Positions 1 through 64,000 of a stretch of DNA of 64,000 bases are shown here, piece after piece. How positions within the stretch are numbered: the first letter of the stretch is position 1; every line of letters starts with the position of its first letter. The notes below the pieces were generated by a model. That model saw only the letters and a list, made by a program, of their open reading frames with translations. It made no database searches and was not told the origin of the DNA. A program made the position numbers and the translations under genes. Origin of the DNA: Chondrosia reniformis (taxonomy: Eukaryota > Porifera > Demospongiae > Chondrillida > Chondrillidae); contig OX359195.1 of the NCBI GenBank assembly GCA_947172415.1, positions 7,681,001 to 7,745,000 of the forward strand, in the 5' to 3' direction.

Positions 1-1182
1 CTATACATTAATTTGGTATTCCAGTCTTTTAATGTACATTTGGTGCTCTAACTCTGTCAAGTGGAAAGATATGAAGCTCAAACTTGGTGTCAGCATTCAC
101 AGACATGTATGAAACATTTCCAATGAGAATTTGAAATCTTTACATTTGCCCTATCTCTCACCATACATTAATTTGGTATACGAGTACGTATATAAATGCA
201 CATTTGGTGCTCTAACTCTGTCAAATGGAAAGATATGAAGCTCAAACTTGGTGTCAGCATTCACAGACATGTATGAAACATTTCCAAGAAGAATTTGAAA
301 TTTTCATAAATCTTTACATTTGCCCTATCTCTCACTATACATTAATTTGGTATTCCAGTCTTTTAATGTACATTTGGTGCTCTAACTCTGTCAAGTGGAA
401 AGATATGAAGCTCAAACTTGGTGTCAGCATTCACAGACATGTATGAAACATTTCCAATGAGAATTTGAAATCTTTACATTTGCCCTATCTCTCACCATAC
501 ATTAATTTGGTATACGAGTACGTATATAAATGCACATTTGGTGCTCTAACTCTGTCAAATGGAAAGATATGAAGCTCAAACTTGGTGTCAGCATTCACAG
601 ACATGTATGAAACATTTCCAAGAAGAATTTGAAATTTTCATAAATCTTTACATTTGCCCTATCTCTCACTATACATTAATTTGGTATTCCAGTCTTTTAA
701 TGTACATTTGGTGCTCTAACTCTGTCAAGTGGAAAGATATGAAGCTCAAACTTGGTGTCATCATTCACAGACATGTATGAAACATTTCCAATGAGAATTT
801 GAAATCTTTACATTTGCCCTATCTCTCACCATACATTAATTTGGTATACGAGTACGTATATAAATGCACATTTGGTGCTCTAACTCTGTCAAATGGAAAG
901 ATATGAAGCTCAAACTTGGTGTCAGCATTCACAGACATGTATGAAACATTTCCAAGAAGAATTTGAAATTTTCATAAATCTTTACATTTGCCCTATCTCT
1001 CACTATACATTAATTTGGTATTCCAGTCTTTTAATGTACATTTGGTGCTCTAACTCTGTCAAGTGGAAAGATATGAAGCTCAAACTTGGTGTCAGCATTC
1101 ACAGACATGTATGAAACATTTCCAATGAGAATTTGAAATTTTCATAAATCTTTACATTTGCCCTATCTCTCACCATACATTA

Positions 1183-2412
1183 ACGTAAATGTACATTTAG
1201 TGCTGTAACTCTGTCAAATCCGTAAATACGAAGCTTAAACTTGGTATCTACATTCACACACATGTATGACACATTTCCAAACAGTTTTAGAAATTTTGAT
1301 TTGTAGATAAATATACCTTATCTCTCATCATACATTAACTAAACTCAAATTGCGTAATACTATAAATGGCCGACCTATAGTAGGTGTAAGAGTGAAAATG
1401 CGGTACTGTATATATTTCTAAAAAAATAGAACTCTTTGAAAAATTTCTTATACACATGGATATGCACTGTGTAGTACTTGATTGTTGTTGAAGCAGTATC
1501 TATCGACATATATTATATGGATGTCGTTAAAGTGAAATTTTGCCGATCGACGGCCAACGAAACTCCAAAGAAAAAAAGTTGGACCATACCGAACGCTACC
1601 ATCCACGACGCTCAGAGGCCGGGATCGGTGGTAACGCTCTGCCGAGTTGAGCTTTGGGTGTCACTTGCGTGAGAAGAACCAGTTCTTCTCGATATGGCCG
1701 ACTCATATGAATCCTAAGATATCAGATGCCAATCCCACATTACGTGGAACCCCCCCGAAATCCGGATTATTGGTGAGCACGTCTCTATGGCACCAACCGA
1801 TTAGGAGACAGCTTCAGAGTCTAAGCGCTACCAACCCCTATGGGAACCGCTACCACCATAGAGATGTGTCCAGGTAGGCCTACTTTATAAGGTTTTTTGT
1901 CTCTATTTAAACCACAAAATTTCGAAAGAAAACGGTTGTGGTTGGCGCAATTCCATACTTAAGAATAGGGTATTTGCGAGAAAAATGTAGTCAAATTATA
2001 TCAAGTTAATTCGGGATGAGTGCATCGTTCCAAGCCATTTCAAAGGTATATCCAATATTCGTGGTGCATCTAGAAATTGGGAAAATTGGATAGAATCCTG
2101 TAAGTGTCTTGATTGGCGGAGGAGACCAACTTTTCTGGTCCCATGTAGAAACGATTTTAGCGAGAGGTGTTCCGATATGAACGTAAACTGGTATAACCAG
2201 CCACACTCAATCTCAATTGCAGTAATAGCATAATGGCTACCTGCCTCTATGTAAAGACCTTCTGACAGCTGCGTTCTGCACTGTCCCTACGTGTTTCTAG
2301 TTGCCCCATTCATGTCAAAACATTTTAACTTCGTATGCCGATAATTTGCATTATAGTATCGCACGATATATATGCTACACATTTAAGGTCGTATAGTAGA
2401 AATTTAATGTAC
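1183..2412 (+). repeat. Composite satellite module, copy 1
   Basis: Begins with a diverged satellite monomer lacking the usual TTTGGTATACCAG stretch. It continues into ~1065 bp of non-satellite DNA (about 1339-2403) and re-enters satellite at TTAATGTACATTAGAGTG. The non-satellite part lies between two TTAA sites (1335-1338 and 2404-2407). It contains a 9-bp hairpin (GAGAAGAAC, 2-nt spacer, GTTCTTCTC, near 1669-1688) and an 8-bp inverted repeat CTCTATGG/CCATAGAG near 1782-1863. Small frames at 1478-1672, 1647-1877 and, on the minus strand, 2006-2206 resemble no known protein. Diagnostic variants of this copy: ACATTACGTGG, TCTGGTCCC, seven-A run. Confidence 0.85.
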
Positions 2413-3580
2413 ATTAGAGTGCTGTAGCTCTGTCAAATGGAAAGATATGAAGTTCAAACTTGGTGTCAGCATTCACAGACATGTATGAAACATTTCCAAT
2501 GAGAATTTGAAATTTTCATAAATCTTTACATTTGCCCTATCTCTCACTATACATTAATTTGGTATTCCAGTCTTTTAATGTACATTTGGTGCTTTAACTC
2601 TGTCAAATGGAAAGATATGAAGCTCAAACTTGGTGTCAGCATTCACAGACATGTATGAAACATTTCCAAGAAGAATTTGAAATTTTCATAAATCTTTATA
2701 TTTGCCCTAAGTATCTCTCACCATACATTAATTTTGGTATTCCAGTCTATTAATGTACATTTGGTGCTCTAACTCTGGCAAATGGAAAGATATGAAGCTC
2801 AAACTTGGTGTCAGCATTCACAGACATGTATGAAACATTTCCAAGAAGAATTTGAAATTTTCATAAATCTTTACATTTGCCCTATCTCTCACCATACATT
2901 AATTTGGTATTCCAGTCTATTAATGTACATTTGGTGCTCTAACTCTGTCAAATGGAAAGATATGAAGCTCAAACTTGATGTCAGCATTCACAGACATGTA
3001 TGAAACATTTCCAATGAGAATTTGAAATTTTCATAAATCTTTACATTTGCCCTATCTCTCACTATACATTAATTTGGTATTCCAGTCTATTAATGTACAT
3101 TTGGTGCTCTAACTCTGTCCAATGGAAAGATATGAAGCTCAAACTTGGTGTCAGCATTCACAGACATGTATGAAACATTTCCAATGAGAATTTGAAATTT
3201 TCATAAATTTTAACATTTGCTCTATCTCTCACTATACATTAATTTAGTATACCAGTATATAAATGTACATTTGGTGCTCTAACTCTGTCAATAGGAAAGA
3301 TATGAAGCTCAAACTTGGTGTCAGCATTCACAGACATGTATGAAACATTTCCAAGAAGAATTTGAAATTTTCATAAATCTTTACATTTGCCCTATCTCTC
3401 ACTATACATTAATTTGGTATTCCAGTCTTTTAATGTACATTTGGTGCTCTAACTCTGTCAAGTGGAAAGATATGAAGCTCAAACTTGGTGTCAGCATTCA
3501 CAGACATGTATGAAACATTTCCAATGAGAATTTGAAATTTTCATAAATCTTTACATTTGCCCTATCTCTCACCATACATT

Positions 3581-4810
3581 AACGTAAATGTACATTTAGT
3601 GCTGTAACTCTGTCAAATCCGTAAATACGAAGCTTAAACTTGGTATCTACATTCACACACATGTATGACACATTTCCAAACAGTTTTAGAATTTTGATTT
3701 GTAGATAAATATACCTTATCTCTCATCATACATTAACTAAACTCAAATTGCGTAATACTATAAATGGCCGACCTATAGTAGGTGTAAGAGTGAAAATGCG
3801 GTACTGTATATATTTCTAAAAAAATAGAACTCTTTGAAAAATTTCTTATACACATGGATATGCACTGTGTAGTACTTGATTGTTGTTGAAGCAGTATCTA
3901 TCGACATATATTATATGGATGTCGTTAAAGTGAAATTTTGCCGATCGACGGCCAACGAAACTCCAAAGAAAAAAAGTTGGACCATACCGAACGCTACCAT
4001 CCACGACGCTCAGAGGCCGGGATCGGTGGTAACGCTCTGCCGAGTTGAGCTTTGGGTGTCACTTGCGTGAGAAGAACCAGTTCTTCTCGATATGGCCGAC
4101 TCATATGAATCCTAAGATATCAGATGCCAATCCCACATTCCGTGGAACCCCCCCGAAATCCGGATTATTGGTGAGCACGTCTCTATGGCACCAACCGATT
4201 AGGAGACAGCTTCAGAGTCTAAGCGCTACCAACCCCTATGGGAACCGCTACCACCATAGAGATGTGTCCAGGTAGGCCTACTTTATAAGGTTTTTTGTCT
4301 CTATTTAAACCACAAAATTTCGAAAGAAAACGGTTGTGGTTGGCGCAATTCCATACTTAAGAATAGGGTATTTGCGAGAAAAATGTAGTCAAATTATATC
4401 AAGTTAATTCGGGATGAGTGCATCGTTCCAAGCCATTTCAAAGGTATATCCAATATTCGTGGTGCATCTAGAAATTGGGAAAATTGGATAGAATCCTGTA
4501 AGTGTCTTGATTGGCGGAGGAGACCAACTTTTCTGGTCCCATGTAGAAACGATTTTAGCGAGAGGTGTTCCGATATGAACGTAAACTGGTATAACCAGCC
4601 ACACTCAATCTCAATTGCAGTAATAGCATAATGGCTACCTGCCTCTATGTAAAGACCTTCTGACAGCTGCGTTCTGCACTGTCCCTACGTGTTTCTAGTT
4701 GCCCCATTCATGTCAAAACATTTTAACTTCGTATGCCGATAATTTGCATTATAGTATCGCACGATATATATGCTACACATTTAAGGTCGTATAGTAGAAA
4801 TTTAATGTAC
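3581..4810 (+). repeat. Composite satellite module, copy 2
   Basis: Nearly identical to the module at 1183, offset by 2398 bp. Diagnostic variants: ACATTCCGTGG, TCTGGTCCC, seven-A run. It also carries a one-base deletion (TTTTAGAATTTTG) in the diverged monomer. It is the second unit of a 2398-bp higher-order duplication. Confidence 0.85.
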
Positions 4811-7800
4811 ATTAGAGTGCTGTAGCTCTGTCAAATGGAAAGATATGAAGTTCAAACTTGGTGTCAGCATTCACAGACATGTATGAAACATTTCCAATGA
4901 GAATTTGAAATTTTCATAAATCTTTACATTTGCCCTATCTCTCACTATACATTAATTTGGTATTCCAGTCTTTTAATGTACATTTGGTGCTTTAACTCTG
5001 TCAAATGGAAAGATATGAAGCTCAAACTTGGTGTCAGCATTCACAGACATGTATGAAACATTTCCAAGAAGAATTTGAAATTTTCATAAATCTTTATATT
5101 TGCCCTAAGTATCTCTCACCATACATTAATTTTGGTATTCCAGTCTATTAATGTACATTTGGTGCTCTAACTCTGGCAAATGGAAAGATATGAAGCTCAA
5201 ACTTGGTGTCAGCATTCACAGACATGTATGAAACATTTCCAAGAAGAATTTGAAATTTTCATAAATCTTTACATTTGCCCTATCTCTCACTATACATTAA
5301 TTTGGTATTCCAGTCTATTAATGTACATTTGGTGCTCTAACTCTGTCAAATGGAAAGATATGAAGCTCAAACTTGATGTCAGCATTCACAGACATGTATG
5401 AAACATTTCCAATGAGAATTTGAAATTTTCATAAATCTTTACATTTGCCCTATCTCTCACTATACATTAATTTAGTATTCCAGTCTATTAATGTACATTT
5501 GGTGCTCTAACTCTGGCAAATGGAAAGATATGAAGCTCAAACTTGGTGTCAGCATTCACAGACATGTATGAAACATTTCCAAGAAGAATTTGAAATTTTC
5601 ATAAATCTTTACATTTGCCCTATCTCTCACCATACATTAATTTGGTATTCCAGTCTATTAATGTACATTTGGTGCTCTAACTCTGTCAAATGGAAAGATA
5701 TGAAGCTCAAACTTGATGTCAGCATTCACAGACATGTATGAAACATTTCCAATGAGAATTTGAAATTTTCATAAATCTTTACATTTGCCCTTTCTCTCAC
5801 CATACATTAAATTGGTATTCCAGTCTATTAATGTACATTTGGTGCTCTAACTCTGTCAATAGGAAAGATATGAAGCTCAAACTTGGTGTCAGCATTCACA
5901 GACATGTATGAAACATTTCCAAGGAGAATTTGAAATTTTCATAAATCTTTACATTTGCCCTATCTCTCACTACGTATACATTAATTTGGTATACCAGTAT
6001 ATAAATGTACATTTGGTGCTCTAACTCTGTCAAGTGGAAAGATATGAAGCTCAAACTTGGTGTCATCATTCACAGACATGTATGAAACATTTCCAATGAG
6101 AATTTGAAATCTTTACATTTGCCCTATCTCTCACCATACATTAATTTGGTATAAGAGTACGTATATAAATGCACATTTGGTGCTCTAACTCTGTCAAATG
6201 GAAAGATATGAAGCTCAAACTTGGTGTCAGCATTCACAGACATGTATGAAACATTTCCAAGAAGAATTTGAAATTTTCATAAATCTTTACATTTGCCCTA
6301 TCTCTCACTATACATTAATTTGGTATTCCAGTCTTTTAATGTACATTTGGTGCTCTAACTCTGTCAAATGGAAAGATATGAAGCTCAAACTTGGTGTCAG
6401 CATTCACAGACATGTATGAAACATTTCCAATGAGAATTTGAAATTTTCATAAATTTTAACATTTGCTCTATCTCTCACTATACATTAATTTGGTATACCA
6501 GTATGTAAATGTACATTTGGTGCTCTAACTCTGTCAATAGGAAAGATATGAAGCTCAAACTTGGTGTCAGCATTCACAGACATGTATGAAACATTTCCAA
6601 TGAGAATTTAAAATTTTCATAAATCTTTACATTTTCCCTATCTCTCACTACGTATACATTATTTTGGTATACCAGTATATAAATGTACATTTGGTGCTCT
6701 AACTCTGTCAAATGGAAAGATATGAAGCTCAAACTTGGTGTAAGCATTCACAGATATGTATGAAACATTTCCAATGAGAATTTGAAATATTCATAAATAT
6801 TTACATTTGCCCTATCTCTCACTATACATTAATTTGGTATTCCAGTCTATTAATGTACATTTGGTGCTCTAACTCTGTCCAATGGAAAGATATGAAGCTC
6901 AAACTTAGTGTCAGCATTCACAGACATGTATGAAACATTTCCAATGAGAATTTGAAATTTTCATAAATCTTTACATTTGCCCTATCTCTCACTATACATT
7001 AAATTGGAATTCCAGTCTATTAATGTACATTTGGTGCTCTAACTCTGTCAAATGGAAAGATATGAAGCTCAAACTTGGCGTCAGCATTCACAGACATGTA
7101 TGAAACATTTCCAATGAGAATTTGAAATATTCATAAATATTTACATTTGCCCTATCTCTCACTATACATTAATTTGGTATTCCAGTCTATTAATGTACAT
7201 TTGGTGCTCTAACTCTGTCCAATGGAAAGATATGAAGCTCAAACTTAGTGTCAGCATTCACAGACATGTATGAAACATTTCCAATGAGAATTTGAAATTT
7301 TCATAAATCTTTACATTTGCCCTATCTCTCACTATACATTAAATTGGAATTCCAGTCTATTAATGTACATTTGGTGCTCTAACTCTGTCAAATGGAAAGA
7401 TATGAAGCTCAAACTTGGCGTCAGCATTCACAGACATGTATGAAACATTTCCAATGAGAATTTGAAATTTTCATAAATTTTAACATTTGCTCTATCTCTC
7501 ACTATACATTAATTTAGTATACCAGTATATAAATGTACATTTGGTGCTCTAACTCTGTCAATAGGTAAGATATGAAGCTCAAACTTGGTGTCAGCATTCA
7601 CAGGCATGTATGAAACATTACCAAGGAGAATTTGAAATTTTCATAAATCTTTACATTTGCCCTATCTCTCACTACGTATACATTAATTTGGTATACCAGT
7701 ATATAAATGTACATTTGGTGCTCTAACTCTGTCAATTGGAAAGATATGAAGCTCAAACTTGGTGTCAGCATTCACAGACATGTATGAAACATTTCCAATG

Positions 7801-8537
7801 TGAATTTGAAATTTTCATAAATTTTAACATTTGCTCTATCTCTCACTATACATTAATTTAATATACCAGTATATAAATGTACATTTGGTGCTCTAACTCT
7901 GTCAATAGGAAAGATATGAAGCTCAAACTTGGTGTCAGCATTCACAGACATGTATGAAACATTTCCAAGAAGAATTTGAAATTTTCATAAATCTTTACAT
8001 TTGCCCTATCTCTCACTACGTATACATTAATTTGGTATACCAGTATATAAATGTACATTTGGTGCTCTAACTCTGTCAATTGGAAAGATATGAAGCTCAA
8101 ACTTGGTGTCATCATTCACAGACATGTATGAAACATTTCCAAGGAGAATTTGAAATTTTCATAAATCTTTACATTTGCCCTATCTCTCACTACGTATACA
8201 TTAATTTGGTATACCAGTATGTAAATGTACATTTGGTGCTCTAACTCTGTCAATTGGAAAGATATGAAGCTCAAACTTGGTGTCATCATTCACAGACATG
8301 TATGAAACATTTCCAATGAGAATTTGAAATCTTTACATTTGCCCTATCTCTCACCATACATTAATTTGGTATATGATTACGTATATAAATGCACATTTGG
8401 TGCTCTAACTCTGTCAAATGGAAAGATATGAAGCTCAAACTTGGTGTCAGCATTCACAGACATGTATGAAACATTTCCAAGAAGAACTTGAAATTTTCAT
8501 AAATCTTTACATTTGCCCTATCTCTCACCATACATTA

Positions 8538-9767
8538 ACGTAAATGTACATTTAGTGCTGTAACTCTGTCAAATCCGTAAATACGAAGCTTAAACTTGGT
8601 ATCTACATTCACACACATGTATGACACATTTCCAAACAGTTTTAGAAATTTTGATTTGTAGATAAATATACCTTATCTCTCATCATACATTAACTAAACT
8701 CAAATTGCGTAATACTATAAATGGCCGACCTATAGTAGGTGTAAGAGTGAAAATGCGGTACTGTATATATTTCTAAAAAAATAGAACTCTTTGAAAAATT
8801 TCTTATACACATGGATATGCACTGTGTAGTACTTGATTGTTGTTGAAGCAGTATCTATCGACATATATTATATGGATGTCGTTAAAGTGAAATTTTGCCG
8901 ATCGACGGCCAACGAAACTCCAAAGAAAAAAAGTTGGACCATACCGAACGCTACCATCCACGACGCTCAGAGGCCGGGATCGGTGGTAACGCTCTGCCGA
9001 GTTGAGCTTTGGGTGTCACTTGCGTGAGAAGAACCAGTTCTTCTCGATATGGCCGACTCATATGAATCCTAAGATATCAGATGCCAATCCCACATTACGT
9101 GGAACCCCCCCGAAATCCGGATTATTGGTGAGCACGTCTCTATGGCACCAACCGATTAGGAGACAGCTTCAGAGTCTAAGCGCTACCAACCCCTATGGGA
9201 ACCGCTACCACCATAGAGATGTGTCCAGGTAGGCCTACTTTATAAGGTTTTTTGTCTCTATTTAAACCACAAAATTTCGAAAGAAAACGGTTGTGGTTGG
9301 CGCAATTCCATACTTAAGAATAGGGTATTTGCGAGAAAAATGTAGTCAAATTATATCAAGTTAATTCGGGATGAGTGCATCGTTCCAAGCCATTTCAAAG
9401 GTATATCCAATATTCGTGGTGCATCTAGAAATTGGGAAAATTGGATAGAATCCTGTAAGTGTCTTGATTGGCGGAGGAGACCAACTTTTCTAGTCCCATG
9501 TAGAAACGATTTTAGCGAGAGGTGTTCCGATATGAACGTAAACTGGTATAACCAGCCACACTCAATCTCAATTGCAGTAATAGCATAATGGCTACCTGCC
9601 TCTATGTAAAGACCTTCTGACAGCTGCGTTCTGCACTGTCCCTACGTGTTTCTAGTTGCCCCATTCATGTCAAAACATTTTAACTTCGTATGCCGATAAT
9701 TTGCATTATAGTATCGCACGATATATATGCTACACATTTAAGGTCGTATAGTAGAAATTTAATGTAC
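8538..9767 (+). repeat. Composite satellite module, copy 3
   Basis: Same module. Diagnostic variants: ACATTACGTGG, TCTAGTCCC (closes the minus-strand frame that is open in copies 1, 2 and 6), seven-A run. Flanked on both sides by ordinary 170-bp monomers. Confidence 0.85.
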
Positions 9768-10057
9768 ATTAGAGTGCTGTAGCTCTGTCAAATGGAAAGA
9801 TATGAAGTTCAAACTTGGTGTCAGCATTCACAGACATGTATGAAACATTTCCAATGAGAATTTGAAATTTTCATAAATCTTTACATTTGCCCTATCTTTC
9901 ACTATACATTAATTTGGTATTCCAGTCTTTTAATGTACATTTGGTGCTCTAACTCTGTCAAATGGAAAGATATGAAGCTCAAACTTGGTGTCAGCATTCA
10001 CAGACATGTATGAAACATTTCCAAGAAGAATTTGAAATTTTCATAAATCTTTATATT

Positions 10058-10574
10058 ATTATTATTATTTTATTTAACGTGCCACATGCATAGCACTAGG
10101 ACAGACTGTCCTATGAGGCACACACCAATACATCATGACAAATAAATCAGTTCAACAAAATATCAAGTCATCAATCAAAAAGGTCAACTAAATCTAGCAG
10201 TCCACATCTTCAAAATAATCTTAAGGATTGAGTGATGCTTGCATCCTTGATCCAGAATGGCAAATAGTTTATCATCATCAGTCATCAAATCAAACCCCAG
10301 TGCTACCCGTGACAAAGACTGAAAAAGGTCCACCCGCTCATCCTTCCATCTCTCGCACTCCAGCAGCCAATGTTGTACATCTTCCACCTTCCCCAAATCA
10401 CACTCCCCACATGTTCTCTCCGCTCTCTCGAGACCCCTCCACCTTCCACATTCAATCCTAAGTGGGGCTGTCCCACCCCTGATCATCATCATCATCCGTC
10501 TCTTACCCTTATCTGCCACATCTAAACATCGAGATTCACCACGTTTCTCCTTCAAAAGTTTCAACAAGGCCAAC
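10058..10574 (-). mobile_element. 5'-truncated LINE (non-LTR retrotransposon) 3' end
   Basis: A ~517-bp insertion in a satellite monomer. Read on the minus strand it encodes the C-terminal part of a non-LTR retrotransposon polyprotein (frame 10184-10573). A Cys-x2-Cys-x9-His-x4-Cys knuckle (TCGECD...HWLLEC) follows an LRIECGRW motif, typical of the tail behind LINE reverse transcriptases. After the stop, the 3' end carries an (AAT)n-type tail, seen on the plus strand as ATTATTATTATTTTATTT at about 10058. Direct repeats TTATATT flank it (10051-10057 and 10575-10581), consistent with a target-site duplication. The empty site survives in another monomer at about 13841-13858. No reverse transcriptase domain remains, so it is a dead 5'-truncated copy. 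Clade not assigned. Confidence 0.8.
10184..10573 (-). pseudogene. LINE polyprotein C-terminal remnant
   Basis: About 129 codons open to the 5' truncation point. Residues around TCGECDLG, EDVQHWLLECERW and WKDER match the zinc-knuckle region that closes many LINE ORF2 proteins. The apparent first residues follow directly from the truncation junction and are not a real start codon. The stop at 10184 is followed by a short 3' UTR and the simple-repeat tail. Only the tail of the protein is present, so it cannot support transposition alone. Confidence 0.7.
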
Positions 10575-10609
10575 TTATATTTGCCCTACGTATCTCTCAC
10601 CATACATTA

Positions 10610-11839
10610 ACGTAAATGTACATTTAGTGCTGTAACTCTGTCAAATCCGTAAATACGAAGCTTAAACTTGGTATCTACATTCACACACATGTATGACACA
10701 TTTCCAAACAGTTTTAGAAATTTTGATTTGTAGATAAATATACCTTATCTCTCATCATACATTAACTAAACTCAAATTGCGTAATACTATAAATGGCCGA
10801 CCTATAGTAGGTGTAAGAGTGAAAATGCGGTACTGTATATATTTCTAAAAAAATAGAACTCTTTGAAAAATTTCTTATACACATGGATATGTACTGTGTA
10901 GTACTTGATTGTTGTTGAAGCAGTATCTATCGACATATATTATATGGATGTCGTTAAAGTGAAATTTTGCCGATCGACGGCCAACGAAACTCCAAAGAAA
11001 AAAAGTTGGACCATACCGAACGCTACCATCCACGACGCTCAGAGGCCGGGATCGGTGGTAACGCTCTGCCGAGTTGAGCTTTGGGTGTCACTTGCGTGAG
11101 AAGAACCAGTTCTTCTCGATATGGCCGACTCATATGAATCCTAAGATATCAGATGCCAATCCCACATTACGTGGAACCCCCCCGAAATCCGGATTATTGG
11201 TGAGCACGTCTCTATGGCACCAACCGATTAGGAGACAGCTTCAGAGTCTAAGCGCTACCAACCCCTATGGGAACCGCTACCACCATAGAGATGTGTCCAG
11301 GTAGGCCTACTTTATAAGGTTTTTTGTCTCTATTTAAACCACAAAATTTCGAAAGAAAACGGTTGTGGTTGGCGCAATTCCATACTTAAGAATAGGGTAT
11401 TTGCGAGAAAAATGTAGTCAAATTATATCAAGTTAATTCGGGATGAGTGCATCGTTCCAAGCCATTTCAAAGGTATATCCAATATTCGTGGTGCATCTAG
11501 AAATTGGGAAAATTGGATAGAATCCTGTAAGTGTCTTGATTGGCGGAGGAGACCAACTTTTCTAGTCCCATGTAGAAACGATTTTAGCGAGAGGTGTTCC
11601 GATATGAACGTAAACTGGTATAACCAGCCACACTCAATCTCAATTGCAGTAATAGCATAATGGCTACCTGCCTCTATGTAAAGACCTTCTGACAGCTGCG
11701 TTCTGCACTGTCCCTACGTGTTTCTAGTTGCCCCATTCATGTCAAAACATTTTAACTTCGTATGCCGATAATTTGCATTATAGTATCGCACGATATATAT
11801 GCTACACATTTAAGGTCGTATAGTAGAAATTTAATGTAC
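10610..11839 (+). repeat. Composite satellite module, copy 4
   Basis: Same module, starting about 35 bp after the right edge of the LINE fragment. Diagnostic variants: ACATTACGTGG, TCTAGTCCC, seven-A run, and a private GGATATGTACTG where the other copies read GGATATGCACTG. Confidence 0.85.
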
Positions 11840-12327
11840 ATTAGAGTGCTGTAGCTCTGTCAAATGGAAAGATATGAAGTTCAAACTTGGTGTCAGCATT
11901 CACAGACATGTATGAAACATTTCCAAGAAGAATTTGAAATTTTCATAAATCTTTATATTTGCCCTATCTTTCACTATACATTAATTTGGTATACCAGTAT
12001 ATAAATGTACATTTGGTGCTCTAACTCTGTCAAATGGAAAGATATGAAGCTCAAACTTGGTGTCAGCATTCACAGACATGTATGAAACATTTCCAATGAG
12101 AATTTGAAATTTTCATAAATCTTTACATTTGCCCTATCTCTCACTACGTATACATTAATTTGGTATACCAGTATATAAATGTACATTTGGTGCTCTAACT
12201 CTGTCAATTGGAAAGATATGAAGCTCAAACTTGGTGTCAGCATTCACAGACATGTATGAAACATTTCCAATGAGAATTTGAAATTTTCATAAATCTTTAC
12301 ATTTGCCCTATCTCTCACCATACATTA

Positions 12328-13558
12328 ACGTAAATGTACATTTAGTGCTGTAACTCTGTCAAATCCGTAAATACGAAGCTTAAACTTGGTATCTACATTC
12401 ACACACATGTATGACACATTTCCAAACAGTTTTAGAAATTTTGATTAGTAGATAAATATACCTTATATCTCATCATACATTAACTAAACTCAAATTGCGT
12501 AATACTATAAATGGCCGACCTATAGTAGGTGTAAGAGTGAAAATGCGGTACTGTATATATTTCTAAAAAAAATAGAACTCTTTGAAAAATTTCTTATACA
12601 CATGGATATGCACTGTGTAGTACTTGATTGTTGTTGAAGCAGTATCTATCGACATATATTATATGGATGTCGTTAAAGTGAAATTTTGCCGATCGACGGC
12701 CAACGAAACTCCAAAGAAAAAAAGTTGGACCATACCGAACGCTACCATCCACGACGCTCAGAGGCCGGGATCGGTGGTAACGCTCTGCCGAGTTGAGCTT
12801 TGGGTGTCACTTGCGTGAGAAGAACCAGTTCTTCTCGATATGGCCGACTCATATGAATCCTAAGATATCAGATGCCAATCCCACATTCCGTGGAACCCCC
12901 CCGAAATCCGGATTATTGGTGAGCACGTCTCTATGGCACCAACCGATTAGGAGACAGCTTCAGAGTCTAAGCGCTACCAACCCCTATGGGAACCGCTACC
13001 ACCATAGAGATGTGTCCAGGTAGGCCTACTTTATAAGGTTTTTTGTCTCTATTTAAACCACAAAATTTCGAAAGAAAACGGTTGTGGTTGGCGCAATTCC
13101 ATACTTAAGAATAGGGTATTTGCGAGAAAAATGTAGTCAAATTATATCAAGTTAATTCGGGATGAGTGCATCGTTCCAAGCCATTTCAAAGGTATATCCA
13201 ATATTCGTGGTGCATCTAGAAATTGGGAAAATTGGATAGAATCCTGTAAGTGTCTTGATTGGCGGAGGAGACCAACTTTTCTAGTCCCATGTAGAAACGA
13301 TTTTAGCGAGAGGTGTTCCGATATGAACGTAAACTGGTATAACCAGCCACACTCAATCTCAATTGCAGTAATAGCATAATGGCTACCTGCCTCTATGTAA
13401 AGACCTTCTGACAGCTGCGTTCTGCACTGTCCCTACGTGTTTCTAGTTGCCCCATTCATGTCAAAACATTTTAACTTCGTATGCCGATAATTTGCATTAT
13501 AGTATCGCACGATATATATGCTACACATTTAAGGTCGTATAGTAGAAATTTAATGTAC
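12328..13558 (+). repeat. Composite satellite module, copy 5
   Basis: Same module. Diagnostic variants: ACATTCCGTGG, TCTAGTCCC, eight-A run, and CCTTATATCTCATC where copies 1-4 have CCTTATCTCTCATC. The eight-A run and the ATATCTC variant are shared with the distant copy at 33571. Confidence 0.85.
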
Positions 13559-14028
13559 ATTAGAGTGCTGTAGCTCGGTCAAATGGAAAGATATGAAGTT
13601 CAAACTTGGTGTCAGCATTCACAGACATGTATGAAACATTTCCAATGAGAATTTGAAATTTTCATAAATCTTTACATTTGCCCAATCTCTCACTATACAT
13701 TAATTTGGTATTCCAGTCTTTTAATGTACATTTGGTGCTCTAACTCTGTCAAATGGAAAGATATGAAGCTCAAACTTGGTGTCAGCATTCACAGACATGT
13801 ATGAAACATTTCCAAGAAGAATTTAAAATTTTCATAAATCTTTATATTTGCCCTACGTATCTCTCACCATACATTAATTTTTTATTCCAGTCTATTAATG
13901 TACATTTGGTGCTCTAACTCTGTCAAATGGAAAGATATGAAGCTCAAACTTGGTGTCAACATTCACAGACATGTATGAAACATGGGGTGTGGGTGGGCGT
14001 GTCATTCTTGAGTGTCTTGTATCTTTAG

Positions 14029-14450
14029 AGATGAGATGATTTGGAGACATGTTCTGAAATCCATAGAGAAGCTTATGTCTCCAGAGAACTCCTTTCACAA
14101 GGAGAACTGGTCCATGTTGGTGAGGGCAGATGTGCTGAAGAGAGTTCTGATGATCGAGAAGGTACAGACTGGTGCACCAGGGGGGGAGGGAGGGGTGACT
14201 TGGTTGCTCTTGCCATATTAGGAGAGGTCCCAAGACAATAGTCCTCCTCTGTCAGCCAACATTGTGACAAGCATTGTTCAGCTCATCTCATGCCTGATAG
14301 GGAGTCCCCCAAAGGAGGCATGTCTCAAGGAGGTGTGGTCCCATGTTCTTGTGCCTCAAGTCAACTTGCTCAAGTTTCTAGCAGAACGCAAAAGATATAG
14401 TTCTTCCTTTACAATTCTAGAGAGCAGTCACGGAATGTCATCTCCAGAGG

Positions 14451-14495
<45 letters not shown>

Positions 14496-17400
14496 GTGGA
14501 GTATGACTAGTTTGTGTCTGTTTGTAGTCCTGTCCCCCGACCGCTGCTCTTCCACTGACTATGAAATCATTGATAACGTACAGACTACAGAGGATGATTT
14601 TGTAGACGAATGGAAGATGTATCTGAAGAGAAGGCATACCATCTGCTCCTGGTCAAGATGAAGGAACAACAGTTTAACCCTTTGGGTTTTTTTCAAGTCA
14701 CAGGTAGACAAGACATTCATTTGTTCTTTACTGAAAGCACTTGCGTAACATTTTATAGGTGTTTTGCAATCATCTGAGGTAGAGATAGAGAGTGGGTGTG
14801 ACCTGGAGGTGGGGCTGTTGGGGGAAATCCGTCGTCAAATTATTAATCTGCCCGACAAGTATGTTAGCTCAATTTTGGGGCCAGTTATCTCGTACAATGG
14901 TTTGATGGTGATGGCCAACCACGAAAGCATCACCATCCGAACAGCAACCATCAGGGTATGTCCTACATTATGGGAATTCCCCCTTAGCATGTCAGCATTG
15001 ATTCTACTTGTTGCAGGTGATGGACGAGTACTTTAAACGAGTGGACAAGGGAGTTTTGGCAGATTTTGTTCAGATGAGAGGGTTTGACTTGCTTGCCTCC
15101 CAGTTGAAGGGCTACAGTGTCTCATTTGAGCAGTTTAGTGCTCTGTTTAGCATCACATTTGGCAGACCCTTTCATCTCAAGCTGCACAAGTCAGTCACTG
15201 TGACACACCATATTACCTGATTGACAGCTGCTGTATACCTCAAAATAGGAAGTGCTCAGTGCATGGCAATGCCGTCTTCACTCACAAAGTTCCAGATTGC
15301 CTCACTGATTCCCATTTTAATGTGTTTGCTGAACTCTGTGTCTCAGCCTCCGGTTTGTCAGTCAGTTCTGTCACTGCTGCAGGAGGTTTGTTAGTGGAGT
15401 CTAGTATTACGTACTTTAACCTTTGCACTCTGACCTGCATTTGTAGATGTATGGCTCTATAGAGACAATCCCTGCTTTCTTCGTGGAGCAAGATGGCCTC
15501 CAAATACTGGTCTGGCTTGTTGTGAAAATTTGTTACACTAAACTAGACAAGTCAGTTACTACAATCTATCAAGCAATTGTGGTCATGTGATCTATCATGT
15601 GATTAGCATGTGACCTATCGCTCTGTGTAGAGATGATCGCTCAATGCTGCTTACAGAAGTCCTTCAATTTCTGTGTTCAATCATTGAACATTCATTCAAG
15701 TGAGCTACTTTACTCCTTCAGTAGATGCATCTATATATCCAGGTCACAACTATTGTACGTACATATGTATGTATGTAGGTAGGTAGGTATAGGTAGGTAG
15801 GTAGGTAGGTAGGTATAGGTAGGTAGGTATAGGTAGGTAGGTATAGGTAGGTAGGTAGGTAGGTAGGTATAGGTAGGTAGGTATAGGTAGGTAGGTAGGT
15901 AGGTAGGTAGGTAGGTATAGTTAGGTATAGGTAGGTAGGTATAGGTAGGTAGGTAGGTAGGTATAGGTAGGTAGGTAGGTATAGGTAGGTAGGTATAGGT
16001 AGGTAGGTATAGGTAGGTATAGGTAGGTATAGGTAGGTAGGTATAGGTAGGTAGGTATAGGTAGGTAGGTAGGTAGGTATAGGTAGGTAGGTAGGTATAG
16101 GTAGGTAGGTATAGGTAGGTAGGTATAGGTAGGTATAGGTAGGTATAGGTAGGTGGATAGGTAGGTAGGTATAGGTAGGTAGGTATAGGTAGGTAGGTAT
16201 AGGTAGGTATAGTTAAGTAGGTATAGGTAGGTATAAGTAGGTATAGGTAGGTAGGTATAGGTAGGTATAGGTAGGTATAGGTAGGTAGGTATAGGTAGGT
16301 AGGTATAGGTAGGTAGGTATAGGTAGGTATAGGTAGGTAGGTATAGGTAGGTATAGGTAGGTATAGGTAGGTAGGTATAGGTAGGTATAGGGAGGTATAG
16401 GTAGGTAGGTATAGGTAGGTGGGTATAGGTAGGTATAGGGAGGTATAGGTAGGTAGGTATGGGTAGGTATAGGTAGGTATAGGTAGGTGGGTATAGGTAG
16501 GTGGGTATAGGTAGGTAGGTATAGGTAGGTAGGTAGGTAGGTAGGTAGGTAGGTAGGTTGGTAGGTAGGTATAGGTAGGTAGTTAGGTATAGGTAAGTAG
16601 GTATAGGTAGGTAGGTATAGGTAAGTAGGTATAGGTAGGTAGGTAGGTAGGTAGGTAGGTAGGTATAGGTAGGTAGGTAGGTAGGTAGGTATAGGTAGGT
16701 ATAGGTAGGTATAGGTAGGTAGGTATAGGTAGGTAGGTATAGGTAGGTAGGTATAGGTAGGTAGGTATAGGTAGGTATAGGTAGGTATAGGTAGGTAGGT
16801 ATAGGTAGGTAGGTATAGGAAGGTATAGGTAGGTATAGGTAGGTTGGTATAGGTAGGTATAGGTAGGTATAGGTAGGTAGGTATACGTAGGTAGGTATAG
16901 GTAGGTATAGGTAGGTATAGGTAGGTAGGTATAGGTAGGTAGGTATAGGTAGGTATGTATAGGTAGGTAGGTAGGTAGGTAGGTAGGTATAGGTAAGTAG
17001 GTAGGTATAGGTAGGTAGGTATAGGTAGGTAGGTATAGGTAGGTAGGTATAGGTAGGTAGGTATAGGTAGGTATAGGTAGGTATAGGTAGGTAGGTATAG
17101 GTGGGTAGGTATTGGTAGGTATAGGTAGGTATAAGTAGGTTGGTATAGGTAGGTATAGGTAGGTATAGGTAGGTAGGTATAGGTAGGTAGGTATAGGTAG
17201 GTATAGGTAGGTATAGGTAGGTAGGTATAGGTAGGTAGGTATAGGTAGGTATGTATAGGTAGGTAGGTAGGTAGGTAGGTAGGTATAGGTAGGTAGGTAG
17301 GTAGGTATAGGTAGGTAGGTATAGGTAGGTAGGTAGGTAGGTAGGTATAGGTAGGTAGGTAGGTATAGGTAGGTAGGTATAGGTAGGTAGGTAGGTAGGT

Positions 17401-20400
17401 AGGTAGGTAGGTAGGTAGGTAGGTATAGGTAGGTAGTTAGGTATAGGTAAGTAGGTATAGGTAGGTAGGTATAGGTAGGTAGGTATAGGTAGGTAGGTAG
17501 GTAGGTAGGTAGGTAGGTATAGGTAGGTAGGTAGGTATAGGTAGATAGGTATAGGTAGGTAGGTAGGTAGGTAGGTATAGGTAGGTATAGGTAGGTATAG
17601 GTAAGTAGGTATAGGTAGGTAGGTATAGGTAGGTAGGTATAGGTAGGTAGGTAGGTAGGTAGGTAGGTAGGTATAGGTAGGTAGGTAGGTATAGGTAGAT
17701 AGGTATAGGTAGGTAGGTAGGTAGGTAGGTATAGGTAGGTATAGGTAGGTATAGGTAGGTATAGGTAGGTAGGTATAGGTAGGTTGGTATAGGTAGGTAT
17801 AGGTAGGTATAGGTAGGTTGGTATAGGTAGGTATAGGTAGGTATAGGTAGGAAGGTATAGGTAGGTTGGTATAGGTAGGTATAGGTAGGTATAGGTAGGT
17901 AGGTATAGGTAGCTAGGTATAGGTAGGTAGGTATAGGTAGGTATGTATAGGTAGGTAGGGAGGTAGGTAGGTAGGTATAGGTAGGTAGGTAGGTATAGGT
18001 AGGTAGGTATAGGTAGGTAGGTAGGTAGGTAGGTATAGGTAGGTAGGTAGGTATAGGTAGGTATAGGTAGGTATAGGTAGGTATAGGAAGGTAGGTATAG
18101 GTAGGTAGGTATAGGTAGGTAGGTATAGGTAGGTATACGTGGGTATAGGTAGGTAGGTATAGGTGGGTAGGTATAGGTAGGTATAGGTAGGTATAGGTAG
18201 GTTGGTATAGGTAGGTATAGGTAGGTATAGGTAGGTAGGTATAGGTAGGTAGTTATAGGTAGGTATAGGTAGGTAGGTATATGTAGGTAGGTAGGTATAG
18301 GTAGGCATAGGTAGGTATAGGTAGGTATAGGTAGGTAGGTATAGGTAGGTAGGTATAGGTAGGTATAGGTAGGTATAGGTAGGTATAGGTAGGTAGGTAT
18401 AGGTAGGTAGGTATAGGTAGGTAGATAGGTAGGTAGGTATAGGTAGGTAGGTATAGGTAGGTATAGGTAGGTATATGTAGGTATAGGTAGGTAGGTATAG
18501 GTAGGTATAGGTAGGTATAGGTAGGTAGGTATAGGTAGGTAGGTATAGGTAGGTATAGGTAGGTATAGGTAGGTATAGGTAGGTAGGTATAGGTAGGTGG
18601 GTATAGGTAGGTAGGTATAGGCAGGTAGGTATAGGTAGGTAGGTATTGGTAGGTAGGTAGGTATAGGTAGGTATAGGTAGGTATAGGTAGGTAGGTATAG
18701 GTGAGTAGGTATAGGTAGGTATAGGTAGGTAGGTATAGGTATGTAGGTAGGTAGGTAGGTATAGGTAGGTAGGTATAGGAAGGTATAGGTAGGTAGGTAT
18801 ATGTAGGTAGGTATAGGTAGGTATAGGTAGGTATAGGTAGGTAGGTATAGGTAGGTAGGTATAGGTAGGTATGTATAGGTAGGTAGGTAGGTAGGTAGGT
18901 AGGTATAGGTAGGTAGGTAGGTATAGGTAGGTAGGTATAGGTAGGTAGGTAGGTAGGTAGGTATAGGTAGGTAGGTAGGTATAGGTAGGTATAGGTAGGT
19001 ATAGGTAGGTATAGGTAGGTAGGTATAGGTAGGTAGGTATAGGTAGGTAGGTATAGGTAGGTATAGGTAGGTATAGGTAGGTAGGTATAGGTGGGTAGGT
19101 ATTGGTAGGTATAGGTAGGTATAGGTAGGTTGGTATAGGTAGGTATAGGTAGGTATAGGTAGGTAGGTATAGGTAGGTAGGTATAGGTAGGTATAGGTAG
19201 GTATAGGTAGGTAGGTATAGGTAGGTAGGTATAGGTAGGTATGTATAGGTAGGTAGGTAGGTAGGTAGGTAGGTAGGTATAGGTAGGTAGGTAGGTATAG
19301 GTAGGTAGGTATAGGTAGGTAGGTAGGTAGGTAGGTATAGGTAGGTAGGTAGGTATAGGTAGGTAGGTATAGGTAGGTAGGTAGGTAGGTAGGTAGGTAG
19401 GTAGGTAGGTAGGTATAGGTAGGTAGTTAGGTATAGGTAAGTAGGTATAGGTAGGTAGGTATAGGTAGGTAGGTATAGGTAGGTAGGTAGGTAGGTAGGT
19501 AGGTAGGTATAGGTAGGTAGGTAGGTATAGGTAGATAGGTATAGGTAGGTAGGTAGGTAGGTAGGTATAGGTAGGTATAGGTAGGTATAGGTAGGTATAG
19601 GTAGGTAGGTATAGGTAGGTTGGTATAGGTAGGTATAGGTAGGTATAGGTAGGTTGGTATAGGTAGGTATAGGTAGGTATAGGTAGGTAGGTATAGGTAG
19701 GTTAGTATAGGTAGGTATAGGTAGGTATAGGTAGGTAGGTATAGGTAGGTAGGTATAGGTAGGTAGGTATAGGTAGGTATGTATAGGTAGGTAGGGAGGT
19801 AGGTAGGTAGGTATAGGTAGGTAGGTAGGTATAGGTAGGTAGGTATAGGTAGGTAGGTAGGTAGGTAGGTATAGGTAGGTAGGTAGGTATAGGTAGGTAT
19901 AGGTAGGTATAGGTAGGTATAGGAAGGTAGGTATAGGTAGGTAGGTATAGGTAGGTAGGTATAGGTAGGTATAGGTGGGTATAGGTAGGTAGGTATAGGT
20001 GGGTAGGTATAGGTAGGTATAGGTAGGTATAGGGAGGTTGGTATAGGTAGGTATAGGTAGGTATAGGTAGGTAGGTATAGGTAGGTAGGTATAGGTAGGT
20101 ATAGGTAGGTAGGTATATGTAGGTAGGTAGGTATAGGTAGGCATAGGTAGGCATAGGTAGGTATAGGTAGGTAGGTATAGGTAGGTAGGTATAGGTAGGA
20201 ATAGGTAGGTATAGGTAGGTATAGGTAGGTAGGTATAGGTAGGTAGGTATAGGTAGGTAGGTATAGGTAGGTAGATAGGTAGGTAGGTATAGGTAGGTAG
20301 GTATAGGTAGGTATAGGTAGGTATATATAGGTATAGGTAGGTAGGTATAGGTAGGTATAGGTAGGTATAGGTAGGTAGGTATAGGTAGGTAGGTATAGGT

Positions 20401-23400
20401 AGGTAGGTAGGTAGGTGGGTAGGTATAGGTAGGTAGGTATAGGTAGGTATAGGTAGGTATAGGTAGGTATAGGTAGGTATAGGTAGGTAGGTATAGGTAG
20501 GTGGGTATAGGTAGGTAGGTATAGGCAGGTAGGTATAGGTAGGTAGGTATTGGTAGGTAGGTAGGTATAGGTAGGTATAGGTAGGTATAGGTAGGTAGGT
20601 ATAGGTGGGTAGGTATAGGTAGGTAGGTATAGGTAGGTATAGGTAGGTATAGGTAGGTATAGGTAGGTATAGGTAGGTAGGTATAGGTAGGTGGGTATAG
20701 GTAGGTAGGTATAGGCAGGTAGGTATAGGTAGGTAGGTATTGGTAGGTAGGTAGGTATAGGTAGGTATAGGTAGGTATAGGTAGGTAGGTATAGGTGAGT
20801 AGGTATAGGTAGGTATAGGTAGGTAGGTATAGGTAGGTAGGTATAGGTAGGTAGGTATAGGTAGGTAGGTAGGTAGGTAGGTATAGGTAGGTAGGTAGGT
20901 ATAGGTAGGTAGGTATAGGTAGGTAGGTAGGTAGGTAGGTAGGTAGGTAGGTAGGTAGGTATAGGTAGGTAGTTAAGTATAGGTAAGTAGGTATAGGTAG
21001 GTAGGTATAGGTAGGTAGGTATAGGTAGGTAGGTAGGTAGGTAGGTATAGGTAGGTATAGGTAGGTATAGGTAGGTATAGGTAGGTAGGTATAGGTAGGT
21101 TGGTATAGGTAGGTATAGGTAGGTATAGGTAGGTTGGTATAGGTAGGTATAGGTAGGTATAGGTGGGTAGGTATAGGTAGGTTAGTATAGGTAGGTATAG
21201 GTAGGTATAGGTAGGTAGGTATAGGTAGGTAGGTATAGGTAGGTAGGTATAGGTAGGTATGTATAGGTAGGTAGGGAGGTAGGTAGGTAGGTATAGGTAG
21301 GTAGGTAGGTATAGGTAGGTAGGTATAGGTAGGTAGGTAGGTAGGTAGGTATAGGTAGGTAGGTAGGTATAGGTAGGTATAGGTAGGTATAGGTAGGTAT
21401 AGGAAGGTAGGTATAGGTAGGTAGGTATAGGTAGGTATGTATAGGTAGGTAGGTAGGTAGGTAGGTAGGTATAGGTAGGTAGGTAGGTAGGTATAGGTAG
21501 GTATAGGTAGGTATAGGTAGGTATAGGTAGGTAGGTAGGTATAGGTAGGTAGGTATAGGTAGGTAGGTAGGTAGGTAGGTATAGGTAGGTAGGTAGGTAT
21601 AGGTAGGTATAGGTAGGTATAGGTAGGTATAGGTAGGTAGGTATAGGTAGGTAGGTATAGGTAGGTAGGTATAGGTAGGTATAGGTAGGTATAGGTAGGT
21701 AGGTATAGGTGGGTAGGTATTGGTAGGTATAGGTAGGTATAGGTAGGTTGGTATAGGTAGGTATAGGTAGGTATAGGTAGGTAGGTATAGGTAGGTAGGT
21801 ATAGGTAGGTATAGGTAGGTATAGGTAGGTAGGTATAGGTAGGTAGGTATAGGTAGGTATGTATAGGTAGGTAGGTAGGTAGGTAGGTAGGTAGGTATAG
21901 GTAGGTAGGTAGGTATAGGTAGGTAGGTATAGGTAGGTAGGTAGGTAGGTAGGTATAGGTAGGTAGGTAGGTATAGGTAGGTAGGTATAGGTAGGTAGGT
22001 AGGTAGGTAGGTAGGTAGGTAGGTAGGTAGGTATAGGTAGGTAGTTAGGTATAGGTAAGTAGGTATAGGTAGGTAGGTATAGGTAGGTAGGTATAGGTAG
22101 GTAGGTAGGTAGGTAGGTAGGTAGGTATAGGTAGGTAGGTAGGTATAGGTAGATAGGTATAGGTAGGTAGGTAGGTAGGTAGGTATAGGTAGGTATAGGT
22201 AGGTATAGGTAGGTATAGGTAGGTAGGTATAGGTAGGTTGGTATAGGTAGGTATAGGTAGGTATAGGTAGGTTGGTATAGGTAGGTATAGGTAGGTATAG
22301 GTAGGTAGGTATAGGTAGGTTAGAATAGGTAGGTATAGGTAGGTATAGGTAGGTAGGTATAGGTAGGTAGGTATAGGTAGGTAGGTATAGGTAGGTATGT
22401 ATAGGTAGGTAGGGAGGTAGGTAGGTAGGTATAGGTAGGTAGGTAGGTATAGGTAGGTAGGTATAGGTAGGTAGGTAGGTAGGTAGGTATAGGTAGGTAG
22501 GTAGGTATAGGTAGGTATAGGTAGGTATAGGTAGGTATAGGAAGGTAGGTATAGGTAGGTAGGTATAGGTTGGTAGGTATAGGTAGGTATAGGTGGGTAT
22601 AGGTAGGTAGGTATAGGTGGGTAGGTATAGGTAGGTATAGGTGGGTATAGGGAGGTATAGGTAGGTAGGTATAGGTAGGTAGGTATAGGTAGGTAGGTAT
22701 AGGTAGGTAGATAGGTAGGTAGGTATAGGTAGGTAGGTATAGGTAGGTATAGGTAGGTATATATAGGTATAGGTAGGTAGGTATAGGTAGGTATAGGTAG
22801 GTATAGGTAGGTAGGTATAGGTAGGTAGGTATAGGTAGGTAGGTAGGTAGGTGGGTAGGTATAGGTAGGTAGGTATAGGTAGGTATAGGTAGGTATAGGT
22901 AGGTATAGGTAGGTATAGGTAGGTAGGTATAGGTAGGTGGGTATAGGTAGGTAGGTATAGGCAGGTAGGTATAGGTAGGTAGGTATTGGTAGGTAGGTAG
23001 GTATAGGTAGGTATAGGTAGGTATAGGTAGGTAGGTATAGGTAGGTAGGTATAGGTAGGTAGGTATAGGTAGGTATAGGTAGGTATAGGTAGGTATAGGT
23101 AGGTATAGGTAGGTAGGTATAGGTAGGTGGGTATAGGTAGGTTGGTATAGGCAGGTAGGTATAGGTAGGTATGTATTGGTAGGTAGGTAGGTATAGGTAG
23201 GTATAGGTAGGTATAGGTAGGTAGGTATAGGTGAGTAGGTATAGGTAGGTATAGGTAGGTAGGTATAGGTAGGTAGGTATAGGTAGGTAGGTATAGGTAG
23301 GTAGGTAGGTAGGTAGGTATAGGTAGGTAGGTAGGTATAGGTAGGTAGGTATAGGTAGGTAGGTAGGTAGGTAGGTAGGTAGGTAGGTAGGTAGGTATAG

Positions 23401-26400
23401 GTAGGTAGTTAGGTATAGGTAAGTAGGTATAGGTAGGTAGGTATAGGTAGGTAGGTATAGGTAGGTAGGTAGGTAGGTAGGTAGGTAGGTATAGGTAGGT
23501 AGGTAGGTATAGGTAGATAGGTATAGGTAGGTAGGTAGGTAGGTAGGTATAGGTAGGTATAGGTAGGTATAGGTAGGTATAGGTAGGTAGGTATAGGTAG
23601 GTTGGTATAGGTAGGTATAGGTAGGTATAGGTAGGTTGGTATAGGTAGGTATAGGTAGGTATAGGTAGGTAGGTATAGGTAGGTTAGTATAGGTAGGTAT
23701 AGGTAGGTATAGGTAGGTAGGTATAGGTAGGTAGGTATAGGTAGGTAGGTATAGGTAGGTATGTATAGGTAGGTAGGGAGGTAGGTAGGTAGGTATAGGT
23801 AGGTAGGTAGGTATAGGTAGGTAGGTATAGGTAGGTAGGTAGGTAGGTAGGTATAGGTAGGTAGGTAGGTATAGGTAGGTATAGGTAGGTATAGGTAGGT
23901 ATAGGAAGGTAGGTATAGGTAGGTAGGTATAGGTAGGTAGGTATAGGTAGGTATAGGTGGGTATAGGTAGGTAGGTATAGGTGGGTAGGTATAGGTAGGT
24001 ATAGGTAGGTATAGGGAGGTTGGTATAGGTAGGTATAGGTAGGTATAGGTAGGTAGGTATAGGTAGGTAGGTATAGGTAGGTATAGGTAGGTAGGTATAT
24101 GTAGGTAGGTAGGTATAGGTAGGCATAGGTAGGCATAGGTAGGTATAGGTAGGTAGGTATAGGTAGGTAGGTATAGGTAGGTATAGGTAGGTATAGGTAG
24201 GTATAGGTAGGTAGGTATAGGTAGGTAGGTATAGGTAGGTAGGTATAGGTAGGTAGATAGGTAGGTAGGTATAGGTAGGTAGGTATAGGTAGGTATAGGT
24301 AGGTATATGTAGGTATAGGTAGGTAGGTATAGGTAGGTATAGGTAGGTATAGGTAGGTAGGTATAGGTAGGTAGGTATAGGTAGGTAGGTAGGTAGGTGG
24401 GTAGGTATAGGTAGGTAGGTATAGGTAGGTATAGGTAGGTATAGGTAGGTATAGGTAGGTATAGGTAGGTAGGTATAGGTAGGTGGGTATAGGTAGGTAG
24501 GTATAGGCAGGTAGGTATAGGTAGGTAGGTTTTGGTAGGTAGGTAGGTATAGGTAGGTATAGGTAGGTATAGGTAGGTAGGTATAGGTGGGTAGGTATAG
24601 GTAGGTAGGTATAGGTAGGTATAGGTAGGTATAGGTAGGTATAGGTAGGTATAGGTAGGTAGGTATAGGTAGGTGGGTATAGGTAGGTAGGTATAGGCAG
24701 GTAGGTATAGGTAGGTAGGTATTGGTAGGTAGGTAGGTATAGGTAGGTATAGGTAGGTATAGGTAGGTAGGTATAGGTGAGTAGGTATAGGTAGGTATAG
24801 GTAGGTAGGTATAGGTATGTAGGTAGGTAGGTAGGTATAGGTAGGTAGGTATAGGTAGGTATAGGTAGGTATATGTAGGTATAGGTAGGTAGGTATAGGT
24901 AGGTATAGGTAGGTATAGGTAGGTAGGTATAGGTAGGTAGGTATAGGTAGGTAGGTAGGTAGGTGGGTAGGTATAGGTAGGTAGGTATAGGTAGGTATAG
25001 GTAGGTATAGGTAGGTATAGGTAGGTATAGGTAGGTAGGTATAGGTTGGTAGGTATAGGTAGGTAGGTATAGGCAGGTAGGTATAGGTAGGTAGGTGTGG
25101 GTAGGTAGGTAGGTATAGGTAGGTATAGGTAGGTATAGGTAGGTAGGTATAGGTGGGTAGGTATAGGTAGGTATAGGTAGGTATAGGTAGGTAGGTAGGT
25201 AGGTAGGTATAGTTAGGTAGGTATAGGTAGGTAGGTATAGGTAGGTATAGGTAGGTAGGTAGGTAGATAGGTATAGGTAGGTAGGTATAGGTAGGTATAG
25301 GTAGGTATAGGTAGGTAGGTATAGGCAGGTAGGTATAGGTAGGTAGGTATAGGTAGGTAGGTAGGTATAGGTAGGTATAGGTAGGTATAGGTAGGTAGGT
25401 ATAGGTGGGTAGGTATAGGTAGGTATAGGTAGGTAGGTATGGGTAGGTAGGTAGGTATAGGTAGGTATAGGTAGGTATAGGTAGGTAGGTATAGGTGGGT
25501 AGGTATAGGTAGGTATAGGTAGGTATAGGTAGGTAGGTAGGTAGGTAGGTATAGTTAGGTAGGTATAGGTAGGTAGGTATAGGTAGGTATAGGTAGGTAG
25601 GTAGGTAGATAGGTATAGGTAGGTAGGTATAGGTAGGTAGGTATAGGTAGGTATAGGTACGTAGGTATAGGTAGGTATAGGTAGGTATAGGTAGTTAGGT
25701 ATAGGTAGGTAGGTATAGGTAGGTAGGTAGGTAGGTAGGTATAGGTAGGTAGGTATAGGTAGGTATAGGTAGGTATATGTAGGTATAGGTAGGTAGGTAT
25801 AGGTAGGTATAGGTAGGTATAGGTAGGTAGGTATAGGTAGGTAGGTATAGGTAGGTAGGTAGGTAGGTGGGTAGGTATAGGTAGGTAGGTATAGGTAGGT
25901 ATAGGTAGGTATAGGTAGGTATAGGTAGGTATAGGTAGGTAGGTATAGGTAGGTAGGTATAGGTAGGTAGGTATAGGCAGGTAGGTATAGGTAGGTAGGT
26001 ATAGGTAGGTAGGTAGGTATAGGTAGGTATAGGTAGGTATAGGTAGGTAGGTATAGGCAGGTAGGTATAGGTAGGTAGGTATAGGTAGGTAGGTAGGTAT
26101 AGGTAGGTATAGGTAGGTATAGGTAGGTAGGTATAGGTGGGTAGGTATAGGTAGGTATAGGTAGGTATAGGTAGGTAGGTAGGTAGGTAGGTATAGGTAG
26201 GTAGGTATAGGTAGGTAGGTATAGGTAGGTATAGGTAGGTAGGTAGGTAGATAGGTATAGGTAGGTAGGTATAGGTAGGTAGGTATAGGTAGGTATAGGT
26301 ACGTAGGTATAGGTAGGTATAGGTAGGTATAGGTAGGTAGGTAGGTATAGGTAGGTAGGTAGGTATAGGTAGGTAGGTATAGGTAGGTAGGTAGGTAGGT

Positions 26401-26600
26401 AGGTAGGTATAGGTAGGTAGGTATAGGTAGGTATAAGTAGGTATAGGTAGGTATAGATAGAAATGCATTGCTGTTGCACTATTTAGTAAATACTCTGTTA
26501 CCGTATTCTCTAATACTGTTTTACAGCACCCGAGAAGACACCTTAACTCTGAGACAAGTCACTACCCTCCTGAGGCGCTGTGAGCAAGACCTGTCTGAAG
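14029..26600 (+). CDS. Large multi-exon gene fragment, helical-repeat protein, possibly LYST/BEACH-like
   Basis: At least nine exons read on the plus strand: 14029-14171, 14256-~14450, 14606-14703, 14759-14955, 15017-15189, 15296-15385, 15447-15550, 15631-15699 and 26527-26600. Translated pieces include RHVLKSIEKLMSPENSF, GEIRRQIINLPDKYVSSIL, MRGFDLLASQLKGYS, IPAFFVEQDGLQILVWL and LRQVTTLLRRCEQDL. They are leucine-rich amphipathic helices like the armadillo/HEAT-type region upstream of BEACH domains (LYST, WDFY), but no BEACH or WD40 domain lies in the window, so the family is tentative. The last exon pair splices across 10.8 kb in matching phase (AA|C). Two joins are weak: exon 2 to 3 runs into a GT microsatellite, and exon 5 to 6 needs a poor donor (TCA|gtcact) to keep frame. 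Neither the start nor the 3' end is present; satellite DNA lies on both sides. It is either part of a gene with giant satellite introns or a stranded fragment. Confidence 0.5.
14450..14494 (+). repeat. (GT)n(GA)n microsatellite
   Basis: An uninterrupted GT run followed by GA repeats, at the likely 5' splice junction of the second recognisable exon of the helical-repeat gene. Any GT in the tract could serve as donor, so the end of that exon cannot be fixed from sequence. Confidence 0.9.
15766..26455 (+). repeat. Giant TAGG/TATAGG minisatellite inside an intron
   Basis: About 10.7 kb built almost only of TAGG and TATAGG units (typical period TATAGGTAGGTAGG), with rare variants (GGCATAGG, TAGGGAGG, TATTGG, TATATG). 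It starts at a (TATG)n stretch just after a TACGTAC site and lies between exons 15631-15699 and 26527-26600, so it is intronic. Variant patterns repeat at about 4 kb (for example the paired GCATAGGTAGGCATAGG at ~20150 and ~24122), showing higher-order duplication. The C-rich strand has no stop in any frame, which yields spurious Tyr/Leu/Pro/Thr frames of up to 931 codons. The unit is not a TTAGGG-type telomere repeat. Confidence 0.95.
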
Positions 26601-26605
26601 GTAAC

Positions 26606-26697
26606 ATCTGTACTGACCCACCCACTGCACTGACCCCACCCATCTGTACTGACCCCACCCACTATACTGACCCAACCCACTGTAACGACCCCACCCC
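26606..26697 (+). repeat. Short CTGACCCCACCC-type tandem repeat at island edge
   Basis: Four or five imperfect units of about 25 bp built on (T)ACTGACCCCACCCA, directly after the donor of the last recognisable exon and running to the right edge of the island, where the satellite resumes. Its reverse complement (GGGGTGGGGT) loosely matches the left edge of the island (GGGGTGTGGGT). Confidence 0.75.
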
Positions 26698-26698
26698 T

Positions 26699-29600
26699 AA
26701 CATTTCCAAGAGGAATTTGAAATTTTCATAAATCTTTACATTTGCCCTATCTCTCACCATACATTAATTTGGTATTCCAGTCTATTAATGTACATTTGGT
26801 GTTCTAACTCTGTCAAATGGAAAGATATGAAGCTCAAACTTGGTGTCAGCATTCACAGACATGTACGTATGAAACATTTCCAAGAAGAATTTGAAATTTT
26901 CATAAATCTTTATATTTGCCCTATCTCTCACTATACATTAATTTGGTATACCAGTATATAAATGTACATTTGGTGCTCTAACTCTGTCAAATGGAAAGAT
27001 ATGAAGCTCAAACTTGGTGTCAGCATTCACAGACATGTATGAAACATTTCCAAGAAGAATTTGAAATTTTCATAAATCTTTATATTTGCCCTATCTCTCA
27101 CTATACATTAATTTGGTATACCAGTATATAAATGTACATTTGGTGCTCTAACTCTGTCAAATGGAAAGATATGAAGCTCAAACTTGGTGTCAGCATTCAC
27201 AGATATGTATGAAACATTTCCAATGAGAATTTGAAATTTTCATAAATCTTTACATTTGCCCTATCTCTCACTATACATTAATTTAGTATTCCAGGCTTTT
27301 ATTGTACATTTGGTGCTCTAACTCTGTCAAATGGAAAGATATGAAGCTCAAACTTGGTGTCAGTATTCACAAACATATATGAAACATTTCCAAAGAGAAT
27401 TTGAAATTTTCATAAATATTTACATTTGCCCTATCTCTCACTATACATTAATTTGGTATTCCAGTCTATTAATGTACATTTGGTGCTCTAACTCTGTCCA
27501 ATGGAAAGATATGAAGCTCAAACTTGGTGTCAGCATTCACAGACATGTATGAAACATTTCCAATGAGAATTTGAAATTTTCATAAATCTTTACATTTGCC
27601 CTATCTCTCACTATACATTAAATTGGTATTCCAGTCTATTAATGTACATTTGGTGCTCTAACTCTGTCAAATGGAAAGATATGAAGCTCAAACTTGGTGT
27701 CAGCATTCACAGACATGTATGAAACATTTCCAATGAGAATTTGAAATTTTCATAAATTTTAACATTTGCTCTATCTCTCACTATACATTAATTTGGTATA
27801 CCAGTATATAAATGTACATTTGGTGCTCTAACTCTGTCAATTGGAAAGATATGAAACTCAAACTTGGTGTCAGCATTCACAGATATGTATGAAACATTTC
27901 CAATGAGAATTTGAAATTTTCATAAATATTTACATTTGCCCTATCTCTCACTATACATTAATTTAGTATTCCAGGCTTTTATTGTACATTTGGTGCTCTA
28001 ACTCTGTCAAATGGAAAGATATGAAGCTCAAACTTGGTGTCAGTATTCACAAACATATATGAAACATTTCCAAAGAGAATTTGAAATTTTCATAAATATT
28101 TACATTTGCCCTATCTCTCACTATACATTAATTTGGTATTCCAGTCTATTAATGTACATTTGGTGCTCTAACTCTGTCCAATGGAAAGATATGAAGCTCA
28201 AACTTGGTGTCAGCATTCACAGACATGTATGAAACATTTCCAATGAGAATTTGAAATTTTCATAAATCTTTACATTTGCCCTATCTCTCACCATACATTA
28301 AATTGGTATTCCAGTCTATTAATGTACATTTGGTGCTCTAACTCTGTCCAATGGAAAGATATGAAGCTCAAACTTGGTGTCAGCATTCACAGACATGTAT
28401 GAAACATTTCCAAGAAGAATTTGAAATTTTCATAAATCTTTATATTTGCCCTATCTCTCACTATACATTAATTTGGTATACCAGTATATGAATGTACATT
28501 TGGTGCTCTAACTCTGTCAAATGGAAAGATATGAAGCTCAAACTTGGTGTCAGCATTCACAGATATGTATGAAACATTTCCAATGAGAATTTGAAATTTT
28601 CATAAATCTTTACATTTGCCCTATCTCTCACTATACATTAATTTAGTATTCCAGGCTTTTATTGTACATTTGGTGCTCTAACTCTGTCAAATGGAAAGAT
28701 ATGAAGCTCAAACTTGGTGTCAGTATTCACAAACATATATGAAACATATCCAAAGAGAATTTGAAATTTTCATAAATATTTACATTTGCCCTATCTCTCA
28801 CTATACATTAATTTGGTATACCAGTCTATTAATGTACATTTGGTGCTCTAACTCTGTCCAATGGAAAGATATGAAGCACAAACTTGGTGTCAGCATTCAC
28901 AGACATGTATGAAACATTTCCAATGAGAATTTGAAATTTTCATAAATCTTTACATTTGCCCTATCTCTCACCATACATTAAATTGGTATTCCAGTCTATT
29001 AATTTACATTTGGTGCTCTAACTCTGTCAAATGGAAAGATATGAAGCTCAAACTTGGTGTCAGCATTCACAGACATGTATGAAACATTTCCAATGAGAAT
29101 TTGAAATTTTCATAAATTTTAACATTTGCTCTATCTCTCACTATACATTAATTTGGTATACCAGTATATAAATGTACATTTGGTGCTCTAACTCTGTCAA
29201 TTGGAAAGATATGACGCTCAAACTTGGTGTCATCATTCACAGACATGTATGAAACATTTCCAATGAGAATTTGAAATTTTCATAAATTTTAACATTTGCT
29301 CTATCTCTCACTATACATTAATTTGGTATACCAGTATATAAATGTACATTTGGTGCTCTAACTCTGTCAAATGGAAAGATATGAAGCTCAAACTTGGTGT
29401 CAGCATTCACAGATATGTATGAAACATTTCCAATGAGAATTTGAAATTTTCATAAATATTTACATTTGCCCTATCTCTCACTATACATTAATTTAGTATT
29501 CCAGTCTATTAATGTACATTTGGTGCTCTAACTCTGTCCAATGGAAAGATATGAAGCTCAAACTTGGTGTCAGCATTCACAGACATGTATGAAACATTTC

Positions 29601-32600
29601 CAATGAGAATTTGAAATTTTCATAAATCTTTACATTTGCTCTATCTCTCACTATACATTAATTTAGTATTCCAGGCTTTTATTGTACATTTGGTGCTCTA
29701 ACTCTGTCAAATGGAAAGATATGAAGCTCAAACTTTGTGTCAGTATTCACAAACATATATGAAACATTTCCAAAGAGAATTTGAAATTTTCATAAATATT
29801 TACATTTGCCCTATCTCTCACTATACATTAATTTGGTATTCCAGTCTATTAATGTACATTTGGTGCTCTAACTCGGTCAAATGGAAAGATATGAAGCTCA
29901 AACTTGGTGTCAGCATTCACAGACATGTATGAAACATTTCCAATGAGAATTTGAAATTTTCATAAATCTTTACATTTGCCCTATCTCTCACTATACATTA
30001 ATTTGGTATACCAGTATATAAATGTACATTTGGTGCTCTAACTCTGTCAAATGGAAAGATATGAAGCTCAAACTTGGTGTCAGCATTCACAGATATGTAT
30101 GAAACATTTCCAATGAGAATTTGAAATTTTCATAAATCTTTACATTTGCCCTATCTCTCACTATACATTAATTTAGTATTCCAGGCTTTTATTGTACATT
30201 TGGTGCTCTAACTCTGTCAAATGGAAAGATATGAAGCTCAAACTTGGTGTCAGTATTCACAAACATATATTAAACATTTTCAAAGAGAATTTGAAATTTT
30301 CATAAATCTTTACATTTGCCCTCTATCTCACCATACATTAATTTGGTATTCCAGTCTATTAATGTACATTTGGTGCTCTAACTCTGTCTAATGGAAAGAT
30401 ATGAAGCTCAAACTTGGTGTCAGCATTCACAGATATGTATGAAACATTTCCAATGAGAATTTGAAATTTTCATAAATCTTTACATTTGCCCTATCTCTCA
30501 CTATACATTAATTTAGTATTCCAGGCTTTTATTGTACATTTGGTGCTCTAACTCTGTCAAATGGAAAGATATGAAGCTCAAACTTGGTGTCAGTATTCAC
30601 AAACATATATGAAACATTTGCAAAGAGAATTTGAAATTTTCATAAATATTTACATTTGCCCTATCTCTCACTATACATTAATTTGGTATTCCAGTCTATT
30701 AATGTACATTTGGTGCTCTAACTCTGTCCAATGGAAAGATATGAAGCTCAAACTTGGTGTCAGCATTCACAGACATGTATGAAACATTTCCAATGAGAAT
30801 TTGAAATTTTCATAAATTTTAACATTTGCTCTATCTCTCACTATACATTAATTTGGTATACCAGTATATAAATGTACATTTGGTGCTCTAACTCTGTCAA
30901 ATGGAAAGATATGAAGCTCAAACTTTGTGTCAGCATTCACAGATATGTATGAAACATTTTCAATGAGAATTTGAAATTTTCATAAATATTTACATTTGCC
31001 CTATCTCTCACTATACATTAATTTGGTATTCCAGTCTATTAATGTACATTTGGTGCTCTAACTCTGTCCAATGGAAAGATATGAAGCTCAAACTTGGTGT
31101 CAGCATTCACAGATATGTATGAAACATTTCCAATGAGAATTTGAAATTTTCATAAATCTTTACATTTGCCCTATCTCTCACTATACATTAAATTGGTATA
31201 CCAGTCTATTAATGTACATTTGGTGCTCTAACTCTGTCAAATGGAAAGATATGAAGCTCAAACTTGGTGTCAGCATTCACAGACATGTATGAAACATTTC
31301 CAATGAGAATTTGAAATTTTCATAAATTTTAACATTTGCTCTATCTCTCACTATACATTAATTTGGTATACCAGTATATAAATGTACATTTGGTGCTCTA
31401 ACTCTGTCAAATGGAAAGATATGAAGCTCAAACTTTGTGTCAGCATTCACAGATATGTATGAAACATTTTCAATGAGAATTTGAAATTTTCATAAATATT
31501 TACATTTGCCCTATCTCTCACTATACATTAATTTGGTATTCCAGTCTATTAATGTACATTTGGTGCTCTAACTCTGTCCAATGGAAAGATATGAAGCTCA
31601 AACTTGGTGTCAGCATTCACAGATATGTATGAAACATTTCCAATGAGAATTTGAAATTTTCATAAATCTTTACATTTGCCCTATCTCTCACTATACATTA
31701 AATTGGTATACCAGTCTATTAATGTACATTTGGTGCTCTAACTCTGTCAAATGGAAAGATATGAAGCTCAAACTTGGTGTCAGCATTCACAGACATGTAT
31801 GAAACATTTCCAATGAGAATTTGAAATTTTCATAAATTTTAACATTTGCTCTATCTCTCACTATACATTAATTTGGTATACCAGTATATAAATGTACATT
31901 TGGTGCTCTAACTCTGTCAATAGGAAAGATATGAAGCTCAAACTTGGTGTCAGCATTCACAGACATGTATGAAACATTTCCAAGGAGAATTTAAAATTTT
32001 CATAAATCTTTACATTTGCCCTATCTCTCACTACGTATACATTATTTTGGTATACCAGTATATAAATGTACATTTGGTGCTCTAACTCTGTCAAATGGAA
32101 AGATATGAAGCTCAAACTTGGTGTAAGCATTCACAGATATGTATGAAACATTTCCAATGAGAATTTGAAATTTTCATAAATATTTACATTTGCCCTATCT
32201 CTCACTATACATTAATTTGGTATTCCAGTCTATTAATGTACATTTGGTGCTCTAACTCTGTCCAATGGAAAGATATGAAGCTCAAACTTGGTGTCAGCAT
32301 TCACAGATATGTATGAAACATTTCCAATGAGAATTTGAAATTTTCATAAATCTTTACATTTGCCCTATCTCTCACTATACATTAAATTGGTATACCAGTC
32401 TATTAATGTACATTTGGTGCTCTAACTCTGTCAAATGGAAAGATATGAAGCTCAAACTTGGTGTCAGCATTCACAGACATGTATGAAACATTTCCAATGA
32501 GAATTTGAAATTTTCATAAATTTTAACATTTGCTCTATCTCTCACTATACATTAATTTGGTATACCAGTATATAAATGTACATTTGGTGCTCTAACTCTG

Positions 32601-35600
32601 TCAATAGGAAAGATATGAAGCTCAAACTTGGTGTCAGCATTCACAGACATGTATGAAACATTTCCAAGGAGAAATTGAAATTTTCATAAATCTTTATATT
32701 TGCCCTATCTCTCACTACGTATACATTAATTTGGTATACCAGTATATAAATGTACATTTGGTGCTCTAACTCTGTCAATTGGAAAGATATGAAGCTCAAA
32801 CTTGGTGTCATCATTCACAGACATGTATGAAACATTTCCAATAAGAATTTGAAATCTTTACATTTGCCCTATATCTCACCATACATTAATTTGGTATATG
32901 AGTACGTATATAAATGCACATTTGGTGCTCTAACTCTGTCAAATGGAAAGAAATGAAGCTCAAACTTGGTGTCAGCATTCACAGACATGTATGAAACATT
33001 TCCAAGAAGAATTTGAAATTTTCATAAATATTTACATTTGCCCTATATCTCACTATACATTAATTTGGTATTCCAGTCTATTAATGTACATTTGGTGCTC
33101 TAACTCTGTCAAATGGAAAGATATGAAGCTCAAACTTGGTGTCAGCATTCACAGACATGTATGAAACATTTCCAATGAGAATTTGAAATTTTCATAAATC
33201 TTTACATTTGCCCTATCTCTCACTACGTATACATTAATTTGGTATACCAGTATATAAATGTACATTTGGTGCTCTAACTCTGTCAATTGGAAAGATATGA
33301 AGCTCAAACTTGGTGTCATCATTCACAGACATGTATGAAACATTTCCAATGAGAATTTGAAATCTTTACATTTGCCCTATCTCTCACTAAACATTAATGT
33401 GGTATACGAGTACGTATATAAAGGCACATTTGGTGCTCTAACTCTGTCAAGTGGAAAGATATGAAGCTCAAACTTGGTGTCAGCATTCACAGACATGTAT
33501 GAAACATTTCCAATGAGAATTTGAAATTTTCATAAATCTTTACATTTGCCCTATCTCTCACCATACATTAACGTAAATGTACATTTAGTGCTGTAACTCT
33601 GTCAAATCCGTAAATACGAAGCTTAAACTTGGTATCTACATTCACACACATGTATGACACATTTCCAAACAGTTTTAGAAATTTTGATTTGTAGATAAAT
33701 ATACCTTATATCTCATCATACATTAACTAAACTCAAATTGCGTAATACTATAAATGGCCGACCTATAGTAGGTGTAAGAGTGAAAATGCGGTACTGTATA
33801 TATTTCTAAAAAAAATAGAACTCTTTGAAAAATTTCTTATACACATGGATATGCACTGTGTAGTACTTGATTGTTGTTGAAGCAGTATCTATCGACATAT
33901 ATTATATGGATGTCGTTAAAGTGAAATTTTGCCGATCGACGGCCAACGAAACTCCAAAGAAAAAAAGTTGGACCATACCGAACGCTACCATCCACGACGC
34001 TCAGAGGCCGGGATCGGTGGTAACGCTCTGCCGAGTTGAGCTTTGGGTGTCACTTGCGTGAGAAGAACCAGTTCTTCTCGATATGGCCGACTCATATGAA
34101 TCCTAAGATATCAGATGCCAATCCCACATTACGTGGAACCCCCCCGAAATCCGGATTATTGGTGAGCACGTCTCTATGGCACCAACCGATTAGGAGACAG
34201 CTTCAGAGTCTAAGCGCTACCAACCCCTATGGGAACCGCTACCACCATAGAGATGTGTCCAGGTAGGCCTACTTTATAAGGTTTTTTGTCTCTATTTAAA
34301 CCACAAAATTTCGAAAGAAAACGGTTGTGGTTGGCGCAATTCCATACTTAAGAATAGGGTATTTGCGAGAAAAATGTAGTCAAATTATATCAAGTTAATT
34401 CGGGATGAGTGCATCGTTCCAAGCCATTTCAAAGGTATATCCAATATTCGTGGTGCATCTAGAAATTGGGAAAATTGGATAGAATCCTGTAAGTGTCTTG
34501 ATTGGCGGAGGAGACCAACTTTTCTGGTCCCATGTAGAAACGATTTTAGCGAGAGGTGTTCCGATATGAACGTAAACTGGTATAACCAGCCACACTCAAT
34601 CTCAATTGCAGTAATAGCATAATGGCTACCTGCCTCTATGTAAAGACCTTCTGACAGCTGCGTTCTGCACTGTCCCTACGTGTTTCTAGTTGCCCCATTC
34701 ATGTCAAAACATTTTAACTTCGTATGCCGATAATTTGCATTATAGTATCGCACGATATATATGCTACACATTTAAGGTCGTATAGTAGAAATTTAATGTA
34801 CATTAGAGTGCTGTAGCTCTGTCAAATGGAAAGATATGAAGTTCAAACTTGGTGTCAGCATTCACAGACATGTATGAAACATTTCCAATAAGAATTTGAA
34901 ATTTTCATAAATCTTTACATTTGCCCTATCTCTCACTATACATTAATTTGGTATTCCAGTCTTTTAATGTACATTTGGTGCTCTAACTCTGTCAAATGGA
35001 AAGATATGAAGCTCAAACTTGGTGTCAGCATTCACAGACATGTATGAAACATTTCCAAGAAGAATTTGAAATTTTCATAAATCTTTACATTTGCCCTATC
35101 TCTCACTATACATTAATTTGGTATACCAGTCTATTAATGTACATTTGGTGCTCTAACTCTGTCAAATGGAAAGATATGAAGCTCAAACTTGGTGTCAGCA
35201 TTCACAGACATGTATGAAACATTTCCAAGAAGAATTTGAAATTTTCATAAATCTTTACATTTGCCCTATCTCTCACTATACATTAATTTGGTATTCAAGG
35301 CTTTTATTGTACATTTGGTGCTCTAACTCTGTCAAATGGAAAGATATGAAGCTCAAACTTGGTGTCAGTATTCACAGATATGTATGAAACATTTCCAATG
35401 AGAATTTGAAATTTTCATAAATATTTATATTTGCCCTATCTCTCACCATACATTAAATTGGTATTCCAGTCTATTAATGTGCATTTGGTGCTCTAACTCT
35501 GTCAAATGGAAAGATATGAAGCTCAAACTTGGTGTCAGCATTCACAGACATGTATGAAACATTTCCAATGAGAATTTGAAATTTTTATAAATCTTTACAT

Positions 35601-38600
35601 TTGCCCTATCTCTCACTATACATTAATTTAGTATTCCAGTCTATTAATGTACATTTGGTGCTCTAACTCTGTCAATAGGAAAGATATGAAGCTCAAACTT
35701 GGTGTCAGCATTCACAGACATGTATGAAACATTTCCAATGAGAATTTGAAATTTTTATAAATCTTTACATTTGCCCTATCTCTCACTATACATTAATTTA
35801 GTATTCCAGTCTATTAATGTACATTTGGTGCTCTAACTCTGTCAATAGGAAAGATATGAAGCTCAAACTTGGTGTCAGCATTCACAGATATGTATGAAAC
35901 ATTTCCAATGAGAATTTGAAATTTTCATAAATTTTAACATTTGCTCTATCTCTCACTATACATTAATTTGGTATACCAGTATATAAATGTACATTTCGTG
36001 CTCTCACTCTCTCAATAGGAATGATATGAAGCTCAAACTTGGTGTCGGCATTCACAGACATGTATGAAACATTACCAAGAAGAATTTGAAATTTTCATAA
36101 ATATTTACATTTGCCCTATCTCTCACTATACATTAATTTGGTATTCCAGTCTATTAATGTACATTTGGTGCTCTAACTCTGTCAAATGGAAAGATATGAA
36201 GCTCAAACTTGGTGTCAGCATTCACGGACATGTATGAAACATTTCCAATGAGAATTTGAAATTTTCATAAATCTTTACATTTGCCCTATCTCTCACTATA
36301 CATTAATTTTGTATTCCAGGCTTTTAATGTACATTTGGTGTCCTAACTCTGTCAAATGGAAAGATATGAAGCTCAAACTTGGTGTCAGTATTCACAGACA
36401 TGTATGAAACATTTCCAAAAAGAATTTGAAATTTTCATAAATATTTATATTTGCCCTATCTCTCACTATACATTAATTTGGTATTCCAGTCTATTAATGT
36501 ACATTTGGTGCTCTAACTCTGTCAAATGGAAAGATATGAAGCTCAAACTTGGTGTCAGCATTCACAGGCATGTATGAAACATTTCCAATGAGAATTTGCA
36601 ATTTTCATAAATTTTAACATTTGCTCTATCTCTCACTATACATTAATTTGGTATACCAGTATATAAATGTACATTTGGTGCTCTAACTCTGTCAATAGGA
36701 ATGATATGAAGCTCAAACTTGGTGTCGGCATTCACAGACATGTATGAAACATTTCCAAGAAGAATTTGAAATTTTCATAAATCTTTACATTTGCCCTATC
36801 TCTCACTATACATTAATTTGGTATACCAGTCTATTAATGTACATTTGGTGCTCTAACTCTGTCAAATGGAAAGATATGAAGCTCTAACTTGGTGTCAGCA
36901 TTCACAGACATGTATGAAACATTTCCCAGAAGAATTTGAAATTTTCATAAATCTTTACATTTGCCCTATCTCTCACTATACATTAATTTAGTATTCCAGT
37001 CTATTAATATACATTTGGTGCTCTAACTCTGTCAAATGGAAAGATATGAAGCTCAAACTTGGTGTCAGCATTCACAGACATGTATGAAACATTTCCAATG
37101 AGAATTTAAAATTTTCATAAATCTTTACATTTGCCCTATCTCTCACCATACATTAAATTGGTATTCCAGTCTATTAATGTACATTTGGTGCTCTAACTCT
37201 GTCAATAGGAATGATATGAAGCTCAAACTTGGTGTCGGCATTCACAGACATTTATGAAATATTTCCAAGAAGAATTTGAAATTTTCATAAATCTTTACAT
37301 TTGCCCTATCTCTCACTATACATTAATTTGGTATTCCAGTCTATTAATGTACATTTGGTGCTCTAACTCTGTCAAATGGAAAGATATGAAGCTCTAACTT
37401 GGTGTCAGCATTCACAGACATGTATGAAACATTTCCCAGAAGAATTTGAAATTTTCATAAATCTTTACATTTGCCCTATCTCTCACTATACATTAATTTA
37501 GTATTCCAGTCTATTAATGTACATTTGGTGCTCTAACTCTGTCAAATGGAAAGATATGAAGATCAAACTTGGTGTCAGCATTCACAGACATGTATGAAAC
37601 ATTTCCAAGAAGAATTTGAAATTTTCATAAATCTTTACATTTGCCCTATCTCTCACTATACATTAATTTGGTATTCAAGGCTTTTATTGTACATTTGGTG
37701 CTCTAACTCTGTCAAATGGAAAGATATGAAGCTCTAACTTGGTGTCAGTATTCACAGATATGTATGAAACATTTCCAATGAGAATTTGAAATTTTCATAA
37801 ATATTTATATTTGCCCTATCTCTCACCATACATTAAATTGGTATTCCAGTCTATTAATGTGCATTTGGTGCTCTAACTCTGTCAAATGGAAAGATATGAA
37901 GCTCAAACTTGGTGTCAGCATTCACAGACATGTATGAAACATTTCCAATGAGAATTTGAAATTTTCATAAATCTTTACATTTGCCCTATCTCTCACCATA
38001 CATTAATTTTGTATTCCAGTCTATTAATGTACATTTGGTGCTCTAACTTTGTCAAATGGAAAGATATGAAGCTCAAACTTGGTGTCAGCATTCACAGACA
38101 TGTATGAAACATTTCGAAGAAGAATTTGAAATTTTCATAAATCTTTACATTTGCCCTATCCCTCACCATACATTAATTTTTTATACCAGTCTATTAATGT
38201 ACATTTGGTGCTCTAACTCTGTTAAATGGAAAGATATGAAGCTCAAACTTGGTGTCAGCATTCACGGACATGTATGAAACATTTCCAATGAGAATTTGAA
38301 ATTTTCATAAATCTTTACATTTGCCCTATCTCTCACTATACATTAATTTGGTATTCCAGGCTTTTAATGTACATTTGGTGTCCTAACTCTGTCAAATGGA
38401 AAGATATGAAGCTCAAACTTGGTGTCAGTATTCACAGATATGTATGAAACATTTCCAATGAGAATTTGAAATTTTCATAAATATTTATATTTGCCCTATC
38501 TCTCACCATACATTAAATTGGTATTCCAGTCTATTAATGTACATTTGGTGCTCTAACTCTGTCAAATGGAAAGATATGAAGCTCAAACTTGGTGTCAGCA

Positions 38601-41600
38601 TTCACGGACATGTATGAAACATTTCCAATGAGAATTTGAAATTTTCATAAATCTTTACATTTGCCCTATCTCTCACTATACATTAATTTGGTATTCCAGG
38701 CTTTTAATGTACATTTGGTGCTCTAACTCTGTCAAATGGAAAGATATGAAGCTCAAACTTGGTGTCAGTATTCACAGACATGTATGAAACATTTCCAAAA
38801 AGAATTTGAAATTTTCATAAATATTTATATTTGCCCTATCTCTCACTATACATTAATTTGGTATTCCAGTCTATTAATGTGCATTTGGTGCTCTAACTCT
38901 GTCAAATGGAAAGATATGAAGCTCAAACTTGGTGTCAGCATTCACAGGCATGTATGAAACATTTCCAATGAGAATTTGCAATTTTCATAAATTTTAACAT
39001 TTGCTCTATCTCTCACTATACATTAATTTGGTATACCAGTATATAAATGTACATTTGGTGCTCTAACTCTGTCAATAGGAATGATATGAAGCTCAAACTT
39101 GGTGTCGGCATTCACAGACATGTATGAAACATTTCCAAGAAGAATTTGAAATTTTCATAAATCTTTACATTTGCCCTATCTCTCACTATACATTAATTTG
39201 GTATTCCAGTCTATTAATGTACATTTGGTGCTCTAACTCTGTCAAATGGAAAGATATGAAGCTCTAACTTGGTGTCAGCATTCACAGACATGTATGAAAC
39301 ATTTCCCAGAAGAATTTGAAATTTTCATAAATCTTTACATTTGCCCTATCTCTCACTATACATTAATTTAGTATACCAGTCTATTAATGTACATTTGGTG
39401 CTCTAACTCTGTCAAATGGAAAGATATGAAGCTCAAACTTGGTGTCAGCATTCACAGACATGTATGAAACATTTCCAATGAGAATTTAAAATTTTCATAA
39501 ATCTTTACATTTGCCCTATCTCTCACCATACATTAAATTGGTATTCCAGTCTATTAATGTACATTTGGTGCTCTAACTCTGTCAAATGGAAAGATATGAA
39601 GCTCTAACTTGGTGTCAGCATTCACAGACATGTATGAAACATTTCCCAGAAGAATTTGAAATTTTCATAAATCTTTACATTTGCCCTATCTCTCACTATA
39701 CATTAATTTAGTATTCCAGTCTATTAATGTACATTTGGTGCTCTAACTCTGTCAAATGGAAAGATATGAAGCTCACACTTGGTGTCAGCATTCACAGACA
39801 TGTATGAAACATTTCAAATGATAATTTGAAATTTTCATAAATCTTTACATTTGCCCTATCTCTCACCATACATTAATTTGGTATTCCATTCTATTAATGT
39901 ACATTTGGTGCTCTAACTCTGTCAAATGGAAAGATATGAAGCTCAAACTTGGTGTCATCATTCATAGACATGTATGAAACATTTCCAATGAGAATGTGAA
40001 ATCTTTACATTTGCCCTATCTCTCACCATACATTAATTTTGTATACGACTACTTATATATATAAATGCACATTTGGTGCTCTAACTCTGTCAAATGGAAA
40101 GATATGAAGCTCAAACTTGGTGTCAGCATTCACAGACATGTATGAAACAATTCAAATGAGAATTTAAAATTTTCATAAATCTTTACATTTGCCCTATCTC
40201 TCACTATACGTACATTAATTTGGTATTCCAGTCTTTTAATGTACATTTGGTGCTCTAACTCTGTCAAGTGGAAAGATATGAAGCTCAAACTTGGTGTCAG
40301 CATTCACAGACATGTATGAAACATTTCCAATGAGAATTTGAAATTTTTATAAATCTTTACATTTGCCCTATCTCTCACTATACATTAATTTAGTATTCCA
40401 GTCTATTAATGTACATTTGGTGCTCTAACTCTGTCAATAGGAAAGATATGAAGCTCAAACTTGGTGTCAGCATTCACAGACATGTATGAAACATTTCCAA
40501 TGAGAATTTGAAATTTTCATAAATTTTAACATTTGCTCTATCTCTCACTATACATTAATTTGGTATACCAGTATATAAATGTACATTTCGTGCTCTCACT
40601 CTCTCAATAGGAATGATATGAAGCTCAAACTTGGTGTCGGCATTCACAGACATGTATGAAACATTACCAAGAAGAATTTGAAATTTTCATAAATATTTAC
40701 ATTTGCCCTATCTCTCACTATACATTAATTTGGTATTCCAGTCTATTAATGTACATTTGGTGCTCTAACTCTGTCAAATGGAAAGATATGAAGCTCAAAC
40801 TTGGTGTCAGCATTCACGGACATGTATGAAACATTTCCAATGAGAATTTGAAATTTTCATAAATCTTTACATTTGCCCTATCTCTCACTATACATTAATT
40901 TGGTATTCCAGGCTTTTAATGTACATTTGGTGCTCTAACTCTGTCAAATGGAAAGATATGAAGCTCAAACTTGGTGTCAGTATTCACAGACATGTATGAA
41001 ACATTTCCAAAAAGAATTTGAAATTTTCATAAATATTTATATTTGCCCTATCTCTCACTATACATTAATTTGGTATTCCAGTCTATTAATGTACATTTGG
41101 TGCTCTAACTCTGTCAAATGGAAAGATATGAAGCTCAAACTTGGTGTCAGCATTCACAGGCATGTATGAAACATTTCCAATGAGAATTTGCAATTTTCAT
41201 AAATTTTAACATTTGCTCTATCTCTCACTACACATTAATTTGGTATACCAGTATATAAATGTACATTTGGTGCTCTAACTCTGTCAATAGGAATGATATG
41301 AAGCTCAAACTTGGTGTCGGCATTCACAGACATGTATGAAACATTTCCAAGAAGAATTTGAAATTTTCATAAATCTTTACATTTGCCCTATCTCTCACTA
41401 TACATTAATTTGGTATACCAGTCTATTAATGTACATTTGGTGCTCTAACTCTGTCAAATGGAAAGATATGAAGCTCTAACTTGGTGTCAGCATTCACAGA
41501 CATGTATGAAACATTTCCCAGAAGAATTTGAAATTTTCATAAATCTTTGCATTTGCCCTATCTCTCACTATACATTAATTTAGTATTCCAGTCTATTAAT

Positions 41601-44600
41601 ATACATTTGGTGCTCTAACTCTGTCAAATAGAAAGATATGAAGCTCAAACTTGGTGTCAGCATTCACAGACATGTATGAAACATTTCCAATGAGAATTTA
41701 AAATTTTCATAAATCTTTACATTTGCCCTATCTCTCACCATACATTAAATTGGTATTCCAGTCTATTAATGTACATTTGGTGCTCTAACTCTGTCAATAG
41801 GAATGATATGAAGCTCAAACTTGGTGTCGGCATTCACAGACATTTATGAAATATTTCCAAGAAGAATTTGAAATTTTCATAAATCTTTACATTTGCCCTA
41901 TCTCTCACTATACATTAATTTGGTATTCCAGTCTATTAATGTACATTTGGTGCTCTAACTCTGTCAAATGGAAAGATATGAAGCTCTAACTTGGTGTCAG
42001 CATTCACAGACATGTATGAAACATTTCCCAGAAGAATTTGAAATTTTCATAAATCTTTACATTTGCCCTATCTCTCACTATACATTAATTTAGTATTCCA
42101 GTCTATTAATGTACATTTGGTGCTCTAACTCTGTCAAATGGAAAGATATGAAGATCAAACTTGGTGTCAGCATTCACAGACATGTATGAAACATTTCCAA
42201 GAAGAATTTGAAATTTTCATAAATCTTTACATTTGCCCTATCTCTCACTATACATTAATTTGGTATTCAAGGCTTTTATTGTACATTTGGTGCTCTAACT
42301 CTGTCAAATGGAAAGATATGAAGCTCTAACTTGGTGTCAGTATTCACAGATATGTATGAAACATTTCCAATGAGAATTTGAAATTTTCATAAATATTTAT
42401 ATTTGCCCTATCTCTCACCATACATTAAATTGGTATTCCAGTCTATTAATGTGCATTTGGTGCTCTAACTCTGTCAAATGGAAAGATATGAAGCTCTAAC
42501 TTGGTGTCAGTATTCACAGATATGTATGAAACATTTCCAATGAGAATTTGAAATTTTCATAAATATTTATATTTGCCCTATCTCTCACCATACATTAAAT
42601 TGGTATTCCAGTCTATTAATGTGCATTTGGTGCTCTAACTCTGTCAAATGGAAAGATATGAAGCTCTAACTTGGTGTCAGTATTCACAGACATGTATGAA
42701 ACATTTCCAATGAGAATTTGAAATTTTCATAAATCTTTACATTTGCCCTATCTCTCACTATACATTAATTTTGTATTCCAGTCTATTAATGTACATTTGG
42801 TGCTCTAACTCTGTCAAATGGAAAGATATGAAGCTCAAACTTGGTGTCAGCATTCACAGACATGTATGAAACATTTCGAAGAAGAATTTGAAATTTTCAT
42901 AAATCTTTATATTTGCCCTATCTCTCACCATACATTAATTTTTTATACCAGTCTATTAATGTACATTTGGTGCTCTAACTCTGTTAAATGGAAAGATATG
43001 AAGCTCAAACTTGGTGTCAGCATTCACGGACATGTATGAAACATTTCCAATGAGAATTTGAAATTTTCATAAATCTTTACATTTGCCCTATCTCTCACTA
43101 TACATTAATTTGGTATTCCAGGCTTTTAATGTACATTTGGTGTCCTAACTCTGTCAAATGGAAAGATATGAAGCTCAAACTTGGTGTCAGTATTCACAGA
43201 TATGTATGAAACATTTCCAATGAGAATTTGCAATTTTCATAAATTTTAACATTTGCTCTATCTCTCACTATACATTAATTTGGTATACCAGTATATAAAT
43301 GTACATTTCGTGCTCTAACTCTGTCAATAGGAATGATATGAAGCTCAAACTTGGTGTCGGCATTCACAGACATGTATGAAACATTTCCAAGAAGAATTTG
43401 AAATTTTCATAAATCTTTACATTTGCCCTATCTCTCACTATACATTAATTTGGTATTCCAGTCTATTAATGTACATTTGGTGCTCTAACTCTGTCAAATG
43501 GAAAGATATGAAGCTCTAACTTGGTGTCAGCATTCACAGACATGTATGAAACATTTCCCAGAAGAATTTGAAATTTTCATAAATCTTTACATTTGCCCTA
43601 TCTCTCACTATACATTAATTTAGTATACCAGTCTATTAATGTACATTTGGTGCTCTAACTCTGTCAAATGGAAAGATATGAAGCTCAAACTTGGTGTCAG
43701 CATTCACAGACATGTATGAAACATTTCCAATGAGAATTTAAAATTTTCATAAATCTTTACATTTGCCCTATCTCTCACCATACATTAAATTGGTATTCCA
43801 GTCTATTAATGTACATTTGGTGCTCTAACTCTGTCAAATGGAAAGATATGAAGCTCTAACTTGGTGTCAGCATTCACAGACATGTATGAAACATTTCCCA
43901 GAAGAATTTGAAATTTTCATAAATCTTTACATTTGCCCTATCTCTCACTATACATTAATTTAGTATTCCAGTCTATTAATGTACATTTGGTGCTCTAACT
44001 CTGTCAAATGGAAAGATATGAAGCTCACACTTGGTGTCAGCATTCACAGACATGTATGAAACATTTCAAATGATAATTTGAAATTTTCATAAATCTTTAC
44101 ATTTGCCCTATCTCTCACCATACATTAATTTGGTATTCCATTCTATTAATGTACATTTGGTGCTCTAACTCTGTCAAATGGAAAGATATGAAGCTCAAAC
44201 TTGGTGTCATCATTCATAGACATGTATGAAACATTTCCAATGAGAATGTGAAATCTTTACATTTGCCCTATCTCTCACCATACATTAATTTTGTATACGA
44301 CTACTTATATAAATGCACATTTGGTGCTCTAACTCTGTCAAATGGAAAGATATGAAGCTCAAACTTGGTGTCAGCATTCACAGACATGTATGAAACAATT
44401 CAAATGAGAATTTAAAATTTTCATAAATCTTTACATTTGCCCTATCTCTCACTATACGTACATTAATTTGGTATTCCAGTCTTTTAATGTACATTTGGTG
44501 CTCTAACTCTGTCAAGTGGAAAGATATGAAGCTCAAACTTGGTGTCAGCATTCACAGACATGTATGAAACATTTCCAATGAGAATTTGAAATCTTTACAT

Positions 44601-45390
44601 TTGCCCTATCTCTCACCATACATTAATTTGGTATACGAGTACGTATATAAATGCACATTTGGTGCTCTAATTCTGTCAAATGGAAAGATATGAAGTTCAA
44701 ACTTGGTGTCAGCATTCACAGACATGTATGAAACATTTCCAAGAAGAATTTGAAATTTTCATAAATCTTTATGTTTGCCCTATATCTCACCATACATTAA
44801 TTTGGTATTCCAGTCTATTAATGTACATTTGGTGCTCTAACTCTGTCAAATGGAAAGATATGAAGCTCAAACTTGGTGTCAGCATTCACAAACATGTATG
44901 AAACATTTCCAATGAGAATTTGAAATTTTCATAAATATTTACATTTGCCCTATCTCTCACTATACATTAATTTGGTATACCAGTATATAAATGTACATTT
45001 GGTGCTCTAACTCTGTCAAATGGAAAGATATGGAGTTCAAACTTGGTGTCAGCATTCACAGACATGTATGAAACATTTCCAATGAGAATTTGAAATTTTC
45101 ATAAATCTTTACATTTGCCCTATCTCTCACTATACATTAATTTGGTATTCCAGTATATTAATGTACATTTGGTGCTCTAACTCTGTCAAATGGAAAGATA
45201 TGAAGCTCAAACTTGGTGTCAGCATTCACAGACATGTATGAAGCATTTCCAATGAGAATTTGAAATTTTCATAAATCTTTACATTTGCCCTATCTCTCAC
45301 CATACATTAATTTGGTATTCCAGGCTATTAATGTACATTTGGTGCTCTAACTCTGTCAAATGGAAAGATATGAAGCTCAAACTTGGTGTC
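26699..45390 (+). repeat. ~170-bp satellite array, right block
   Basis: Same satellite family and orientation as the left block. Diagnostic monomers are spaced in multiples of 170 bp (27331, 28011, 28691, 29711, 30561). A large recent duplication, offset 4592 bp (about 27 monomers), runs from roughly 35700-40290 to 40290-44540. Private variants occur in both halves, for example CATTTCGTGCTCTCACTCTC at ~35994 and ~40586, and AAGATCAAACTTGG at 37559 and 42151. Inside the duplication one copy has gained one monomer and lost three, so the offset changes to 4762 and then 4252 bp. The array stops abruptly at ACTTGGTGTC (45390). No gene is supported in this block. Confidence 0.95.
33571..34801 (+). 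repeat. Composite satellite module, copy 6
   Basis: The only copy of the ~1.2-kb module in the right array, 20 kb from copy 5. Diagnostic variants: ACATTACGTGG, TCTGGTCCC, eight-A run, and the CCTTATATCTCATC variant shared with copy 5. It shows that both arrays derive from one repeat population. Confidence 0.85.
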
Positions 45391-45700
45391 CCCTATGTAC
45401 ATTAATCTAAATCAACAATCTACTGACTTATATGTTAATATTCTTTTTTCCCTAAGCCTTAAGCCTTGGTAATTTGACCATTATTCATGCATAAAAAGTA
45501 CCCTATTCAATATAAGATTAGAATATATCTTCTAACTAGTAAAGCAAGTAACAAAATAGATCCAAGTTTATTTATTGAAAATTGGATCAAGTTCCAGATG
45601 GCACTTTCAAGCAATTCCTAGGAGGTACTTTTCAAGGTCTACAGGAAGCAAGATAATATGTGAGTACAAGGAAGACATGGGGAGATATAGATGTTAAAAT
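45391..45700. other. Intergenic spacer between satellite array and RPN2
   Basis: Unique AT-rich DNA with no supported coding exon. It contains the minus-strand poly(A) signals of RPN2, about 125 bp beyond its stop codon. No continuation of the plus-strand helical-repeat gene is visible here. Confidence 0.7.
45567..45576 (-). terminator. Overlapping AATAAA poly(A) signals for RPN2
   Basis: The plus strand reads TTTATTTATT, giving two overlapping AATAAA hexamers on the minus strand, 125-135 bp downstream of the RPN2 stop codon. Position and sequence fit a cleavage/polyadenylation signal. Confidence 0.6.
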
Positions 45701-48700
45701 CTACTTTCTGCTCTCAGCAATTCTCTTGAGAAGTTTATGTCCGACATAGAATGTGGGAACACCAATCATGACCAAGTACTTTAAAGTTTGAAACATGTCC
45801 TATAATTAAATATAAATGATATAATTAAGCACATGATGAAAGCAGCAATTTGATTTGACAGGTGAGTCTGTAGACAGAAAGTACAAAATTAACTTTTCAA
45901 CTGAGATACATGGTGAGGATCAAGATAGAGAACAAAGATTCCCAGGGTAACTGATGAAGGGTGGAATTCCCAGAAACAGCTGTCTGGCCCAGTGGGGAAG
46001 AAGAGAAGTAGGAGTAGTTTAGTTTTACATACGTATATAGTAGGCAATATACAAGTTTGAACAGCTCATGAACTCTATGTACAATTCTCCTAAATTTAGA
46101 AACAAACTCACCAATTGAAGCCAAAAGAGATAATATAAAAGAAAGACACCTGCAGAATGGCAATGTACTTACTATAAATACATATAAATACATATAAATA
46201 CATACATATAAATACAGTGCACACATGTAGTACGTATGCACACTATACATGTACTAATGTACTTACCGGACATGCCAACGGGGAAGAGGATGGACCAGAG
46301 ACCATTCTGTGCCATGTTTGACACATTGGCACCCATTGCTAACCACTACATGCATGCAAGTACGTATAATCTCAATACTTCAACACATTCTGTATGAATG
46401 TGAGATACAATATACCTACCAACTGGCTGAACCACACCCTCTATTGGAGCACACCCCAGCTGAACCACACCCTTTATTGGAGCACACCCCAGCTGAACCA
46501 CACCCTCTATTGGACCACACCCCAGCTGAATCACACCCTCTATTGGACCACACCCCAGCTGAACCACACCCTCTATTGGAGCACACCCCAACTGAACCAC
46601 ACCCTCTATTGGAGCATACCCCAACTGAACCACACCCTCTATTGGACCACACCCCAGCTGAACCACACCCTCTATTGGAGCACACCCCAGCTGAACCACA
46701 CCCTTTATTGGAGCACACCCCAGCTGAACCACACCCTCTATTGGAGCACACCCACTAATCAGTATCTCATGTATGTATTTGGAGTAGTGCTTACCACGAG
46801 AACAAGGATCACGGCTGGCACTATCACCAGTACTGAGAACACAGTTGTGACCACCACAGGAGGCCTCTTCTCTGGAGCTCTAAACTCGTGCTGATTGGAA
46901 AGGAAACAGGTTAACACCAAAACTATAGCTAAGCATGCTGTTATTATGTCTACAGATTTTGCTAAGGGCATCAGTGGAGTGCTGTTCATCAGTGTTGCTC
47001 TTGTTCAGTGTCGGATAGTTCAGTGTTCCATCATCACGTGCCCAAGTCACACTTATATAGATATACAACCTACCTTAATCTCAGGGCTGGCTTTGTAGAG
47101 ATCCATGTGATTCTTTCTTGGAGAGGGTGCATCGGCAAACTTAAGGGAGATGGTACCCTTTGAAAAGAAGGTGTGAGAAAGGTGAGGAATGGAGGGTACA
47201 TGGATTTTAGTAAACAAAGTGAAGGTCATGTTTATTTAATGTAGTTCAACTGACAATAGTCCACTGGAGAGGTGTGTCTACTGTAAAGTCCCCAATCAGA
47301 AGTGTCATCTGATAGTCACCTGATTCTGAGTTAAAGGACTCCTTTCCAACCTTACTGACATCCTATGGGGAGATGGAGGGGGAGATGGAGGGGGAGGTGG
47401 AGGGGGAGATGGAGGGGGAGATGGAGGGGGAGGTGGAGGGGGAGATGGAGGGGGAGATGGAGGGGGAGATGGAGGGGGAGATGGAGGGGGAGATGGAGGG
47501 GGAGATGGAGGGGGAGATGGAGGGGGAGACGGAGGGGGAGATGGAAGAGAACTAAGCTAACAGAGTGTGGATAGAGAGAGGAATCTCACCATTTCAAATA
47601 TATAGTCCTCCTGTCTGTTTTGCTCTGCAATGAAGAATATCTCCTGATTGCTCTTATCTTTGACCATGCGGACAAAGGCCTGGTGAACTTTTACAGGAGT
47701 GTTGGCTCCTTCGGGTGTAACGGTGAACTTCAGCACCACCTTCTGGTGGTAATCAGCTGCAAAGACTTCTTTCGCAGAAGAAGGGTAAGACAATCTGACA
47801 AGGAGGGGTATAAAACATTAAAAGAAAAAGTGAAGTTGCTACTGATGTATATATGTGTACATGATATATGAAGTTTATTGAGCAACAGCAACATTAATTG
47901 CGACATATTCACAGTAATAACCAAAACACAAGTGGAGTACATTGCTATAGATGTACATATTCACAGTGATAACCAAACCACAAGTGGAGTACATTGCTAT
48001 AGATGTACATATTCACAGTGATAACCAAACCACAAGTGGAGTACATTGCTATAGATGTACATATTCACAGTGATAACCAAACCACAAGTGGAGTACATTG
48101 CTATAGATGTACATATTCACAGTGATAACCAAACCACAAGTGGAGTACATTGCTATAGATGTACATATTCACAGTGATAACCAAACCACAAGTGGAGTAC
48201 ATTGCTATAGATGTACATATTCACAGTGATAACCAAACCACAAGCGAAGTTGCTACAGATGTACATATTCACAGTGATAACCAAACCACAAGTGGAGTTG
48301 CTACATATTCACAGTGATAACCAAACCACAAGTGGAGTACATTGCTACAGATGTATGTAACATTAAAAAAGGCGTTATCATTTGAGAGTTTCATTACATA
48401 CGTATAGACACACAAAAATTGATGGCTGGGAACATCAGTTGAAATGCTCTAATTCTCTTCAGACAAGGTCAGAGTTGGATTCTTATTACATCCCTTGTTC
48501 TACAACAGCCAGCACAACCAGTCAGACATATTGTGCAACTTACCCATATTTCACATACATGCAGAACAAAGGGAAAAACTGCTTTGTAACTCAAAATGCA
48601 GTCTACAGAGGGAGCACACTTACGGCTTTCCTTTTGAAGATTCCTTCTCCCGGTCCATGACAGACAGTTCAGCATTGCTGATAGTAACTTGCTGTGTCAC

Positions 48701-51591
48701 TACAACTTTGATTTCTGCTCCAGTCACATCCAAAGCTGGTTCTCCCTCGCTGTGAGTAACCCTATGGAGAACAGTGTATGTACATGTACATGGTTTTACA
48801 TAACTGTACAGTATATATATACATATGTACGTACATATGCATGGCGTTTTGGATTAGTCAATGAATACTGATGAACACACTTGAAAATGGTGTTTTAGCT
48901 GCATGAGTGCCTTACCCTATCTCAACAGTATATATGCCAGCTGCTCCTCCAACATTATTGAATAGAGAGAGTGAGTACACAGATCTGTTGGGAGAGAAGG
49001 CACCACAGCACAGGTAAGCACACAGCACAGGAGCCCTACACACAATTAGACTACATATTCACTTCTCATTGAAATCAAAGAGTTTGTTCTTATCCACAAC
49101 ATCGCCATCAGCATTCTCAATGTTTACAGCCTTGACCTTAGCTTTGGGCAGGTCCCCATCTAGAACAGTACTCAAGCGAACCTTCATAGGATAAAGAAAA
49201 CTTCATTTTATTCACTTTAAATTATTGAATTATACCAAACCACATAATCTAGACAAGTACAACCCACAGACCTGTAAATTTTGGTTTCCCTTGGAAACAG
49301 CTTGCCGGGAGTAGAGGGTTACAGCAGTTGGGACATAAAAGTGGTTGTTGGCCAATAGACCGGTAGCTATGGCAACATAAGAGGCATCTTCAGTATTTGC
49401 TGCAAACTTGCTGTTCAATATAAAGTTGCAGAGTTTGACAATGTCGCCCTAGCAACCAAATAGAAATGTAATTACATGTAAATTGTATTAGAAATATTTA
49501 CAGTACTATCATGAATTTCTCTTACAATTCCAAGCTTTGCATCCATTTTATAAGCCTCCATTAGAGTGAAAATGCCTTCTACTACAGTAGCAGTGGTGGA
49601 CAGACCTCCTTCATACTAACAGAAGAGCAGATACAGCATCAACACACACTTGTACACCATCTACGTACACTTGTATACTGCTCAACAGCAAGAATGATTA
49701 AGTAATAACAAACCATCAGTTCTTTGAAATAAAATGATAGAAAATGGTGAAGAAGCAAAACTAGATATTTATTTGAAATGGGTGGGTGTGTGCAACCTTA
49801 CAAAGAGCATATCATCAGTGCTATCTCCCCATCCAATCACATCCTACAGAAGAGGTAAGTACAACTTGCCATTAAATATACTCAATGTACAAATAATAAG
49901 CAGATAATTAAAAAATGGCTGACCTCTATGGCATCCATAAAGTACTTCACTTCGTCACTTGTGCTATTTAAACCCAAAGTTGAGACGACAAGAAATGCTT
50001 GAGCATAACTGAGGGAGAAGGGAGGTGTGAGCGTTAGTGACAAACTGGTAGCATGCAGGAATGGCTATCTGATGGCACCTACGTACGTACCTCAAAGGTG
50101 TCTCCTCCCGCTCTACGATTACCTGCAATATTCTTGTAACATCCTCCCCATTCACTGCACACATTTAAAACATAAATGTTCTAAACATTCTCACAATCTG
50201 AATATACAATGTACACAAAGTGCAGAGCTTTGGATGAGGATATATTTTCTGTTTTCAGGCAGGCAATTGTTTCTGAGGTTTCTACCATTCACCAGTCACT
50301 TCTTAAATCTTCAAACAATCTCCTTCAGCTCATCACTTAATCTATACATCTCTTACTCAGCTCGATAGCCAACTGGAGCAACTTACGTACCTACAAGCTT
50401 CAGGTTCTTTAGAGCTGTAACGGCATGGTATATGGTCTCTGCACTTGTATCTTCAACTAGGACATTGTTTAGCAGCTTCTGAACAGAGTCTTTGGAGAAG
50501 GTCAACTACAGCAAGAGACCAGCAGGAATACTTGTAAATGTAATATCAGATGATCAATATGCAAATAAGTTATGCAATTTGGGTTGTATCAATGTTATTA
50601 TTCAATATAACTACTCAACTATATACAGGGAAGACATTTTGGGGAGGCCTTACAAGGACACACCATATAACCACAAAGCCATATTAGTACATAATGTTCT
50701 CCAGGCATATTCAATTATCTACTCAATTCATCTATTAAGTACAAGTTCTTACTGCACAAGAACTTCCAGCCTTCGCTGCTACTGAACTAGCTTGAAATAG
50801 AGAGAGAATGCTATCTTCCTTTAGCTTTGATTTGGCTGTTTGACATGCCTTGTCCAGTGTCTAGAGGAGGACCATTAAAACCTTTAACAAGACACTCCTG
50901 AGAATAATTAATGCTATAACATGTGTTTACTGATATTATTGGCCTACAATTCAAATTTAGGTTGAATGGTTGGAAATAGACACATTTTCAGTTGCAACTA
51001 CATATATAAAATGGATGATTTATAAATTTACACTCTGTGGGGATTTCCCTTACCTTCTTATCGCTACTATCAGTTCCAAGTGCAGAGAGGCCATTCACTG
51101 TAAAATACACCTTCTCAAGGCTATCAAGACTTGCTGAACTAAGAATATCCTTTAGCCTGCGTTGATCTTCCACCTTTAGTACACCTGATAACTGCTGGCC
51201 TTGACACTCTATTAAACCTAGTCTTAATATCACTAAAATACCTATTAAATAGAACAAGCCCACTTTAATGTGCAATTCAATGAAAAAATGGCTGACCACT
51301 TGAAGTATCATTTCTACAGTTTTTCCATATATAATACTGCAGTCCATCAGGATACCACATGCTATAGAGTTTCAACTAAATCAAATTGTTATAAAAACTA
51401 GAATTTTGAATGTATTTACTATGTAAACATGCTGTCAGCATAGACTACCAAGTCTTACGCAATACGGGTGCTTGATAGCGACAAGATACACGCACCAATA
51501 CGTCCTTGAGGGATATCGTAGCTTAGATGTGAGGGCAAAATGCATGAATGTCGCTTTCCTTACCTAACACACTACAAAGTGACTTCGCCAT
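45701..51591 (-). CDS. RPN2: Ribophorin II, oligosaccharyltransferase subunit
   Basis: Non-catalytic subunit of the ER-membrane complex that transfers the lipid-linked glycan to Asn-X-Ser/Thr. Nineteen minus-strand exons, all closing in phase: 51564-51591, 51054-51241, 50753-50860, 50391-50505, 50091-50154, 49924-50008, 49802-49843, 49526-49615, 49272-49448, 49063-49181, 48916-48984, 48624-48761, 47590-47794, 47255-47362, 47074-47157, 46795-46890, 46267-46345, 46112-46149, 45701-45799. The product is 643 aa (about 630 in vertebrates). The short first exon MAKSLCSVL joins GILVILRLGLIECQG to form a cleavable signal peptide. Helical luminal repeats follow, then a beta-rich region (SYPSSAKEVF, DYQMTLLIGDF), the family motif EFRAPEKRPPVVV, and three C-terminal membrane segments (about 552-576, 587-612, 615-632). 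Three introns contain minisatellites. It shares a short divergent promoter region with UPF3. Confidence 0.93.
46434..46752 (+). repeat. 33-bp minisatellite in RPN2 intron 16
   Basis: About ten copies of a 33-bp unit built on CACACCCTCTATTGGA and CACACCCCAGCTGAAC. Because 33 is a multiple of three, several frames stay open on both strands; these are artefacts, since the block lies between two well-supported RPN2 exons. Confidence 0.9.
47371..47553 (+). repeat. 12-bp GGAGATGGAGGG minisatellite in RPN2 intron 13
   Basis: About fifteen copies of GGGGGAGATGGA (some with GGTGGA or GACGGA), a purine-only block. On the RPN2 transcript strand it is a pure pyrimidine tract (TCCCCCTCCATC) ending right before the 3' splice site at 47362, so it enlarges the polypyrimidine tract of that acceptor. 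Confidence 0.9.
47905..48352 (+). repeat. 52-bp minisatellite in RPN2 intron 12
   Basis: About eight units of 52 bp. Each contains ATTCACAGTGATAACCAAAC, CACAAGTGGAGTACATTGCT and ATAGATGTACAT. The last units are shortened and diverged. Purely intronic. Confidence 0.9.
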
Positions 51592-51807
51592 TGTATTGTC
51601 CTCGTGTTGATCGGGCAGGACGTCACATGAAGTCATCTGTATTGCGCAACTGCACCAGATCTCTCATAGCGTCCTCAACCTTGGCAAACTTGCTTAATAT
51701 CTTTATCTCGAATGTATGTAGGTGATATTGTCTCTCTGGGTGAGAGTGTGAAGTGAGTAAGAGACAAGCAAAGGTCTCTGAAGAGTTACACAAGTTCTAG
51801 TGATAAC
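51592..51807. promoter_or_regulatory. Divergent RPN2/UPF3 promoter region
   Basis: Only 216 bp separate the RPN2 start codon (minus) from the UPF3 start codon (plus). There is no room for two independent distal promoters, so the interval and the 5' UTRs must hold a shared or abutting promoter. No TATA box is evident on either side. Confidence 0.55.
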
Positions 51808-52953
51808 ATGTCTAAACGCATTGAGAAGGAACTCAATCAGGCTAAAGTTGTCATTCGCCATCTTCCCTGCAAGCTCACTAAAGAGATATTCTTGCAAATT
51901 GTAAATCCACTTCCTGAAAATGATTATTTCTGTTTTGTCGAAGGTGACAAAAGCTTTGAGCAGGTAGGGTTTGCCAGAGCGTATATTGGATTTGTGAACC
52001 AGGATGACATCTTTCCATTCAAAGAGCGTTACGATGGTTACCTTTTTGAGGACAGCTATGGAAACAAGTCAAATGTTATTGTGGAGTATGCACCTTTTCA
52101 GCGCATACCAAAAAGGTCAAAGCGCAAAGCTCCAGATCCAAAATGTGGTACACTGGAATCAGATCCCGACTATGTATCCTTTCTGACAGAGCTTGAGAAG
52201 GAGGTAGAACCACTTCCAAGTGTTGAGAAGACCACGTACCTTCTGGAGGACCACCAGCTTTCCAACACCAAGACAGTCACACCTTTGATCGAGTACCTCA
52301 AGGAGAAGAAGGACAGAAAGGAGAAGCAGAAAGCAGCCAAGGAGGCCAGAAGGAAGCAAAAGAAATTTGAAAGCCGGGACAAGAAAAAGACACGAGCGAG
52401 GGATGATTCACCGCCCACTGTTAGAGTAATACCAAAGTCATCTACTAGCAGATCTGACCCGCCTAAGAGTGGCCATGCTAATGCAGCAGCTACAGGTAAA
52501 GTCTCCAGTTCCACTAAGACTCACCAACAACAGTCTGCTGCACAATCCTCCCCCGTCCCCCCACCCGACCGCAGTGTGTCCACACCACAAGGGAAAGCCA
52601 ACAAATTCGAAGAAGCATCTGTTCACATCATATCTCGTCCAGGGACTGGCTCTCGGAGGACATCCCAACAGGGTGGGGGAAGGGAACCACAGAGGGGGCA
52701 GGAGATGGCTAGCCAGCCCCCCAGCCGGAGCATCTCTGCACCACAGGGAAGTGTCAGGACAGATAGGAGGGGCAAGGAGGGAAGTAGAGAGAAAGGAAGA
52801 CCATCCCAGGCCCTTTACGTACCAAAAAATAGAACAGATGACTCAGTGTCCGAGACTCGATCTAATGACAGATCCTATTCTGGCTCAAGGGGAGGGAGGG
52901 GGCGTGGTTCAGGATATCGTGGAGGACATCGTTACAAGGACAAATACAATTAG
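51808..52953 (+). CDS. UPF3: UPF3, nonsense-mediated mRNA decay factor
   Basis: Bridges UPF2 and the exon-junction complex in nonsense-mediated decay. A single 381-codon exon, shorter than vertebrate UPF3B (about 480 aa). The N-terminal UPF3 RRM-like domain is clear at about 12-155, with VVIRHLPCKLTKE, the FVEGDKSF stretch, FARAYIGF and an IVEYAPFQRIPK segment. A highly charged lysine/arginine/glutamate helix follows (about 165-205), then a Ser/Pro/Gln-rich linker. Near 330-342, GRPSQALYVPKNR resembles the exon-junction-complex binding motif (R-P-x-x-x-L-Y-x-P). The tail is an RGG-like GSRGGRGRGSGYRGG box. The start ATG is the first in frame after upstream stops. It diverges from RPN2, and MRPL16 converges from the right. 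No intron is seen, unlike the exon-rich neighbours. Confidence 0.92.
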   Translation: MSKRIEKELNQAKVVIRHLPCKLTKEIFLQIVNPLPENDYFCFVEGDKSFEQVGFARAYIGFVNQDDIFPFKERYDGYLFEDSYGNKSNVIVEYAPFQRIPKRSKRKAPDPKCGTLESDPDYVSFLTELEKEVEPLPSVEKTTYLLEDHQLSNTKTVTPLIEYLKEKKDRKEKQKAAKEARRKQKKFESRDKKKTRARDDSPPTVRVIPKSSTSRSDPPKSGHANAAATGKVSSSTKTHQQQSAAQSSPVPPPDRSVSTPQGKANKFEEASVHIISRPGTGSRRTSQQGGGREPQRGQEMASQPPSRSISAPQGSVRTDRRGKEGSREKGRPSQALYVPKNRTDDSVSETRSNDRSYSGSRGGRGRGSGYRGGHRYKDKYN

Positions 52954-53455
52954 TCCCTTTAGCTCTGTCCAAGTGGGCAATATGCAGCACAACCAGTTGT
53001 CTTCTAGTCTTACAAGTCTCTGGCAGGAGGATGTAATATGGTCCCTTTAGCATATTCACCTTGCACTAACTGGTCGTGATGGACTGTGACATATGTTTAA
53101 TGCAATGTAGTATATTCAAGGATTCCTAACTTATATATATAGCTTGACTGTTAATGTTAGTGCTTCCTATATGTTTGTACGTATGTGCTAGCTGAAAATG
53201 TTTAGAAATGAAAAATCTAACACACCATTTTCCTACATGCTATGCCTACTCTGTAAAAAGCCTATAGGGAACTAAACCTGGAGAGAGCTTTGGATGAAGA
53301 CACAGGAGTCTTTTCTTCCTTGCAAGATATTCTTAGTATATGTACCCTTTTTAAATTCATTACTTTACTTCACAATACATTACAAAATACCATCAATAGC
53401 AGACACACACATAGCACAATTAATATTAAAACAATGTCAGTGTATAGTACATAAA
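52954..53455. other. Convergent 3' UTR/intergenic space of UPF3 and MRPL16
   Basis: About 500 bp of AT-rich DNA between the two stop codons. It must contain both 3' UTRs. No canonical AATAAA was found on either strand close to the stops, and no coding exon or repeat is supported. Confidence 0.5.
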
Positions 53456-54233
53456 TTATTGCACAGTTACTGGTGGTCTTTCTACAAATCCAATTGGTAT
53501 TGGTAGTTTATAAGTAGCAGCCTTGTAAGCCTTTTTTGCCTTGATGGCATTGGAGCAGTCATACTCAAATAGCACACTTCCTGCCTTGACAAAACTGATA
53601 AAGTGGTCGACATTTCCTTTTCCTTTACCCATTCGTACTCCGGTACCTTTTTTTGTTACAGGAATGTGAGGAAAGACTCTCAGTATCACCTTTGCTCCAG
53701 CTGCAGGAAGGCAATGAATATGTTTAACCAGTCCTGAGCTACCTTGTCTATTAAATGGCTGCTTTAATTGAGTACAGCCATGCAATAAGGGTACAGTTAA
53801 CAGTAGTTTCCGTTAAGGCACAGAATTCGAATTAGGTGTTTACATATAGCACACCATCCTCAACAATCTGACTTACTCTTTGTCTTGCCAATGTTTCTAA
53901 CAATTGCAATTCTAACTGATTCTAACTGACCCGGCGTGATTCGTTTTGCTTCTTTAGCATAGATACCGTATTGGGCGAATGATGGTACCGGAACTTTAAG
54001 AACGTCTGGTTTGACTGGTAAGACGGCCCTAATGTTCTTCTGAAATTTAGCGTACTTTAGTTTTTGGGGACGTTTAGGCACCACGCCACTCCTTCGTACA
54101 GGCTGTGCAAAATGTCTATCGTCAATGCAACAATCACCTTATAAATCACTTATTTCCTCACCTGCAAACATAAATTTGTAATACTTGAACGTAAAAAATT
54201 GGAAAATGTTGTATAGTGGAAACATGACGCCAT
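53456..54233 (-). CDS. MRPL16: Mitochondrial ribosomal protein L16 (uL16m)
   Basis: Large-subunit mitochondrial ribosomal protein placed near the tRNA sites. Three minus-strand exons close in phase: 54162-54233, 53877-54102, 53456-53700, giving 180 aa. The N-terminus MASCFHYTTFSNFLRSS is Ser/Phe/Arg-rich without acids and suits a mitochondrial targeting peptide. The core matches bacterial L16: KRPQKLKYAKFQK, FAQYGIYAKEAKRITPGQLE, then RVFPHIPVTKK, the hallmark RMGKGKGNVDHF and KAGSVLFEYD, ending in YKLPIPIGFV. It is shorter than the vertebrate protein (about 250 aa) because the C-terminal extension is missing, so it is closer to the bacterial length. The start lies 85 bp downstream of the VWA-Cache stop on the same strand. 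Confidence 0.93.
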
Positions 54234-54317
54234 TTTAAACAATTTCCCAACTGTTGGTTTAGTACATCACGTGCATGCGTGTGATGACCAAAATATTTAG
54301 GAAAACGAACAAATTGT

Positions 54318-56063
54318 TTAGGTCATTACAACAAAGAACACTGCAGCCAAAAACAACACCATTTTGCTGAGATGATGAATAAACGAATGATTGTTCAATT
54401 GCTTAGACAAAATTGATTTATCAAATGTTTGAGGATTTTCTGAACAAACACTAGTGTTTGTCAAATTACTTCCATCACAGCAGGCAATAGACGAGTATCG
54501 TCCAGGAATTCCATCACAGAATTTAACTTCATAACTGTCATTTGAAAAAACACAATGTGTCTCTTTTGGTTTACATGGTGATTCAGAATTGCATATTCCA
54601 ACTGCCAAATCGTCTCTTAAATTCTCCAAAGAGCACTCCTTTACATCACGAAGGCTCTGACAGGGAGCCCTGGAGGCCAAACAGCTAATGACTTCTGAAT
54701 CAATTGGATGACTGGATGAATTTCTTAGATCATCTACTGAAATATCAATTGCTACAACGCCAACAAGTTTGGACTGGTTTCCTGAGATATCATAAATAGC
54801 TTGGGATACAGTAGTAATCTCACCAAGTCCAAAGGCATCTATATAGGGTTCTACCCACACGGACGAAGAATTTGGTTGTGGTTGCTTTAACATTGAAAAG
54901 TAGTTGAATGATTTCAAAAGCTTTTCGGTTAAGTCATCTGTTTCATCTTCACTATGAACATAAAATCCTTTTGTTTTACATGCAATTTGTTTTGAAAATT
55001 CATAGTTCACTCTTGTCCCCAGAGTGAAAGTGAAGATTACCGTCCTGTTTCGTGACAAATTTTGAATCATCATTTCAAGCTGTTTATAGTCTGTTTCACC
55101 TACTGTTGGCACACCATCAGTAATGAAGAGTATAGCTGTATTACAGGGAGCTACTGATCCCTTTTGCAGTGAGTCATCTAGCAGTCTAAATGTCTCACGA
55201 AATGCATCCTCAAAATTGGTACCACTATCTCCAGCTTCAATTACATCCACAATTTTGGTCAAATCTTCTAAATAGTCATGGGATCCTGGATAGAGTAATT
55301 TTGTCTCTCGTTGAGCTGTACTGGAGAATGTGACAAGCCCTATATAGTCAAAATTCCCAAGTGCTTCTAGTAGCTTCTTAACGGCAGTCTTTACTGTAGC
55401 CAATCGACCCTTGTATTTCATACTGGCTGTCTTGTCCAAAACAATGATAACATTCTTCTGTCCGCTGGTAGCTGCTACGTACCAGGGTCGTACTCTCGGG
55501 TCGTACCCCAGGCAGTCCTGCTGGGGTGCTCCCGGGTATATCCTTGTGTTCCCTGACGGAGTACCAAAGTATTGCCATCTCAGATTTGGCGAATTACTAA
55601 TTGAAGTTGTATTTTCAAAAACTTCGTCCAGCGGTTGCGTCCAGCAGGCTTCTCTACTGAGCTCACGTTCATCGTCTATAGCGTATCTCATGACACTCTT
55701 TTTCATGTTAAGGCGTCTTGGAGAACAACTGTGGCGACAAACTCCCGAAAATGTATCAATTTCAGCCTTCCCGAATAATTTACTTTCCGTCGAATTGCAG
55801 TATTCATTAGTAAACGTTGAGGCGCAAGCTTTCAGTGTACATTCCGTTGCAGCCTGCGGACAGGTTGGATTTGGGCATTGCTTCTTGTATAGACTGACGA
55901 CTTCTTGTACAAGTCTGCCGAGATCCTTTTCCCTATTCTCTACAATATCTAGTATCGAACAATTTGTAGGATTCCTATCAATTGACGCACTAATGATAAG
56001 TGGCCAACATAAACCAATTAGCAAAACCCTTCTGGGAAGGCACTGGGTGTTATCTCGAGCCAT
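54318..56063 (-). CDS. VWA and Cache domain surface protein, alpha2delta/CACHD1-like
   Basis: An intronless 581-codon gene. The first true ATG (56063) starts MARDNTQCLPRR followed by a signal peptide (LLIGLCWPLIISAS). A Cys-rich N-terminal region leads to YDPRVRPWYVAA and a VWA domain (about 203-381) with metal-site residues D210-K-T212-A-S214, T282 in GTNFEDAF and D316 in FITDGVPT. The first loop reads DxTxS instead of DxSxS, a conservative change. A Cache segment follows (about 404-446: WVEPYIDAFGLGEITTVSQA, LVGVVAIDIS). A second Cys-rich region precedes a hydrophobic C-terminus (MVLFLAAVFFVVMT) with no cytoplasmic tail, suggesting GPI anchoring. Order and motifs match calcium-channel alpha2delta and CACHD1 families, but it is half their length with one VWA and one Cache. 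Ligand unknown. Confidence 0.82.
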   Translation of the reverse strand: MARDNTQCLPRRVLLIGLCWPLIISASIDRNPTNCSILDIVENREKDLGRLVQEVVSLYKKQCPNPTCPQAATECTLKACASTFTNEYCNSTESKLFGKAEIDTFSGVCRHSCSPRRLNMKKSVMRYAIDDERELSREACWTQPLDEVFENTTSISNSPNLRWQYFGTPSGNTRIYPGAPQQDCLGYDPRVRPWYVAATSGQKNVIIVLDKTASMKYKGRLATVKTAVKKLLEALGNFDYIGLVTFSSTAQRETKLLYPGSHDYLEDLTKIVDVIEAGDSGTNFEDAFRETFRLLDDSLQKGSVAPCNTAILFITDGVPTVGETDYKQLEMMIQNLSRNRTVIFTFTLGTRVNYEFSKQIACKTKGFYVHSEDETDDLTEKLLKSFNYFSMLKQPQPNSSSVWVEPYIDAFGLGEITTVSQAIYDISGNQSKLVGVVAIDISVDDLRNSSSHPIDSEVISCLASRAPCQSLRDVKECSLENLRDDLAVGICNSESPCKPKETHCVFSNDSYEVKFCDGIPGRYSSIACCDGSNLTNTSVCSENPQTFDKSILSKQLNNHSFIHHLSKMVLFLAAVFFVVMT

Positions 56064-56169
56064 TATTGTTACCAATTAGGGGCCTAAGTTTATCATTGCA
56101 TCACACAGCATACTTGTGACATTGACGGGTACCCATGTCTGCACATGGTGAGGCATCGCCAAATTAAAT
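56064..56169. promoter_or_regulatory. Divergent promoter between VWA-Cache gene and gamma-glutamyltransferase
   Basis: 106 bp between opposite start codons, so both 5' UTRs and core promoters share this interval or overlap the neighbouring first exons. A GGCGGACAG/ATGGCGG context surrounds the plus-strand start. No TATA box is evident. Confidence 0.5.
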
Positions 56170-59100
56170 ATGGCGGACAGTCCTACCGTTACCGTTAAAT
56201 GGATTTCGGGGACCAACAATGAGGAGGAGGAAAAACTACTATTCAACGAAGACAATGAAAATTCCGACAGTGAAGCAGAATTTAAGGAATCGCAAGAGTG
56301 CGTTCCTCTAAAGCGCCAAAGAAAGGGAACCGTTTCGACAACCCTCGACGTCGTCCCGAGACTCCAGATGGGATACGAATCGTATAAAGAACGGTGTTTA
56401 AATTGTATACCAGAAAAATGTCGGAGGTACATCAAGCCGTTCTACATTATTCTTGTGGTAACGGTTCTGTTTCTGCTCGTTGTACTGATTGGCCTGCTGA
56501 TCGCTCGAGCCCTTCAGAAAATGGGACGAGGTGCGGTTGCTACAGACGTCCCAGAGTGTTCGGAAATGGCAGCGCGAATATTGCAGCGAAGAGGGAGTGC
56601 CGTCGATGCAGCGATCACTGCCATGTTGTGTGTCGGCGTGTACCACCCGGAGTCTTCTGGGATCGGAGGGTGGGTGTTTACTGTATAAGGAGTGTCCTTG
56701 CGTAATGTTATTGAACATGTGTCATGTTTTTAAGCAGTGACTACTCTTTATATGAGTATAGCTATGATATAAGCCTGCATATTAATAATAGTATCTCCCT
56801 ATTTGCCATGACAGTCAGTCTGGGACATTACTGCAATAATTATACATTGTAAATTTCTTTGTAATATGTTTCTCACTTGATAGAAGTTTAAATATTCTAT
56901 TCACAAAGAACCAGATTTTTAGCGTTTACTACAGCTTTCAGAAAGTACTGTAGCTTGTGCTTTCTCTATGAGAGGATTTAAGTTGTGACACTTTCTCTTG
57001 CAGTGATAGATTGTACTCAATTTAAATTTAATAAGTATAAATTTTGTTTTCTAAAGTTAGTTAGATGATTGAGGGGTATATATTGGTGTTCCAGAATATT
57101 TAAATTTTCACTTTATATATTGTATTGTATACTACATGTGCATGTCTGTCAGCTTGTGAATATTAAACAAATATAATATGTGTGATGTGTGTGTTTATAG
57201 TGGTGGATTTATGATTGTCCATGATCCAAATGGAAATATCTGGGGAATTGATTTTAGAGAAACTGCACCCATGAAATCCTCAAAGGAAGACTGGGCCGAA
57301 AAGGTAGAGTTTGGAGAATACAGACACTTCACTTATATGCCATATACCATATATGGCAATAAGGGTACACCATACCTACACTATGGTTATGGAATAAATG
57401 TTGTATTGTAGGGTGGTCTGGCTGTGGCAGTACACCATATCTACACTATGGTTATGGAATAAATGTTGTATTGTAGGGTGGTCTGGCTGTGGCAGTACAC
57501 CATACCTACACTATGGTTATGGAATAAATGTTGTATTGTAGGGTGGTCTGGCTGTGGCTGTCCCGGGTGAGCTGCGAGGACTTGAGATGGCGCACAGTTT
57601 AGGAGGAAAGTGAGTCTGCTGTAATAGAATTACCTCACTCTACAGAAGGAAAAAACACTTCAACTTCCTACACTTAGAGCTATCAACAGTAGTGTAAACT
57701 CATTTCTGATGTGGAAATCTATTTACAGTACATTCATGTGAAGCTAAAAATTGCATTATACTTTGGTCCAAGTTTGCTAGCCACCCAACCACTTATATGA
57801 TTAGAATTTCTTCAGTATCTAAAATATTATTTTGCCTTGTATCTTTAAAAATATTATTTCGCCCTGGATCTCTAAAATATTATTTTGCCCTGGATCTTGC
57901 CCTCCATGGATCTTTCTGATTGTCCTTGTTTTTTGCTGTTAATTCAGGTTGAACTGGAGCACTCTGTTTGATGCGGTGATAGACCGAGCTTATAATGGTT
58001 TTAAGGTCACCCCTCACCTAGCACGTGTTCTTTCGGGAGTGGCCAGTGACTTTGCAAACAGCACTATATTCAATGACACTTATATGGTCAATGGACAGTT
58101 AGCTAATGTTAGTGGTTATGGCTAACATGTGTAATTAGTAGGAAGTCAAATTAGTTGAAACAAAATGGCAGAACTGTTCATGCATATATATTCAGTTATA
58201 GTCTGATCTAGTGAACAAAGAGTATCATTGTAGTCAATCGTTTGATTAGCATTTACTGTATACTTTATGATGATTATATAATCATTTGCAGTTCCAATTA
58301 TAGATTGCATATGATTTTAAAATACATACGTTTTTGTGTAAGTGCTAGGATTTGTATACGACTTTATGTAGTACTAACTGTATTCTTTACCCTGCTACCT
58401 GTATTCCTTACCCTGCTACCTGTATTCCTTACCCTGCTACCTGTATTCCTTACCCTGCTACCTGTATTCCTTACCCTGCTACCTGTATTCCTTACCCTGC
58501 TACCTGTATTCCTTACCCTGCTACCTGTATTCCTTACCCTGCTACCTGTATTCCTTACCCTGCTACCTGTATTCCTTACCCTGCTACCTGTATTCCTTAC
58601 CCTGCTACCTGTATTCCTTATACATTCTGCTATGTCCTAATAGGCTGGTGATACTATCAGTAACAAGCCATTGGCCAAAACACTGCTTAAGCTAAGGGAC
58701 AGAGGAGCTAGTGCATTGTATGAAGGAGAATTAGCTGAAGAAATAGTGACACTGGTAGGCTTTGTTACTGGTTTTGTTACTTGCTTGATCCTGGTATTAT
58801 TCATGCTAATGATTAATTTAACATCTGTTCTTTGGCTTTAGCATTGCAATTATCACCAGATAAACCTGATCCTTAAGGTTTAAATAATATAGCTAGCTCC
58901 CTGTAGACATTCATAATACGACTGCTACACATATACGTAAATGGCAGAACCATTTCACAGTACAATGATACTCAGTTTTTTTATTATTACATGCAAACTA
59001 TTACCAAAATGATTATAATTGTTACAGGTTCAGAATAACAGTGGAGTCATGAATTTGGATGATTTGAAAAAATACAAGGCTAGATCAGTCAAACCAATTT

Positions 59101-62015
59101 TCACAGATTTTAATGGTAATTAATGTTACTGCTAATGTTGCATTTGAATTTGGCTGACATCTTGATTCAGATTGAAGTGCAAGTTGTCAGTATTTGACAT
59201 TGTCTTGCACAACTGTTGCATCTCAATATGAGTCTTATTATATATAAATTAGATGACTGTAATGACTCATTTGAGCTACTGAGCTATCACTTTGCACAAG
59301 TACACAAACTGTTGTGATGCAAGTTACACCTGAAATGTTGTACCTTGTTACAGATTACAAGGCGTACAGCCTTCCTGCTCCATCTGGAGGTCCTCTACTG
59401 CTGTATATACTCAATATATTGAGTGGTTACTCGTATAATAGTTCTCTAATTAAAGATGGCTACCCAAGGAAATTACCCACCCACAGGATGGTTGAGGCAT
59501 TCAAATTTGCTTTTGCTGCGAGAGAGCACTTGGGAGACGTCTCGTGTTCCAAGTGTGAAAATGCAAGTATCTTGGAACTTCAACATAAATTGATAAAGTA
59601 AGTATTGCCCTTATTTAGTAAACCAATTATATTGATGTTTTGGCTTCATTCAATTGCTGAAGAAGATTCCCAGGGCCGACACGTCTGATTCTTAAGAAAC
59701 AAACTGCATTTCTAGATGCTTAATAGACTAAAGATGAACCATCTTACCAATTACGTATATAGTTAGAATTACGTACACTACAAGTTCACTGTTCATAGAG
59801 TTGTTCTAACTTACGTAGATGGTAGCTGATCTATGTAGTCTTTGTTAAGGCTACCACATCATCTTTGTATAGCAATGATGAGTTACAGTGCTGCTTGAAA
59901 GTAATAAACCAGGCAACATGCATGTACCTTAGTGTACCTATTGTACATTAGGGTACACTAAGATACATTTTTTGTATGTTGTGATTTGGTAACTGTTTTA
60001 ATTTGCGGCTTTCATGTAGCAATGGTTGCATATTATCTTCTCTGCTCTACCCTACCCTACCCTCAGTGCAACCTTTGGTAGCAGTACAAGAAGCCAAATT
60101 AAAGATGACAAAACACAGCCAATCAGGTATTATACCAAGTTTTTTGATGGAGGGGGCGGAGCCAGTAGCTCAGACAGTGGGACCTCCCACATTGCCGTGC
60201 TCTCACCAGAAGGGCAAGCTGTATCTGTTATAACGTAAGTCATTAAAGAAATTTCCATCTACACAATTTTCAGAATACACATACATGAGATGAAGTTTTA
60301 TCTCCTGATGTAATAGCTGCATGTTCTATTTTATCTGATGCTCTCTCTGATTTCTTTGTTACATACTTGTACCTACGTAGGACTGTTAATCAATATTTTG
60401 GTGCAAAATTAATTACTCCGTCTGGCATTGTTTTAAATAATGAAATGGCAGATTTCTCACTGCATAACAAAGTAAGTATATATATATAAGCATACAGTAT
60501 GGATCTTACACATACTTAAGCATGTAATATATATGTACATGATACAATACAATACTTTAGCAACATACGTATCTTTTTAGTTATTAGCAAATATCTTCTT
60601 TAGACTAACTACATAGCTCCTGGTAGAAGACCCCTTTCTTCACAGAGTCCCATTATTGTGGTCAAATCAAATGTGAGGATGACATATTTATATTTCAGAG
60701 AATAGCCCTTTGACCTTTGACCTTTGACCCTTCTATAGAGCACAGGTAGTTATCCAATATTAGTAACTGGAGCATCTGGAGGGAAGCACATCATTACTGG
60801 AACTGCTCAATGTATGCACTTGTTTACATATTTTTTAGTATTATGACTTACATTAGGCTGAACATTTATATAATATACATGGCAATGTATTACTTATTAC
60901 AGACATACGTAGGTTCAGTGCAACATCAAAATGACACAGAGTAGGCATAGCATGTAGGAAAATTATTATCTGAATACATATATAGTTGTACAGTCCCATA
61001 ATCCATGTTAATTAAAGATGGAATTTAGAGCTTGTAAATAGCACCATTTTGAAACATTGTTTCTTACTTCTTCTGAATGATTGGTTAATTTATCTCATCA
61101 CTGTGAATTCTGATTTTGTTGTTTCTCTTGCTGTAGGCGTGTTGAATAACCTATTGTATCAATTGAGTTTACCCGACTCTATTGAAAACAGAAGATTGCA
61201 TCACCAATTACGCCCAAATGTACTTGATTATGAAAGTATGTGAGTAAAATGGAAAGTGTAATTCTCAGTTCCCTCTCTAAGTTACAGTACATTTTCAGGT
61301 GTTTGTCTATATTAACATATCCCTATTTAAAATTATACCACTGTACTTATGGCGACCTCCTATACTGAGGAGAAGAGCTGATTGAATGAGTAATTGATTG
61401 ATTTGTAATGTTTTCTGTATATATAGAAATCAGGAGCTATATTTAATAAATAATGATATCCCACCAAATTAGGTGACTTTCCAGAAGATTTAGTGGCATA
61501 CCTGAGGGACGAGATAGGAGATGACATGAAGGAGTGTAACATTACATCATGTGCATATTCAGTGGTACAAGGAGTGTCCTACGATCCGCAAGCCAATTCC
61601 ATTTCAGCTCATTCAGATAGCAGAAAGCAGGGTAAAGCCACTTTGGTGAAAATATTAGAATAGACAATGTCTTTAGAGTTAGCACTATATATAATTTTAT
61701 CGGGAGATATTTATTAATAATTTAAAAATTATTATAGATATTTTTGTCAACTCTTTGGTGTAAATAATAAACTGTTAAGTATACAGAACTTGAGCTCAAT
61801 TGCAAATCAGTGTTTGTTTATTTTTGCATTTTGAGACATCATTTCTATTCTGTGAGTTTAATTTTTATATGTAATATTGATTCAAAATTTCATTTTATAA
61901 AGGAGGTATACATAATCTATATGAAGAAGTGAATAAACAGCCAGGTGACGGAGGTCTTATTATGACTGGGAGACCAAAGTCCTATTTGAAAGGTGATTGC
62001 CTCTTGTGGCTATAG
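56170..62015 (+). CDS. Membrane gamma-glutamyltransferase, GGT7-like architecture
   Basis: Cleaves or transfers the gamma-glutamyl group of glutathione at the outer cell surface; made as a proenzyme that self-cleaves at a threonine. Fourteen exons close in phase: 56170-56669, 57201-57303, 57542-57609, 57948-58107, 58644-58754, 59028-59115, 59354-59597, 60067-60234, 60381-60471, 60604-60672, 60739-60811, 61137-61235, 61473-61631, 61903-62015, giving 681 aa. An ~89-residue acidic cytoplasmic tail precedes one transmembrane helix (about 90-112). This is longer than GGT1 (569 aa) and near GGT7 (662 aa). Family motifs: SSGIGGGGF, DFRETAP (R186), AVPGELRG, PAPSGGPLL, the processing threonine T464 in DSGTSHIAV, FGAKLITPSGIVLNNEM, PLSS (523-524) and GASGG (545-549). 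All main catalytic residues are present, so it is probably active. Introns 2 and 4 carry tandem repeats. Confidence 0.92.
57364..57541 (+). repeat. 65-bp tandem repeat duplicating a 3' splice site in GGT intron 2
   Basis: Units of 65 bp (boundaries at 57411, 57476 and 57541) each contain TTGTATTGTAG|GGTGGTCTGGCTGTGGC, the acceptor plus the first ~18 bp of exon 3. Only the last copy continues into true exon 3 (GTCCCGGGTGAGCTG). The two upstream copies read into GCAGTACACCATA and reach an in-frame TAA, so using them would truncate the protein. Confidence 0.88.
58385..58625 (+). repeat. 21-bp minisatellite in GGT intron 4
   Basis: About eleven near-perfect units of TTCCTTACCCTGCTACCTGTA. The unit is pyrimidine-rich on the coding strand and the block ends ~20 bp before the acceptor of exon 5 (58644). 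Being divisible by three it leaves two frames open, but it lies between two well-supported GGT exons. Confidence 0.92.
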
Positions 62016-62082
62016 CTAGTCATCCAAAATGTAAAAAAAATCATCTACATACATAAAGCTAAATGTATATATATTATAGGAA

Positions 62083-62088
62083 AATAAA
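62083..62088 (+). terminator. AATAAA poly(A) signal for the gamma-glutamyltransferase gene
   Basis: Canonical hexamer 68 bp after the GGT stop codon and only 16 bp before the stop codon of the convergent SLC13 gene. The GGT cleavage site would therefore fall inside the last SLC13 coding exon, making the two transcripts overlap. Confidence 0.55.
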
Positions 62089-62103
62089 TTAAAGGCAATA
62101 ATA

Positions 62104-63976
62104 TTAACAAGTTTGCAGACAGTTATTGTTAGTCGTATTGAAGAAGTCAGCCCAGGATGGGTAGGTGTTTAAATTAAAAATGGCCGAACCATAGGTGTTC
62201 AAAGCAAAATTCACAACACCCACACTGAGTATGTTCATAAGGATTCCAAGAAGAACCTGTGTGAAGGGATGGAAGAGTGGAACATGCAACACATAATTGG
62301 CTATGCTTCTGAACCAGAAATGATAACATCTAAATACTGTAACAAATGCATTGTACCTTACATTCTAAAAAGGCAGAAAATTAATGTATTTATAAAGGAA
62401 TACTTATAGAAAAATACAAAAATGTCTTTTATCTATTATAATAAACTCTACGGCTTAAAAAACAGGATTGATAAAACAAGCACTTATATTCTCATATCTT
62501 ACCATCTCGTGAGCTTTAAATAATCCATATGAATATGCAATGGCATTAGGGGGCGTGGCAACAGGAAGCATAAAGGCCAAAGAGGCGGAGACTGTAGCCG
62601 GCAGCATCAGGTAGAGTGGATTAATGGAGAGAGTGACAGCCTATACAACAGATACACATTACGCAAGAGGGAGGAGTAGGCAAGTACCCATACATCAGCT
62701 GGTGTAACACCAAACCACATTAAGAGGAATCAATGTAAAATGGTGTCTGACCAGTTGTGCCAAAATAGGTAGAAATAGGGTTGTTGTGGCAACATTGGAC
62801 ATCACTTCCGTCACCAGGGAAACGGCACAACAAATAATGAAAGCCAGTGTCCCTGGAGGTACATTGCGTAATGTTTGCAAGCTGAAACTGATCCATTCAG
62901 AAAGTCCGGAACACTAGACGACAAATTGCAGACGACAAGTTAAAAATGGTCTTTGCTCCAGTTAGTCAAAGAGACTACCTCAGCAGCCTTAGCCATGGCG
63001 AACCCTGACCCCAGCAACAGGACCACATTCCAGGGCAACTTGTGCTGCACAGTGTCCCAATCTAATAGTCTCTCTGACTCTCCAGAGACCATACAGGCTA
63101 CAAGGTCAGAAGAAATGTGTAAGGTTGAGTGGATATTGATCAACACTTCCTTCAGCTGAGAGCAATATTTAGTCAACTTACTCCTGGCTGAGAATCTACA
63201 CTCAGGTCTCCACCATTTTGAACACACCAGGCACGGCTTGGATGGCATTATGAAGAGTAGAAATACAATAAAGAAGGCAGTGGTGGCATCAGATACGTAA
63301 CTGGGTATAGTGAAATGAAGAGATTGCATCATACGAGGTACATGTTGTGCAACAATGAATACTGTACCTGGCGCCATCTTCATCCACAGGAAATAGGGCT
63401 CCCCAACCAGCCACAAACTTGGGCTCTCTTGTGAACCACAGCAGTGCAAGAATCACAAATATGACTAGCAAAAGCACTTCAGCATATCTGCAATTCACAC
63501 AGATTGAAGTTGTATACACATTTTAGTATACAAATAATTTTACTGTAAGATTAACAGGTTGTAGAGAATTGTATTGAGGGGTTAAATTACTGTGAAGGTC
63601 AAAGGTTATTTTATGTGTGAAATCACAAAATAAAATTTTCAATAATATCTTTATCAGTCCAAATGTATCAACTACACTTTAGCAGCACAATGTTACGGCC
63701 AGAATTACGTACATGTCAGCAATGAAGACATCTTTATCTTCCGATTATGCTTACCTGACAGGTCCCAGGCCTTTGTACTGCATCTTTAAGACAGCCTTCA
63801 TTTGCCTATTCTCAAGAGGAGATGTGGCCTGCCATCTTGTTTTGCTAATCTTCAGCTTAACAAACTTGAAACTATGTAAGTCACAAAATTATTTTACTTG
63901 TATCTACAGTACATGCCATAAAAATAATTGAGCACCTGTAATTTATCATATTTACCTGAATATCACATAGCTCATA
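62104..63976 (-). CDS. SLC13-family sodium-coupled carboxylate/sulfate transporter, 3' part
   Basis: Plasma-membrane sodium symporter for di/tricarboxylates or sulfate. Eight minus-strand exons lie in the window: 63956-63976, 63755-63871, 63368-63487, 63182-63300, 62979-63097, 62752-62913, 62503-62640, 62104-62256. Phases agree throughout, giving about 316 C-terminal residues; the N-terminal part lies beyond the right edge. Family signatures: KMQYKGLGPVRYAE, LLWFTREP, GWGALFPVDEDGASYVSDAT, KLPWNVVLLLGSGFAMAKAAE, GLSEWI, TEVMSNVATTTLFLPILAQL with the SNxT sodium/substrate motif, and PVATPPNAIAYSYGLFKAHEM carrying the second ion-site loop. It ends in SWADFFNTTNNN, with possible N-glycosylation sites as in other members. 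Substrate cannot be set between carboxylate (SLC13A2/3/5) and sulfate types. Confidence 0.9.
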
Positions 63977-64000
63977 CTAAAATATGAACAATTAGAAATA

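Follow-up and report, generated by a model that had tools for sequence, protein, structure and literature searches.

A gene segment from chromosome 14, probably captured at a staggered break, within a satellite array on chromosome 7 of the sponge Chondrosia reniformis

In the kidney sponge, Chondrosia reniformis, a 12,715-bp island (13984-26698) lies inside one monomer of a chromosome 7 satellite array, and its counterpart is a 5,064-bp segment of what is probably a BEACH/WD40-type gene on chromosome 14. From comparison of the two loci, we consider it very probable that chromosome 14 DNA was captured at a staggered break in a chromosome 7 satellite that was already in place. Positions refer to the window, the whole 64,000-nucleotide stretch that we analysed (C7:7681001-7745000), unless a chromosome is named. 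The genome searched comprised 117,379,552 bp in 15 contigs; the published description of this assembly, odChoReni1.1, reports a size of 117.37 Mb, with 14 chromosomes and the mitochondrial genome (PMC12181767). The features of the window are as follows.

1-13983, plus strand: left part of the satellite, with 170-bp monomers and five 1.06-kb cores; it starts about 1,855 bp before the window and is broken at 10058-10574
1344-2403, 3742-4801, 8699-9758, 10771-11830, 12489-13549 and 33732-34792: cores 1 to 6
2404-3334, plus strand: stretch after core 1, island-free counterpart of the joined flanks (96.6%), with the highest score in the block for the 240 bp around the junction
4802-5732, plus strand: stretch after core 2, island-free equivalent of the joined flanks (96.7%)
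10058-10574, no strand assigned: dispersed multi-copy element with a (TTA/ATT)n end and a 7-bp phase overlap, an internal comparator for the island
13979-13983, plus strand: AACAT, left copy of the target-site duplication (from sequence, phase and overlap test)
13984, plus strand: extra G at the left junction (GGG in the donor, GGGG in the island), either a 1-nt filler or slippage in the G run
13985-15766, plus strand: left part of the probably captured segment, with exons 1-8 (14029-14161, 14222-14450, 14528-14703, 14759-14955, 15017-15189, 15249-15385, 15447-15550 and 15631-15699)
15767-26460, plus strand: TAGG/TATAGG minisatellite in intron 8, 10.7 kb as compared with 3.0 kb in the donor
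26461-26698, plus strand: right part of the probably captured segment, containing exon 9 (26527-26600) and ending in a C-rich 18-bp repeat
26699-26703, plus strand: AACAT, target-site duplication, right copy; the A with which it starts may be the last base of the donor, which would leave 4 bp
26699-45390, plus strand: right part of the same satellite block, with a single core (33732-34792)
34793-35718: stretch after core 6, matching the joined flanks (95.1%)

The island and the array that it interrupts

The satellite block extends from about 1,855 bp before the window to position 45390, with 170-bp monomers that all run one way and six 1.06-kb cores showing 100% mutual identity after rounding. 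It is interrupted twice, by a 517-bp dispersed repeat (10058-10574) and by the island (13984-26698). For the shorter insert, 40 of 96 candidate copies in the genome were scored and no Pfam match was obtained; its assignment as a truncated LINE would rest on copy number, the simple-repeat end and the phase overlap. Beyond this block, the best 40 of 980 first-look candidates for the core were scored, on ten contigs, and the core may be a dispersed element that brings its own satellite. One 2.9-kb core-plus-monomer unit is found on chromosome 14 (C14:6641465-6644352).

We also surveyed eight further 10-kb stretches around known hits, containing 74.5 kb of the same satellite, and all gaps between satellite pieces were of 37 bp or less, with the 37-bp gaps at core boundaries; insertions longer than 10 kb, or at the edges of a stretch (e.g. 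the first 5.2 kb of stretch L020), would escape this survey. In an array on chromosome 3 (L021:1006-1022), a minus-strand core meets plus-strand satellite across 15 bp, which amounts to an orientation switch. About 2.2 kb past the right end of the block on chromosome 7, at approximately 47590-47800 on the minus strand, the window encodes a peptide matching Ribophorin_II_3rd (Pfam, E 1.5e-16).

The last base of the left satellite is 13983 (...ATGTATGAAACAT) and the first base of the right satellite, on the same strand, is 26699 (AACATTTCCAAG...). The monomer phase is 5 at the left edge of the island and 1 at its right edge, so that exactly 5 bp are common to both sides. Among the 11 overlaps, from 0 to 10 bp, that we scored against each of three reference stretches, 5 bp gave the top score in all three cases. 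These results bear out the original prediction, made from this stretch alone, of an island within a single monomer flanked on both sides by AACAT; the chance of 1 in 170 that it quoted for two arrays meeting in register needs no extra account, because an insertion keeps the phase by definition.

At the left junction, AACAT is followed by the extra G and then by donor GGGTGTGGG; at the right junction, donor ...CCCCT is followed by an A that fits both sides and then by ACATTTCC. Because of this shared A, the target duplication would be of either 4 or 5 bp, and microhomology would amount to 1 bp at most. Each of the junction 14-mers occurs only once, and the 104 kb examined contain zero N.

For comparison with the rest of the array, 434 bp from the left of the island and 500 bp from its right were joined, keeping AACAT once, and searched for in the window, in the flank to its left and in eight further loci. 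The joined flanks aligned end to end with stretches that follow cores, the top three being those after cores 2, 1 and 6, and the alignment was gapless over 40 bp on each side of the junction. When 120 bp per side were compared with the block in 6,321 windows, the site itself left out, the top score (449, against a median of 350) was that of the stretch following core 1; the one following core 4 scored 323, under the median, and the one following core 3 holds the dispersed insert. The array order across the site is borne out by three of the five other cores, with one against and one not judgeable. The satellite array appears to predate the island, and the island-free counterparts of the site are paralogous positions of the same array.

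The donor segment on chromosome 14

A DNA search of the genome with 13985-15760 (1,776 bp; E ≤ 0.001), in which simple repeats and very common words were skipped, identified two places: the window itself and C14:6663536-6665361, on the minus strand, where the query matched over its full length at 96%. Alignment extended this match collinearly to a donor segment of 5,064 bp (C14:6660298-6665361, minus strand; 19640-24703 of a reversed 50-kb stretch), and no third copy of the segment appeared in the search made. The fuller copy of the gene that the original prediction had envisaged thus exists, on chromosome 14. Outside the minisatellite and the terminal C-rich repeat, island and donor differ by 19 substitutions in 1,921 aligned bases, with 13/1,765 on the left side and 6/156 on the right, which is the more divergent.

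All nine exons foreseen for the island are present and complete, with AG/GT borders and with their introns retained. The donor exons, of 133, 229, 177, 197, 173, 133, 104, 69 and 74 nt, show no stop in 1,288 nt; exon 3 of the island measures 176 nt (a 1-nt deletion) and its exon 6 measures 137 nt (a 4-nt insertion), both changes being frameshifts. The exons differ by 15 substitutions in 1,288 aligned bases, nine of them synonymous and six not. Exon 4 of the donor ends in a 36-bp tandem duplication that has no counterpart in the island, indicating that either the donor was altered too or the island lost 36 bp. Additionally, the terminal C-rich 18-bp repeat is longer by about two units in the island than it is in the donor; if these were filler rather than gained units, the donor end would move by a few bases. 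We take the donor to be the working copy and the island a pseudogene fragment.

Matches to PH_BEACH, Beach and WD40 domains lie downstream of the donor segment. Pfam searches gave nothing for three island peptides or for the open frames tested upstream of the donor segment, including one of 685 aa, and only two matches, both under their cut-offs, for the nine-exon donor translation; the domains that name the gene are therefore all downstream of the copied part. A search among solved structures for a BEACH-type gene returned two sequences, neurobeachin and LRBA. From order and frames, our reading is that the upstream open frames, the donor segment and the downstream domains would form one BEACH/WD40-type gene. 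The stretch C14:6635001-6685000 also harbours long minisatellites with open frames, whose putative translations include repeats of IYSSHPISVLP, PLCPSLSLSV and TPLTHPLISA.

In the donor, the intronic minisatellite (C14:6660502-6663541; 3.0 kb) is made up of 1,028 bp of uniform TAGG and, after it, 199 uniform 10-bp TATAGGTAGG units. Conversely, the 10.7-kb minisatellite of the island has its units in mixed order and, written as a string of units, contains a repeated stretch of 61 characters. Because the flanks differ by just about 1%, one or both arrays would have been rebuilt after the split, or one of them changed by assembly. The giant minisatellite that had been predicted is real in the assembly; it may have been of another size on arrival, given the smaller and differently arranged donor array.

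The left donor breakpoint falls inside GGGTGTGAGGGTGTAAGGGTGTGGGTGGG, a canonical G-quadruplex motif, and the right one lies 2 bp past the end of a C-rich tract that counts as a motif only if loops of up to 12 are allowed. Approximately 4.7% of the positions in the 50 kb are within 10 bp of such a motif, and both breakpoints would be so placed by chance in about 0.2% of cases, a figure that comes from one event, from a looser loop limit and from a test picked after seeing the ends. In human, breakpoints of copy number variants are described as enriched in tandem repeats and quadruplex-prone sequence (PMC4090240). It is a tentative and rather unlikely extension that quadruplex-prone intron tracts act as paired fragile sites, freeing multi-kilobase genic fragments that are captured at satellite breaks and that here, by happenstance, contain whole exons only.

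How the segment may have reached the satellite

We propose that a staggered double-strand break would have opened one monomer of the existing array on chromosome 7, and that its repair would have inserted a copy of about 5.06 kb of the BEACH/WD40-type gene from chromosome 14, with end homology being almost nil. A free fragment could have been joined in, or the donor could have been copied in a synthesis-dependent manner, and filling of the staggered ends would have generated the 4-5-bp duplication. Afterwards, the copy would have become frameshifted and the intronic minisatellite greatly changed in one or both copies. We infer the direction, from chromosome 14 to chromosome 7, from the frameshifts and from the continuation of the gene on chromosome 14. 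It is likewise our interpretation that a break set off the event, and so is the route of repair; for a length of 5 kb, end joining of a free fragment would be a better match than the synthesis-dependent route.

The donor segment on chromosome 14, with its ends and its collinearity, speaks for a capture, which the original prediction had listed among its readings; the insertion of a gene segment into a monomer with a duplication of 5 bp, or of 4 bp given one ambiguous base, is supported, and its donor is now located. Nevertheless, a 4-5-bp duplication would also suit an integrase-type cut, and the greater divergence of the right side (6/156 versus 13/1,765) and the approximately two extra 18-bp units at the right end also count against capture.

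An artefact of assembly is improbable. A 10.7-kb repeat beside tens of kilobases of satellite could favour one, as could a mean HiFi read length of about 12.9 kb (10.31 Gb in 0.80 million reads, according to the reported totals), but the sequence is devoid of N, the two copies are separated by 19 substitutions and by frameshifts, and a chimeric join is unlikely to produce an in-phase 5-bp duplication.

It is also quite improbable that the segment was mobilised by a DNA transposon, or by an integrase acting in trans, with the 5-bp duplication as a product. Besides that duplication, the GGGGTG at one end of the island and its loose inverse at the other could point to such an origin, and the GC-rich, loosely inverted edges noted at the outset are indeed present. 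However, they do not qualify as ends of a mobile element, because the left edge is donor intron sequence except for one G, and the right edge is the C-rich 18-bp repeat of the donor intron. We found neither the terminal inverted repeats and several copies of a DNA transposon nor the TG...CA ends and LTRs of an integrase-borne element, the ends being GGGGTG and CCCCT(A). Moreover, the genome search returned two copies only, the junction 14-mers are unique, and by eye no short duplication is seen around the donor segment. The transposition reading of the original prediction is thus not upheld.

Ectopic recombination with the small satellite element of chromosome 14, approximately 16 kb from the donor segment, would draw on a nearby 2.9-kb copy of the same satellite plus core. 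We regard this as highly unlikely: the element and the gene point in opposite directions, and the two breakpoints are within introns of the gene, neither of them in satellite.

As an alternative, the original prediction had offered an outward expansion of the satellite, from a seed monomer, into a once-continuous gene, which the presence of satellite on both sides, in one orientation, might suggest. This is extremely unlikely, because the gene runs on past both breakpoints on chromosome 14, the array order runs on across the island in the joined flanks, and sequence from the gene flanks is missing at the array edges (for the second flank, among the matches listed). One donor flank, searched genome-wide, gave 19 matches, those outside the donor being short (query 407-630) and none on chromosome 7; the second gave at least 213 (40 scored of 424 candidates), and among the matches listed those outside the donor were short repeat hits at about query 407-518, which on chromosome 7 lie away from the window.

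Retroposition by the LINE machinery of the sponge, suggested by the (TTA/ATT)n-ended dispersed element inserted with a 7-bp overlap in the same block, is next to impossible, because the island keeps eight introns, minisatellite included, and has neither a poly-A nor an (ATT)n tail at either end, unlike a processed retrocopy, with its introns gone and a 3' tail. Neither retroposition nor transposition was retained, as there is no tail, the introns are kept, no mobile-element ends are found, the genome search gave two copies only and the junction words are unique. Capture at a staggered break remains our preferred reading.

Relation to known duplications

Segmental duplications are defined as copies of more than 1 kb with more than 90% identity, and the island has a second copy with 96% identity over 1,776 bp and 19/1,921 bases substituted. 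In the duplicative transposition of primate pericentromeric regions, genic segments of more than 1 kb and high identity move into satellite-rich DNA, with G-rich repeats at the breakpoints. The island resembles these cases in being genic, longer than 1 kb, highly identical to its source and placed in satellite-rich DNA with G-rich breakpoints; it differs from them in being a single simple event.

Human interchromosomal duplications lacking poly-A offer a second comparison, and in Table 1 of Pace et al. (2009; PMC2671141) we counted 12 that were typed, 7 with a target-site duplication and 6 of these with filler. Like the human repair-mediated duplications of that study, the island is a tail-less copy from another locus at a putative break, with a short target duplication and a 1-nt filler or microhomology: its donor is identifiable and has an open copy, the duplication is of 4-5 bp, and there is an extra G on the left and an overlap of at most 1 bp on the right, without poly-A. 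Unlike the human set, where the largest case described is of 619 bp and the accepted donors are within 5 kb (PMC2671141), the donor here measures 5,064 bp and is on another chromosome, the target is a satellite and the host is a sponge. Its authors do not consider it possible to assign distant duplications to repair with confidence, and they argue that larger segmental duplications originate through different mechanisms (PMC2671141).

In grass genomes, genic fragments are described as filler DNA in break repair, some becoming pseudogenes (Wicker et al. 2010, via PMC3445842). The island shares with them a gene fragment as the probable filler and a pseudogene as the outcome, although in the grass cases, as presented there, repair accompanies the insertion of a transposable element, and the island junctions have no such element. 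The event belongs to a known kind, then, and is unusual in its size, its host, its G-quadruplex-prone breakpoints and the 3.0- and 10.7-kb sizes of the minisatellite, which makes this pair of loci a case of one intronic minisatellite wholly rearranged between flanks about 1% apart. The periodicity of the target array makes the donor, the target, the phase and the two junctions legible almost to the base, and this suggests that satellite arrays may serve as recorders of break repair, here in an animal only distantly related to the vertebrates and plants in which such events have been described.
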